Below are positions 1-48,494 of a stretch of 48,494 nt of DNA, piece by piece (the stretch's first letter is position 1; the number at the start of each line of letters is the position of its first letter). The position numbers were made by a program, and so were the translations under genes. A model generated the notes under the pieces. It was not told where the DNA came from. It saw nothing but the letters and a program-made list of their open reading frames with translations, and searched no databases. Origin of the DNA: Pseudomonadales bacterium (lineage in GTDB: Bacteria; Pseudomonadota; Gammaproteobacteria; Pseudomonadales; Azotimanducaceae); the NCBI GenBank assembly GCA_022827905.1, contig JAJEIQ010000032.1, positions 1-48,494 on the forward strand, given 5' to 3'.

Positions 1-119
1 GCCGCCCCCCTGCGGTCGCTCCGCTCCCTCCGGAGGGCGGCGGAAAGGCCCGGAACCCGGATCGGGGAACCGGACAGTTTATTTGTTCTAAAACCGGACA
101 TATCTATTTGTTGACGACA
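1..119. mobile_element. Probable insertion-sequence end (IS21-like), truncated by the window edge
   Basis: Two direct repeats lie side by side: AACCGGACAGTTTATTTGTT at 68-87 and a 21-bp variant starting AACCGGACATATC at 92-112. They are followed by TTGACGACA ending at 119. Read on the - strand the element would begin TGTCGTCAACAAATAG. Multiple short terminal repeats and a TG...CA terminus are known features of IS21-family ends, so I infer that an element extends to the left of the window. No transposase reading frame is visible in these 119 bases, so the family assignment is tentative. Confidence 0.45.
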
Positions 120-137
120 GGAGCGTGGCATTCGCCG

Positions 138-166
138 TTGACATAATTTGGCCATCTTCCTATTGT
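138..166 (+). promoter_or_regulatory. Sigma-70-type promoter for the hydratase/lyase operon
   Basis: A perfect -35 box TTGACA at 138-143 is followed by exactly 17 bp and a -10 box TATTGT at 161-166 (4 of 6 consensus positions). Transcription would start near 173, about 65 nt before the ATG at 240. It begins 19 bp after the presumed insertion-sequence end and is the only good promoter upstream of the three + strand genes. Confidence 0.6.
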
Positions 167-239
167 GCATTGAGCTATCCAGTGTTGATCGCTTGCAGCG
201 CGAAGCGGCGTTCGCCGCGGATTGCGGCCAAGGTGGCAT

Positions 240-1496
240 ATGGGTTCGACCATTGCAGAGAAGATTCTGGCCCGGGCGGCGGGGGCCACTGCCGTTGCCG
301 CCGGCGACGAGATTCTTGCTAAGCCGGACTTTGTCATCGCTTACGATTTCCCCGGCTACACCAACGTCATCTTCAAGCAGATGGAAGAGGACTTCGGCAT
401 TGACAAGGTCGCCGAGCCGGAGCGGTTTGCGCTGTTCATCGACCACATGGTTCCGGCCGTCTCGCCCGAGGAGGAGGACCTGCACCAGAACACCCGGGAC
501 TGGGGGGCGAAGAACGGCGTGCCGGTGTATGAGCGGCTAGGGATCGGACACCACGTTGCGTCTGAGTTGGGGTATGCGACGCCGGGCGCCTTTGTGGTGC
601 ACTTTGATGGCCACGTATCGCAGATGGGCACCTTCGGCACGCTCGCCATAGGCATTCGCCGGCATCTGCTCGAGGCGTTCGTCAACGAGCGCATCCAGAT
701 GCAGGTGCCGGCCACCGTGCGCGTAAACCTGCGCGGCGAGGCCCGCCAAGGCGTCATGGCCCGAGATGTCTTCCACCACATCGTGCGGGAACTTGGTCCC
801 GCCGCGTGCCGCTTTCAGGTGCTGGAGATCGGCGGCGAGGCGCTCGAGCACCTTTCCATCGACGGGCGGCAGACCATCAATTGCCTGGCCATGTTCACCG
901 GCGCCGTCACCGCCATCATGAACCCGGACGATCGTACGCTGCCGGTGGCCCTGGAAAGGGCGCGGCTCGACATCGAGCCGGTTTATTCCGATGCGGACGC
1001 GCGCTATTCGGTGGTTCACGACATCGACATCGACGCGCTGGAACCGGTCGTGGTGGTGCCGCCGAGTCCGCGCAACACCCAGAACCTGAAGGACTACGTC
1101 GGCACCGAGGTCCAGGTCGGCTACTTGGGCTCCTGCGCGTCCGGACGCTTGGAAGACTTGGAGATCGCCGCCAAGGTGCTCAAGGGCCAGCACATCAAGC
1201 CGGGCTTTCAACTGCATGTGGTGCCGACCAGCCAGGCGATCATGGAGGAGGCTTCCCGGCGCGGCTACCTGACCGACTTGATCGCCGCCGGGGCTTACGT
1301 CACCTCGTCCTCCTGCGACTACTGCTTCGGCCGCGCCGGCGTGATGACCGCGGGCCAGCGGGCCGTGTCAACCGGCACGCTGAACGTCCGGGGGCGGATG
1401 GGCAGCCCCGACTCCGAAATCTACATCGTCAACGCCGCGGCCGTCGCGGCCTCGGCGATAACCGGTGAAATCACCGATCCGCGAGACTATCTGTAG
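240..1496 (+). CDS. Aconitase/isopropylmalate-isomerase-family hydratase, large subunit (LeuC-like)
   Basis: This 418-residue protein is the [4Fe-4S] subunit of a two-subunit hydro-lyase of the LeuC/homoaconitase/dimethylmaleate-hydratase type, which moves or adds water on a di- or tricarboxylic acid. The three cluster cysteines are present: Cys299 in GSCASGR, and Cys359 and Cys362 in SSCDYCFG. The N-terminal acid/base motif usually DSHT reads DGHV (Asp123, His125). The C-terminal GRMGSPDSE and AITGEITDPR motifs are typical. The ATG at 240 follows an AAGGTGG ribosome site; an upstream in-frame TTG at 222 is less likely. It is the first of three co-directional genes with a LeuD-like subunit and an isocitrate-lyase-family enzyme. 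No leucine genes are nearby, and the pairing with a lyase suggests catabolism of a methylated malate-like acid (compare dimethylmaleate hydratase DmdA of nicotinate fermentation). The substrate is inferred only. Confidence 0.85.
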   Translation: MGSTIAEKILARAAGATAVAAGDEILAKPDFVIAYDFPGYTNVIFKQMEEDFGIDKVAEPERFALFIDHMVPAVSPEEEDLHQNTRDWGAKNGVPVYERLGIGHHVASELGYATPGAFVVHFDGHVSQMGTFGTLAIGIRRHLLEAFVNERIQMQVPATVRVNLRGEARQGVMARDVFHHIVRELGPAACRFQVLEIGGEALEHLSIDGRQTINCLAMFTGAVTAIMNPDDRTLPVALERARLDIEPVYSDADARYSVVHDIDIDALEPVVVVPPSPRNTQNLKDYVGTEVQVGYLGSCASGRLEDLEIAAKVLKGQHIKPGFQLHVVPTSQAIMEEASRRGYLTDLIAAGAYVTSSSCDYCFGRAGVMTAGQRAVSTGTLNVRGRMGSPDSEIYIVNAAAVAASAITGEITDPRDYL

Positions 1497-1506
1497 GCTG
1501 CATTGC

Positions 1507-2022
1507 ATGGCGCTGCGGAATCTTGAAGGCCGCGTGGCCTGGATGTTCGAAGCCGCCGACTTCGATGTCGATGAGATCGTTGGCGTCAAGAACATCAAAA
1601 TCCAGGATGTCGAAAAGCTCGCGGAAGTTGCCATGCGGACGTTCGATCCTGGGTTCCATGCCAAGGTGCAGGCCGGGGACCTGCTGGTCGGCAATCACAA
1701 TTTCGGCTACGGACACCCGCACTATCCGCCGATGATTGCGATGCGGCGTCTGGGCATTGCCGGGGTGATCGCCGAAAGCTTCTCGCCGGGCTATTGGCGG
1801 GGCGAGATCGCCATGGGCTTCCCCCAGGTTGCGTGCCCCGGAATACTGGCGGCGGTCAATCGCTGGGACCGGCTCGAAGTGGACTGGGCGGCTGGCGTCG
1901 TGCGCAACCTCACCGAAGGCACGAGTCTTGGCTTCGAACCGCTCGCGGTTGCCGACCGTCAAATGCTGGAGTCGGGCGGCCTGATTGGCTACCTGCACGC
2001 CCGCAGCGCTCAAGTGACTTGA
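1507..2022 (+). CDS. Aconitase-family small (swivel) subunit, LeuD-like, with altered catalytic loop
   Basis: This 171-residue protein has the size and position of the LeuD/DmdB swivelling subunit and starts 10 nt after the large-subunit gene. The region around residues 60-73, VGNHNFGYGHPHY, aligns with the family motif G-x-NFG-x-GSSREH. The Ser-Ser-Arg-Glu-His stretch is replaced by His-Pro-His-Tyr-Pro (residues 70-74). In aconitase this loop supplies the catalytic base serine and a substrate-carboxylate arginine, so chemistry or substrate must differ, or activity is lost. The downstream AGVIAESFSPGYWRGEIAMG stretch matches the usual (A)VIAxSFAxIFxxN region. An in-frame GTG at 1465 would overlap the upstream gene and is not favoured. 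The reading frame is intact and operon placement is kept, which argues against a decayed gene. Confidence 0.8.
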   Translation: MALRNLEGRVAWMFEAADFDVDEIVGVKNIKIQDVEKLAEVAMRTFDPGFHAKVQAGDLLVGNHNFGYGHPHYPPMIAMRRLGIAGVIAESFSPGYWRGEIAMGFPQVACPGILAAVNRWDRLEVDWAAGVVRNLTEGTSLGFEPLAVADRQMLESGGLIGYLHARSAQVT

Positions 2023-2041
2023 AGGGACAGGAATCAATCGT

Positions 2042-2911
2042 ATGAATGCCATAGGGAAAAGTGCAATTGCCGAAGCCGCCAAGGGCGGCCGGACCGTTTG
2101 GGCGGCCGGGGCATACGATGCGTTGTCGGCGCGGCTCATCGAGGAAGCGGGCTTTGCGGCGGCGATGACGACGGGGTTCGGCGTCTCCGCGTCCCATCTG
2201 GGCCAACCGGACCTGGAGTTGTACACCATGTCCGAGAATCTCAACGTGGTGGGCAACATCGTCGATTCGGTCACGATTCCGGTGATTGCGGACACCGACA
2301 CCGGCTACGGCAACGCCATCAACGTCATGCGCACAGTGCGGGAATTCGAGCGGGCCGGCGTTGCCGGCATGATCTTCGAGGACCAGGAATCGCCGAAACG
2401 CTGCCCGGCCGCGGCCAACCGGGTGGAGTTGCTGCCGCTGCCGGAGGGCGCCGCCAAGATTCGCGCAGCCACCCACGCCAGGCGCAACGAGGATGTGCTG
2501 ATTATCGCCCGCACCGATGCCATGGACGAAGCGGAGGCGGTGGACCGCGGCCAAGCCTACGTCGAGGCGGGGGCCGACCTGGTGCAGCCCATATCGAAGT
2601 GTTTCAGCGACTTCGATGGTTTGGTCCGGTTTCGGGAAGCGGTGCGTGTTCCGCTGTCGCTGCAGCTGCTGGGCTGGCTGGAAACCGACTTGACGCCCGA
2701 CCAAGTGGAGCAGGTGGCGGGGCTGGCCGTCTTTCCGCTGGTTGGGCTCATGACCGCGACCGCAGCGCTCCGGGCCAATCTAGGTGCGCTGGCCAAGCGG
2801 CGTTCGTCCACGCAGCTGCCCAACGAAGTGACGACGATGGGCGAATTCAAGTCGATCGTTGGCTTTGACGAACTCGAGGCCATGCAGAGCCGCTTTCTGG
2901 TCGGTCGTTGA
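2042..2911 (+). CDS. Isocitrate lyase/PEP mutase-family C-C lyase (2-methylisocitrate or 2,3-dimethylmalate lyase-like)
   Basis: This 289-residue TIM-barrel enzyme should cleave a 2-hydroxy-dicarboxylate by retro-Claisen/aldol chemistry, giving pyruvate or glyoxylate plus a carboxylic acid. Visible family motifs are AGAYDALSA (residues 22-30), the Mg-binding ADTDTGYG (83-90), EDQESPKRC (113-121) and ARTDA (156-160). Cys121 corresponds to the catalytic cysteine of true lyases, which excludes a PEP mutase. The usual K(K/R)CGH reads KRCPAAANR here, so the active-site loop is unusual. It follows the LeuD-like gene by 19 nt and probably acts on the product of that hydratase. Known precedents for a LeuCD-like hydratase plus such a lyase are dimethylmaleate/dimethylmalate in nicotinate fermentation and methylcitrate/methylisocitrate. 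Which applies cannot be read from the sequence. Confidence 0.85.
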   Translation: MNAIGKSAIAEAAKGGRTVWAAGAYDALSARLIEEAGFAAAMTTGFGVSASHLGQPDLELYTMSENLNVVGNIVDSVTIPVIADTDTGYGNAINVMRTVREFERAGVAGMIFEDQESPKRCPAAANRVELLPLPEGAAKIRAATHARRNEDVLIIARTDAMDEAEAVDRGQAYVEAGADLVQPISKCFSDFDGLVRFREAVRVPLSLQLLGWLETDLTPDQVEQVAGLAVFPLVGLMTATAALRANLGALAKRRSSTQLPNEVTTMGEFKSIVGFDELEAMQSRFLVGR

Positions 2912-2935
2912 GCTGAACAGGGGCGGCGAACGGAC

Positions 2936-3733
2936 TCAAGACGCTGCGTCGAGCGTCTCCCAGAGCCCGGCCACTAACTTCTGAAACCCATCGGTCGCGT
3001 GGAGGGCACGAACGTTGCGCGGCCTCGGCAGGTCGATGGGAACGTCGGCAACGATGCGGCCGGGGCGCGGCGACATGACGATCACCCGGTCGGACAGCGC
3101 TGCCGCCTCCGCCAGGTCATGGGTGACCAACACCACCGTGCTGGCGGAGACCTGCTCCCAGAGTTCGACCAGTTGGTCCTGCAGGTTGATCTTGGTCAGC
3201 GCGTCCAGTGCCCCGAAGGGTTCGTCGAGCATGACGAAGCGGCTGCGCAGCGAGAAGGTGCGGGCCAGCGCGACCCGCTGGCGCATGCCTTGGGACAGTT
3301 CGGCGGGCAGCGCGTGCTTGAAATCCCCGAGGCCGACTGATTTCAGCAGTTGCTCGACTTGGGGCGTGCGCTCGGCAGCATCGCCAATGCGGGTGGCTAG
3401 GGCGAAATCGACGTTGCCAAACGCCGACTTCCACGGCATCAGAGCGTCTCTGGCGAACATGCGGGCGGTATCGCGCCGGCCGGCTCGGGGCGGGCGGCCC
3501 GCCAGCCGCACGGCGCCGGTCTGCACGTTCAACAGACCGCTTAAGATGTCGAGCAGCGTCGTTTTGCCGCAGCCGCTCGCGCCGACCAAGGAGACGAACT
3601 GGCCAGCGGGGATCTCCAGGTTCAGGTTGCTAAGCGCTTCGACGGACTCATCGCCGCGCCCGTACGCATGGCTGAGACCGCGAATGTCGATGCCTTCCGG
3701 CGCCGACTCGGAGCCCATCGTGGAAGTCTCCAC
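2936..3733 (-). CDS. ABC importer ATPase, nitrate/sulfonate/taurine type (SsuB/TauB-like)
   Basis: This 265-residue ATPase energises the importer formed with the permease and lipoprotein encoded just upstream. It shows Walker A GASGCGKTT, the signature LSQGMRQRVALAR, Walker B FVMLDEPFGALD and the switch histidine in VLVTHDLAEAA, followed by the C-terminal MSPRPGRI typical of this subfamily. The start may be 3733 or the internal ATG at 3718. It is the last gene of a five-gene - strand operon hyuA-hyuB-permease-lipoprotein-ATPase, and it faces the lyase gene across a 24-nt gap. Family members import aromatic or aliphatic sulfonates, pyrimidine precursors, or N-compounds. The actual ligand is unknown. 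Confidence 0.9.
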   Translation of the reverse strand: METSTMGSESAPEGIDIRGLSHAYGRGDESVEALSNLNLEIPAGQFVSLVGASGCGKTTLLDILSGLLNVQTGAVRLAGRPPRAGRRDTARMFARDALMPWKSAFGNVDFALATRIGDAAERTPQVEQLLKSVGLGDFKHALPAELSQGMRQRVALARTFSLRSRFVMLDEPFGALDALTKINLQDQLVELWEQVSASTVVLVTHDLAEAAALSDRVIVMSPRPGRIVADVPIDLPRPRNVRALHATDGFQKLVAGLWETLDAAS

Positions 3734-3761
3734 CGCTTAGGACGCTGCGTCCATCGCCGGT

Positions 3762-4880
3762 CTATTGGCAGGCGCCGGCGCAAGTGGGTGCCTTGGCATA
3801 GACCACGTCCGCAAAGGGGATGCGTTGGTCGATCAGGTTGAATCGCAGCGCATAGGCGTTCCAGAGATCGATGGCGGCGGGGCTGATCCGGTAGCCCCAA
3901 TAGCGCCGGTAGTTGCGCACCATCCGCTCCATGACCTCCTTGTTCTGGGCTTCGGACAACGCGGCGACCGGCGCGTGGCGGCTGGCTAGGTCGAGCATCT
4001 CCTCATGATTTTCGGGCTCGCGAATCCAGTCGATGGCGTCGCGCATTGCGGCGATGAAGGCATCGGCGCGGGCGGGTTGGTCGCGGACCAATGCACCCCT
4101 GGCCACCCATCCCGCGTACAGCCCCCGGTACTGCAGGGCGGGTGGGCCGTCGTCGGCAAGGACCAGCACTGGGCGCGCGAGGTCGAGGGTTTCCAGGAGT
4201 TCGGGTACCGGAGCGAAGGTCATCTGCGCGTCCACGGCACCCGCCTGCCAGGACGACAGCGTGGTCGCGGCGCTGCCGGTGGCGACGAAGTCGACGTCTT
4301 CCACGGCGAGGCCCGCTTCCTCAAGCATCAGCACCGCAGCCAAGTAAACCGTGCTGCCGATCGCGTTGACGCCGATGCGGCGCCCCGCCAATTGCCGAAC
4401 GATCGCGTCGCGGCTCTGCTCCGGCAACGGCACGTGAGTGCCGACCGGCAGGTCAGTGCCGACCGGCACGTGATTGCCGACCACCAGGGTGACGTAGTTG
4501 GTGCTTTCGTTGCCGACGAGGTACTTGAGGTCGATGCCTTTGTCGATGTTGGCCAGGACCAAGTCCGGTGCGCTTTCCACCACGTCCATGCTGCCGCCGA
4601 TCAGCGCCGCGATGGCCGCCGACGAGGAGTTGGCCGGCAACCGCTCCACGGAAAGCCCCCGCTGTTGGAAGAAACCCTTCTCAACCGCAACGTGCACAGG
4701 CATCGAACTGTAGGCGCCAGTGAACACCTGAACGCGCAGCGGGCCGTTCTCGCGGCCCCCCTCGGCGCTGCAGCCGCCGATAAGGAGCAGGGCGGTCGCA
4801 GCCAGCCAGAGCCACCAGCCCTGGATCGAGGGCGTCCCGCCCTCGTCCGCAATCGAGTGGGTGAAGCTAGGCCTTCTCAT
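3762..4880 (-). CDS. Periplasmic solute-binding lipoprotein, NMT1/SsuA-like
   Basis: This 372-residue protein captures the substrate of the importer. A hydrophobic stretch (residues 22-36) ends in the lipobox LIGGC with Cys37, so it should be a lipoprotein anchored to the membrane. The mature part begins with GPLRVQVFTGAYSSMP and continues with AVEKGFFQQRGL, the usual NMT1/SsuA opening. I chose the ATG at 4880 because it overlaps the permease stop as ATGA; an ATG at 4901 is possible. Two oddities are present. Residues 12-18 (EGGTPSI) are encoded by a copy of the 19-bp palindromic repeat, which lengthens the signal peptide's n-region. Residues 134-151 are three tandem hexapeptides (VGNHVP, VGTDLP, VGTHVP) made by an 18-nt tandem repeat. 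Confidence 0.88.
   Translation of the reverse strand: MRRPSFTHSIADEGGTPSIQGWWLWLAATALLLIGGCSAEGGRENGPLRVQVFTGAYSSMPVHVAVEKGFFQQRGLSVERLPANSSSAAIAALIGGSMDVVESAPDLVLANIDKGIDLKYLVGNESTNYVTLVVGNHVPVGTDLPVGTHVPLPEQSRDAIVRQLAGRRIGVNAIGSTVYLAAVLMLEEAGLAVEDVDFVATGSAATTLSSWQAGAVDAQMTFAPVPELLETLDLARPVLVLADDGPPALQYRGLYAGWVARGALVRDQPARADAFIAAMRDAIDWIREPENHEEMLDLASRHAPVAALSEAQNKEVMERMVRNYRRYWGYRISPAAIDLWNAYALRFNLIDQRIPFADVVYAKAPTCAGACQ
4429..4482 (-). repeat. 18-nt tandem repeat, three units, inside the lipoprotein gene
   Basis: The units at 4429-4446, 4447-4464 and 4465-4482 read GGCACGTGAGTGCCGACC, GGCAGGTCAGTGCCGACC and GGCACGTGATTGCCGACC on the + strand, so they differ at only a few positions. Because the unit is a multiple of three it adds whole hexapeptides and can change copy number without a frameshift. 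Confidence 0.9.
4827..4845 (+). repeat. REP-like 19-bp palindrome, copy A (GTCCC loop)
   Basis: The sequence CGAGGGCGTCCCGCCCTCG has 7-bp arms CGAGGGC/GCCCTCG around a GTCCC loop. It is preceded by GGAT, as in the copy at 26067-26085. It lies within the lipoprotein gene and codes for EGGTPS in the signal-peptide region. Confidence 0.85.
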
Positions 4881-5644
4881 ACCGCGATTGGAGCGTGCCA
4901 CTTGGCGATGGACCGTTCGATTCGGGACATCGCTGCCGTTAAGGCGGTGGTAATGAGGACCAGGGCGATCAGGGTGGCGAAGACGCCGTTCGGATTGAAG
5001 GTGTTCGAGTAGTAGCTCACCAGGGTGCCCAGCCCCTTGCCACCGGCGATGAGTTCCGCGGTGATGACGCCGAGCACCGTGTAGATCATGCCCAGGCGCA
5101 GGCCCGCGAAGATGGCTGGCAGCGCACTCGGCACGATGATCTCCACGAAAACCCGCCAGCGGGGAATGGCTAGGCTGCGGGCCAATCGCAGGTGGTCCGG
5201 ATCGGTCGATTTGGCGCCCGCCATGGTGTAGGAAAGCAGCACGAAGTACATGATGGAGACGCCGGAAGCGACCTTCTGCTCCATGCCGATGCCGAACCAG
5301 AGAATGAACAGCGGGATCAGCGCCACCCGGGGCAACGCATTCAAGGCGTCGATGATGGGCGCCGCCAGCCGCTCCGCGGTCGGGAAGGCGGTCATGAGCA
5401 ACGCGGTCAGCAACGCAAGCACCGCGCCCAGCACGAAGGCGATGAACACCGCCTCCAAGGTGATCACGGCGGCCTTGGGAAAGGTGCCATCAACCACCAG
5501 TTCGATGAAGTCCAATAGAAACTCGGATGGTTGGCCGATCAGCCCGCGGGGCAGGGCGCCGCTCTGGGCTGCCGCCTCCCAAGCGACGCCCCAGACGGCG
5601 ATCAACAGCAGGCGGCCGCCTGCCAAGGTGAGTCGTTCCTTCAT
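4877..5644 (-). CDS. ABC importer permease, SsuC/TauC-like
   Basis: This 255-residue inner-membrane protein has about six hydrophobic segments (for example LLLIAVWGVAWEA, AVFIAFVLGAVLALLTALL and TLIALVLITTALTAAM). A cytoplasmic coupling helix, LARSLAIPRWRVFVEIIVP, follows MAGAKSTDPDHLRL and should contact the ATPase. I chose the ATG at 5644, preceded by GGAG seven bases upstream; a longer frame begins at 5716 and would overlap hyuB. Its stop overlaps the lipoprotein start by 4 nt, so translation is probably coupled. It forms one transporter with its two downstream neighbours. Being in an operon with HyuAB implies that the imported compound is the HyuAB substrate or its precursor. Confidence 0.9.
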   Translation of the reverse strand: MKERLTLAGGRLLLIAVWGVAWEAAAQSGALPRGLIGQPSEFLLDFIELVVDGTFPKAAVITLEAVFIAFVLGAVLALLTALLMTAFPTAERLAAPIIDALNALPRVALIPLFILWFGIGMEQKVASGVSIMYFVLLSYTMAGAKSTDPDHLRLARSLAIPRWRVFVEIIVPSALPAIFAGLRLGMIYTVLGVITAELIAGGKGLGTLVSYYSNTFNPNGVFATLIALVLITTALTAAMSRIERSIAKWHAPIAV

Positions 5645-5690
5645 GGTGAAGCTCCGCAAAATGACGCTTGACCGGCCTGTTGCTGGCCGT

Positions 5691-7661
5691 TCACGCCCAA
5701 TCCGCTTCCAGTTCACTGAGCAGCTCTAGCACTTCGTCCGCAGTGGGGTTGGGAGAGAGGCGCTCCACGGTGCGCAGGTAGGCCCGCTCCTGGGCGATCC
5801 TTTGGCCGTTGGGCGGGAATTTCCGGCACCAGTCCGCGATGGCTGCGTAGGCCTCCTGCCAGTCGGCCTGCCACTGGGACCGGCCGGGTCCGAAATCCAC
5901 CGCGACAGGGTGCCCGGACTTCCCGGAACGGGCGCGCAACGCGGCTGTGGCCGGCCCATCGACTTGGCCATCCTCAGTCAGCGCCACGCCGTATAGCGCG
6001 CGTCCGCGCTCGGCGGAGACCAGCCCGTCCAGGATGTCGTGGCGCACCCGCTCAGGATGGCGCTCCAGCGGGTCGCCGAAACCGCCGCCGCCGCCGCCGC
6101 CGACAATCAGAACGTCGCCGGGGTGCGGCCGATAGACGGCCTGCTTGCCGATGTTGTCCTCCGTTCCGTCCGCTTTGCGAACCAGGCTGAAGCTCGGCAC
6201 TGCGGCCTTGCCGCCGTCCACGCCCCAGGCCGCGAATTTATGGCGGTCCTTGCCACGGGTGACCACGGTCGCCCGGTGGTCGGTCAACTCGAATGCGTAC
6301 TCGACGCCGAATCCGCCCCGCAGCCGCCCGGCGCCTTCCGAATCGGTGCGTAGCGCGAACCGATGCACCCGCACCGGCGCCTCGGCCTCGAGCACCTCGG
6401 TGGGAATGTTGCGCAGCGCCGCGGTCGGGAAGTCGGTTGCGGAAATGCCATCGAGACCGAGGCCGCCTCCGGAGCCGCCGACCACCGCATTGGCTGCCAC
6501 CACCCGGGTGGCGCCGGACAGGTCGGCGGTGGATACCGAGATGACGGCGAGTTGTCCCGCCCCGCCGGCCGGGAGGCCACCGGGAATCGCGCTCGCCAGC
6601 GCGCCGAGGGTCATGTCGTGAACCCGCATGGAGGTCACCACGCGCATGCCGCAGGCGGCCGGAAACGAGGCGTTGACAAAGGAGTGTTCGGGCAGCGTCA
6701 AGTCGATGCAGCGCAGCATGCCGGCATTGAAGATCCGGCCCTCAGTGGCAGTGACCACGAAGTTCATGATGGCGAGGGACAGCATGGGGTGGTGCTTCTG
6801 GCCGCCCGCGGGCATATTGATGGCTGAGGCCACTTGTGGGTCCGAACCGGAGAAGTCCAGCTCCACGGTGCCGTCGCCCCTGGCGGTGACCACCAGCTTG
6901 GCCCGAATGGGCACGGGGCTCACGTAGTTGTCCTCCAGGTACTCGACGAACTCGTAGGAACCGGCGGGAATCTCCTTGAGCACCGCCTTGGTGAGGGCCT
7001 CCGCCCGGTAGAGGCTCCCGTACATGGCGCTGCGCACGGTCGCCGGATCGTAGCGGCTGACCAGTTGCCCGAGCCGTTCCTCGGCCCGGTTCAGGCCGGC
7101 CACCGCGGCGCCCAAGTCGCCCCAGTTCATTTCCGGGCTGCGGCAGTTGCTGGAGATCATGGCCACCACGTCCTCGTTGAGCACCCCCTCCCGGTACAGC
7201 TTGGTGGAGCGGATGCGCAGCCCCTCCTGGAAGACCTCCCCGTTTGTCCCGTCGATGCTGCCCGGCACCTTGCCGCCGATATCGCTGCAGTGGATGAACG
7301 CCCAGGCGAAGCACAGCAGTTCGCCGTCGGCGAAGATGGGCTTCAAGAAGTAGACGTCATTCAAGTGGGTGACCATGCCGGCGGTGGTGTAGGGATCGTT
7401 GGTGATGGCGACATCGCCGGGCGCCCAGTCGGCGAAGGCTTCGATGCCTGGCGCCATGGGGACGCCCACCAGCGCGGTGACGCCCGTGGCATCGACTACC
7501 GCGAACTGCTCGCCCTCCGGGGTCACCAGGGCGGTGCCGAAGTCCAGGGTTTCCTTGACGAAGGTGGTGTGCGCCGAACGCTGGATGATCCAGCCCATTT
7601 CATTGACGATGGCGCGGAACAGGTTGGCGAAGATCTCCGTGTTGATGGCAGCCGAAGTCAT
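5691..7661 (-). CDS. hyuB: Hydantoinase/oxoprolinase-family B subunit
   Basis: This 656-residue protein is the HyuB partner of the gene just upstream. The family comprises ATP-dependent N-methylhydantoinases, 5-oxoprolinases and acetone or acetophenone carboxylases, which phosphorylate an enolisable carbonyl to open a ring or carboxylate a ketone. It starts INTEIFANLFRAIVNEMG and carries the conserved DFGTALVTPEG and ITNDPYTTAGMVTHLNDV blocks, as well as HPMLSLAIMNFV. A glycine run, GGGGGGGFGDP, matches the family's GGGGxGDP signature. The last 100 or so residues (from about 555) extend past the usual core. The substrate is unknown, but a lactam, hydantoin or similar ring fits the island's other genes. 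The 25-nt gap to hyuA suggests a single transcript. Confidence 0.9.
   Translation of the reverse strand: MTSAAINTEIFANLFRAIVNEMGWIIQRSAHTTFVKETLDFGTALVTPEGEQFAVVDATGVTALVGVPMAPGIEAFADWAPGDVAITNDPYTTAGMVTHLNDVYFLKPIFADGELLCFAWAFIHCSDIGGKVPGSIDGTNGEVFQEGLRIRSTKLYREGVLNEDVVAMISSNCRSPEMNWGDLGAAVAGLNRAEERLGQLVSRYDPATVRSAMYGSLYRAEALTKAVLKEIPAGSYEFVEYLEDNYVSPVPIRAKLVVTARGDGTVELDFSGSDPQVASAINMPAGGQKHHPMLSLAIMNFVVTATEGRIFNAGMLRCIDLTLPEHSFVNASFPAACGMRVVTSMRVHDMTLGALASAIPGGLPAGGAGQLAVISVSTADLSGATRVVAANAVVGGSGGGLGLDGISATDFPTAALRNIPTEVLEAEAPVRVHRFALRTDSEGAGRLRGGFGVEYAFELTDHRATVVTRGKDRHKFAAWGVDGGKAAVPSFSLVRKADGTEDNIGKQAVYRPHPGDVLIVGGGGGGGFGDPLERHPERVRHDILDGLVSAERGRALYGVALTEDGQVDGPATAALRARSGKSGHPVAVDFGPGRSQWQADWQEAYAAIADWCRKFPPNGQRIAQERAYLRTVERLSPNPTADEVLELLSELEADWA
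6082..6102 (+). repeat. (CCG)7 trinucleotide run in hyuB
   Basis: Seven uninterrupted CCG units on the + strand encode seven glycines on the - strand just before FGDP in HyuB. Since relatives have a shorter or interrupted glycine run, the tract may be prone to slippage. The frame would be kept. Confidence 0.8.
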
Positions 7662-7686
7662 CTGCGATCCTTGGCGTTCATTGGCT

Positions 7687-9747
7687 TCACTCCCGGGTGA
7701 CGATCAGGGCGCCGTTGCCGGCGAGGGTGAGAACCCATCCGTCGGGCACCAACGTGGTTGTGTCCATCTGCTCGATGATGGCGGGGCCTTCGATGCGGCT
7801 GTTCGCCGCGATGCCTTCGCGGGCGAACACCCGCGCCTCCACCTGATCGCCGCGCAGCCGGATAGTGCGGGTGGTTGGCGCCGGGGAGCGCTCCGCGGCC
7901 GCTGCCACCGCCGGGGCCGGTGTCGGCAGGTAGCCGGTCAGGTGGGCGCGCAGTTCCTGGAGCCAGACCGCGGCGTCGTCGTGGCGATGGCCGAAGGTTC
8001 GCTCGTGGGCGTCGTGAAACGCCCGGCGAATCGCTTCGGCGTCGCCCTCCGCCAACCAATCCTCCTCGAGGGATACGGTCACGTCGTACCCTTGGCCTGC
8101 GTAGCGCATCTCCGCGGTGTACTCGACGATGGTGCGCTGCACCGCCAGGCTGGCGGCTTCCCGTTCCAGCCAAGCCGCGGATTGACTGCGGATGGCATGG
8201 AATGCCTCGGCCAGCGCCGGTGCGTCCAGATCGGCGAGGTTGCGGTACACGGGCTGCACGAAGTCGCCCTCCAAGTCGGCTTGGGCCGCGCCCAGGGCGC
8301 TCAACGTGCCCGGCACCGGCGGAATGAGCACGCAATTCACATAGGCCGCTTCCGCGACCAGCGCGGCCACCAATGGCCCGGCACCGCCGTAGGCCACCAT
8401 GCGGAAACGGGATAGATCCACGTCGCGACGCGCCAGGACGCTGGTGGATTCAGCCGCCAACATGGCGGTAGCGACCTGTATGGCACCGTCCGCCACCTGC
8501 TCGGCCGGCAAGCCGACTTTGCGGCCCACTGCCGCCAGGGCTTGGCGCCCCCGTTCCGATTGCAGTTTCAAGCGGCCACCGAGCGGGCGTTCGGGATTCA
8601 GCAATCCGGCGATCAGAAAGGCATCCGTCATGGCGGCAACCTTGCCGTCACCCAAGCCGTAGCAGGCGGGCCCGGGGTCCGCGCCGGTGCTTTTCGGGCC
8701 GATCTTCAAGGCTCCGGTGGCGTCCGCGTCGATGATCGAGCCGCCGCCCGCGCCGATTGCGGAAACGGCAACCGTGGGCACCAGAATGGGGAAGTCGGCC
8801 ACCCTTTCCTGAGCGCTCAGCACCGGACGTCCGCGTCGCACCACACCGATGTCGGCACTGGTGCCGCCCACGTCCAAAGTCATCAGATCCGCAGCCGGCC
8901 AACCGGCATCGGCGGCCGCCGCGGCGGCCCCGGCCACGCCTGCGGCCGGCCCCGACAGCAGCGCGGTCACCGGACGCTCAGCCATGGTGGCGAGCAGTTC
9001 CATGCCGCCGTTGGAGCGCGCGCCGCGCGCTGGGGTGCGCACGCCGCGCTCCGCCATGCCGCTGACCAGCAGCGCCACTTGGCGTTCCACCGCCGGGCGA
9101 ATGTGGGCATTGACCAGAGCCAGGGTGGCGCGCTCAAACTCCCGGGCTTGGGGCCACACATCCGAGGACAGCTCCACCGCCAATCCCGGCAGCGCCTGTT
9201 CGATGGCGGTCCGGGCTACTCGCTCATGGGCGGGATTCCGGTAGCTGTGCAGGAAGCAGACCACTAGGATTTCGCAGCCCTGCGCCTGCAGGCGTCGCGC
9301 GGCGCAAACCGCCGACTCCGCATCCAAGGCTTCCACGGCTCGACCATCGGCATCAATGCGCTCCCGCACTTCGGCAACCCGCCGTCGCGGAACCAAGGGC
9401 AGCGGGCGGCGGGAGTCGTAGCGGGCGGGCTGCGGGACGGTCAGGCGGGCGATCTCGAGAACGTCGCGAAACCCGGCGGTCACCAGCATTCCGAGTTTTG
9501 CACCGGATCGCTCAATCAGGCAGTTAACCGCCACCGTGTTGCTGTGGGTGTGGCTCATCGATGCCCAAGCCTCGTCGGAGCAGCCCGACAGGTGCCGCAG
9601 CTCATCGACGCCCTGTAAGGTGCTTAAGCCCGGCTGGTCCGGTGTGCTCGCCACCTTGATGCAGCGCAATTCGCCGTTCTCGCCGTAGAACGCCAAGTCC
9701 GTGAAGGTGCCGCCGACGTCAACGCCGAGGCAGGGTTTGGCGCACAT
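7687..9747 (-). CDS. hyuA: Hydantoinase/oxoprolinase-family A subunit
   Basis: This 686-residue protein is the ATP-binding subunit that pairs with HyuB. The N-terminal phosphate-binding loop GVDVGGTFTDL (residues 8-18) is of the ASKHA type. Further motifs are SHTHSNTVAVNCLIERSGAK, LLSGPAAGVAGA and DVGGTSADIGVVRRG, then a C-terminal domain with YGGAGP. Length and motif order match N-methylhydantoinase A. The ATG at 9747 is the first gene of the - strand operon and diverges from the TonB-receptor gene across 137 bp. An enzyme complex of this type plus a dedicated importer supports uptake and ring opening of a specific small molecule. Carboxylase members of the family usually carry a third subunit, not seen here, so a hydrolase role is more likely. 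Confidence 0.9.
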   Translation of the reverse strand: MCAKPCLGVDVGGTFTDLAFYGENGELRCIKVASTPDQPGLSTLQGVDELRHLSGCSDEAWASMSHTHSNTVAVNCLIERSGAKLGMLVTAGFRDVLEIARLTVPQPARYDSRRPLPLVPRRRVAEVRERIDADGRAVEALDAESAVCAARRLQAQGCEILVVCFLHSYRNPAHERVARTAIEQALPGLAVELSSDVWPQAREFERATLALVNAHIRPAVERQVALLVSGMAERGVRTPARGARSNGGMELLATMAERPVTALLSGPAAGVAGAAAAAADAGWPAADLMTLDVGGTSADIGVVRRGRPVLSAQERVADFPILVPTVAVSAIGAGGGSIIDADATGALKIGPKSTGADPGPACYGLGDGKVAAMTDAFLIAGLLNPERPLGGRLKLQSERGRQALAAVGRKVGLPAEQVADGAIQVATAMLAAESTSVLARRDVDLSRFRMVAYGGAGPLVAALVAEAAYVNCVLIPPVPGTLSALGAAQADLEGDFVQPVYRNLADLDAPALAEAFHAIRSQSAAWLEREAASLAVQRTIVEYTAEMRYAGQGYDVTVSLEEDWLAEGDAEAIRRAFHDAHERTFGHRHDDAAVWLQELRAHLTGYLPTPAPAVAAAAERSPAPTTRTIRLRGDQVEARVFAREGIAANSRIEGPAIIEQMDTTTLVPDGWVLTLAGNGALIVTRE

Positions 9748-9884
9748 CGCTCAATGTAGGACGCTTGACACGACGCTAGGATAAGCGCTTTCTTTTCCTT
9801 GTGCTATTCTTTGACGGATTGCAGGACTGCTGAGTGGAGTCTGCTGGGTGGTTCTGGAAAAACCATTGATTAGGGAGAGGGTCC
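9748..9884. promoter_or_regulatory. Divergent intergenic region between hyuA and the TonB-receptor gene
   Basis: This 137-bp gap must hold the promoters of both transcripts. A TTGACA lies at 9765-9770 on the + strand, but no convincing -10 stands 16-18 bp downstream. The receptor has a strong purine-rich ribosome site, AGGGAGAGGG, just before its ATG. No clear operator palindrome is visible. Confidence 0.4.
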
Positions 9885-12203
9885 ATGATCTTGGAGTACG
9901 TTCGCGCCACTAGCACCGCAATCGCCGTTCTGCTGCTCGCGTCGGCCACAGTCGCCAACGCCGAGGAGGCGGCTCCATCGAGCGGGGTCATCGAGGAAAT
10001 TGTGGTGACCGCCCAGAAGCGGGCCCAGAGCATCCAGGATGTGCACATCTCGATGAACGCTTTCACCGAGGAGGACATCGCAGACCTCGGGTGGACGGAC
10101 ATCACCCAGGTGGCCAACCAGTCGCCGAACCTCGACATCAAGTACGTGTGGGGCAATTCAATGCCCGTTTACACCATCCGCGGCGTCGGCATGCAGAGCT
10201 TCCAAGCCAGCGACACGCCGAGCGTCGGCCTGTTCATCGATGAGGTGTTTCAGACCTCGATGGCCGTCATGGGCGCCCACCTGTTCGACATCGAGCGCGT
10301 GGAAGTGATCAAGGGGCCGCAAGGCGATGTTTTCGGGCGCAACACCAACGGCGGCGCAGTCAGCTACTTCACCCGCAAACCTAGCCGCGAGGGGAACGGC
10401 TACGTGCGGGCCAGCTATGGCAAGTGGGACCGTTCGGAAGTGCAGGCCGCCTTTGGCGGTCCGCTGAGCGAAACCCTGTCCGGGCGCGTCAGCGTGATGT
10501 CCATCCAGCAGGCCGACGGCTGGGTCCACAACCGGACCACCAACGACGATGTCGGGGAGGTGGACATTCTGTCGGGCAGGGTGCAGCTGCTGTGGGAACC
10601 CGCCGATGACCTAAGCGTCAACTTCAAGCTGTTCGCCAGCCGAGACCGGTCGCAGCCGGTTTACTTCCAGCACATCGGCTATCGGGAAAAGGGCAATATA
10701 TTCGCACTGTGCCAAGCGTACCTTGATGACCGCCTCGATCCGCATACCTGCGTCGATTTCGCCGGATACAGCGATACTGACGGCGACCCGTACGCCGGTG
10801 ATTACACCAATGATCTTTCGACTTTCATCAATGACGAGGAAACGCTGAAAAACGACAATCTCGGCGGTACGCTCACCATCGAAAAGGACTTCGGCAACAT
10901 CAACCTGCTTTCCGTGACCAGCTACCAGACTTACGATCGGTGGCAACCCAAGGAGTCTGACGCCAATCCCGGTTTGTATGTGGACTTTCTCTTCACCAGC
11001 GAAATCTGGGCCTTTTCGCAGGAGGTGCGGTTAACCTCAAACTACGAAGGTCCGTTCAACTGGATACTCGGTGCAAACTACGGCCGGGACGAAGTCGCCG
11101 AACGGCCCGGTCGAATCGGCTACCTCGGTGCCTATCTGGGCGCCCTTGGTTCGCCGATCGACACCATCAACCTGACCTACGAGCAGGATCGGGAGAACAT
11201 CGCGGGCTACGGCCAGATTACGTTGGACCTGAGCGAAAACTGGCGGGTGAGCGCCGGAGCCCGTGTGCTGCGGGATGACCTGACGTTCAAGCAGAAGGTC
11301 GATATATTCGCGGCGGGGGGCGTCTATTTGTTTGGCAACCAGTTGCCGCAGTCCTTCGTCAATCCAGACGGCAGCGTGACGGAGCTTGACGGCAAACTGG
11401 ATGACACCGCGGTAACTTGGCGGGTAGCGGTTGACTTCATACCCAACGACAACATCTTGATCTACGGCAGCGTCGCCACGGGATACAAGCCGGGCGGCTT
11501 CAATGCCGGCTTCAATTTCAACCCCAGGCAATACTTGCCTTTCTTTCATGAGGAAGTCACTGCGTTCGAGGTCGGTCTGAAGTCCACCTTTGCCAACGGC
11601 CGGGCCGTCTTCAATGCGGCAGCCTTCACCTACAACTACGACGACATGCAGGCGACCACCGCGCGCGTGTTCAACGACGTTGTTTTTACGTCGCTGGACA
11701 ACTTGGCGCAGGCCGATGTCGATGGGTTCGAAGCCGACCTGCATTTGCGTCCCGTGGATGCGCTGGACATAAAGCTCGGCGTCAGCATTCTGGACACCAA
11801 GAACAACGACCCCAGAGCCAACTTCGACGGGCCGACGGGCGACTCGCCCCGCAAACTCGCCAATTCTCCGGAGCAGACCTTCAACGCAGCGGTCTCGTAC
11901 ACCATTCCGCTTACCAACGGTGGCGCGGTACGGCTGTTCGGTGACTACTACTATCAGGGCGATCATTTCAAGGAGATAGTCAACATCATCCCGCTGGAGA
12001 TCAACCAGGAGCAATTGAATGCCCGGTTGACCTACATTGCGCCGAGCGGCAATTGGGACATCGGCTTTTGGGCCAAGAACCTCACCGATGAGGTTTGGGT
12101 TGCCGACACGTTGAACGGCCCGGTGTCGTTGGGCTGGGGCGTATGGGTGTACGGGCCGCCGCGCAGCTTCGGCGCCACCCTCAACTGGCGCTGGGGTCAG
12201 TAG
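9885..12203 (+). CDS. TonB-dependent outer-membrane receptor
   Basis: This 772-residue receptor has a signal peptide (hydrophobic STAIAVLLLASATVANA, cleavage near residue 26). A TonB-box region IEEIVVTAQKR follows, and then a plug domain with IRGVG, DTPSVGLFIDEV and the typical VEVIKGPQGDVFGRNTNGGAV. The rest is a beta-barrel ending FGATLNWRWGQ, close to the usual aromatic C-terminal signal for outer-membrane insertion. The length is normal. Such IAQKR-type receptors with no siderophore genes nearby often take up carbon sources. Here it lies between the Hyu/ABC operon and the dioxygenase/cyclase genes, so it probably brings the island's substrate across the outer membrane. It ends 9 nt before the convergent dioxygenase gene. 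Confidence 0.92.
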   Translation: MILEYVRATSTAIAVLLLASATVANAEEAAPSSGVIEEIVVTAQKRAQSIQDVHISMNAFTEEDIADLGWTDITQVANQSPNLDIKYVWGNSMPVYTIRGVGMQSFQASDTPSVGLFIDEVFQTSMAVMGAHLFDIERVEVIKGPQGDVFGRNTNGGAVSYFTRKPSREGNGYVRASYGKWDRSEVQAAFGGPLSETLSGRVSVMSIQQADGWVHNRTTNDDVGEVDILSGRVQLLWEPADDLSVNFKLFASRDRSQPVYFQHIGYREKGNIFALCQAYLDDRLDPHTCVDFAGYSDTDGDPYAGDYTNDLSTFINDEETLKNDNLGGTLTIEKDFGNINLLSVTSYQTYDRWQPKESDANPGLYVDFLFTSEIWAFSQEVRLTSNYEGPFNWILGANYGRDEVAERPGRIGYLGAYLGALGSPIDTINLTYEQDRENIAGYGQITLDLSENWRVSAGARVLRDDLTFKQKVDIFAAGGVYLFGNQLPQSFVNPDGSVTELDGKLDDTAVTWRVAVDFIPNDNILIYGSVATGYKPGGFNAGFNFNPRQYLPFFHEEVTAFEVGLKSTFANGRAVFNAAAFTYNYDDMQATTARVFNDVVFTSLDNLAQADVDGFEADLHLRPVDALDIKLGVSILDTKNNDPRANFDGPTGDSPRKLANSPEQTFNAAVSYTIPLTNGGAVRLFGDYYYQGDHFKEIVNIIPLEINQEQLNARLTYIAPSGNWDIGFWAKNLTDEVWVADTLNGPVSLGWGVWVYGPPRSFGATLNWRWGQ

Positions 12204-12212
12204 GTCTCAGTC

Positions 12213-13205
12213 TCAGATGGTCCCTACGCGCCTGCGCGCCTCGGGAAAGGCTTTGCGGGCATCAAAGTCGGTGCCTTCGGGACCCCACCCATAGAAGATG
12301 TCGGATCCGACCAGACGCGCGAACCGTTCGTCATTGCGGTCGAGAATCTCCTGGGGCAGGCACTCCCGATAGGCCTCCTGGGGGCGCAGCCACTTGTTGC
12401 AGAAGTACAGGATCAGATTGACGCGCAAGCCCGGCGCGGAGCGGGGCACTGCGCCGTGCCAAGTGTTTCCCGGCCAGACCGCCAGTGATCCGGCGGGGGC
12501 TTCCACGACGGCAAGGTCCGGCGGATTGCGGACCCTCAGGTCCCGGCCTTGGGCCACGGCCGCTTCCGCTTGGGCCCGGTCCATGCCGTCCAAGTGGAAA
12601 TTCTCCTCGGGCAAGGGGTGCCGTTGCAGCCGATGGCTGCCAGGGATGAAGCACAGCGCCCCGTTTTCCAAGGTGTAGTCCGTCAGCAGGTAGGTGGCAT
12701 TGCACACCAGCGGCAGGGGCGCGGGATGAAAGGTCTGGTCGGTGTGCAGCATCAGCGGCAAGGGGCCGCGGCCCTTGATGCGCCCGCCGCAGGTGGACAG
12801 CACGGCGTCGCTGCCCAGCAGATAGGCCACCATGGCCTGCACGACAGGATTCATCAGCGCCTGCTCGAACACTCTGCCCTTGGCCAGCAGGAAAGGTTGG
12901 CGCTCGACCGGATCCACCGCGTTGTCGTGGGTGGCGCCGTCTTCCATGTCGGGCCATTGCCCGCGGGTTTCCTTCGAAATTTCGCAGATACGGCGCAGGA
13001 GTTCCTGGGCCAGCTTCGGCGGACCGACCCGTTCCGGCGGGATGACGGTGTAGCCCAGGGATTCGATCTCCGCGACATGGGACTCGAGTCCCAGCGCCTT
13101 GATCTCGGCGAAGGCCTTCTCCGCCGCAGCCGCCGATGGCGCCCGGCCCATCTCCAAGGCCGCCTGGGTCACTTTGCTGCGCTGATTCAACGTGCTTTGA
13201 CTCAC
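12213..13205 (-). CDS. Phytanoyl-CoA dioxygenase (PhyH)-family Fe(II)/2-oxoglutarate oxygenase
   Basis: This 330-residue enzyme should hydroxylate an organic substrate using Fe(II), O2 and 2-oxoglutarate. The metal facial triad is visible as His154 and Asp156 in MLHTDQTF and His250 in NTWHGAVPRS. Arg261 in GLRVNL is placed to bind the 2-oxoglutarate carboxylate. The segment ENGALCFIPGSHR (residues 180-192) is a PhyH hallmark. The N-terminal ~50 residues are predicted helical and do not match the core fold. It lies 42 nt downstream of the cyclase gene, on the same strand, so the two are probably co-transcribed. Its role would be to activate or demethylate the imported compound before ring opening. 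The substrate is not deducible. Confidence 0.85.
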   Translation of the reverse strand: MSQSTLNQRSKVTQAALEMGRAPSAAAAEKAFAEIKALGLESHVAEIESLGYTVIPPERVGPPKLAQELLRRICEISKETRGQWPDMEDGATHDNAVDPVERQPFLLAKGRVFEQALMNPVVQAMVAYLLGSDAVLSTCGGRIKGRGPLPLMLHTDQTFHPAPLPLVCNATYLLTDYTLENGALCFIPGSHRLQRHPLPEENFHLDGMDRAQAEAAVAQGRDLRVRNPPDLAVVEAPAGSLAVWPGNTWHGAVPRSAPGLRVNLILYFCNKWLRPQEAYRECLPQEILDRNDERFARLVGSDIFYGWGPEGTDFDARKAFPEARRRVGTI

Positions 13206-13247
13206 CGCACCTGCCCACTCATGGATCGGGACTCAAGCGGAAGTTCC

Positions 13248-14171
13248 CTAGAGAACCGCCACCGGACTGGTCAGCGACCCCGTTGCCCGCTCCATGTGCA
13301 GGGCGGTGACGACGAACAGAAAATGGTGCCGTTGCTGTTCGACGCAGATTTCGCTCAGCGATTCCAAGTCCATGTTGTGCAGCAGGTGGATGCCGTAGTA
13401 CGCGAGGCAAAGCGTATGCACGGGCGAGCGCACGATGTGTCCGTAGGGTGAGGGGAACACGTCGCCCCCGCAATCGGTGGCCAGCACGCTGACGTCAAGG
13501 CCGCCAAGCACCTCCACGCACTCGGGATGCAGCCCTTGCCAGGTGCCGTGCCGGCAACTGTCGTCGGTGGGCGGCAAGCCGTCCTCTAGGGTGGCGCCCG
13601 TTCGGATGAGGGCAGCATCCCCCGGCTCAAGCTCGGACGCCGCCGACTCGATCTCCTCCGGCCGGACATATTCGCCGGGATGCAGGTGCGACACCCCGCG
13701 GCCGCGGGCCACATCGATCAGAACGCCGCGGGTCACTATGGCGCGCGCGTTGCTGATGCTGGCGCGCTTCACCCCGTCCTCCTTGGTGACCAGGTCGCCG
13801 AAGTCGATGCCGTTGAAGCCCTTGCCGCTGTGGCCGACGTGGGCGAGCGCATCGAGGTGCGTGTTCACCATGCCGTGGGTGCGGTAGGCGACCTCATCCG
13901 CAGAGTTCAGGGATTCCGGCCGGTCCGGCTCAAGATCCCATGCGCCGGCGCTGAGCATGGTGTGCTCGAAACACACGTCTCCCCGAATGGGCTCCCGGTC
14001 GGTCACCGGACGGCTCAGCGACACCACCTGCCCGGTGGCAACCGTGCCGATGCCCCGGCGGGTGACTTCGGGCGTCACCAGATTGAGCGTGCCGAGATCA
14101 TTCGGCCAGCGATTCCAGTTGCCCGTATGCCCAGGCCAAGTCGCGGGGTCTGGGAGTGTCTCCTCACTCAT
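13248..14171 (-). CDS. Cyclase-family metal hydrolase (kynurenine formamidase/isatin hydrolase type)
   Basis: This 307-residue protein belongs to the PF04199 cyclase family, metal-dependent hydrolases acting on amide or lactam bonds such as N-formylkynurenine or isatin. The metal-binding HxxxDxxxH region is represented by NTHLDALAHVG (His105, Asp107, His111). Further family features are the opening WPNDLGTLNLVTPE, VSLSRPV and VLIDVARGRGVSHL, and the late DCGGDVFPSPYGHIVRSPVH. The first part of the metal motif (usually HxGTH) reads HGMVNTH, so the site is slightly divergent. It begins the cyclase-dioxygenase pair. With HyuAB it gives the island two different C-N hydrolases, which supports a nitrogenous ring as substrate. 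Confidence 0.85.
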   Translation of the reverse strand: MSEETLPDPATWPGHTGNWNRWPNDLGTLNLVTPEVTRRGIGTVATGQVVSLSRPVTDREPIRGDVCFEHTMLSAGAWDLEPDRPESLNSADEVAYRTHGMVNTHLDALAHVGHSGKGFNGIDFGDLVTKEDGVKRASISNARAIVTRGVLIDVARGRGVSHLHPGEYVRPEEIESAASELEPGDAALIRTGATLEDGLPPTDDSCRHGTWQGLHPECVEVLGGLDVSVLATDCGGDVFPSPYGHIVRSPVHTLCLAYYGIHLLHNMDLESLSEICVEQQRHHFLFVVTALHMERATGSLTSPVAVL

Positions 14172-14495
14172 GGCAAAGTCCTCCGTTGGTCGGGCACTTG
14201 TTTACCATGAAGCGCCGTGCCTCGCCAGAGGGCGTGCGTATGATCGACGGAACCTCAAACGGTTGGGGTTCAAGGATGCACAGGAGCCGTGCCAAGGTTG
14301 CTAAGGCGAGCGGGTGCCTCGAAGAGGGTCGACTCCGGTCGATGGGCTCCGCAGCGGCACTATACGGTCACCGACGCCTTGGGCGACTGCAACGGCGGCT
14401 TCGTGCCGCAGGAGGAGCAGCAGTCGGGGCCCGTCTCAGTCGGCGGTCAATCGGCCGGAGGAGCACATGCCTCGTCGGTTTGAGGCGAAGCTTCG
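14172..14495. other. Noncoding stretch between the catabolic island and the restriction-modification genes
   Basis: About 320 bp hold no convincing gene. Short open frames on the + strand (for example 14289-14483) have no ribosome site and no recognisable product. A 12-bp palindrome GCGAAGCTTCGC at 14485-14496 touches the stop codon of the restriction gene. It has no T-tract, so it is at best a weak terminator. The segment marks the junction between high-G+C and lower-G+C DNA. Confidence 0.5.
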
Positions 14496-15698
14496 CTAGG
14501 ACTTTGGACCCGACCGGCTACGACTGCGGCTGGGCGGACTGTATGTTCGGCTGTCCTGTTGATCAGGACTCGACGAGATCGAATTGGAAAGCAGCAGTTC
14601 CAGGTAACCCTCTCCCGCCTCCTTGGCGCGGGCACGAAACGTTGAGACGATTCCGGCTGCCATGGTTTCGATCCTATAGCCCGTGGTGTCGGCTACTTCA
14701 GAGAATGCGCTTTGATAGACGCGCAGCAGCAGCTCAGGCCCAATCGTGGAGCGAGTTAGTTCGTGGAAGGCGGCATTGCCGACCAGAACCACAGCGTGGG
14801 GTTCCGAGTTAAGCACACCCCGCATCGACCGGTGACCGCGCAGCGTGTTGCCAATCAGCGCATCATAAAATACATCGGCGCGATAGTACTGGCGTAGGCG
14901 ATTGAGTTGGTCGCCGAGCCGCTTTCCGTCGCCGCCCTTTGCGGAGCCGGTTTTGCTCTTGACTTGGTGAACCCGCAAGGCACCGTTCGGCCATATTGGC
15001 GGCTGAACAATGTCTGCGCCGGGAAAAGGGTTATCGTGTGGGTCGATCTGCTCCTGATTGAATCCCCGCGGTTCAGGGGCTCGGACGTTGCCGCGCATCA
15101 TGCCAATTACGTCTTCATGAAGATGGCCCATCAAGCCCTCAATGATCATGAGAGCCTTGTGTGCAACTGTTGCACCTATAGCATTTTGAAAGTTGCCTCC
15201 GTAAAGGAGAATTTGTGTCGCAGTGAGTATGTAGGGATCGAGTACGTCGCCGGGATTTCGGCCTCGCTCAATGTCAGTTGCTTCGTGTGGGAATGAACGG
15301 ATGACCTCCTCGACCTTTGATGTCACTTGTTGCAGGACTTCATCAGGTTGCTGGAAGGCGCGAACCAAATGAGTGCGTTGGGCAAGGTTGGCTGCGTGGA
15401 TCCGAGCGGTGGAGCCAACAATGTCCTTTTTGGCCAAGATTGGGGCGAAGTCCTCCATCAATTGGGCAAGTGATTTGTCAGAAGCCTCTTGAGGTGCGAC
15501 ATCATTCAAATGCGCTGGAACGTCCAGCGACAAACTAAGGTCATCGAAAACCTTGGCGTATAGCTGGGCGGCGCTTTCGAATTCGCTCTCAAGGATGTTG
15601 TTCTGTGCGGCAATCAAGTACGACAACAGACTGGGATTTACACGCTGCACCGGATTGTTCGGAGGGAGAAAGCGAAGTGGCTGCGCCGGATTGTTCAC
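14496..15698 (-). CDS. Putative type II restriction endonuclease (partner of the C5 methyltransferase)
   Basis: This 400-residue protein is not one I recognise as a named enzyme. Its GTG start overlaps the methyltransferase stop by 4 nt (GTGA), the usual linkage in type II restriction-modification pairs. A candidate PD-(D/E)xK-like core is GADIV (Asp229) followed 15 residues later by HQVKSKTGSAKGG (Gln245, Lys247), where the usual acidic residue before the lysine is glutamine. Residues 20-200 look helical. The C-terminus is a low-complexity Ser/Arg/Pro tail (SPPSRSRSRSGPKS). Base composition is clearly lower than in neighbours (31 of 60 G+C in two stretches that I counted). The endonuclease role rests on context plus the weak motif. 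Other restriction-associated functions are possible. Confidence 0.6.
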   Translation of the reverse strand: MNNPAQPLRFLPPNNPVQRVNPSLLSYLIAAQNNILESEFESAAQLYAKVFDDLSLSLDVPAHLNDVAPQEASDKSLAQLMEDFAPILAKKDIVGSTARIHAANLAQRTHLVRAFQQPDEVLQQVTSKVEEVIRSFPHEATDIERGRNPGDVLDPYILTATQILLYGGNFQNAIGATVAHKALMIIEGLMGHLHEDVIGMMRGNVRAPEPRGFNQEQIDPHDNPFPGADIVQPPIWPNGALRVHQVKSKTGSAKGGDGKRLGDQLNRLRQYYRADVFYDALIGNTLRGHRSMRGVLNSEPHAVVLVGNAAFHELTRSTIGPELLLRVYQSAFSEVADTTGYRIETMAAGIVSTFRARAKEAGEGYLELLLSNSISSSPDQQDSRTYSPPSRSRSRSGPKS

Positions 15699-16960
15699 GT
15701 TGCCTCACCTTTTGCGACGCTTCGTTTGTTCCGGGCTGCCGATCGTAGCCTGTCGACTGCCATGTTGAGCATTTCATCGAGATCGTGGTCCGGCGCAGCC
15801 GATCGCCCGTCGGGTAAACCGCGGCGCAGAAACGCGTTGGCGATCGCTTTGCCGAGAGGCACGGGGACGGCGTTTCCAACTTGCTGGTACTGCGCATTCA
15901 TGGATCCGGCAAACTGCCATTCCCGAGGAAATCCCTGCAGTGCTGCGGCTTCGCGAACGGAAATCGGGCGCACAGCTTCGGGATGGCAAAGAGCACTGCC
16001 CTTGCGATTGGCCCGCCCAGTGATGGTGGGTGAAGGGGCGTCCCAAGGTAGGCGCCGGTAGAACCCGGTTTTGCCTCCGCCTGCGTTCCAAGAGCCGCCG
16101 AGAGCTTCTGGCTGCAGATCTGGAGGTAGATCCCTCCAGTTGCCGCCCGGAGGGACAAGATCGAAGTACCTTTTGACTGGGGCAGTGTACTTAGAGCCGG
16201 GCCCAGGGTCGTGCTGAATGCACTCAATAGCCTGACGAACCGTGCGAAACGGGTTGAGGCCTGAACCTGATGGTCCGTGCGTGGGCATTGGCAACGCCGG
16301 TGAAGGTCCGTCTCGGGCGCCCAACAGTATGAACCGGAGTCGATGTTGGGGCGCTCCGAAGTCGGCTGCGTCGAGCACACCGAAGGCAATGTGATACTGG
16401 AGTTGTTGAATATCGGGCAAGAGCTTGCGAATTGCTGAACCTGAAAGTTCATCGGGCTGAAGCGGGGGAGCGGCGCCGCTGTGATTGGTGGGTTCGTTGT
16501 CGTAGCGCTTGAGGCTCCAGTGCTTGCCCGGCCTCTGGGCGATTGGACGATGGCGGAGAGCGGCCGTCGTGAGATTGGCGACATTTTCGAGAACAAAGTA
16601 CTGGGGACGTATCTCGCCGATGAGGCGAAGAAACTCGTAGATCAGATTTCCGCGGGGGTCGGCTAGGGAAGCGCGCTTTCCGCCTGAGGAGAAGCTTTGG
16701 CACGGCGGTCCACCAACCATCAAATGCACGTCACCATCGAATGACCGCGCCGAGCGCAAGTAGGGACCCGTGAGGTGCTCGATGCCATCGGTTAGAAGTT
16801 GCACATCTGGCCGGTTCAGCAGAATCGTCTCGCAGCAGCGGGCGTTGATTTCGTTGGCGAGCGTGATGCCCAGCCCAGCTTGCTCCAAACCAAGGTCGAG
16901 CCCCATGGCCCCGGTGAAGAACGACCAGATTTCAGATGGGGCGGGTTGGGCCATTGGCAT
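15695..16960 (-). CDS. DNA (cytosine-5)-methyltransferase
   Basis: This 421-residue enzyme transfers a methyl group from S-adenosylmethionine to C5 of cytosine in a specific DNA sequence. It protects the host from the adjoining endonuclease. Canonical motifs occur in order: motif I FFTGAMGLDLGLEQAGL (residues 14-30), motif IV GGPPCQSFSSGG with catalytic Cys87, motif VI LENVANL (124-130), motif VIII QHRLRF (205-210), a target-recognition region of roughly 120 residues, and motifs IX-X ending in QVGNAVPVPLG. The start is at 16960; an ATG at 16954 is an alternative. The recognition sequence cannot be read from the protein. Upstream, 16961-17218 is about 260 bp of moderate G+C DNA with no clear control gene or C-box. 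Confidence 0.93.
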   Translation of the reverse strand: MPMAQPAPSEIWSFFTGAMGLDLGLEQAGLGITLANEINARCCETILLNRPDVQLLTDGIEHLTGPYLRSARSFDGDVHLMVGGPPCQSFSSGGKRASLADPRGNLIYEFLRLIGEIRPQYFVLENVANLTTAALRHRPIAQRPGKHWSLKRYDNEPTNHSGAAPPLQPDELSGSAIRKLLPDIQQLQYHIAFGVLDAADFGAPQHRLRFILLGARDGPSPALPMPTHGPSGSGLNPFRTVRQAIECIQHDPGPGSKYTAPVKRYFDLVPPGGNWRDLPPDLQPEALGGSWNAGGGKTGFYRRLPWDAPSPTITGRANRKGSALCHPEAVRPISVREAAALQGFPREWQFAGSMNAQYQQVGNAVPVPLGKAIANAFLRRGLPDGRSAAPDHDLDEMLNMAVDRLRSAARNKRSVAKGEAT

Positions 16961-17218
16961 AGCTTAGCGGAACCTTGAGCGGTCTCCAAACGATGTGGAG
17001 CATGGATGTGCTTGACCCTCTGGGTATTGTACGCGCTGTATGGCTTGACAGTTCCTGACTTGTGCCATTCCCTCGGAATCCGGCGCTTGGATTCGTGTAG
17101 TGAATGGATTGAAAGTATGCGAGTCATAGACGGGCAAGCCTTGACTGGCTGATCTCCGTGGCAGGGTGATTTGAGTTCAGGCTGGGGATGATGGGCGTCA
17201 TGTCCCCGAAGTTCACCC

Positions 17219-17866
17219 CTACGGACTCTTCCAGCCCGTCTCCAGCTTGTTGCGCACTTCCCGCTTGACGCGGGGTGCTAGGGCTTGGTTGTGCTGTTCG
17301 AGGAAGTCCGCCACGGCGCCGGGAGCCCAATAGATGAGCTCGCGCAGGGCCCAGGACAGGGCTTTGACCACCATGTCATCGCGGTCGGCCACCAGCCGCT
17401 CGGCGATCATCAGGGTGCGGTGGGGATCGCCGGTGCCGCCTCGGCTGCGCACGTTGAGGGCGGTGGTGGCCACTAGGGCGGCGCGGCGCCACCAGCGGTC
17501 GTTGCGTCCCGACCAGTCCAGCACGACGTGGTCGTCGATCTGGCCTTTCGCCCAACAGGGGCCGGCGACGTAGGCGCAGAAGGTGTCCACTTCGCTCCAT
17601 GAGGCCATGCCGGCGCCGAGCGCTTCAACCTCGGTCGGTCCGAGGGAGGCGAGCGTGGCCGGGTGGTGGTGGATGAGTTCGTAGCCGAGCCAGCGGCGGT
17701 CGTTGTCGATCAGCGTCTTGGCGACGGCGAGCACCGTGCTGGCGCCGGCGTTCCGCAGCCGCTTTGAGGACGCCCGCCGCAAGCGCCGCAGATTGGCTGT
17801 GTTGGGCGACTTCTCCGCTTGAATGGCCGCCAATAGCCGGTCCGCTTCATGGCTGGCTTGGGTCAT
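17219..17866 (-). CDS. AlkD-type DNA alkylation repair glycosylase (HEAT-like)
   Basis: This 215-residue protein resembles the AlkC/AlkD family, monofunctional glycosylases built from helical repeats that excise N3- and N7-alkylpurines without base flipping. Supporting segments are DNDRRWLGYELIHHHP, the VDTFCAYVAGPCWAKGQ region, DWSGRNDRWWRRAALVATTAL and DDMVVKALSWALREL. The tryptophan-rich DWSGRNDRWWRR part corresponds to the substrate-binding cleft in AlkD. It is transcribed away from the restriction-modification genes and starts 51 nt from a divergent small membrane-protein gene. It appears to stand alone. Confidence 0.8.
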   Translation of the reverse strand: MTQASHEADRLLAAIQAEKSPNTANLRRLRRASSKRLRNAGASTVLAVAKTLIDNDRRWLGYELIHHHPATLASLGPTEVEALGAGMASWSEVDTFCAYVAGPCWAKGQIDDHVVLDWSGRNDRWWRRAALVATTALNVRSRGGTGDPHRTLMIAERLVADRDDMVVKALSWALRELIYWAPGAVADFLEQHNQALAPRVKREVRNKLETGWKSP

Positions 17867-17904
17867 TGCCGTCCTCCTGTTGTTGGCCTGCGAAAGGGGC
17901 GCGA

Positions 17905-17910
17905 TATAAT
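17905..17910 (+). promoter_or_regulatory. -10 box TATAAT placed for a leaderless transcript
   Basis: A perfect TATAAT ends 7 nt before the GTG at 17918, so transcription would begin almost at the start codon. A similar TATAATCGC-GCCG arrangement precedes hisB. No good -35 box is visible. Confidence 0.5.
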
Positions 17911-17917
17911 CGCTGCC

Positions 17918-18076
17918 GTGGACGAATCCCCCGAAAGCCGGACCGACAGCGCACCGGAATCCAAACCGGGCAGCCCGTGGCGGTACATCATTATGTGGAC
18001 GACGTTTGGCGTCACGCTAGTGGTCACGGTCGTCGTCGTCGTCCAAGCCATCCTGAAGACTACGGGCTTCGACTAG
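17918..18076 (+). CDS. Small single-pass membrane protein (52 residues)
   Basis: Starting at GTG 17918, the predicted product has a polar, acidic N-terminus (MDESPESRTDSAPESKPG). One hydrophobic helix follows (YIIMWTTFGVTLVVTVVVVV) and then a short tail ending KTTGFD. The layout is that of a bitopic small protein with the N-terminus inside. A TATAAT box ends 7 nt upstream, giving a leaderless or nearly leaderless mRNA. The final 60 bp overlap, antisense, the C-terminal codons of the sugar-kinase gene, where a GTCGTCGTCGTC run encodes valines on one strand and aspartates on the other. The function is unknown. Confidence 0.5.
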   Translation: MDESPESRTDSAPESKPGSPWRYIIMWTTFGVTLVVTVVVVVQAILKTTGFD

Positions 18077-19027
18077 GCTGGTCGCGCTGTCGGTGAACGC
18101 CGGCTCCGCCGCTTCCAGCGCTTGCAGAAAGCCAAACCGATCCAGCGCCCGCTGCCGGTTCTCACCGTGGGCGGCCACCTTGAAGTAGCGGTCGCCGTCC
18201 AAGTGGTCGGTGAGGTAGCGCAGGCCGATCATGAAGGTGACGTAGCGGGGGGCCATCACCAGGTCATCGACCTCGGCCTGCACCTGGGCTGCATCCAGAT
18301 AGCCGCGGGCCACTGCCGCAAACCGCATCGGCAACGCTTGGCCACCCAGCGCGGAGCGGGCCAGGTCGCCGAAGTCCCAAGCCCAATGGCCCCACATCAC
18401 GGTGTCGAGGTCGAGCACTGCGGTGACGGTGCCGTCCTCGCCGAACAGGAGGTTGTCGAGATGGCCGTCGCCGTGGATGGTTCCGGTGCGTTCACGAAAG
18501 CCTGTGGCCAGGTCGCGGCGGGCATTGATGAAGTCAACCAGTCGCGGCTGCGCACCCTCGCAAGCGTCGAAGTCGGCGAGGCAGCGGTCGAGTTGCAGAT
18601 GGCCGGATATGGCGGCTTCGAGCCTGGGACCGGGCAGGTCCGCAAGCCAGCGGTGGGTCTGGCCGAGGGCTCTTCCGGCGGCTTCGGCCTGACGGTCGTT
18701 GTCTAGCTTGGAGAGGGAGCGCCCGTCGGCGTGGGACCAGAGCCGCCAAATGCTGCTGTCAAGTTGCGCATGGTTGGCGCCGTCGCGGGTCGCAATGAGC
18801 GTGGGTGTCCAGCCCGGTTGCTTGGCGTTGAGATGGGCGGAGGCACGGGCGACGTTGTCCATCAACAGGTCCGGTTTGCGGAAGACGAATCGGTTGATGC
18901 GCTGCAACACCCAGCGGTCCCCCGCGCTTTGCGCCAAGTAGCTGTCGTTGATGCGCCCGCTGCCCAAGGGCGAGAGGTTGGCCTGCACGCCCCAACCTTC
19001 GGCAAGGGCGGCTGCCGCCGCGGTCAT
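18017..19027 (-). CDS. APH-family sugar kinase (N-acetylhexosamine-kinase-like)
   Basis: This 336-residue protein has the aminoglycoside-phosphotransferase/choline-kinase fold. It shows a glycine-rich LGSGRINDSYL (residues 21-31), WVLQRIN with a candidate ATP-site residue, the catalytic Brenner motif HGDGHLDN (185-192) and the metal-binding LDLDTVMWGHWAWDFGDLAR (205-224). The start at 19027 overlaps the hexosaminidase stop as ATGA, so the two are translationally coupled. The family includes NahK, the anomeric N-acetylhexosamine 1-kinase. Coupling to a GH20 hexosaminidase makes phosphorylation of released GlcNAc or GalNAc the best guess. The acidic tail LDDDDDRDH overlaps the convergent small membrane-protein gene. 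Confidence 0.75.
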   Translation of the reverse strand: MTAAAAALAEGWGVQANLSPLGSGRINDSYLAQSAGDRWVLQRINRFVFRKPDLLMDNVARASAHLNAKQPGWTPTLIATRDGANHAQLDSSIWRLWSHADGRSLSKLDNDRQAEAAGRALGQTHRWLADLPGPRLEAAISGHLQLDRCLADFDACEGAQPRLVDFINARRDLATGFRERTGTIHGDGHLDNLLFGEDGTVTAVLDLDTVMWGHWAWDFGDLARSALGGQALPMRFAAVARGYLDAAQVQAEVDDLVMAPRYVTFMIGLRYLTDHLDGDRYFKVAAHGENRQRALDRFGFLQALEAAEPAFTDSATSLVEARSLQDGLDDDDDRDH

Positions 19028-20973
19028 GGCGCTTGCAGCCATGCTTGCGCTTGGGGCGCGATGGCGACGATGTACTCGCCTGCGGGCGCACTGGCTTCGG
19101 CGATGCGGGGGCGGGCTTCCGTTTGGCTGAGCCTTCCGCTCGCCACTTCGACGACGGTTTGGAGAATCAGTTTGAGGTTGGCGATTGGCGCCGTCAGTTC
19201 GGGGATGAAGTCCTCTGCCGCGCAAACATCGAGCAACCGGGTGCATTCGTGGATCAGTGCGGGGTCGCCCTGGGCCAGCAAGTCCCCGAAGCGGCGGGCG
19301 GCAAGGCTTTCCGGAAGCAGCGCATCCGCTGGGCGGTTCAGGGGCGTGTGGGTGCCATAGGGCCTGGACTGCGGCATGTCCTGCCCGCTCAATCGGGCTT
19401 CCAAAGCTGCTTGGCCCAGCAGCCGTCCGTACCATTTGATCGGCTCCAGCAGGGCCACGGCAGGTAGGTGGGCCTCCTTGACCCCGAACCGCCGCAGCAA
19501 GGTGCGGCTGGTTTGCTGGACGTCGACCACGCCTGCGGCGGCGAGGTGGCTCAGGGACGCTTCAACCCAGCGGCCGAAATCGCTGGGCGCGGGCTGATTG
19601 GACCAGAAGCGGTCGGCAATCGCAGGCAGACGCGACCAGAGCCGCACCGGCAGCAACTCCTCGCTCACCAGCTCCGACCACAGGCAAGCCTCGCCGCCCA
19701 ACACCCGGCCAGTACCGGAGGAGGGTGCCGGCCGACGCCAGCCTTGGGTCCACTTCAAGCCCGCAGCGACGTGGTCGAAGCGGGGGTCCTCGAGCATGGC
19801 GTCCTCAAGGGCCAGCAGCTCCTCTTCGGATGCGTCCGGAGCGTAGGCGTGATGCACGTCCGCCGGATAGAAAAGGTCCAAGTAGTATCCGGAGGACAGC
19901 ACGCAGTCGTGGCCTGCCGCCAGCGCCCGGTTCCGAGCGGTGGCGCCGCGCCAACTCTGCGCCACCATTCCGGTTGGCGCGCCACCGTCGAGCGCTTCGT
20001 CCCAGCCGATGATGCGCTTGCCGTGCCGGGCGGCGAACTCCGCTAGGCGCTGGTTGAATTGCGCTTGGAGGGCGGCGGGGCCGTCCAAGCCTTGGTCCGC
20101 CATGTGGGACGAGATTTCGGCGCTCTCGTTCCACCCAGTTGGGTTCACCTCGTCGCCGCCGATATGGATGAAGGGGTCGGGAAAGACCCTTGCGAGTTCG
20201 TCGATCAGGGTGTCCACCGCATCGAGCACCGCTGGGTCGATGGGATTCAAAACCGCTTCGTGAACGCCGAAGCGGTCGCTCGGCGCCACTGGGGACCGCC
20301 GTGGCCCCCACTCGGGATGAGCGCACAGCCAACTGGTTGCGTGGCCGGGCAGGTCCAGTTCGGGGATGATGCGGATGCCGCGGTCGGTCGCTGCCGTCAC
20401 CAGAGTGCGCAGCTCTTCGCGGCTGTAGCTCTCGGCGCTGGCCAGCTTGGGGTAGGCGCGACTCTGGAAGCGGAAGCCTTGGTCGTCGGTCAGGTGCAGG
20501 TGCAGCACGTTGAGCTTGCACAGCGCCATCGCGTCCAGCGTGGCGAGCAGGGCGTCCAAGCTGAGGAAGCGCCGGGCGGGATCCAGCATCAGGCCGCGCC
20601 ACGGAAAGCTCGGTGCGTCCTCAATGTGTCCAAGCGGCAGATGGCCGCATTGGTTGCTGATCTGAACCAGCGAGGCCAGCGCGTGTCGGGCACCGGCCAA
20701 GCGCGGGGCGCTGATGCGCATGCTGTCGTTCGACAGTTCCAAGCGGTAGCTTTCGTCGTCGTCCAGTGCGGGCGGGGCCTCGCTTGGGTCATCCACTGCA
20801 AAGCGAACCGGCACGGTGGCCTCGCTCTTCCCCTTAAGCCAGCCGTTGGCCCGGTCCAGCGCCGCGGCGAGCGGCGCGCTGACTGGCCCTCGGCGTTGCA
20901 GCAGTCCGGCTTGCGCCCGCTCGGCGGAGAACTGCGCCCGTTGGGGCCGAGGCGCAAGGAGCAACTCGTTCAT
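19024..20973 (-). CDS. GH20 beta-N-acetylhexosaminidase, predicted cytoplasmic
   Basis: This 649-residue glycosidase removes terminal beta-linked GlcNAc or GalNAc. The catalytic pair Asp274-Glu275 lies in IHIGGDEVNPTGW. The family's substrate-assisted mechanism uses the acetamido group, with the aspartate as polariser and the glutamate as acid. The catalytic domain begins near residue 124 with WRGLMLDPARRF and includes LHLHLTDDQGFR and the PELDLPGHATSW block. The preceding 120 residues resemble the usual GH20b domain. There is no signal peptide (it starts MNELLLAPRPQR), so imported oligosaccharides or peptidoglycan/chitin fragments would be cleaved inside the cell. It is followed directly by the kinase gene. 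A SIS-domain gene diverges from it 56 bp away. Confidence 0.92.
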   Translation of the reverse strand: MNELLLAPRPQRAQFSAERAQAGLLQRRGPVSAPLAAALDRANGWLKGKSEATVPVRFAVDDPSEAPPALDDDESYRLELSNDSMRISAPRLAGARHALASLVQISNQCGHLPLGHIEDAPSFPWRGLMLDPARRFLSLDALLATLDAMALCKLNVLHLHLTDDQGFRFQSRAYPKLASAESYSREELRTLVTAATDRGIRIIPELDLPGHATSWLCAHPEWGPRRSPVAPSDRFGVHEAVLNPIDPAVLDAVDTLIDELARVFPDPFIHIGGDEVNPTGWNESAEISSHMADQGLDGPAALQAQFNQRLAEFAARHGKRIIGWDEALDGGAPTGMVAQSWRGATARNRALAAGHDCVLSSGYYLDLFYPADVHHAYAPDASEEELLALEDAMLEDPRFDHVAAGLKWTQGWRRPAPSSGTGRVLGGEACLWSELVSEELLPVRLWSRLPAIADRFWSNQPAPSDFGRWVEASLSHLAAAGVVDVQQTSRTLLRRFGVKEAHLPAVALLEPIKWYGRLLGQAALEARLSGQDMPQSRPYGTHTPLNRPADALLPESLAARRFGDLLAQGDPALIHECTRLLDVCAAEDFIPELTAPIANLKLILQTVVEVASGRLSQTEARPRIAEASAPAGEYIVAIAPQAQAWLQAP

Positions 20974-21029
20974 GGCTAAAGCCTATTCCAGCCGGTTGCA
21001 ATCCTCCACCCTCGTGACACCATGGGAAC

Positions 21030-21629
21030 ATGAACGTTCAGGAACGCATGCGCGCCGTGTTGCGGGCGGAGGCCGATGCCATCCGCGCGGTGGCCGTGGG
21101 CGATGAGTTCGTCCAAGCCGTGCAGGCGCTGGCGGCTTGCCAAGGCAAGGTGTTGACCACCGGCATCGGCAAGGCCGGGCACATCGCCCGCAAGTTCGCC
21201 GCCACCCTGTGCTCCACGGCCACCCCGGCAGACTTCATTCATCCGTCGGAGGCCGCCCATGGCGACCTCGGCCTGGTCGGCTCGAACGACCTGATGGTCG
21301 CGCTATCGACCAGCGGCAAGAGCCGTGAAGTGTTGGAGATGCTGGAACTGGCGCGCCACTTAGGCGTGGCCACCGTCATTGGCATCACCTCGCATCCGGA
21401 CTCCGATCTGCGCGCACTCTCCGACTTGATTCTGGACATGGGCGTGATCGAGGAGCCCTGTCCGTTGGGCCTGACGCCGAGCGCCAGCACCGCGGTCATG
21501 CTGGCCATCACCGACGCCTTGGCCCTGGCGCTATTGGAGGTGAAGGGCGTCACCCGCGAGGACTACGGGCTGCGCCACCACGGCGGCTACCTCGGCCGGC
21601 GGGCGCGCACCGACAATTTGCCGCACTAG
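21030..21629 (+). CDS. SIS-domain sugar-phosphate isomerase (KdsD/KpsF-like, without CBS domains)
   Basis: This 199-residue protein matches the isomerase half of arabinose-5-phosphate isomerase KdsD, which interconverts ribulose-5-phosphate and arabinose-5-phosphate for Kdo synthesis. Conserved segments include GIGKAGHIARKFAATLCST (Lys48), FIHPSEAAHGDLG, STSGKSREV, EPCPLGLTPSAST and the terminal RHHGGYLGRR whose histidine aligns with the KdsD catalytic histidine. The two CBS domains of KdsD are absent, and the protein ends just after the SIS fold. It diverges from the hexosaminidase-kinase pair. It may therefore serve amino-sugar metabolism instead of Kdo synthesis; the sequence alone does not decide. 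Confidence 0.8.
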   Translation: MNVQERMRAVLRAEADAIRAVAVGDEFVQAVQALAACQGKVLTTGIGKAGHIARKFAATLCSTATPADFIHPSEAAHGDLGLVGSNDLMVALSTSGKSREVLEMLELARHLGVATVIGITSHPDSDLRALSDLILDMGVIEEPCPLGLTPSASTAVMLAITDALALALLEVKGVTREDYGLRHHGGYLGRRARTDNLPH

Positions 21630-21661
21630 CAACACCTAAAGCGGACCGGGGAGACTGAGCG

Positions 21662-22372
21662 ATGAACCTGGATGAGTTGCCGGTCGAAAAGGGCTTTCGC
21701 ATTCGCGGCGCGTCGATGACGCGGCTGGAGACCTTTGCCGATGCGGCCTTCGCCTTTGCGGTCACCCTGTTGGTGATTTCGGTTGACGACGTGCCGTCGA
21801 GCTACGACGAATTCCAAACCGCCCTGAAGTCCGTGCCGATCTTCTTCGCCTGCCTAGCGCAGATGATCATGTTCTGGATCGGACATCACAAGTGGAGCCG
21901 CCTCTACGGTTTGGATGATCTGGTGTCCTTGTGGCTCACCGTGTTCTTGATTGCTGGCATCCTGGTGCTGGTCTATCCCTTGCGGGTGGTCATGTCGTTG
22001 GGCTTCGGCCTGGTCACGGGCGGCTGGGTGCCCGCCGCCTTTGAAGTGTCGGCAATCCAGGTTGCTACCATCTTCGTGTTTTACGGCCTGGCGTTCGCGT
22101 CCCTTTCGGGAATCATCCTGGGGCTGTATGCGTACGCTTGGCGACAGCGCGAAGCGCTGGAACTCAACGAAGTTGAGCGGTTCGAAACCGTGCGGAGCAT
22201 GGTCCTGTGGACCTCGGTCAGCGGCATCGGCTTGGTGTCCAGCCTGATTGCGTTCGCCAACCCGGACGATGAGCATGGATTGGCCGGCTGGTTCTACTGG
22301 TCGCTTTTCGTGGCGTTCTTCGGGGTCAACTGGTGGGCCGGCAAACGAAGGCGGGCGCTTTTTCACCTATAA
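21662..22372 (+). CDS. TMEM175-family potassium channel homologue
   Basis: This 236-residue integral membrane protein has about six hydrophobic segments. The family signature in helix 1, RxxxFSDAxFAIAxTLLV, appears as [20 protein letters not shown] (Arg21, Phe25, Asp27), with Ala replacing the usual Ser. Bacterial TMEM175 proteins form tetrameric potassium-permeable channels in the inner membrane. A GGGGAGA ribosome site precedes the ATG. It lies 32 nt after the SIS gene and its stop codon overlaps the -10 box of hisB. The neighbours do not explain its role. Confidence 0.8.
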
Positions 22373-22373
22373 T
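22368..22373 (+). promoter_or_regulatory. -10 box TATAAT of hisB, overlapping the preceding stop codon
   Basis: TATAATCGCGCCG at 22368-22380 sits 9 nt before the hisB ATG and contains the TAA stop of the channel gene. Transcription from it would give a leader of only a few bases. A -35 box is not evident. Confidence 0.5.
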
Positions 22374-22382
22374 CGCGCCGTC

Positions 22383-22979
22383 ATGGAATCCGCCCGCACC
22401 GCCGAAGTCACCCGCAACACCCGGGAAACCCGCATCGCGCTGTCCCTGAATCTGGATGGAGCGGGCGATTGCGAGCTGGCCACCGGGCTGCCGTTCTTCG
22501 AGCACATGCTGGCCCAGGTGGCGCGGCACGGACGTATCGATCTCGTGGTGCGCGCCGATGGCGACTTGGAGGTGGATGCGCACCACACGGTGGAGGACGT
22601 GGGCATCGTCTTCGGCCAGGCGCTTGCCCAGGCCGTGGGCGAGAAGCAGGGCGTTTGGCGCTACGGCCATGCCTACGTGCCGCTCGATGAAGCTCTGTCG
22701 CGGGCGGTGGTCGATCTCTCCGGCCGGCCGGGGCTGGAGTACCACTGCGCCTTCGTGCGGCCCCGCATCGGCGATTTTGACGTTGACCTGCTGCGCGAGT
22801 TCTTTCAGGGGTTCGTCAACCACGCCCAAGTCACCCTGCATCTGGACAATCTGCGCGGTGCCAACGCCCACCATCAGGCGGAGACCCTGTTCAAGGCCTT
22901 TGGCCGGGCGCTGCGCATGGCGCTCGCCCGGGATCCCCGCAGCGTCGGCGAAGTACCGTCCACCAAGGGATCACTCTAG
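22383..22979 (+). CDS. hisB: Imidazoleglycerol-phosphate dehydratase
   Basis: This 198-residue enzyme catalyses the sixth step of histidine synthesis, dehydrating imidazole-glycerol phosphate with two Mn ions. Metal-ligand motifs are clear: [22 protein letters not shown], and [18 protein letters not shown] near the C-terminus. It is the monofunctional form without the N-terminal phosphatase domain of the E. coli enzyme. The reading frame begins [13 protein letters not shown] with a TATAAT immediately upstream. hisA follows 6 nt later. In Pseudomonas and relatives hisH lies between these two genes; here it is absent. Confidence 0.95.
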
Positions 22980-22985
22980 TTTGCC

Positions 22986-23723
22986 GTGCTGCTGATCCCG
23001 GCCATCGATCTCAAGGATGGGCAATGCGTGCGCCTCAAGCAGGGGCGCATGAGCGACGCCACCCGGTATTCCGACGATCCCGCAGCCATGGCGGCGCACT
23101 GGCTTGAGGCAGGCTGCCGACGGCTGCACGTGGTTGATCTCGATGCCGCATTTGCCGGGGAGCCGCGCAATCAGGGGTGCATTGCCGACATCGTTCGCCG
23201 GGCGGGTGCGGTGCCAGTGCAAGTCGGTGGCGGCATCCGGTCCCTCGATACGGCCGCCGCCTATTTCGAAGCGGGTGTGGCGGCGGTCATCGTCGGCACC
23301 GCAGCGGTGCGTGACTTCGACTTCCTGAAGCGCTTGGCGGAACGCTTTCCGCACCAGGTTTTGTTCGGGCTCGACGCCCGCGGCAAGTGGGCGGCGACGG
23401 ATGGCTGGGACATCACCACCGAAGCTTCAGTGCTTGAATTGGCCCAGGCGGCGGATGCCCTGCCCTTGGCCGGCGTCGTGTACACGGACATCGAGCGCGA
23501 CGGCATGCAGAGCGGCATCAATGCCGACGCCACGCTGCGGCTGGCCGCCGCCCTGTCCACCCCCGTGATCGCCTCTGGAGGCCTCAACGATCTCGACGAT
23601 CTGGCTGCACTCAGAGTTGCCGATGAAAAAGCCGGCAACCTGCTGCTGGGCGCCATAACCGGACGCGCCATCTATGCCGGCACGTTGGACTTTCAACGAG
23701 GCCAAGCGCTGCTTGATGCTTGA
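22986..23723 (+). CDS. hisA: Phosphoribosylformimino-5-aminoimidazole carboxamide ribotide isomerase
   Basis: This 245-residue TIM-barrel enzyme performs the Amadori rearrangement of ProFAR to PRFAR. It begins MLLIPAIDLKDGQCVRLKQG, where Asp8 is the catalytic acid/base. Later motifs include VQVGGGIRS, YTDIERDGMQSG with the second catalytic aspartate, and ASGGLNDLDDL binding the second phosphate. I use the GTG at 22986; the first residues match the family exactly from there. It should form an operon with hisB. Its downstream partners hisF and hisI/E are missing, and a convergent protease gene ends 4 nt away. Confidence 0.95.
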   Translation: MLLIPAIDLKDGQCVRLKQGRMSDATRYSDDPAAMAAHWLEAGCRRLHVVDLDAAFAGEPRNQGCIADIVRRAGAVPVQVGGGIRSLDTAAAYFEAGVAAVIVGTAAVRDFDFLKRLAERFPHQVLFGLDARGKWAATDGWDITTEASVLELAQAADALPLAGVVYTDIERDGMQSGINADATLRLAAALSTPVIASGGLNDLDDLAALRVADEKAGNLLLGAITGRAIYAGTLDFQRGQALLDA

Positions 23724-23727
23724 AGGC

Positions 23728-24903
23728 TTACCTGCTTGAGGCCAGCGGCTGGCTGGCTCCGGAGCCAGCCTTCAACACTTTGAGCGCCTGTGCCAGCAGC
23801 GCGTTGGTGTCATCAGGGTTCGCTTCCACGTCGGGCTTGATGCCCGCATCGTGGATGGAATCGCCGTTGGGGGTGAAGTAGTGGCCGGTGGTCAGCTTGA
23901 GGCCTTGGGCGCCCGACAGCGGCACTAGGGACTGCACCGTGCCCTTGCCGAAACTGGTCTCGCCGAGCAGGATGGCGCGTCCGTGGTCCTTAAGCGCCCC
24001 GGCGACGATTTCCGAAGCCGAGGCGGCCTTCCTGTCGATCAGTACCACCACGGGGGCGCCGCCCAGCGCGTCGCCGGGCGGGGCGCGGTAGGCTTGGCGG
24101 GGGACCGGCGGCCGGCTCTGCATGGTGGTGACCACACCGCCGTCGAGCAGGGCACCGGCAACGTCCACGGAAGCGGGCAGGATGCCGCCGGTGTTGCCGC
24201 GCACATCGAGGACTAGCCCGGCAATCGGGCTTTCCGTCGCCAAGGTGGCCAAGGCGTCTTGAAATTCGCTGCCGGTCCGCTTGTTGAATCCGGTGATGCG
24301 GACGTAGGCGTAGCCCGCCTCGAGCCAGTTCCACCGGACGGTGGGCGCGGCGATCAAGGCGCGCGTGAGGCCAAGGCCAAATCGTTCGTCGCCGCGCTGC
24401 GCCCGCAGATGCAACGGCGTGCCTGGCGGTCCGCGCAGGCTGCTCACAACCCATTTCAGGCGCTTGCCTTTCAACGATGTCCCTTCGATCGAGGTGATCC
24501 GATCGCCGGGCAGCAGTCCGGCCCGCGTGGCGGGGGAATCATCAAGGGTGGAAGCGACGGTGAAGTAGCCGCCCACTAGGGCCAACTCGGCGCCGATGCC
24601 GCCGAACCAGCCATCGGCATCCGCTTGCAGGCTTTCGAAGTCGGCACTGTCCAGAAAGCGGGAGTGGCGGTCCAGCCCGCGCAGCATGCCGCGCAGGGCA
24701 TCAGTGGCGAGTTGTTCGTGGCTCACCTGTTCGACGTAGTTGGCCTTGATTTGGCGAGCGGCCTCGCTGACGAGTCGATTGGGGAGGAGGCTCGTGCCGG
24801 ACAGCGCCCGATAGGCGACCACCCCAAGCGCCACGCCGGTCACGATGCTGACGAGAACACCCAGATGTACGAGGGGGCGCAGGATCACGGCGGCGCCAGC
24901 CAT
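23728..24903 (-). CDS. ctpA: S41 C-terminal processing peptidase (CtpA-type)
   Basis: This 391-residue periplasmic serine protease has an N-terminal membrane anchor (residues 8-31). A PDZ domain follows at about 93-180 (FGGIGAELALVGGYFTV, SPATRAGLLPGDRITSIEG), and then the S41 domain. The Ser-Lys dyad is Ser297 in KAASASEIVAGAL and Lys320 in GETSFGKGTVQS. Such enzymes trim or degrade cell-envelope proteins and murein hydrolases. It overlaps the envC stop by 19 nt, as in the gpmI-envC-ctpA order known from Pseudomonas. The protein appears complete. Confidence 0.93.
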   Translation of the reverse strand: MAGAAVILRPLVHLGVLVSIVTGVALGVVAYRALSGTSLLPNRLVSEAARQIKANYVEQVSHEQLATDALRGMLRGLDRHSRFLDSADFESLQADADGWFGGIGAELALVGGYFTVASTLDDSPATRAGLLPGDRITSIEGTSLKGKRLKWVVSSLRGPPGTPLHLRAQRGDERFGLGLTRALIAAPTVRWNWLEAGYAYVRITGFNKRTGSEFQDALATLATESPIAGLVLDVRGNTGGILPASVDVAGALLDGGVVTTMQSRPPVPRQAYRAPPGDALGGAPVVVLIDRKAASASEIVAGALKDHGRAILLGETSFGKGTVQSLVPLSGAQGLKLTTGHYFTPNGDSIHDAGIKPDVEANPDDTNALLAQALKVLKAGSGASQPLASSR

Positions 24904-26120
24904 TGCCAGGGGTCGACCGCTTGACCCTTGTGGCGCAATTCGAAGTAGATGCCGCTCGCCGTCGCGCCGCCGCTCTGACCGGCGCGGGCGATGGTTTCAC
25001 CGGTTTCGACCAAGTCATCGACCTTCTTGGTCAATTGGTCGGCATGGCCGTAGAGGGTCATGTAGCCGTCGCCGTGGTCGATGATGGCCATGTGCCCGAA
25101 GCCGCGCAGCCAATCGGCGAACACCACGCGCCCGCCATGGACCGCAGCGACTTCGGTGCCGGTCGGCGCGTTCAGCAGCAGCCCTTGCCAATCCGTGTCG
25201 CCGTCGGCCCGGGGCTGGCCGAAGCGTCCGGTGAGTTCACCGCGCACCGGCCATGCGAGACTGCCCTTGCGGGCGGTGAAACGGCCCACCCCGGGGATGG
25301 TGCGCCGTTCAATTTGATCGATGAGCTTCTGCAGCCGCTGCCGGTCGGCCAGCAGGCGGCTGCGGCGGTTTTCCTTGTCCTCGAACTCCTGGTCGAGTGC
25401 GGCGATCAGGGCGCTGCGGGCTTGGCGTTCCGACCGCAGCGCTTGTCGGCGAGCGCGCAGGTTCTCCAAGTCCCGGCGTTCGGCTGCTTGCTGGGTCGTC
25501 AGGGCTTGTCCGTTGCGCTCGATGTCCAGCGCCAATTGGCGCAAGCCGTCGAGCACTTGGGCGCGCGCATCGGCGACGAAACGGTGATAAACCACGATGC
25601 GCTCCAAGGTTGCGGCGGATTGCTGGTTGAACACCAGCTTGACGAATTGCTCGCCGCTCAGCCGATAGGCGGCGGCGAGGTGCTTGGCCAAGCGGCGCAC
25701 CTCCTCCTCGCGTTGCGCGTTCAGGTGGTCTTGCTCAGCCTGCAGGCCGGCCATCGCGTCCTGGATGTCCGCCAAGGCGGTTTCGCCGGCTCGAACGGCG
25801 GCGCTCATTTGGGCGACGGCGCCATCCCGGGCCTGCACGTCCTTTAGCCACCGCAAGCGGCGGCGCTCGGCATCGGAAAGCCAGGATTCGAGGTCGTTGA
25901 GTTCGGCCAAAACGGACTCCAACTTCGCCTTGGCTTGGCTTCCTTCATCGGCCGCCTCCGCCGCGTTGATTGAGGCGGCGAGCAACAGCGCCGTGATCGC
26001 CGCAACTGCGGCGCACCGAGGGCGGGACGCCCTCGCTCCGACGTTTGTTCGACGTGTTTCCCGGATCGAGGGCGTCCCGCCCTCGAACTGGATGCGCTCG
26101 CGCCAAGAGGGGACATTCAT
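24885..26120 (-). CDS. envC: Murein hydrolase activator EnvC (degenerate M23/LytM domain)
   Basis: This 411-residue exported protein activates division amidases. It consists of a signal region, a long coiled coil (about residues 58-270, rich in E, R, Q and A) and a C-terminal LytM domain from about 295. The zinc ligands of active M23 peptidases are missing (DTDWQGLLL where GHxGxD would be; DHGDGYMTLYGHA), as in E. coli EnvC. It ends YFELRHKGQAVDPWQWL. The ATG at 26120 overlaps the gpmI stop (ATGA), which fixes the start. The first 40 residues are odd: residues 12-18 (EGGTPSI) and 29-35 (ARASRPR) are encoded by two copies of the 19-bp palindromic repeat in opposite orientation. They precede the hydrophobic core AVAAITALLLAAS, so export may be affected. 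Confidence 0.93.
   Translation of the reverse strand: MNVPSWRERIQFEGGTPSIRETRRTNVGARASRPRCAAVAAITALLLAASINAAEAADEGSQAKAKLESVLAELNDLESWLSDAERRRLRWLKDVQARDGAVAQMSAAVRAGETALADIQDAMAGLQAEQDHLNAQREEEVRRLAKHLAAAYRLSGEQFVKLVFNQQSAATLERIVVYHRFVADARAQVLDGLRQLALDIERNGQALTTQQAAERRDLENLRARRQALRSERQARSALIAALDQEFEDKENRRSRLLADRQRLQKLIDQIERRTIPGVGRFTARKGSLAWPVRGELTGRFGQPRADGDTDWQGLLLNAPTGTEVAAVHGGRVVFADWLRGFGHMAIIDHGDGYMTLYGHADQLTKKVDDLVETGETIARAGQSGGATASGIYFELRHKGQAVDPWQWLAPP
26017..26035 (-). repeat. REP-like 19-bp palindrome, copy B (GTCCC loop on - strand)
   Basis: CGAGGGCGGGACGCCCTCG on the + strand is the reverse complement of copies A, C and D. It is paired with copy C 31 bp away in opposite orientation, like the paired REP units of BIMEs. 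Both lie inside envC. Confidence 0.85.
26067..26085 (+). repeat. REP-like 19-bp palindrome, copy C (GTCCC loop)
   Basis: CGAGGGCGTCCCGCCCTCG, preceded by GGAT and followed by AACTG. It sits in the 5' end of envC and is the same orientation and reading frame relative to its gene as copy A in the lipoprotein gene. Confidence 0.85.
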
Positions 26121-27673
26121 CCCCGTATCAGCGAACGGCCCGTCATTTCAGAGGGCAGGGCGATGCCCATCAAGGTTAAGGCGGTGGGTGCCACGTCGGC
26201 CAGCGTGCCGCCGCTGGCCAATGCGGGTTCGCCATCGCCCACGTACGCCAAGGGCACGGCTTCGGTGGTGTGGGCGGTGTGCGGCTGGGCCGTGGCGGCA
26301 TCGCGCATGCGCTCCACGTTGCCGTGGTCGGCGGTGATGAGCATGCGCCAACCACGTTCGGCGGCCACTGCGGCCAATTGACCGAGACACTGGTCCAGGG
26401 TTTCCACCGCTGCCACCGCGGCATCGAATTGGCCGGTGTGCCCCACCATGTCGCCGTTGGCGTAGTTGCAGACGATGGCATCAAATCGATCCGAGCGGAG
26501 CGCCTCAGTGAGGCCTGCGGTCAGCTCGGCGGCGCTCATTTCCGGCTTCAAGTCGTAGGTGGCGACCTCGGGGCTCGGCACCAGCAGGCGCTCTTCGCCC
26601 GGAAAGGGCTGCTCGCGACCTCCAGAGAAGAAAAAGGTCACATGGGCGTACTTTTCGGTCTCGGCAGCCCGCAGTTGCCGTTTGCCGAGCCTAGAGAGGT
26701 GCTCTCCGAAGGTGTTGGCCAGCATCGCCGGCTCGAACAGGCACGGCACCTCAAGGTCCTCGGCGTAGCGGGTCAGGGTGGCGGCGTTCTCGACAGGGGT
26801 GAATTGGTGACGTGGGAATTGGTCGAATTCCGCCTGCAGCAACGCTCGGCTCAGTTGCCGAGCCCGGTCCGCACGGAAGTTCATGAACAGGACCGCGTCG
26901 TTCCCGGCCAGGGCGGGCGCCGGCTCACCGGCGGCACCAACCGCCGTGGGTTGGACAAACTCATCGGTTTCGCCCCGCTCGTAAGCGAGTTGCAGGCCGG
27001 CTTGGCCGCTGGCCGCACGGAACGGAGCCTCGCCGTGGACGATCAGCTTGAAGGCCCGTTCAGTCCGCGGCCAGCGCTGGTCCCGGTCCATGGCGAAGTA
27101 GCGGCCGCAGATGGAGGCCACCCCGCCGGTGCCGAGTTCGTCGAACAGGGCGTCGGCCTGTTCCAAGGAGGCGGCGGCGCTGGCGGGCGCGGTGTCCCGC
27201 CCGTCGAGAAAGGCGTGCAGGTGGATGGGCGTAGCACCCTTGTCGTGGGCGGTGCGGATGAGTTGGAAGATCTGCCGCTCATGGGAATGGACGCCGCCGG
27301 GGGAGAGCAGCCCAAGCACGTGCAGGGCGCCGCCGGATTTCCGCAGCCCATCGATGAGTGCGTTGAGATGGGCGTTGCTTTCGAATTCGCCGCGCTCCAT
27401 GGCTTGGTTGATGCGCGCGAGGTCTTGGTGCACGACCCGCCCAGCTCCGATGACCATGTGTCCGACTTCGGAGTTGCCCATCTGACCTGCGGGGAGCCCC
27501 ACATCCACGCCGGAGCCGGAAAGCAGGGTGTGCGGGCAGCGGGCCAGGAAGCCATCCCAGTTTGGCGTGTGCGCCGCGGCGATGGCGTTGTCCGCCGCGT
27601 CCTCCCGATGGCCGAAGCCGTCGAGAATGACGAGGATCAGTTTGGCGGATTGGATGTCGGCAGCGGATTCCAT
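26117..27673 (-). CDS. gpmI: 2,3-bisphosphoglycerate-independent phosphoglycerate mutase
   Basis: This 518-residue Mn-dependent enzyme interconverts 3- and 2-phosphoglycerate in glycolysis and gluconeogenesis. The N-terminal metal site ILVILDGFGHRED (Asp19) and the phosphoserine nucleophile Ser68 in MGNSEVGH are clear. Substrate segments HLHAFLDGRDT and FMNFRADRARQLSR, and the C-terminal metal site CNYANGDMVGHTG and ITADHGNVE, are all present. I chose the ATG at 27673 (MESAADIQ); upstream in-frame codons extend to 27742 without family similarity. It diverges from the rhodanese-secB genes, as in E. coli and Pseudomonas, and overlaps envC by 4 nt. Confidence 0.95.
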   Translation of the reverse strand: MESAADIQSAKLILVILDGFGHREDAADNAIAAAHTPNWDGFLARCPHTLLSGSGVDVGLPAGQMGNSEVGHMVIGAGRVVHQDLARINQAMERGEFESNAHLNALIDGLRKSGGALHVLGLLSPGGVHSHERQIFQLIRTAHDKGATPIHLHAFLDGRDTAPASAAASLEQADALFDELGTGGVASICGRYFAMDRDQRWPRTERAFKLIVHGEAPFRAASGQAGLQLAYERGETDEFVQPTAVGAAGEPAPALAGNDAVLFMNFRADRARQLSRALLQAEFDQFPRHQFTPVENAATLTRYAEDLEVPCLFEPAMLANTFGEHLSRLGKRQLRAAETEKYAHVTFFFSGGREQPFPGEERLLVPSPEVATYDLKPEMSAAELTAGLTEALRSDRFDAIVCNYANGDMVGHTGQFDAAVAAVETLDQCLGQLAAVAAERGWRMLITADHGNVERMRDAATAQPHTAHTTEAVPLAYVGDGEPALASGGTLADVAPTALTLMGIALPSEMTGRSLIRG

Positions 27674-27721
27674 GAGCAGGCGGCATGATATCCGCCAGCG
27701 GCGTCGGTGGAAACTTGCCTG

Positions 27722-27727
27722 TATAAT
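27722..27727 (+). promoter_or_regulatory. -10 box TATAAT upstream of the rhodanese gene
   Basis: TATAATTGCGCCG at 27722-27734 resembles the TATAATCGCGCCG before hisB. It would give a leader of about 32 nt for the rhodanese-secB operon. A matching -35 box was not found. Confidence 0.45.
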
Positions 27728-27765
27728 TGCGCCGTTTTCCATCCCCCGGCCCTACCCCGATTGCC

Positions 27766-28182
27766 ATGGACCAAGTCTTCGAGTTCATTGCCAACCATCC
27801 GCTCTTGTGCGGTGCCTTCGTGGTGCTGCTGGCCCTGTTCGTGCGCAACGAAGTGCGGCGTGGCGGGCGTTCGGTTTCGGCGCAGCAACTGGTGGACATG
27901 GTGAACCGCGAAGGGGCGCTGGTGCTGGACGTGCGGGACAAGAAGGAGTTCGACGCGGGCCATATCGTCGATGCGGTCAACATCCCCTTCTCGGCGTTGG
28001 ACAGCCGCCTGGAAGAACTCAACAAGCACAAGGACCGGCCCGTGGTGGTGGCCTGCAAGATGGGTCAGCACTCAGGCAGCGCCGGCGTGGTGCTGCGCAA
28101 GCATGGATTCCAGAACGTCGTGCGGCTCACAGGCGGGGTGACCGGGTGGCGCAACGAGAGCCTGCCAGTGGTGAAGTCATGA
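27766..28182 (+). CDS. Membrane-anchored rhodanese-like sulfurtransferase (YibN-type)
   Basis: This 138-residue protein has an N-terminal membrane helix (about residues 11-27, HPLLCGAFVVLLALFV) and a rhodanese domain. The domain has the usual VLDVRDKKEFDAGHIVDAVNIP, and the catalytic Cys97 in VVVACKMGQHSGSA starts the active-site loop. It could carry sulfur as a cysteine persulfide at the inner membrane. I chose the ATG at 27766 over an upstream in-frame codon at 27727. The stop overlaps the secB start (ATGA). In E. coli and Pseudomonas a grxC glutaredoxin gene lies between these two; it is absent here. Confidence 0.92.
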   Translation: MDQVFEFIANHPLLCGAFVVLLALFVRNEVRRGGRSVSAQQLVDMVNREGALVLDVRDKKEFDAGHIVDAVNIPFSALDSRLEELNKHKDRPVVVACKMGQHSGSAGVVLRKHGFQNVVRLTGGVTGWRNESLPVVKS

Positions 28183-28628
28183 GCGAGCAGCCGACGGCGC
28201 AAGTGCGCCTGGAACGGATTTACTTGAAGGACGCTTCCTGGGAGTCGCCGAAGAGCCCTGGCATCTTCGCGGAGAACTGGACGCCCGAGGTTCAGGCCGA
28301 CATCAACACCAAGTCCAATCGGGTGGAGGAGACCCGCTTCGAAGTGGTGCTCACCATCGGCCTGAGCGCCAAGCTTGGGGAGGAGGCGACCGCCTTCATC
28401 GTCGAGGTGCAGCAGGCGGGCCTGTTCCACATTGAGGGCGTCGAGGGCGAGACCCTGAGAAGGGTGCTCGGCACCCTATGCCCCACCACCCTGTACCCCT
28501 ATGCGCGTGAAGCGGTCGACAATCTAACGCTCAAGGGCGGGTTCCCGGCCTTGCATCTGGCGCCGGTGAACTTCGAAGCGCTGTATGCCGAGGCGGTTCG
28601 CCAGCAGGAGCAGCAAACCGCCCATTGA
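28179..28628 (+). CDS. secB: Protein-export chaperone SecB
   Basis: This 149-residue tetrameric cytoplasmic chaperone keeps preproteins unfolded and hands them to SecA. Recognisable segments are QVRLERIYLKDASWESPKSP, LTIGLSAKLGEEATAFIVEVQQAGLF and the conserved LFPYARE block here reading LYPYAREAVDNLTLKGGFP, followed by LAPVNFEALYAE. Its start overlaps the rhodanese stop. It converges with ntrC across a gap of 7 nt. The presence of SecB supports a proteobacterial host. Confidence 0.95.
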   Translation: MSEQPTAQVRLERIYLKDASWESPKSPGIFAENWTPEVQADINTKSNRVEETRFEVVLTIGLSAKLGEEATAFIVEVQQAGLFHIEGVEGETLRRVLGTLCPTTLYPYAREAVDNLTLKGGFPALHLAPVNFEALYAEAVRQQEQQTAH

Positions 28629-28635
28629 TTCGGGC

Positions 28636-30039
28636 CTAAATCTCGTTCAAACGGAGTTCGGCGATCTTTCGGGTCAGGGTGTTGCGGCCCCAGCCAAGGC
28701 GCTCCGCCGCTTCCACGCGCCGTCCAGCGGTGCGCGCCAGCGCGGCCTTTATCAAGATGCGCTCAAAGGCCGGCAAGGCGTGCTTCAGCAAGGGCTGCGC
28801 GTCCTCCTTGGCCAGCACCTTGCTGGCCCACTTGGCCAGTGCTTCCTCCCAGTTGCCGGCCTCGGAAGGCGGTGGCGTCTGTTTCAGTTCCGGTGGCAGG
28901 TCATCGACCAGTACTATGGGACCGGCCACCATGACCGCCAGCCAGCGGCAGGTGTTCTCCAACTGCCGCACGTTGCCGGGCCACGGCAACGCGGAAAGAG
29001 TTTCGAGGGTGGTCGAGTCAAACACCTTGGGCGCTTCGCCGAGTTCGCTGGTGGCCCGCTGCAGAAAGTGGTTGGCGAGCAGGGGTATGTCCTCCCGGCG
29101 TTCGGCCAGTGCCGGGACATGCACCCGGATGACGTTCAAGCGGTGGAACAGGTCCTCGCGGAAAGCGCCGTCCTCCACCCTCTGCTCCAAGTGTTGATGG
29201 GTGGCGGTGATGATGCGCACATCAACCTGCACGGGGTTGTGGCCGCCGACCCGGTAAAACTCCCCTTCGGCCAGCACCCGCAGCAGGCGAATCTGGCTCT
29301 CTGCGGGCATGTCGCCGATTTCGTCCAGAAACAGGGTGCCGCCGTCGGCCTGTTCGAAGCGGCCGATCCGTCGGCTGGTGGCGCCAGTGAAAGCGCCCTT
29401 TTCGTGGCCGAACAGTTCCGATTCGACCAGTTCATTGGGGATGGCGGAGACGTTCAAGGCCACGAAGGGCCGTTCGGAACGGGGGCTGTGCCGATGCAGG
29501 GCATTGGCCACGAGCTCCTTGCCAGAGCCGGATGGACCGTTAATCAGCACGGTGACGTTGGAGGCGGACAGCCTGCCGATGGCGCGAAACACCTCCTGCA
29601 TGGCTGGTGCTTGGCCGAGGATTTCATGGTCTGAGGACGCCATTTGGGGGCTGCGGACAGATTGGCGCTCGGCGCGGGCCACCGCCCGCTGGACCACGGC
29701 CACCGCCTCATCGATGTCGAAGGGCTTGGGCAGGTACTCGAAGGCGCCCCGATGGTAGGAGGAGACGGCGGTGTCGAGATCGGAATGGGCGGTCATGATG
29801 ATGACCGGCAGGTCGGGTTCTTGGTCCCGCAGCGCATCGAGAAAGTCGAGTCCGTCGGTCCCGGGCATGCGGATGTCGCTGAGAACCGCCATCGGGCGCT
29901 GCCCGGAGGCCAAGGCCTCGTCGGCGCTGGCGAATGATGCATTGGCGATGCCGGCCCGGGTCATGGCCTTTTCGAGCACCCAACGGATCGATCGGTCGTC
30001 ATCGACGATCCACAGGATGGGCGCCTTGCCGCTATTCAC
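28636..30039 (-). CDS. ntrC: Nitrogen regulation response regulator NtrC
   Basis: This 467-residue protein is a sigma-54 activator. The receiver domain has the acidic pocket IVDDDRSIRW and phospho-acceptor Asp55 in SDIRMPG. The AAA+ domain has Walker A GPSGSGKE (168-175), the sigma-54-contact loop GAFTGA (215-220) and EIGDMPAESQIRLLRVL. The C-terminal Fis-type helix-turn-helix is RRVEAAERLGWGRNTLTRKI. It starts at the GTG 30039, overlapping ntrB by 4 nt (GTGA). This start gives the family's usual N-terminus MNSGKAPILWIVDDD. A near-perfect NtrC box precedes the ntrBC pair, implying self-regulation. Confidence 0.96.
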   Translation of the reverse strand: MNSGKAPILWIVDDDRSIRWVLEKAMTRAGIANASFASADEALASGQRPMAVLSDIRMPGTDGLDFLDALRDQEPDLPVIIMTAHSDLDTAVSSYHRGAFEYLPKPFDIDEAVAVVQRAVARAERQSVRSPQMASSDHEILGQAPAMQEVFRAIGRLSASNVTVLINGPSGSGKELVANALHRHSPRSERPFVALNVSAIPNELVESELFGHEKGAFTGATSRRIGRFEQADGGTLFLDEIGDMPAESQIRLLRVLAEGEFYRVGGHNPVQVDVRIITATHQHLEQRVEDGAFREDLFHRLNVIRVHVPALAERREDIPLLANHFLQRATSELGEAPKVFDSTTLETLSALPWPGNVRQLENTCRWLAVMVAGPIVLVDDLPPELKQTPPPSEAGNWEEALAKWASKVLAKEDAQPLLKHALPAFERILIKAALARTAGRRVEAAERLGWGRNTLTRKIAELRLNEI

Positions 30040-31139
30040 GCGCAGTTCTCCGGTTCGTAGGTTAGGGGCAGAATGACGGCGAAGAACGTCTTTCCGGGAC
30101 GGCTCTCGCACTCGATCATGCCTTGGTGGCGCCGCACGATGGCTTGGGTGATGGCGAGGCCTAGACCTGAGCCGCTTGCCCGGCCGCTGATCATCGGATA
30201 GAACATTCGGTCCAGCAGTTCATCGGGTATGCCGGGTCCGTTGTCCTGCACTTCGATGCTGACCACCAACCGATGCAGCCGCCCGTGGATGGTGAATCGG
30301 CGCAGCGGCCGGGTGCGCAGGGTGATCTCCGCGCCCTTCACCTCATCAAGGGCGATGCAGGCGTTGTTGACGATGTTGAGCAGGGCTTGGATGAGCTGGT
30401 CTTCGTCGGCGTCAACCATTGGCAGGCTCGGATCGTAGTCCCGCTTCAGGCGCACTTGGTGGTTGGCAACGCTCTCCACGGCCACCCGGGCGACGTGCTC
30501 CAAGGCTTGGTGCACGTTGACCTGGGTGATGTTGAGCGGGCGGCTGGGGCCAAGCATACGGTCCACCAACTCCGTGAGGCGGTCGCACTCGCGGATGATC
30601 ACCTCGGTGTACTCAGCGAACTCGGGCCGGCGCAGCTCGTGGCCGAGCAGTTGCGCCGCGCCGCGAATGCCGCCGAGGGGGTTTTTCACCTCATGAGCCA
30701 AGCCGCGGACCAGGCTGGCGGTGGTCTCCTGGATGTTGATGAGCCGGTCGTCGTGGTTGATGCGCTGCAGCCGGTCGAGGGGCTGCGCCTCGATCACCCA
30801 GTCGGTGCCGCCATCGAACGCGGCGCAGGTCAGATCGACCATGAGGGTGCGTCCACCGGCCACCTGTAGGCTTTGCTGGCGCAGGGTGAACGACTGCCCC
30901 GGTGCTGCTGACTTCCCAAGGAATTCCAGCACTGCATCGGTGTTGCGGATCAGGGCGCTCAGCGGTTGGCCCAGCACCCGTCCGCCGCTGACGCCGAACA
31001 GGGCTTCGGCAGCGGGATTGAGCAGCTTGAGCACTTGCGCTGACGATATGACCAGGATGGCGCTGGGCTGGTGCTCCAGTGCCTTGTATGCGAGTTCCGC
31101 CTGGGCGGTGGCCGATTCTTCTGCGATCAAAGGGTTCAC
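30036..31139 (-). CDS. ntrB: Nitrogen regulation sensor kinase NtrB
   Basis: This 367-residue cytoplasmic histidine kinase/phosphatase sets the phosphorylation state of NtrC in response to PII. An N-terminal PAS domain spans about residues 15-125 (AILVISSAQVLKLLNPAAEALFG). The H-box is RGLAHEVKNPLGGIRGAA with His149. The ATP domain has NIVNNACIALDEV, QDNGPGIPDELLDRMFYP and GSGLGLAITQAIVRRHQG. It has no membrane segment, as expected. It lies 66 bp downstream of the NtrC box and is coupled to ntrC. Confidence 0.95.
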   Translation of the reverse strand: MNPLIAEESATAQAELAYKALEHQPSAILVISSAQVLKLLNPAAEALFGVSGGRVLGQPLSALIRNTDAVLEFLGKSAAPGQSFTLRQQSLQVAGGRTLMVDLTCAAFDGGTDWVIEAQPLDRLQRINHDDRLINIQETTASLVRGLAHEVKNPLGGIRGAAQLLGHELRRPEFAEYTEVIIRECDRLTELVDRMLGPSRPLNITQVNVHQALEHVARVAVESVANHQVRLKRDYDPSLPMVDADEDQLIQALLNIVNNACIALDEVKGAEITLRTRPLRRFTIHGRLHRLVVSIEVQDNGPGIPDELLDRMFYPMISGRASGSGLGLAITQAIVRRHQGMIECESRPGKTFFAVILPLTYEPENCA

Positions 31140-31204
31140 GCTGATTCGGCGAGCAAGATTCGGTCCAACTTTTCGACCGAACGGATGCCGTTAGCGACTC
31201 ATCT

Positions 31205-31221
31205 TGCACCAAAATGGTGCG
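31205..31221 (-). promoter_or_regulatory. NtrC-binding box upstream of ntrB
   Basis: TTGCACCAAAATGGTGCG matches the classical NtrC consensus GCAC-N7-GTGC with the spacer CAAAATG. It lies 66 bp before ntrB and probably gives NtrC control of its own operon, as at the glnL promoter of enteric bacteria. Confidence 0.85.
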
Positions 31222-31244
31222 AATGGCCACTACATCCCCCGGAG

Positions 31245-31263
31245 CGAGGGCGTCCCGCCCTCG
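31245..31263 (+). repeat. REP-like 19-bp palindrome, copy D (GTCCC loop)
   Basis: CGAGGGCGTCCCGCCCTCG, preceded by GGAG, lies in the noncoding gap between ntrB and the upstream small gene. It is next to a second perfect hairpin at 31265-31288. Confidence 0.85.
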
Positions 31264-31264
31264 G

Positions 31265-31288
31265 AACGGCGCTCGGCAGAGCGCCGTT
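31265..31288. repeat. Perfect hairpin, 10-bp arms, 4-nt loop
   Basis: AACGGCGCTC, then GGCA, then GAGCGCCGTT. No T-tract follows on either strand, so it is not a standard intrinsic terminator. With copy D it makes a double hairpin between the secreted-protein gene and ntrB that could block 3' decay or processing of the glnA-side transcript. Confidence 0.7.
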
Positions 31289-31324
31289 GACCTGCGTCCC
31301 ACCGAAGGGTGTCTTGGAGAGGGG

Positions 31325-31735
31325 CTACGGATTGGTGGCTGGCTGCGGGTGCAGTCTGGAATGCCTCAGCAGGTGGAAGGTGCTCGGTTCGCCCTCAAAG
31401 ACGAGGCCGCCGTCATCATCGACGATTTGCAGCCGCAGTTGGTGCTCGCCGCGTTCGATGCCAGTGAGCCGAAAAGTGGATGATGCTTGGGCGGCGCCTT
31501 GTGGGTCGCCGTCGAGCAGCAGGCGCAGGTGATGGCCTTGGCGGAGATCCGGCTCGACCTGTGCCCGGACCTCGAAGTTCCCCGAATTGGCCCGCAGTCC
31601 ATCGCCATCGGGGGGCGAGATGATGCGGGCGCTTGAGTACCCGCTGGTGGGCTGGTCGCTGTCAGCGAGGGGGGGTGCCATGAGCAGCGCTGCGGCGAGA
31701 ACCACGGCGCCGACGATGGATGGTTTTGCGTTCAT
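31325..31735 (-). CDS. Small secreted protein between glnA and ntrB (related to the C-terminal part of DUF4124 proteins)
   Basis: This 136-residue protein begins with a signal peptide (VGAVVLAAALLMAPPLA, cleavage near residue 24). A single beta-rich, Ig/Fn3-like domain follows. The segments GDGLRANSGNFEVRAQVEPD, GHHLRLLLDGDP, STFRLTGIERGEHQLRLQIV and STFHLLR resemble the C-terminal half of the DUF4124 protein found between glnA and ntrB in Pseudomonas, as I remember it. The DUF4124 domain itself is missing. It lies in the same place and strand order, 196 nt after glnA. The function is unknown. Confidence 0.7.
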   Translation of the reverse strand: MNAKPSIVGAVVLAAALLMAPPLADSDQPTSGYSSARIISPPDGDGLRANSGNFEVRAQVEPDLRQGHHLRLLLDGDPQGAAQASSTFRLTGIERGEHQLRLQIVDDDGGLVFEGEPSTFHLLRHSRLHPQPATNP

Positions 31736-31931
31736 GTTGAAAGCCTCAAGTTGATTGGGGCCATCTTGAGGCTTTCGGTGATCTGCGTCTGTAGGAAATT
31801 GTCCCGAGGTTCGAAAAAATTGGTGCGCCGGACGGCACACTGAGCCAATCCAGCGACATGATGGGTCGATGGGGTGGGTGGCCCGGCGGCAGGGCGTTGC
31901 GTCCTGCCGCCGGGGTTGTTGCGAAGGTGGC

Positions 31932-33344
31932 TTAGACCGAGTAGTACATGTCGAACTCCACCGGATGGGTGGTGGCGTTCAGGTAGTCCACTTCCTCCTG
32001 CTTGAGCTCCATGTAGCCGTCGATCATCGAGTCGGTGAAGACGTCGCCGGCGCGCAGGAAGTCCCGATCGGCGTCGAGGGCGGCCAGCGCCTGCTCCAAG
32101 GAGCTCGCCACGGTGGGCACGCCTTCAAGCTCCTCCGGAGGCAGGTCGTAGAGGTCCTTGTCGAACGACTCGCCCGGGTGGATCTCGTTGCTGATGCCGT
32201 CCAGGCCCGCCATTAGCATCGCCGCGAAGGTGAGGTAGGGATTGCCGGTGCTGTCCGGGAACCGCACCTCCACCCGGTAGGCGTTGGGATTGCCGCCCTG
32301 AATGTAGGGGATGCGCACCGAGGCCGAGCGGTTGCGCGCCGAGTAGGCCAGCAGCACCGGCGCCTCGAAGCCGGGCACGAGCCGCTTGTAGGAGTTGGTG
32401 CTGGCGTTGGAGAAGGCGTTGATGGCGCGGGCGTGCTTGATGATGCCGCCGATGTAGAACAGGGCGGTTTCGGAGAGCCCGGCGTAGCCGTCGCCGTGGA
32501 ACACGTTGCTGTCCCCGGCGAAGATCGACTGGTGCACGTGCATGCCGTTGCCGTTGTCGCCGACTATGGGCTTGGGCATGAACGTGGCGGTCTTGCCGTA
32601 GGCGTCGGCGACGTTGTGGACGCAGTACTTGTAGATCTGCGTCTCGTCGGCCTTCTTCACCAGGGTGTTGAAGCGCACGCCGATTTCGGCTTGGCAGGCC
32701 GTGCCCACTTCGTGGTGGTGCACTTCAACCTTGAGGCCCATGGACTGCATGGCCGCGCAGATCGCCGAGCGGAGGTCGGCGGCGGAGTCCACTGGGGGGA
32801 CGGGGAAGTAGCCGCCCTTGACGCCGGGCCGGTGGCCGAGGTTGCCGCCCTCGAAGTCGCTGCCGGACTCCCAAGCCGCCTCCTCGGCGCTGATGGCGTA
32901 GGAGGCCCCGCCCATGTCGATCTTGTACTTGACGTCGTCGAACACGAAGAACTCGCACTCGGGCCCAAAAAAGGCGGCGTCGCCGACGCCCGTCGAAGCG
33001 AGGTAGGCCTCCGCCTTCTTGGCCACCGACCGGGGATCCCGCTCGTAGGGTTGCATGGTGGAGGGTTCGACGATGTCGCAACGCAAATTGAGCGTCGGCT
33101 CGTCGCGGAAGGGGTCCATCACCGGCGTCTCGTCGTCCGGCATGAGGATCATGTCGGACTCATTGATCGACTTCCAGCCGGAAATCGATGAACCGTCAAA
33201 CATGACGCCGTCGGCCAAGCTGTCGGCATCAATGCGATCCGCGGGAAGGGTGGTGTGCTGTTCTTTTCCGCGCGGGTCCGTGAAGCGCATATCCACCCAC
33301 TTCACGTCGTTGTCGCTCATCATTTTCAGTGTGTTGTCAGACAT
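31932..33344 (-). CDS. glnA: Glutamine synthetase type I (GSI-beta)
   Basis: This 470-residue enzyme forms glutamine from glutamate, ammonia and ATP and is the main entry of ammonia nitrogen. Visible motifs are DGSSISGWK, the [12 protein letters not shown] metal site, the [17 protein letters not shown] and [11 protein letters not shown] blocks, and [16 protein letters not shown]. Tyr399 in [10 protein letters not shown] is the adenylylation site, so activity should be controlled by GlnE. It has about 110 nt of leader from a sigma-54 promoter with NtrC boxes. Together with ntrBC downstream it forms the nitrogen-control locus typical of gammaproteobacteria. Confidence 0.97.
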
Positions 33345-33399
33345 CGTTTTCCTCGGTTGCTCCTCGATTGACAGTGTTTTCCAAAAAAAGACTCAGCTT

Positions 33400-33430
33400 G
33401 CACCGTCAAGCCCGCTAGGCGGGCTGGTGC
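33400..33430 (-). other. Hairpin in the glnA leader
   Basis: AGCCCGC-TAG-GCGGGCT (33409-33425) has 7-bp perfect arms, extended by outer GCACC/GGTGC. On the - strand it is followed by a short alternative stem GCTTG/CAAGC sharing bases with it, then TGAGTCTTTTTTT (T7 at 33383-33389). It lies between the sigma-54 promoter and the glnA ATG, so it could be a conditional terminator or just a structured leader. Confidence 0.45.
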
Positions 33431-33467
33431 CGCTGGCCGCGATTCTCTTATCGCACCTTTAGGGCGA

Positions 33468-33483
33468 AGCAACAAATATGCCA
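33468..33483 (-). promoter_or_regulatory. Sigma-54 promoter of glnA
   Basis: On the - strand TGGCAT-ATTTG-TTGCT keeps the invariant GG (-24) and GC (-12) at the correct 10-nt spacing and matches TGGCAC-N5-TTGCA at nearly all positions. Transcription should start near 33456. This is the expected NtrC-dependent promoter type for glnA. Confidence 0.85.
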
Positions 33484-33546
33484 TGCCTGATATCGAAGGG
33501 ATAGGGGCAATGTGGCCCCGATGCGCCGTCGGTGCGCCCATTTGAC

Positions 33547-33561
33547 GCACAAAATAAGTGC
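33547..33561 (-). promoter_or_regulatory. NtrC box 1 upstream of glnA
   Basis: GCAC-AAAATAA-GTGC is an exact GCAC-N7-GTGC site centred about 98 bp upstream of the predicted transcription start, the usual enhancer distance. Confidence 0.75.
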
Positions 33562-33577
33562 TCGCCCGACGCCGCAT

Positions 33578-33592
33578 GCACCAAAACCGGGA
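33578..33592 (-). promoter_or_regulatory. NtrC box 2 (half-site) upstream of glnA
   Basis: GCAC-CAAAACC-GGGA keeps one perfect half-site and the CAAAA spacer of the consensus, but the second half is poor. It lies 31 bp (three helical turns) from box 1, similar to the paired sites at E. coli glnAp2. Confidence 0.5.
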
Positions 33593-33610
33593 AAAACCGC
33601 TGCCGGATGG

Positions 33611-33841
33611 TCAGTGGACCTTGATCCGAATGCGGATTTCATGGTCGGCCTGCGCCGTCTCAAGCACCTCGTGGCCATGCACGCGGCACCAAGCTGGCAC
33701 GTCGGCCAACGTGCCTGGGTCGGTGGCCAGCACATCGAGCACCATGCCGGGGCGCAGGCCGGCGATTCGGTCCTGGGCCTTGATGACCGGCATGGGGCAC
33801 AGCAGGCCCCGGGCGTCGAGGGTCTCAACCGGGTCAGACAT
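33611..33841 (-). CDS. TusA/SirA-family sulfur carrier
   Basis: This 76-residue protein has the TusA hallmark, LDARGLLCPMPVIKA, with the persulfide-bearing Cys15 in the CPxP motif. It continues GMVLDVLATDPGTLADVPAWC and ends with the usual beta strand. Its ATG at 33841 overlaps the thiouridylase stop by 8 nt. It is therefore probably the dedicated sulfur donor of that enzyme in place of the TusBCDE relay. The classic TusA feeds MnmA for 2-thiouridine in tRNA. Confidence 0.9.
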   Translation of the reverse strand: MSDPVETLDARGLLCPMPVIKAQDRIAGLRPGMVLDVLATDPGTLADVPAWCRVHGHEVLETAQADHEIRIRIKVH

Positions 33842-34883
33842 GCCAAGCTGAGGGAATCTCCGCGGGCGCCAGGGGAGGGACGGACAATTCCCGGCATCCG
33901 CCGTTCGGGTCTTCGGCGGCCACGGTGACAGCCGCCGCTTCCCGTCCCTGGCTGTAGCGGGCCACGACCCGGGCGGCGAGTTCCACGTCGGCCGGCTGCG
34001 GGTCGCCGTCAACTAGGCACAGGGGGCCGGCGTGGCTGATGGGCCGCAGATTGAGGAAGCGCCGGCGGTAGCCTTCGAGGTAGCGGTTCTCGCCCTCTTC
34101 CCGGCTGACGATCAACTTGAAGTGGGGCGCGGGGCGGATGTGGCGTCCCACCTTGAGCAGCATGATGTCGTCGAGCTCGTAGTCCTTGCGGCCTTGAGCC
34201 TGCCACAGGTCGGTGAGCTTGCGGCTGTATTGGGCATCGGTGAGGAAGCAGCAGCCGCCCGCGGGTTGCGCCCACTCCGTGAATCCCAATCGCTGGGCGA
34301 GCTCGATTTGCGGCTTGCGGTTGCGCCCCTGGAAGCCGAAAAGCGCATCGCGGTCCACCCAGCCCTCCCGCTCCGGCAGGGTGGGCGGCAGGTTTTGGGC
34401 GCACAGGGGCCGCAGCAGGCGGTCGTCGGCGCCGGATTCCTTGGCGATGACCGGCATGGTCGCCTTGCGCTGGCTCTTGGGCCGCTGGCCGATTACTTCG
34501 CCGGTGATGATGAAGTCAAAGCCGTGCTCCGCCATGAAGCCCCAGGCTAAGGCCTTCTTGACCATGAAGATCTTGCAGTCCAAGCAGGGATTGAGGTGCT
34601 GGCCGTAGCCGTGCTTGGGCTTCAGCAGCACCTTTTTGTACTCCTCGATGACGTCGATGATGTGCAGCTTGATGCCGAGCTGCTCCGCCACCCACAGGGC
34701 GTTGTTGCGCTTGGGCGCGCCGCCCTTGCGGGACCGGATGGCATGGGTGTGGCCCTCGACGCAGAAGCCGGTGAAGAAGTTGATGCCCTCCACGTGCACG
34801 CCTTGGTTCATGACGACCTTGGCGGCCAGCATGGAGTCCAGCCCACCGGAAATGAGCGCAACGGCTTTGATTGGTTCGGTCAT
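33834..34883 (-). CDS. PP-loop tRNA thiouridylase-like protein (MnmA-related, likely Fe-S)
   Basis: This 349-residue protein begins with an adenylating PP-loop, VALISGGLDSMLAAK (SGGLDS at 12-17). Cys100 and Cys103 in NPCLDCK and Cys211/212 in GGCCFLTD correspond to the cysteines of the MnmA and TtuA/TtcA sulfur-insertion enzymes, and three of them could hold an Fe-S cluster. The sequence is not that of canonical MnmA; it belongs to the distinct MnmA-like group often labelled 5-methylaminomethyl-2-thiouridylate methyltransferase. Overlap with a TusA-type gene supports tRNA thiolation. I chose the ATG at 34883 because the upstream frame to 35363 runs through repeat DNA. The exact modification is unknown. 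Confidence 0.8.
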   Translation of the reverse strand: MTEPIKAVALISGGLDSMLAAKVVMNQGVHVEGINFFTGFCVEGHTHAIRSRKGGAPKRNNALWVAEQLGIKLHIIDVIEEYKKVLLKPKHGYGQHLNPCLDCKIFMVKKALAWGFMAEHGFDFIITGEVIGQRPKSQRKATMPVIAKESGADDRLLRPLCAQNLPPTLPEREGWVDRDALFGFQGRNRKPQIELAQRLGFTEWAQPAGGCCFLTDAQYSRKLTDLWQAQGRKDYELDDIMLLKVGRHIRPAPHFKLIVSREEGENRYLEGYRRRFLNLRPISHAGPLCLVDGDPQPADVELAARVVARYSQGREAAAVTVAAEDPNGGCRELSVPPLAPAEIPSAWHV

Positions 34884-34968
34884 GGCTCGAGTCTTTGGGC
34901 AGCGGGCAATCGGGCAAGTAAGCCGGGTTTTCGGATCGTGGGTGAATTTTACTCCCATTCTGACGGAG

Positions 34969-34987
34969 CGAGGGCATCTTGCCCTCG
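34969..34987 (+). repeat. REP-like 19-bp palindrome, copy E (ATCTT loop)
   Basis: CGAGGGCATCTTGCCCTCG is the second loop type. It is preceded by TGACGGAG and followed by AACTG. It makes a tandem direct repeat with copy F, 46 bp apart, between the thiouridylase and dtd genes. Confidence 0.85.
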
Positions 34988-35014
34988 AACTGCGAGGCCA
35001 TCTTGCTGACGGGG

Positions 35015-35033
35015 CGAGGGCATCTTGCCCTCG
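35015..35033 (+). repeat. REP-like 19-bp palindrome, copy F (ATCTT loop)
   Basis: CGAGGGCATCTTGCCCTCG within TGACGGGG...AACTG, nearly identical in flanks to copy E. The spacer between E and F (GCGAGGCCATCTTGC) looks like a decayed further unit. Confidence 0.85.
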
Positions 35034-35097
35034 AACTGAATTGCTTGTTCGCGCAGTTGCTGGACAGGGGGCTCGTTGTGGGTTTTGATTCCGCGCG

Positions 35098-35535
35098 ATG
35101 AGAGTGTTGCTGCAGCGGGTGACCGAGGCGTCGGTGGTGGTGGCGTCCCGCACGATTGCCGAAATCGGGCCCGGACTGCTGGCCTTTGTTGGGGTCTTCC
35201 CGGATGACGGGATCGCCGAAGTGGATTGGCTGGTGGAAAAAACCCTGGGCCTGCGGATCTTTCCCGATGAGCGCAAGCCCATGAATCGATCGGTGCTCGA
35301 CGTGGGCGGCGCCATCTTGGTGGTCTCGCAGTTCACCTTGGCCGCCGACCTAAGCCGCGGCAAGCGGCCCAGCTTTGGCGGCGCCGCGCCCGCTGATCAG
35401 GCCGAACGGCTCGTTGAGGCCTACGCCGCTGGCCTTCGGGCGTCCTGCGCCGACGTTCAAAGCGGGCGTTTTGGAGCCGACATGCGCGTGGCGCTGGTCA
35501 ACGACGGACCGGCCACCTTCCTGCTGGAGCGATGA
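35098..35535 (+). CDS. dtd: D-aminoacyl-tRNA deacylase
   Basis: This 145-residue protein hydrolyses D-amino acids, and glycine mischarged on tRNA-Ala, from tRNA. It starts MRVLLQRVTEASVVV and carries the two signature elements SQFTLAAD and the Gly-cisPro motif in VNDGPATFLLE. It is intact and of normal length. The divergent thiouridylase gene lies across 214 bp that contain the two ATCTT-type palindromes. No strong ribosome site is visible. Confidence 0.95.
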   Translation: MRVLLQRVTEASVVVASRTIAEIGPGLLAFVGVFPDDGIAEVDWLVEKTLGLRIFPDERKPMNRSVLDVGGAILVVSQFTLAADLSRGKRPSFGGAAPADQAERLVEAYAAGLRASCADVQSGRFGADMRVALVNDGPATFLLER

Positions 35536-35643
35536 ACCGAGGGGACTGGGCGGGGGCACGAGACACCGCTCTGCGAAGTCCGAACATCGACAAGCAGCGG
35601 CTATTGCGTTGTACTGTGACATTCCCAACACAGAGGCCATGCC

Positions 35644-36450
35644 ATGCTTGAGCTGTACCACAACGCCGTTTCCACCTGCTCCCAGAAAGTGCGCTTGGTG
35701 CTGGCGCACAAAGGGCTGGAATTCACATCCCATGAAATTGACTTGCTGGGCGGGGGCCAGCATGCGCCCGAGTACGTCAAGCTCAACCCCAATCACGTGG
35801 TGCCCACCCTCGTGCACGATGGGGCGGTGCTGATCGAGTCGAGCCTGATCAACGAATTCGTCAACGACGCCTTCCCTGAACCGGCCATGCTGCCCGCCGA
35901 CCCTGCGGCGAGGCACGGGGCGCGGCTCTGGCCGAAGCTGCTCGACGACAAGGTCCACCCGGCCACCGGCGTGGTCACCTTCGCGATCGGCCCCCGCTCG
36001 ATGCTGCTGAACCAGCCCAAGGAGGTGCGCGAGGCCAACACCAATGCCATCCCGGACCCGGCGCGCCGCGCCGCGCGCCGCAGCGTCCTTGAGCATGGCG
36101 TCAAAGCCCCGGAGTTCGCCGGCGCACTCAGCACCCTGATCAACCTGCTCGATCGCATGGAGAACGCCTTGCTGTCGTCCGCCGGCTGGCTGTCCGGCGA
36201 GTCCTTCGGCCTAGCGGACGCCGGCGCTCTACCCTATGTCCTGCGTTTGGACCACCTGTTCATCACCTCGGCCATAGAGGCGCGGCCCAAAGTCCTCGAC
36301 TGGTATCAACGGGTTCAAGCCCTGCCCGCCTTCGCCACCGCCGTATCCGACTGGCTCACTCCGCCGATGGTGGCCATGCTGCGCACCAACGGCGAAGCGG
36401 TCTGGGACGAGGTGGCGCCGTTGGTGGAGGCCAGTTCAGCAAGCGACTAG
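35644..36450 (+). CDS. Glutathione S-transferase-family protein
   Basis: This 268-residue protein has a thioredoxin-like N-terminal domain (LELYHNAVSTCSQKVRLVLAHKGLEF, then NHVVPTLVHDGAVLIESSLI with the cis-proline and the glutathione-contacting Glu-Ser). A helical C-terminal domain follows, including GESFGLADAGALPYV with the conserved capping-type aspartate. The catalytic position reads STCSQK, with Ser/Cys as the likely glutathione contacts. It is longer than the usual 200-220 residues because of an insertion around 115-150. Its TAG stop lies in the four-base CTAG that also provides the stop of the opposite ATPase gene. Confidence 0.9.
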   Translation: MLELYHNAVSTCSQKVRLVLAHKGLEFTSHEIDLLGGGQHAPEYVKLNPNHVVPTLVHDGAVLIESSLINEFVNDAFPEPAMLPADPAARHGARLWPKLLDDKVHPATGVVTFAIGPRSMLLNQPKEVREANTNAIPDPARRAARRSVLEHGVKAPEFAGALSTLINLLDRMENALLSSAGWLSGESFGLADAGALPYVLRLDHLFITSAIEARPKVLDWYQRVQALPAFATAVSDWLTPPMVAMLRTNGEAVWDEVAPLVEASSASD

Positions 36451-37655
36451 GGCAAGATGCCCTGCCCGTCAGACGTGACCGCCCCGCGGCTGCCCAGCAG
36501 TTGGCTGAGGTTCCTGAGCGCATCCTCAATCGGCAGCGCCGTGACATCGTCCATGTAGAGTGGTGCCGTGCCGCCGTAGAGGATGTAGCACTGGGCGGGC
36601 GGGTAGTCTTTCTTGAACTCCCTGAGCGCGCGCGTGTCCTTGCGCTCGATGTGGCGTGAACGCTTGACTTCGATGGCCAGCAGCCCTCGAGGGCCGTAGA
36701 GGACGAAGTCAACTTCCGAACCGCCTTGGGTGCGCCAGAAGTGGATTTGGTAGCGATGGTCGCCATAGTCGTTGGCCGCCCTCAACTCCTGCAGCACCAG
36801 GGTTTCCAGTGCCGGCCCATCCACTTCGGCTCCGGAGTCCAAAGGGCCGGTGGGCCGGATGGCGCGGAACACACCCGCATCGAAGAAGTAGAACTTGTTC
36901 TGCGCCACGAGGCCCCGCTTGGCGCGCCGGGAAAACACGGGCAGGCGCACGGCGATCAGCAGGTCCTCCAGAATGGAGAAGTAGTTCTCCGCCACTGTTC
37001 GGGAAACTTGGGCTTCCCGGGCGACGCCGCTGATGTTGAGGGTTTGGCCTTGGGAGAAGCTCGCCACCTCCAAGAAGCGGGAGAAGTGGCCGATGTTGCG
37101 GACCAACCCCTCCTGCATCACTTCCTCCCGTAAGTAGGTTTGCACGTAGTCCCGCAGGTAGGCGCTGGGGTCGGGGTCGTTGAACCGGGCGGGCAGGTGC
37201 CCGTGCAGCAGGGACTCCCTCAGGTCGAAGGCCTCCTGCTGTTCCATCACGGTCAGCGGGTGCATGCGGAAGGTGCGGGCTCGGCCCGCGAGCAGGTTCA
37301 CGCCTTGCCGGCGCAGCTTGCGGGCGCTCGACCCAGTGAGAATGAAGCGCAGCTCGCTCGACTCGATCAGGTCATGCACCTCATTCAACAAGGCGGGAAC
37401 GCGCTGCACTTCGTCAATGACCACCCAATCGGTGTGGTTGGGGGGGATGAACGTTCGCAGCCGATTGGGATCCGCCGACAGGGGACCGTGGAATTCGGCC
37501 TGCAGTAGGTTGATGAACGGCGCCTGCGGAAGATGGCGCTTCAACCAAGTGGTTTTGCCCGTCCCTCTCGGGCCGAATAGAAAGAAGCTCTTTGGTGTTT
37601 CCAAGGGCGCTGTGAGCAGGCGCTCGAATGCCATGGGCTGACCAGACTGGGCCAT
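36447..37655 (-). CDS. AAA ATPase with DUF4143 domain
   Basis: This 402-residue protein has the arrangement of the widespread bacterial AAA_14-DUF4143 family. Walker A is FGPRGTGKTTWLKRHLP. Walker B is WVVIDEVQRVP with the sensor segment LRFILTGSSARKLRRQG. A winged-helix-like region follows, and then DUF4143 with SEVDFVLYGPRGLLAIEVKRS, a PD-(D/E)xK-like core. The function of the family is unsettled. I start at ATG 37655; an ATG at 37634 is also plausible, and the upstream TTG is not. The first start lies inside a perfect 35-bp inverted repeat. The last residues DGQGILP and the stop are encoded by a degenerate copy of the ATCTT palindrome. Confidence 0.9.
   Translation of the reverse strand: MAQSGQPMAFERLLTAPLETPKSFFLFGPRGTGKTTWLKRHLPQAPFINLLQAEFHGPLSADPNRLRTFIPPNHTDWVVIDEVQRVPALLNEVHDLIESSELRFILTGSSARKLRRQGVNLLAGRARTFRMHPLTVMEQQEAFDLRESLLHGHLPARFNDPDPSAYLRDYVQTYLREEVMQEGLVRNIGHFSRFLEVASFSQGQTLNISGVAREAQVSRTVAENYFSILEDLLIAVRLPVFSRRAKRGLVAQNKFYFFDAGVFRAIRPTGPLDSGAEVDGPALETLVLQELRAANDYGDHRYQIHFWRTQGGSEVDFVLYGPRGLLAIEVKRSRHIERKDTRALREFKKDYPPAQCYILYGGTAPLYMDDVTALPIEDALRNLSQLLGSRGAVTSDGQGILP
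36449..36472 (-). repeat. Degenerate REP-like copy G at the GST/ATPase convergence
   Basis: On the - strand this reads CTGACGGGCAGGGCATCTTG, then CCCT. It matches TGACGGGG-CGAGGGCATCTT-GCCCT of copies E and F with small changes, so one outer base pair set is lost. It is read through by the ATPase gene and touches both stop codons. Confidence 0.7.
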
Positions 37656-37683
37656 TTGGCGCCATTGTAGCGCCAAATGGCCC
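37649..37683. promoter_or_regulatory. Perfect 14-bp inverted repeat over the ATPase start codon
   Basis: GGGCCATTTGGCGC and GCGCCAAATGGCCC are separated by CATTGTA. The ATPase ATG (37655) is inside one arm. It could be a dimeric-repressor operator or an mRNA hairpin hiding the start. Next to it, 37684-37740 is extremely AT-rich (14 of 60 G+C at 37681-37740). Confidence 0.7.
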
Positions 37684-37747
37684 GAAATTTCATCTAGAAA
37701 GTGAAAAAAACAAAGATATTTTCATATTACAAGTAAAAATTCCTTCT

Positions 37748-38695
37748 CTACTCTCGGTTTTTCACCCCCAATGCCTCCACAACCGCACCCATGGCCGTCT
37801 CGGCGTCAATCTTGTAGGCCACGTTGACGGTCGGCGCATCCGCGCCCCGTCGCGTTGCGCCGCCGGGTGGCTGGGGCCGTTGATCCACCACCGTCATGCC
37901 GCGGGTGTGCTTGCCGTCGAGTTCCACGGAGACGGCTTGGCGGCGGGTTTCGAGTAGCTCGGGATGAGTGACCGCCAGTACCGCGCAGGGATCGTGGAGG
38001 GCGGCTTCGCGAACGCCGGTCAGGGTTTCGATGCGGTCGTGCAGGTCGTCGAAGGATTGGGCGGCGAATTGCGCCAAGGGGGAATCGGTGCGTCTGAGGC
38101 GTTCGGCCAAGGCGTCGTTGGAGCGCAGTTGACGGGTGAGGTTGAGGCCGCACATCGTCAGGCGGGCGCCGCAGTCAAACACCCGCGCGGCCGCTTCCGG
38201 GTCGGCGAAGATGTTGAATTCGGCGACTCGGGTGACGTTGCCGATGTCGGTGCTGCCACCCATGATGGAAATGCCGGCCAAGCGGCGCCCCCACGCGGGG
38301 TCCCGTTCGAGAGCCAATGCCAAGTTGGTCAGCGGTCCGACGGCCACCACCCAGAGCGCCTCGTCGGCTGTGTCGAGCAGGAAGCCCACGGCGTCGTCGC
38401 TCGCGGCTTGGCGCTGATGGTCGATGCGCTCGACGCCGCCCAATCCGGATTCACCGTGCACGGCCGCCGCATGGGCGGGTTCGCCCACCAGGGGGCCGGC
38501 AGCGCCGCGATGCACCGGGGTGTCCACGCCGAGTAAGGCCGTCACCATCAAGGCGTTGTCGGTGGTGGCGTCCAGGGGCGCGTTGCCGCTGACGGTGGTG
38601 ATGCCTACGACCTCGGCATGGCGGTGGGCGAGGATCAGGGCGATGGCGTCGTCGTGCCCCGGGTCGCAGTCGATGATGAGGCGTGGCTTGGACAC
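37748..38695 (-). CDS. Inosine-uridine preferring nucleoside hydrolase family protein
   Basis: This 315-residue enzyme hydrolyses the N-glycosidic bond of ribonucleosides. The Ca-binding signature is at the N-terminus, LIIDCDPGHDDAIAL (the usual DTDPGxDD), and later ALWVVAVGPLTNLALAL, GGSTDIGNVTRVAEFNIFADPEAA and LHDPCAVLAV all match. The GTG start at 38695 shares its base with the tatC stop (TAGTG), so the gene is read as the last member of the long - strand series. In E. coli tatD occupies this place. The actual nucleoside is not predicted. Confidence 0.9.
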   Translation of the reverse strand: MSKPRLIIDCDPGHDDAIALILAHRHAEVVGITTVSGNAPLDATTDNALMVTALLGVDTPVHRGAAGPLVGEPAHAAAVHGESGLGGVERIDHQRQAASDDAVGFLLDTADEALWVVAVGPLTNLALALERDPAWGRRLAGISIMGGSTDIGNVTRVAEFNIFADPEAAARVFDCGARLTMCGLNLTRQLRSNDALAERLRRTDSPLAQFAAQSFDDLHDRIETLTGVREAALHDPCAVLAVTHPELLETRRQAVSVELDGKHTRGMTVVDQRPQPPGGATRRGADAPTVNVAYKIDAETAMGAVVEALGVKNRE

Positions 38696-39519
38696 TAAGC
38701 CACTTCGCTGCGTTTCTCCGCCACCCGGGCGAACAGGATGCCGATTTCGAACAGCACCCAAGTGGGCAGGGCCAGCAGCAGTTGGGAGATCACGTCGGGT
38801 GGCGTCAGCAGCATGCCGGCAGCGAAGCAGCCGACGATGACGTAGGGGCGCTTGTTGGCGATGCCTTGGGCGGTGCTGATGCCGGACCAGACCAGCAGCA
38901 GCGTCGCAATGGGGATCTCGAAAGCGAAGCCGAAGGCGAAGAACATGGTGAGGACGAAGTCCAGGTAGCGGTTGATGTCCGTCATCATGGTCACGCCGAT
39001 GGGCGTGACGCTGGCCATGAACTGGAAGACCAGGGGGAAAACCGCGAAGTAGGCGAAGGCCATACCGAGGTAGAACAGGCCGATGCTCGACAGCAGCAGC
39101 GGCATGGCGAAGCGCTTTTCGTGCTTGTAGAGGCCCGGTGCCACGAACGACCAAGCCTGGTGCAGGATGACGGGCATGCCGACGAAGATGGCAGCGTAGA
39201 TGGCCAGCTTGAAGGGCGTCAGGAAGGGCGAGGCCACCTCGGTGGCGATCATGGTGCCGTCGCCCGGCAGGTGGGCCATCAAAGGCGCTGCCACCAGCAC
39301 ATAGAGGTCGTTGGCGAAGAAGTAGATAGGCAGGAACAGCACGACTACCGCCCACAGGCCCTTGAGGATGCGCTGGCGCAGTTCCACGAGGTGCGCGAGA
39401 AACGGCATCTCGGCGTTGTCCACCAGTGCGTCGTGCTCCTCCTCGTCGTTGCGGGGGCTTTCGGCAGGGACTTGGTTGTTCGCCGGCTCGGCTTCGGAGG
39501 GCTTGGGGCCGTCAGTCAT
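38695..39519 (-). CDS. tatC: Sec-independent protein translocase subunit TatC
   Basis: This 274-residue six-helix membrane protein recognises twin-arginine signal peptides together with TatB. It contains [18 protein letters not shown] before helix 1 and the conserved [29 protein letters not shown] region. Later helices, such as [13 protein letters not shown] and [17 protein letters not shown], are also present. The N-terminus has an acidic, proline-rich extension of about 37 residues before the conserved part. It overlaps tatB by 8 nt. Confidence 0.96.
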
Positions 39520-39835
39520 CGTTCACCTTGGACGGCGGGTCGGCCTGGCTCTGCGGCTGGGGTGGCGGGTCGATTCGGGCCGCCTTGCCGGTGTCCTTCA
39601 CTTCCCGCTCGATGCGCTTCATTTCGTCCAGCACCGCTTCATTGTGCAGTTGCCGGCGCACCTCGTCCATGCCGACCTCCTTCTCGATTTCGGCCTTGAC
39701 CGTGTTGAAGCTGCGCCGCATGCGGCCCAGCCACAGGCCCAGGGTGCGCAAGGCCTCGGGCAGCCGGTTGGGACCGATGACCAGCAGGCCAACGATGGCC
39801 ACCAGCAGCAGTTCGGGAAAGCCGATGTCAAACAC
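39512..39835 (-). CDS. tatB: Twin-arginine translocase subunit TatB
   Basis: This 107-residue protein has a single N-terminal membrane helix in [30 protein letters not shown]. An amphipathic helix and a charged, proline-rich tail follow. The conserved glutamate of the membrane helix and the GPxRLP hinge are present. It forms the receptor complex with TatC. It overlaps tatA and tatC by 8 nt on each side. Confidence 0.93.
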
Positions 39836-40097
39836 GGCTTTGCTGATTGGCGCTCTGCTGCTGGCTATCTTCCTTTTGCGACGCTTGGGAGGCGACCTCG
39901 CCTTCGATCACGTTCGGGTCGCCCTGCGCTTTGGCTGCGGCGGCGGCCTCAGCCTCTTCGTCGGTGACCGCCTTGCGGAAGCCCTTGATGGCGTTGCCCA
40001 AATCCGAGCCGATGTTCTTCAAGCGCTTGGGGCCGAAGATGAGCAGCACGATGGCCAGAACGATGAGTAGCTCAGTGACGCCGAAACCGCCAAACAT
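39828..40097 (-). CDS. tatA: Twin-arginine translocase subunit TatA
   Basis: This 89-residue pore-forming subunit has the expected helix and hinge, [30 protein letters not shown], with the invariant FGPKRL. An acidic/alanine-rich amphipathic tail follows. It begins [10 protein letters not shown], and a GGGAGA ribosome site precedes the ATG. A TATAAT lies about 40 bp upstream in the gap after ubiB, so tatABC may have its own promoter. Confidence 0.95.
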
Positions 40098-40133
40098 GGT
40101 TAATCTCCCGGCTGATCCTATTGGGTGGCCCTC

Positions 40134-40139
40134 ATTATA
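40134..40139 (-). promoter_or_regulatory. -10 box TATAAT between ubiB and tatA
   Basis: TATAAT on the - strand lies 36 nt before the tatA ATG, within the 75-bp ubiB-tatA gap. The -35 region (CCGGCA) is weak. It would let tatABC be transcribed separately from the genes upstream. Confidence 0.45.
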
Positions 40140-40172
40140 GGCTTTTGCGGGTTCTTTGCCGGGGGGATTCGC

Positions 40173-41858
40173 TCATGCCTTGGCCAGCAGCAGGTAGGCG
40201 CCGGCCAGGGCGCTGGCGACGCCCGCCACGGATCCGAAGGAGACGCCCAGCACTTGACCGGCAGGCTCCCAGAGCAGGGCGGTGGCGAGCGCGATGAGCA
40301 CGGTGCCGGCCAAGCGATGGCGCCGTCGTCGTCGTTGTTGCTGGGCGAGTTCCGCCTCGAGCTTGCCGGTGACGGCCTGTTGCTCCTTGAGCCCGGATTC
40401 CAGACGCCGCAGGGCGCGGCTGGTGTCCGTTATCAATTCCGGCAGGCGCGGCAGGTGCTCGATGATCTCCGGCGCCCGGTCGGCGAAGCTGCGCAGGGTG
40501 GCCAGCGGGCCGACCCGTTCCGCCATCCAGCCCTCCATGAAGGGCTTGGCGGTTTCCCAGAGGTCGAGTTGCGGATAGAGCGTTCGCCCCACGCCTTCGA
40601 TGTAGAGCAGTGTCTTCTGCAGCAGCACCAGTTGCGGCTGAATCTCCATGTTGAAGTCGGCAGCGGTGCGCAGCAGCGTGACTAGGAAGTGGCCGAACGA
40701 GATCTCGCTTAGGGGCTTGGCGAAGATCGGATCGCACACTTCGCGGATGACGGCCTCGAACTGCGCCTCGTCGGTCTGCTGCGGAATCCAGCCGGACTCG
40801 AAGTGCAGGCGCGCCACCTGGCGGTAGTCGCGGTTGAAGAAGGCCAGCAGGTTGCGGGCCAGATAGTCTTGGTCGCGCTCGGTGAGTTGGCCGATGATGG
40901 CGCAATCGAGGGCGATGTAGCGCGGGTTCTCGGGGTCGGTCACATCCACGAAGATGTTGCCCGGATGCATGTCGGCGTGAAAGAAGTTGTGGATGAACAC
41001 TTGGGTGAAGAAGGTCTCCACCCCACGCTGGGCCAGGACTTCGAGATTGGCGCCGCAGGCCTTCAACTTGTCCAGATCGCCCACCGGCACGCCGTCGATG
41101 CGCTCCAGCACCAGTACGTTGGGGCGGGTGAGCTGGTGGTGGACCCGGGGAACGTAGAGCAGTTTTGAGGCGGCGAAGTTCTCCCGCAGCCGTTGGGTGT
41201 TGGCCGCCTCCTGGGCCATGTCGAGTTCCTTGAGCACCGTATCCGCGTACTCACTGACCACTTCCGGGAGGTGCAGGCGTTGGCTGGCGTCAATGTGATG
41301 GTGGATCCAGCCCGCGAACTGGGCCAGCAGGTCAAGATCGGCGCGAATGGTCTCTTCGATGTCCGGGCGCACCACCTTGACCACGACCTGGGCGTCGTCG
41401 GCGAGGGTTGCCCCGTGGACCTGGGCGATGGAGGCCGAGGCGATGGGTTCGAGGTCGAATTGCTTGATTTCCTTGGCAAAATCCTCGCCCAAGGCGTCGG
41501 CTACGATGGCTTGGGCCCGCTCGCCGTCAAACGGCGGCACATGGTCTTGCAGCAAGGCCAGCTCGTCGGCGTAGTCGGCGGGGAGCAGGTCTCGGCGCGT
41601 GGAAAGCAGTTGGCCGAACTTGATGAACACTGGCCCGAGCTCCTCCAGCGCGAGCCGTAGCCGCACCGCATGCTCCAAGCGCGGCGTCGGCAGCCAGCGC
41701 CCGGGCCAAGCCAGAAGCGCCCAGCGCAGGATGGGCGGGACGCCGCTGGCGATCAGCGCATCGGTTGGAAGCGCGGCATCGAGGCGATGCCGAACGGCGC
41801 TGCGGACGATGGCGAACAGCCGGCCCCGCCCGGTGTGTCGCCGTGCCCGGGCCTTCAC
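40173..41858 (-). CDS. ubiB: Ubiquinone biosynthesis ADCK-like protein UbiB
   Basis: This 561-residue atypical kinase/ATPase is needed for coenzyme Q synthesis and is attached to the membrane. The KxGQ-type motif FIKFGQLLSTRRDLLP, the alanine-rich ASASIAQVHGATL loop, and HADMHPGNIFVDV and YIALDCAIIGQL in the C-lobe are all present. Two hydrophobic C-terminal segments (about residues 510-560) anchor it. The GTG start at 41858 overlaps the ubiJ stop by 4 nt. Its presence supports a quinone-based aerobic metabolism. Confidence 0.95.
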   Translation of the reverse strand: MKARARRHTGRGRLFAIVRSAVRHRLDAALPTDALIASGVPPILRWALLAWPGRWLPTPRLEHAVRLRLALEELGPVFIKFGQLLSTRRDLLPADYADELALLQDHVPPFDGERAQAIVADALGEDFAKEIKQFDLEPIASASIAQVHGATLADDAQVVVKVVRPDIEETIRADLDLLAQFAGWIHHHIDASQRLHLPEVVSEYADTVLKELDMAQEAANTQRLRENFAASKLLYVPRVHHQLTRPNVLVLERIDGVPVGDLDKLKACGANLEVLAQRGVETFFTQVFIHNFFHADMHPGNIFVDVTDPENPRYIALDCAIIGQLTERDQDYLARNLLAFFNRDYRQVARLHFESGWIPQQTDEAQFEAVIREVCDPIFAKPLSEISFGHFLVTLLRTAADFNMEIQPQLVLLQKTLLYIEGVGRTLYPQLDLWETAKPFMEGWMAERVGPLATLRSFADRAPEIIEHLPRLPELITDTSRALRRLESGLKEQQAVTGKLEAELAQQQRRRRRHRLAGTVLIALATALLWEPAGQVLGVSFGSVAGVASALAGAYLLLAKA

Positions 41859-42454
41859 GGCGGGTCGCCGCGGGCTGGCTTGGTCAGTTCCTGGGCCTTG
41901 AACGCAATCTCTAGGACGCCTTCGCGCAGGGCTTCAAACGCCGGGGTTAGATGGTCCATCGGGCTTGTGCCTTCCGGGGAGGACTTGAGCCCTTGTTCAA
42001 TCGCATGGGCGGCGCCTTCGGCAGCGGAGCGCAGCCCTGCGGCGGCGAGTTCAAGCACGCCGAGCAGGTCTTCACCCGGGCCGTGGGAGAGCGCGTCGGA
42101 TAGCTGGCTGATGAGGCTGGGGGTGATGGCCGCCGTGACCTCAGCCAATGCCCCTTGGTCACCCTCGATGCGCACCGCCGTACTGTCGGCCGGCGCACCG
42201 GCAGCGACCCAGCCGACGAGTTCCGCCATCGATCCCTGGACGACCGCATCCGCTTCGCCCATGGCCTCGGCTGAAACCGCGATGCGTGAGCGCTGCACCT
42301 TCAGCGTGGCCGACTTGCTTGGCAGCGTGCACTCAATGCGGATGCAGCGGCCTTCAAGGGCGGTGAGGCGTTCCTTGGCGTCGGCGTCCAAGTTCAGAAC
42401 GGCGTTGCCGATGGTTTCGGCCAGGTCGGCGAACATGGCATCGAGCGGATTCAT
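41855..42454 (-). CDS. ubiJ: Ubiquinone biosynthesis accessory factor UbiJ (SCP2 domain)
   Basis: This 199-residue protein has an N-terminal SCP2-like lipid-binding domain (residues about 15-115, VLNLDADAKERLTALEGRCI and EGDQGALAEVTAAI). A helical C-terminal part follows, with the usual LxxELxxLRxxxxRLxxRL replaced by DHLTPAFEALREGVLEIAFK. UbiJ organises the aerobic Ubi complex. It is linked to ubiE by ATGA and to ubiB by GTGA overlaps. The order ubiE-ubiJ-ubiB is the standard gammaproteobacterial one. Confidence 0.9.
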   Translation of the reverse strand: MNPLDAMFADLAETIGNAVLNLDADAKERLTALEGRCIRIECTLPSKSATLKVQRSRIAVSAEAMGEADAVVQGSMAELVGWVAAGAPADSTAVRIEGDQGALAEVTAAITPSLISQLSDALSHGPGEDLLGVLELAAAGLRSAAEGAAHAIEQGLKSSPEGTSPMDHLTPAFEALREGVLEIAFKAQELTKPARGDPP

Positions 42455-43194
42455 GCCACGGCTCGGTGAATGGCGGCGATGCCGCCGAGCAGGTCGTGGT
42501 GCTCGACTTCGCGAAAGCCACTGTCGGCCAACATCAGCTTGAGCGTTTCCTGGTCCGGATGCACCCGGATGGATTCAATCAGGTAACGGTAGCTTGCCGC
42601 GTCGCCCGCCACCAGCCTGCCGAGTGCCGGCCAAGCGCTTTGAAAGCCTTGGTAGGCGGCGTTCAGCCAAGGGTTGGCGGGTTTCGAGAACTCCAGCACC
42701 AGCAGGGCACCGCCGGGCTTGAGCACGCGCCTCAACTCCCGCAGGGCCTCGTGCTTGGCCGTGAAGTTGCGCAGGCCGAAGCCGATGGTGGCGCTGTTGA
42801 ACTGATCGTTCATGAAGGGCAGGGCTTCCGCTTTGGCGCAGCAGCATTGCACTTGAACAAGGCCTGAATCGAGCATCCGGTCCTGCCCGATGGCCAGCAT
42901 GGCCGGGTTCATGTCGGCCAGGACCACCCGGCCGGCGCGGGTCACCACGGGTGCCAGGAGCCGGGCGATGTCGCCTGTGCCGCCGGCCAAGTCGAGCACT
43001 TGGTGGCCGGGCCGGGCACCGGACATCTCCACCAGCATCCGCTTCATCAGCCGGTGGCTGCCCAGTGACATGAGGTCGTTCATCAGGTCGTAGCGGCTGG
43101 CCACCGAGGTGAACACGTCGTCCACCAGCCGCGTCTTTTCCTCTGCGGCAACCTCCCTGAAGCCGAAGCTCACCCGCTCATCGGACTTGGCCAT
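42451..43194 (-). CDS. ubiE: Ubiquinone/menaquinone C-methyltransferase UbiE
   Basis: This 247-residue SAM-dependent methyltransferase acts on the benzoquinol ring. It shows FGFREV, the FTSVASRYDLMNDLMSLGSHRLMK block, motif I VLDLAGGTGDIARLL and NSATIGFGLRNFTAKHEALRELRRVLKPGG. It ends GGIAAIHRAVA. The ATG at 43194 is preferred; an in-frame TTG at 43209 is possible. It is followed by ubiJ and ubiB in coupled order. Confidence 0.95.
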   Translation of the reverse strand: MAKSDERVSFGFREVAAEEKTRLVDDVFTSVASRYDLMNDLMSLGSHRLMKRMLVEMSGARPGHQVLDLAGGTGDIARLLAPVVTRAGRVVLADMNPAMLAIGQDRMLDSGLVQVQCCCAKAEALPFMNDQFNSATIGFGLRNFTAKHEALRELRRVLKPGGALLVLEFSKPANPWLNAAYQGFQSAWPALGRLVAGDAASYRYLIESIRVHPDQETLKLMLADSGFREVEHHDLLGGIAAIHRAVA

Positions 43195-43215
43195 GAGCGG
43201 AGTGTACAACAGGGC

Positions 43216-43599
43216 CTAGCTAGGTTTGGGCGTGAATTGGCGGACCGGAATGCTCGGCAGGCGCGAGGCGTTGGCGGCCTCGAGTTCGGCTAGGTACTCC
43301 TGCCAGTAGCGCTCTTCGTTGTCGGCCAGGTCGCGCAGGTAGTCCCAAGCGTAGATGCCGGTGTCGTGGCCGTCATCAAAGCTGATGCGGATGCCGTAGT
43401 TGCCGACCGGCTCCACGGCGGTGACCTGCACCTGTTTTTTGCCGGTCTGCAGTTGGCGCTCGCTAGGGCTGTGGCCGCGCACCTCCGCAGAGGGTGAATA
43501 GACGCGCAGCAGCTCCGCCGGCAGGCTGGCCTTGCCGCCGTCGAACTGCAGTTCCAGAAGGCGGCTGCGCTTGCGGTAGGTGATATGGGTTGGCCGCAT
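43216..43599 (-). CDS. DUF971-domain protein
   Basis: This 127-residue protein is a free-standing DUF971 domain, the fold also found at the N-terminus of gamma-butyrobetaine hydroxylases. Conserved segments are LELQFDGGKASLPAELLRVYSPSAEVRGH, VEPVGNYGIRISFDDGHDTGIYAWDYLRDL and the Trp-Tyr-rich YWQEYLAEL. Its role is not established; it neighbours hslVU in many gammaproteobacteria, as here (16 nt after hslU). Confidence 0.9.
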   Translation of the reverse strand: MRPTHITYRKRSRLLELQFDGGKASLPAELLRVYSPSAEVRGHSPSERQLQTGKKQVQVTAVEPVGNYGIRISFDDGHDTGIYAWDYLRDLADNEERYWQEYLAELEAANASRLPSIPVRQFTPKPS

Positions 43600-43615
43600 G
43601 GGGAGGTTCGCTGCG

Positions 43616-44935
43616 CTAGAGAATGTACCTCGACAGATCTTGGTCCTTCACCAGTTCCTCCAGGTGCTGGTCCACGTACTCGGCGTTGACCAGGATGTTG
43701 CCGCCCTCGTTTTCCGACGCGGCGAATGACACTTCGTCGAGCAGGCGCTCCATGAGCGTGTGCAGCCTTCGCGCGCCGATGTTCTCGGTGCTCTCGTTGA
43801 CCCGCCAAGCCAGCTCCGCGATGCGCTTAAGCCCCCCTTCATCAAAGCGGATGGCAAAGCCCTCGGTGTCCATCAGCGCTTCATACTGCTCGGTGAGCGA
43901 AGCGTCCGGCTCCACGAGGATGCGCTGGAAGTCGCCGGGCGTCAGCGCCGCCAACTCCACCCGGATGGGCAGGCGGCCCTGGAGTTCCGGGATCAGGTCC
44001 GACGGCTTGGCCAGATGGAAGGCGCCGGAGGCGATGAACAGAACGTGGTCGGTGCGCACCATGCCGTAGCGGGTGGAGACGGTGCAGCCCTCGATCAGGG
44101 GCAGCAGATCCCGTTGCACCCCTTCCCGGGACACGTCGGCCCCCATGGTTTCGGAGCGCCTCGTTACCTTGTCGATCTCGTCGAGGAACACGATGCCGGT
44201 CTGTTCAACCGCGGCGATGGCCTGTGCCTTCACCTCGTCCTCGTTGATGAGCTTGGATGCTTCCTGCTCGCTGAGCCGCCGGTAGGCATCCTTGATCTTC
44301 AATCGCATGCGGCGGGTTCGCTCGGAGCCTAGGTTGCTGAACATGCTCTGCAGTTGCTGGGTCATCTCCTCCATGCCCGGCGGCGCCATGATTTCGACGC
44401 CCACCGGAGCAGCGTCCACCTCGATTTCGACCTCCTTGTCGTCGAGTTCGCCCTCGCGCAGCTTCTTGCGGAACACTTGGCGGGTGGATGAGTCGGCCGG
44501 CGGCGAGTCTTCGCCAGCCTGCCGGGGAGCGGGCAGCAGCGCGTCCAGAATGCGCTCTTCGGCGGCATCATCGGCCCGGTGCCGCACTCGAACGACCTGG
44601 GTCTCCCGTTGTTGCTTGACGGCGACGTCAGCCAGGTCGCGGATGATGGACTCCACATCCCGGCCCACGTAGCCCACCTCGGTGAATTTGGTGGCTTCCA
44701 CCTTGATGAACGGCGCCCCGGCTAAGCGGGCAAGACGGCGGGCGATCTCGGTCTTGCCGACCCCGGTGGGGCCGATCATGAGAATGTTCTTCGGCGTGAT
44801 CTCATCGCGCATCTCCTCATCGAGCTGCATCCGCCGCCAGCGGTTGCGCAAGGCGATGGCCACGGCCCGCTTGGCGGCGTCCTGACCGATGATGTGCTTG
44901 TCGAGCTCATGCACGATTTCCCTAGGGGTCATCAT
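43616..44935 (-). CDS. hslU: ATP-dependent protease ATPase subunit HslU
   Basis: This 439-residue AAA+ unfoldase feeds proteins to the HslV peptidase. It begins [30 protein letters not shown], has Walker [13 protein letters not shown], the pore loop [17 protein letters not shown] and Walker [12 protein letters not shown]. The I-domain lies between about residues 110 and 240. It ends LSRYIL, the C-terminal tail that docks into HslV. The start is at one of two adjacent ATG codons (44935 or 44932). It follows hslV by 68 nt. Confidence 0.96.
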
Positions 44936-45003
44936 TGTGGTTTTTCTCTGCGCTGCGTGTATTGGAAGGTCGCCGCCTGGGTAGCAGGGCGGCGGGGCGC
45001 CCA

Positions 45004-45552
45004 TCATTGCCCATCGCTGGCCAGAACTTCAATGCTCCGATGGTGATTGGTGTACACGCAGATGTCGGCGGCGATCGTGAGCGCCCGTTCGACGATGTCC
45101 CGGGCGCCCAAGTCGGTGTTCTCAAACAGCGCCCTGGCGGCGGCCTGGGCGTAGGGGCCTCCGGAACCGATGGCGATCAGGCCGGATTCCGGCTCGATCA
45201 CGTCACCGGTGCCGCTCACCATCAGGGTGGTGCCTTGGTCGGCGACGATCAGCATCGCTTCAAGACGCCGCAGCGCCCGGTCGGAACGCCAGTCCTTGGC
45301 CAGTTCGACCGCACTGCGGGTCAAGTTGCCGGAGAACTTGTCGAGCGCCGCCTCGAATCGTTCGAACAGCGTGAAGGCATCGGCGGTGCCGCCGGCGAAG
45401 CCGGCCAGCACCCGATCCTGATGCAGGCGCCGCACCTTGACGGCGTTGCCTTTCATGATGGTCTGTCCGGCACTCACTTGACCGTCGCCGCCAAGCGCGA
45501 CCTCGCCGCCGCGCCGGACGCCGAGGATGGTGGTTGCGTGAAGAGGCTGCAT
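45004..45552 (-). CDS. hslV: ATP-dependent protease peptidase subunit HslV
   Basis: This 182-residue Ntn-type threonine protease has the mature N-terminus [19 protein letters not shown] exposed after removal of a short propeptide MQPLHA. The nucleophile is Thr7, with Lys in VRRLHQ/VKVRR and [10 protein letters not shown] as supporting sites. I prefer the ATG at 45552; an in-frame GTG at 45558 overlaps the stop of the SPOR gene. It is followed by hslU. Confidence 0.95.
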
Positions 45553-45557
45553 AGCCA

Positions 45558-46124
45558 CTAGCTGCGCTTAATCCATATCGCGTCGAGCTTTTGCTCGCGC
45601 AGGTTGTTCATGACGCTCTTGGCTTCCGTTGCCGACTCGATGGGGCCAACGGTGACTCGATACCAAGCGCCGCTGTTGAGGTCCACCCGCGCGGTGGCGG
45701 CTGCCAAGCCTTGCAGGATGAGTTGGGCGCGCAGGTTCTCGGCGTCGGCCAAATCGCGAAAGGATGCCGCCTGAATGTAGATGGGCTGCCCTTCATTGGC
45801 TGGCGGTGCGGCCCCTTCGGACGGGTCGGAGGCGGGTGGCAGCGCTGGGCCGTACTTCTCCGGGTGGGCGGGCACCTCGCTGCCTTCGAGCAGGTCGGTG
45901 AACTTGAAGTCGAGCTGTTCGGATTCGTCGCCTTCGAGAACGGCGCTCGGGTCCGGCAGCTTGGCGATGCCTTCGGAAAAGTAGTCGGGCGCCTGGGTCA
46001 CCAACGTGAAGCCGGCCGCAGCGAACAGGACGCCGGCCATGAAGCTGGGGGTATGCCAAGATGACTGTGCGCGGCGGGTGCTGGCGCGCGGTTTGCGCTT
46101 GGCGCTCTTGGTGCGCTTAACCAT
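45558..46124 (-). CDS. ftsN: SPOR-domain cell-division protein (FtsN-like)
   Basis: This 188-residue protein has a basic cytoplasmic tail ([15 protein letters not shown]), one membrane helix ([19 protein letters not shown], about residues 26-44), a Pro/Glu-rich periplasmic linker and a C-terminal SPOR domain (about 110-188). That domain contains [24 protein letters not shown] and [26 protein letters not shown] domains bind denuded glycan at the septum. Its place between priA and hslV is the usual ftsN position. Sequence identity to E. coli FtsN outside the SPOR domain is low, so the symbol rests on position and layout. Confidence 0.85.
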
Positions 46125-46132
46125 AGCCCATA

Positions 46133-48262
46133 TTAAAGCGCATCCACAGGGTCAACGTCGATTTCCCAACGCAGTCCGCGTGGTGCTGCGATGCCGGCCA
46201 CCGCCCGAATGCCCCGATGCAACGGGCCGCGCCGGTCGGCGAGCAGCATCAGTTGAAAGCGGTGCTGATTGGCCAGCCGCTGCATCTGCGCGGGCGCCGG
46301 GCCAAGGACTTCCAGATCGTTTGGCAGCCTGGCCTTCAGTTTGGCGAGGAAGGCCGCGGGAACGGCGGGGTCGGCGGCAGCGGCGCGCAACAGGGCCATG
46401 TGCCGTGCCGGAGGCAGTCCTGCCCGGTGGCGAATGGACAGTTCGTGGTCGGCGAAACCGGCGTAGCCTTCCTCGATGAGTCGCTGAAGCGCTGGGTTCG
46501 AGGGCTGCAGGGTCTGTATCCACACCTCGCCGGGACGGCTTGCCCTTCCAGCCCGTCCGGCCACCTGGATGAGTAGCTGGGCGGTGCGTTCCGGCGCCTT
46601 GAAGTCGGCGCTGAGGAAGCCAGCGTCGGCATTGACGGCGGCGACCATCGTGATGTTGGGAAAGTCGTGGCCCTTGGCGAGCATTTGGGTGCCGACCAGA
46701 ATGCCCGGCTCACCGCGCCCGATCTTCGCCAACCCCGCCTCAAGGCGGCGTTGGGAGCGGGCCGTGTCGCGGTCGATGCGAATGAGGGAGGCGCCGGGGA
46801 AGCGTTCCTTAAGTCCGGCTTCGGTGCGTTCGGTGCCGGCCCCAACCGCCATCAACTGCGCGCTGCCGCAGGATGGGCAGGCTTCGATGACTGGGCGTTC
46901 GGCGCCGCAGTGGTGGCAGGCGAGGCGCCCACGGCTACGGTGCAGGGTCAGCCGGGCGTCGCACTGGCTGCAGGTGGCTTGCCAGCCGCAGTCGGCGCAA
47001 AGGTAAACCGGCGCGTAGCCGCGCCGGTTCAAGAACACCAGCACCTGGCCGCCGGCATCGAGGTGGCGTTCGATGTGCGCCGCCAACGGGTGGCTCAAGC
47101 CCTCGCGCAGGGGATGGCCGCGGATGTCGAGAATGCGCATGCTGGGCATGGGCGCGCCGGTGGCGCGGTGGCGGAGAAGCTGGTGTCGATAGCGTCCGCA
47201 GCGGACGTTTTCGAGCGATTCCAGCGAGGGCGTCGCACTGCCCAGAATGAGCGGAATGCCCAGGTCCCGGGCCCGCTTGACGGCGACGTCGCGCGCCGAG
47301 TAGCGAAGCCGATCCTGCTGCTTGAACGAGGCATCGTGCTCCTCGTCCACCACGATCAGGCCGAGCTGCTTAAAAGGCGTGAAGACCGCCGAGCGGGTGC
47401 CGATCAGAATCCGCGCCTGGCCATCGCGGCAGCGCAGCCAAGCGTTGAGCCGTTCTTGGTCGCTTAGGCCCGAGTGCATGACATCGGTGGCGCCGTAGCG
47501 CCGCCTGAAGCGCGCCAGGGTTTGCGGCGTCAGGGCGATCTCGGGCACCAGCACCAGCACTTGGCGGCCGCGGCTGAGCACATCGGCGATGGTGCGCAGA
47601 TAGACTTCGGTCTTGCCGCTGCCGGTGACGCCTTCAAGCAGGTTCGGCGAGAAGCCGTCCAGTGTTTGTTGATAGTCCTTAACGGCCGCATCCTGGTCCG
47701 CGGTCAGTCGCGGAGGCCGCTCCGCATCGAAGCGGCGCTCGCCCGCCTCGATGGCGCCTTTGCGAACCAGGGCGGCAATCATGGCGGAAGTGAATCCCGC
47801 AGCCCGAATGGTTTTGCCGCTGGCCCAGCCGCCGTTGCGGTCCAGGAAGGCGAGCAGCGCCTGCTGCCGTTGGGCACGGGATAGGTCCGGTGCCGCTGCG
47901 CCGGTGCGTCGCCAAACTTCCTCTATCCGCGTGCGCAGAGGCGCTCCCTTCAGGGCGGCGTTGGGTAGCAGGGTGGCGAAGACCTCGCCCAACGGATAGT
48001 GGTAGTAGCCGGCCAACCAAAGCGCCAGCTGCTGGACCTCATCCGGCAGGATGCTCTGCTCGTCAAGCACCTCGAGCAACGGCTTGGGGTCGGCATAGGC
48101 ATCCTGGGGGTCCGTCTCAATGCATATGCCCACCAAGGTTCGACTGCCGAACGGCACCCGCACCCTCGCGCCAACGGCTGGCGGGGGACAGGCGGTGGGA
48201 ACGGCGTAGTCGAACGCCTGCGGCAGGGGAACGGGAACGGCAATGCGAACGACGGGCGTCAT
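46133..48262 (-). CDS. priA: Primosomal replication restart helicase PriA
   Basis: This 709-residue superfamily-2 helicase restarts stalled replication forks. The N-terminal DNA-binding domain begins VVRIAVPVPLPQAFDYAVP. The helicase has Walker A GVTGSGKTEVYLRTI and Walker B VVDEEHDASFKQQ. A zinc-binding block follows with eight cysteines: CADCGWQATCSQC, CHHCGAERPVIEACPSC. Then come GTQMLAKGHDFPN and VAGRAGRASRPGEV. I chose the ATG at 48262 (MTPVVRI); an ATG at 48271 is close by. In Pseudomonas argS follows priA; here ftsN follows directly after 8 nt. Confidence 0.96.
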   Translation of the reverse strand: MTPVVRIAVPVPLPQAFDYAVPTACPPPAVGARVRVPFGSRTLVGICIETDPQDAYADPKPLLEVLDEQSILPDEVQQLALWLAGYYHYPLGEVFATLLPNAALKGAPLRTRIEEVWRRTGAAAPDLSRAQRQQALLAFLDRNGGWASGKTIRAAGFTSAMIAALVRKGAIEAGERRFDAERPPRLTADQDAAVKDYQQTLDGFSPNLLEGVTGSGKTEVYLRTIADVLSRGRQVLVLVPEIALTPQTLARFRRRYGATDVMHSGLSDQERLNAWLRCRDGQARILIGTRSAVFTPFKQLGLIVVDEEHDASFKQQDRLRYSARDVAVKRARDLGIPLILGSATPSLESLENVRCGRYRHQLLRHRATGAPMPSMRILDIRGHPLREGLSHPLAAHIERHLDAGGQVLVFLNRRGYAPVYLCADCGWQATCSQCDARLTLHRSRGRLACHHCGAERPVIEACPSCGSAQLMAVGAGTERTEAGLKERFPGASLIRIDRDTARSQRRLEAGLAKIGRGEPGILVGTQMLAKGHDFPNITMVAAVNADAGFLSADFKAPERTAQLLIQVAGRAGRASRPGEVWIQTLQPSNPALQRLIEEGYAGFADHELSIRHRAGLPPARHMALLRAAAADPAVPAAFLAKLKARLPNDLEVLGPAPAQMQRLANQHRFQLMLLADRRGPLHRGIRAVAGIAAPRGLRWEIDVDPVDAL

Positions 48263-48494
48263 GGCGAGCATAGTGTGGTGCGCTCGGCAGTGAAGCGCAA
48301 ACGTGCGCCCGCACGCCCTAGCGGGCGCGCATACCGCAAGAATCCGATTGGCGGCAGCAATTCTCATTTTGGCAGATGGTCTGATTCGTATCGGTTCTCC
48401 GAGGGTTGTGGATTGACGGCTTCGGGTTCGGGAAGTGAGGGGTCAGGGCGGTTGGGCGGCTGGGCCGCCGGTGGCCAGCAGCACCATGAGCGCG

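Follow-up and report, generated by a model that had tools for sequence, protein, structure and literature searches.

A probable catabolic module combining uptake genes, putative ring-opening hydrolases and a distinct hydratase–lyase pair in a Pseudomonadales bacterium

What does a bacterium take up and degrade with a TonB-dependent receptor, an ABC importer, an oxygenase, two hydrolases, a hydratase and a lyase encoded side by side? Such a block occupies one end of the window (the whole stretch of DNA analysed, 48,494 nucleotides of contig JAJEIQ010000032.1 from a Pseudomonadales bacterium of the Azotimanducaceae). Profile searches gave a Pfam or NCBIfam assignment for each of its 11 genes at the expected place, and no unrelated gene was seen between block members from 222 to 14171, which bears out the initial annotation both on the gene identities, from TonB receptor to isocitrate lyase (ICL)-like lyase, and on the lack of interruption. 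The block comprises four transcription units, not one operon: leuC-leuD-lyase (+) is convergent with hyuA-hyuB-permease-substrate-binding protein-ATPase (−), which is divergent from the TonB receptor gene (+), itself convergent with cyclase-PhyH (−). The window starts where the contig starts, and the view of the left side of the block ends at LeuC. To the right (14496-16960) are a cytosine methyltransferase and a 400-residue protein without a family match, which look unrelated to the block.

The uptake genes encode a TonB-dependent receptor (9885..12203, + strand; PF00593 103 bits, PF07715 42.5 bits) and three importer components on the − strand: an ATPase (2936..3733; PF00005 98.6 bits), an NMT1/SsuA-type substrate-binding protein with, by eye, a lipobox-like start (3762..4901; PF09084 53.4 bits, PF13379 49.5 bits) and a permease (4877..5716; PF00528 81.6 bits).

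The large hydratase subunit is a LeuC/aconitase-type protein (240..1496, + strand; the ORF opens at 222 and 240 is the likely start) that matches PF00330 with 203.8 bits and has 4nqy/4kp1, the large subunit of isopropylmalate/citramalate isomerase, as its closest solved matches. The three Fe-S cysteines C305, C365 and C368, placed by alignment to 4nqy, are invariant in 26 rows (the window and 25 of 52 relatives, length-filtered ORFs), as are D74-H75 and D129/H131. With these three cysteines, LeuC-LeuD would, as far as sequence can tell, be an aconitase-superfamily hydro-lyase. The LeuD-like small subunit (1510..2022, + strand; ORF opening at 1465) has no Pfam match at E 1e-3; it scores 99.5 bits against TIGR02087, slightly below the NCBIfam cut-off of 108.95, and its profile matches the solved subunit 3vba (E 2.5e-38), to which it was aligned. 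Thus the best solved match of both subunits is the isopropylmalate/citramalate isomerase (4nqy/4kp1 and 3vba, from Methanocaldococcus), whose cysteines the window retains, but the small subunit has GHPH where the isomerase and the other solved relatives found, four in all, have GSSR. The LeuD alignment covered the window and 25 of 41 relatives (length-filtered ORFs), and GHPH is present in the LeuD of 70 of 72 loci from the best 80 of 147.

The lyase (2042..2911, + strand) belongs to the ICL/PEP-mutase superfamily: it matches PF13714 above the cut-off (149 bits), its predicted fold (pLDDT 91) has methylisocitrate lyase 3eoo as the best PDB match by E-value, with Foldseek TM of 0.79-0.87 against the PrpB-type rows listed, and its metal and catalytic residues are retained, D57, D84, D86, K119, C121 and R157 being invariant in 28 rows (the window and 27 of 59 lyases, length-filtered ORFs). 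Fold, metal positions and catalytic Cys position are those of PrpB; however, the window enzyme has KRCPA where PrpB has KRCGH, and the PrpB asparagine is aligned to a nearly invariant glutamine. Among the best 80 of 147 loci, 75 have a lyase with PK[RKT]C and then P or A, and just 3 have one with K[RK]CGH. Window-type lyases form one supported branch (98/97) in a tree of the window and 51 loci picked out of L003-L102.

The distant homology to LeuC/LeuD and PrpB could mean that these genes are ordinary leucine or methylcitrate-cycle duplicates whose position beside an unrelated lactam-hydrolase operon is accidental. Yet the equivalog scores are all far under their cut-offs: 173.5 bits against 354.4 for PrpB (TIGR02317), 286.6 against 610.65 for LEU2 and 82 against 245.85 for leud, and both hydratase subunits score under every NCBIfam cut-off listed. 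By cut-off as by motif, the lyase appears not to be a methylisocitrate lyase and the hydratase not a leucine isomerase, a result in support of the initial annotation. We reject duplication as highly improbable on these cut-offs, the replaced active-site motifs and the conserved linkage described below; the host genome also has three other aconitase-family genes, which counts further against it.

LeuC, LeuD and lyase (the triad) are all present in 71 of the best 80 of 147 loci, a set found by window-lyase patterns and biased to close kin, in which the gene calls are our own ORF and codon-score choices. Five loci (L067, L070, L073, L077 and L078) encode a PKxCP lyase but show no match to LeuCD in the stretch retrieved, so the lyase is not always accompanied by a neighbouring hydratase. 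The hydratase-lyase pair is distributed over Alpha-, Beta- and Gammaproteobacteria and Bacillaceae; Azospirillum lipoferum 4B carries leuC-leuD and the lyase on plasmid AZO_p2. The Desulfofundulus triad (L079) differs from that of the window: it has ordinary GSSRE and KKCGH motifs and a lyase outside the window's branch. Two neighbour families were set aside: c17, without a family match and antisense to importer genes, is probably a high-GC ORF artefact and was not used, and c21, a 540-residue family beside marine-type triads, was dropped as a ring-cleaving NicX/M29 protein because it has no solid Pfam match (none even at E 10 for the first member and three weak ones for the others, the best at E 0.13), no solved relative that we could find and a poor model (pLDDT 42.8).

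A hydratase and a lyase of the same enzyme types act in nicotinate fermentation by Eubacterium barkeri: the aconitase-type two-subunit 2,3-dimethylmaleate hydratase DmdAB hydrates an alkylmaleate, which the ICL/PEP-mutase-family 2,3-dimethylmalate lyase Dml then cleaves. The likeness of the triad to this pair is one of enzyme types, and no nicotinate genes were recognised in the window block. PMC9804861 describes a dml gene within a putative methylcitrate cluster.

Of the two candidate ring-opening enzymes, HyuAB comprises an ATP-binding subunit (HyuA; 7687..9747, − strand; PF01968 219 bits) and a metal subunit resembling ATP-dependent lactam and hydantoin hydrolases (HyuB; 5691..7661, − strand; PF02538 456 bits). 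HyuA carries the ATP motifs DVGGTFTD, DVGGT and GADPGP, and alignment of HyuB to CapB places the metal residues H99, D102 and H124; judged by these motifs, HyuAB would pass for an ATP-dependent lactamase/hydantoinase. Domains, ATP motifs and metal ligands are those of caprolactamase CapAB and N-methylhydantoinase (PMC8453981); the caprolactamase equivalogs (NF050156/NF050157), in contrast, give CapA 414 and CapB 215 bits and fail their cut-offs of 1000. Models of acetophenone carboxylase are matched too, by HyuA with 187 bits and by HyuB with 92, and the ATP and metal motifs are common to carboxylases and hydrolases (PMC8453981). HyuAB could on that account be an ATP-dependent acetone/acetophenone-type carboxylase that opens no ring and makes the substrate for later steps. 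However, the hydrolase models score better, the best solved relatives of HyuB are N-methylhydantoinase 7hk5 (E 8e-64) and 6yra (4e-57), the CapAB structure (PMC8453981), whereas an acetophenone carboxylase subunit reaches 3e-23, and no further carboxylase subunit was recognised in the block. With the solved-structure matches favouring N-methylhydantoinase and caprolactamase, we judge a carboxylase unlikely, at a slim chance.

The second candidate is a cyclase-family metal hydrolase (13248..14171, − strand) that passes the PF04199 gathering score (45.6 bits, cut-off 23.1) and carries the metal motif THLDALAH at residues 104-111; 5ibz is its sole solved relative at E 0.01. In passages of PMC9304392, the cyclic imidase HxnM is compared with PgdA- and PuuE-like proteins, and these passages make no link between HxnM and PF04199. 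The adjoining PhyH-type Fe(II)/2-oxoglutarate oxygenase (12213..13205, − strand; PF05721 68.2 bits) has HTD at 154-156 and H250. No characterised enzyme turned up as a close relative of any block member.

The initial annotation expected LeuCD-like, ICL-like and HyuAB genes to occur together, and in relatives they are linked above chance, with the importer and cyclase. The triad, an NMT1-type ABC importer and the cyclase are found in nine alpha-, beta- and gammaproteobacterial genomes, seven of them with HyuAB orthologues. Within the genus, one and the same set of 4 genomes out of 9 has orthologues of the triad lyase, HyuB, the cyclase and PhyH; beyond it, hyuA-hyuB-cyclase-importer lies on the triad contig, in differing orders, of two MAGs (one alphaproteobacterial, one of Rhodoferax) and of Pseudaminobacter arsenicus (L146). 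No TonB or PhyH relatives were found in the alpha- and betaproteobacterial stretches fetched. We also compared 47 other lyase-bearing genomes drawn from the 80-locus set (48 chosen, less L037; 45 with the whole triad, L070 and L073 with the lyase and no LeuCD in the fetched stretch) with 368 background genomes of the window's class, for which part of the first-look candidates were scored. The cyclase was found in 5 of the 47 at E 1e-60 and in none of the 368 at E 1e-80, which the five best matches also pass (Fisher 1.5e-5; the linkage p-values are indicative, as the genomes are related and most of the 47 are of other classes). Around the triad there are 7 HyuB copies in 47 loci (tblastn, E 1e-15), sometimes several together, against 0.84 expected from matches at E 1e-30.

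The earlier proposal that the substrate is an N-heterocycle is not supported as stated. With the cyclase missing from 42 of the 47 genomes and window-type HyuB from 44 (present in 3), both are dispensable to the triad, and among the best 80 of 147 loci HyuA genes occur in 10 and an MBL-fold lactonase-like hydrolase or a TRAP importer in 39 (approximate counts, as many loci end at contig ends). HyuAB is one entry route among several.

The linked uptake and breakdown genes, partly common to distant bacteria, probably constitute a catabolic module. We infer the order of its steps, the maleate/malate node and the N-ring substrate. The TonB receptor and NMT1-type importer would take up a compound, possibly activated by the PhyH oxygenase; HyuAB and the cyclase-family hydrolase would open a C-N (or lactone) ring and yield a substituted maleate (a cis-enedioate); this would be hydrated to a substituted malate by the LeuC-LeuD iron-sulphur enzyme, in which His-Pro-His takes the place of Ser-Ser-Arg; and the ICL-family lyase would split the malate in a retro-aldol reaction, yielding a carboxylic acid and a 2-oxo acid, either pyruvate or glyoxylate. 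We give this route, from ring through maleate and malate to the two acids, an even chance, with an N-heterocycle a plausible substrate. No described pathway with such a gene combination was found in the open literature searched, in line with the initial annotation, which knew of none.

The substrate might instead be a lactone or butenolide, with the cyclase a lactonase, HyuAB a side activity and the triad the end of a lactone pathway: a lactonase would open a hydroxylactone and a GlcD-like FAD enzyme oxidise it to a substituted maleate, followed by hydration and cleavage. Of the best 80 of 147 loci, 25 encode an MBL-fold hydrolase and 22 a GlcD-like FAD oxidase (approximate counts). Among the solved relatives of the MBL-fold protein are a reconstructed lactonase, an acylhomoserine lactonase and organophosphorus/methyl parathion hydrolases. 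A GlcD-like oxidase of a different type adjoins HyuAB and the cyclase in L022 and L039, and a PTE-family gene lies near a second HyuA/HyuB in relatives. The enrichment of HyuB around the triad speaks against a lactone, and we know of none that requires an ATP-dependent HyuAB enzyme; we regard this alternative as rather unlikely, though far from negligible. The best reading has a substituted maleate as the point where ring and lactone routes meet.

On that reading, the hydratase-lyase pair would give the degradation of alkylated ring compounds a new end-point, and alternative entry modules should converge on one intermediate, offering a direct way to the substrate class. The changed hydratase motif would widen the known scope of aconitase-type enzymes. 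More specifically, the triad could be an undescribed hub of aerobic alkylated-maleate breakdown, in which the hydratase uses His-Pro-His instead of the catalytic Ser and Arg. In the window it would then serve imide or lactam rings, for instance maleimides from bilins, haem or chlorophyll, which HyuAB and the cyclase would open, the hydratase convert to a 2-methyl-3-alkylmalate and the lyase break down to pyruvate and a short acid; no support in print for the bilin/maleimide idea was found in the literature searched, and we consider this joint reading quite doubtful. In the plasmid records examined, the pair carries the names "3-isopropylmalate dehydratase" and "isocitrate lyase/PEP mutase family protein".

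Assignment of open reading frames with Pfam and NCBIfam places all eleven genes named in the initial annotation at 222-14171, with no other gene seen between them, and strands and gaps divide this block into four units. The leuC-leuD-lyase unit (hereafter the triad), encoding the two subunits of a LeuCD-like hydratase and an ICL/PEP-mutase-family lyase, lies on the plus strand. On the minus strand, hyuA and hyuB are followed by the permease, substrate-binding protein (SBP) and ATPase genes of an NMT1-type ABC importer, all overlapping or at most 30 bases apart. A plus-strand TonB receptor gene diverges from hyuA, and genes for a PF04199-family hydrolase (cyclase) and a putative oxygenase (PhyH) form the last, minus-strand unit. 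The window begins where its contig begins. To the right of the block, minus-strand genes for a cytosine-5 DNA methyltransferase and a 400-residue partner with no family hit (14496-16960) look like a restriction-modification pair and mark the edge of the module. Also on the minus strand, at 18017-20973, two ORFs overlap by ~400 bases in a longest-ORF reading, one for an APH-like kinase (18017-19435) and one for a GH20 hexosaminidase (19024-20973).

That the hydratase and lyase are non-canonical is supported by their signatures in 80 loci with lyase relatives (the best 80 of 147), 71 of which have all three triad genes. Of the 72 loci in which LeuD was matched, 70 have FG[Y/F]GHPH, at a position where all four solved small subunits retrieved by profile have GSSR. 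In one exception, L048, the match starts at base 2 of the contig; the other, L079 from Desulfofundulus, has the ordinary GSSRE. The L079 triad (7991-10692), which also has KKCGH in its lyase, may represent the classical dimethylmaleate/dimethylmalate type. Across 26 aligned rows the LeuC-like subunit retains its three cysteines and its Asp-His pairs, and CD[Y/F]C[F/Y]GR occurs in 69 of 71 loci. In aconitase the Ser acts as base and the Arg binds carboxylate; if these roles hold here, the hydratase would have a changed base. The window's genome encodes three more aconitase-family proteins.

In the lyase, 75 of these best 80 loci have PK[R/K/T]C with P or A as the next residue, and three have K[R/K]CGH. 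In a 52-row tree of the lyase family, the 34 PKxC[P/A] rows, the window's included, occupy one side of a branch with support of 98/97, present in 100% of 200 bootstrap trees. The triad is a family of its own. The predicted lyase model is good (pLDDT 91) and has the ICL/PEP-mutase fold; by E-value it is nearest to 3eoo, a methylisocitrate lyase, and by TM-score the best of the 50 rows listed is 5unc. The Gly-His loop and an Asn of PrpB, the 2-methylisocitrate lyase, bind the succinate half of the substrate. As these are replaced, the keto-acid half-site would be kept and the acid half-site changed, if the PrpB roles hold. Two Cupriavidus loci (L070 and L073) have lyases with the motif and no LeuCD match within the fetched stretch; the genes on either side of these lyases group with a TctC-type binding protein.

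The module is patchy in its lineage, since LeuD of the window's kind was found in 1 of 369 sampled genomes of the class (the window's own) and 4 of 200 of the family, all in the window's genus. Among nine genomes of the genus, the same four (the window's own, G002, G005 and G008) have the lyase (at least 84% identity), cyclase (at least 88%), PhyH (at least 77%) and HyuB (at least 77%), and the other five have distant paralogues at best (Fisher 0.008, though the four carriers may be one clade). G002 has everything on one 17-kb contig (L132), with an MFS gene between those for TonB and PhyH. In G005 and G008 the triad and cyclase are on different contigs, and in G005 PhyH is ~39 kb from the triad. 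Another contig of the window's genome (C50, 1-14094; L130) has a HyuB2-MFS-PTE-PhyH2 set. G008 carries this second set, as HyuA2, HyuB2, a second PhyH, a PTE-family hydrolase, an MFS transporter and a flavodoxin-fold reductase, on the contig of its cyclase and PhyH (L131), so the window's island may have been split by rearrangement or assembly.

Outside the genus we searched 47 lyase-bearing genomes; in 45 of them the complete triad lies within the stretch fetched. Three encode a HyuB of the window's type (55-62% identity), always on the triad's contig and in differing arrangements: HyuA-HyuB-cyclase-SBP-FAD oxidase ~1 kb from LeuC in Alphaproteobacteria BroJett030 (G069), SBP-ATPase-HyuA-HyuB-cyclase-permease-OYE-FAD oxidase-IclR-LeuC in Rhodoferax (G079), and HyuA-HyuB-cyclase-permease-SBP-ATPase ~17 kb from the triad in Pseudaminobacter (G096). 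The cyclase (54-78% identity) occurs in these three and in gammaproteobacterial G058 and G062, that is, in 5 of 47 genomes versus 0 of 368 others of the window's class (Fisher 1.5e-5, indicative only, as the genomes are related and most of the 47 are from outside that class). A single 22-kb contig of G058 (L161) brings together the triad, importer, OYE, a HyuA paralogue, cyclase and TonB receptor; the G062 cyclase (L160) has a HyuB paralogue next to it and lies on a different contig from the triad. HyuB totals seven copies in 6 of the 47 loci, against 0.84 expected (p 2.8e-5, likewise indicative). The linkage of the block's genes in relatives is supported: with four genomes of the genus and five outside it, triad, NMT1-type importer and cyclase are common to nine genomes, seven with orthologous HyuAB and two with more distant HyuA/HyuB copies.

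Judged by sequence, HyuAB is hydrolase-like rather than carboxylase-like, because HyuB is far closer to N-methylhydantoinase (7hk5, E = 8e-64) and caprolactamase (6yra, 4e-57) than to acetophenone carboxylase (3e-23). It has the ATP motifs and His99, Asp102 and His124, as described for the caprolactamase CapAB (PMC8453981). Its scores are under the cut-off of every NCBIfam model matched.

HyuAB is a minority partner of the triad, which counts against the initially proposed chemistry. In approximate neighbour counts over the best 80 of 147 loci, HyuA is found near ~10, versus ~25 for an MBL-fold lactonase-like hydrolase; IclR regulators are near ~35, a GlcD-like FAD oxidase ~22, Liv-type SBPs ~21 and ~13, and TRAP importers ~14. 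An MBL-FAD oxidase-triad-Liv core is publicly annotated on Azospirillum and Variovorax SRS16 plasmids. The N-heterocycle reading of the initial proposal, in which such a compound is taken up and degraded through a ring-opened substituted malate, is plausible; no pathway with this combination was found in the open PubMed Central papers searched. The simplest account is one substituted-maleate intermediate, which would arise from lactones in many carriers and from C-N rings in those with HyuAB. Genes for AMP-ligases and acyl-CoA dehydrogenases are recurrent neighbours of triads, as are, by eye, those for CoA-transferases; from these neighbours it may be inferred that the released acid is longer than acetate.

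A 540-residue protein of no known family is encoded at ~10 of the 80 triad loci (L017:10916-12535 and nine others); none of its matches in Pfam, NCBIfam or the PDB is convincing, and conserved motifs containing Cys and His lie at its end. Near their importers, G069 and G079 each have an extra HyuB-HyuA pair and, beside such pairs, a HyuA-type protein of 1244 or 1252 residues (L141:13594-17328 and L143:8324-12082), perhaps a HyuA-HyuB fusion. A compound containing two or more lactam or imide rings, of which bilins are one class, would fit the presence of several HyuAB enzymes per cluster.
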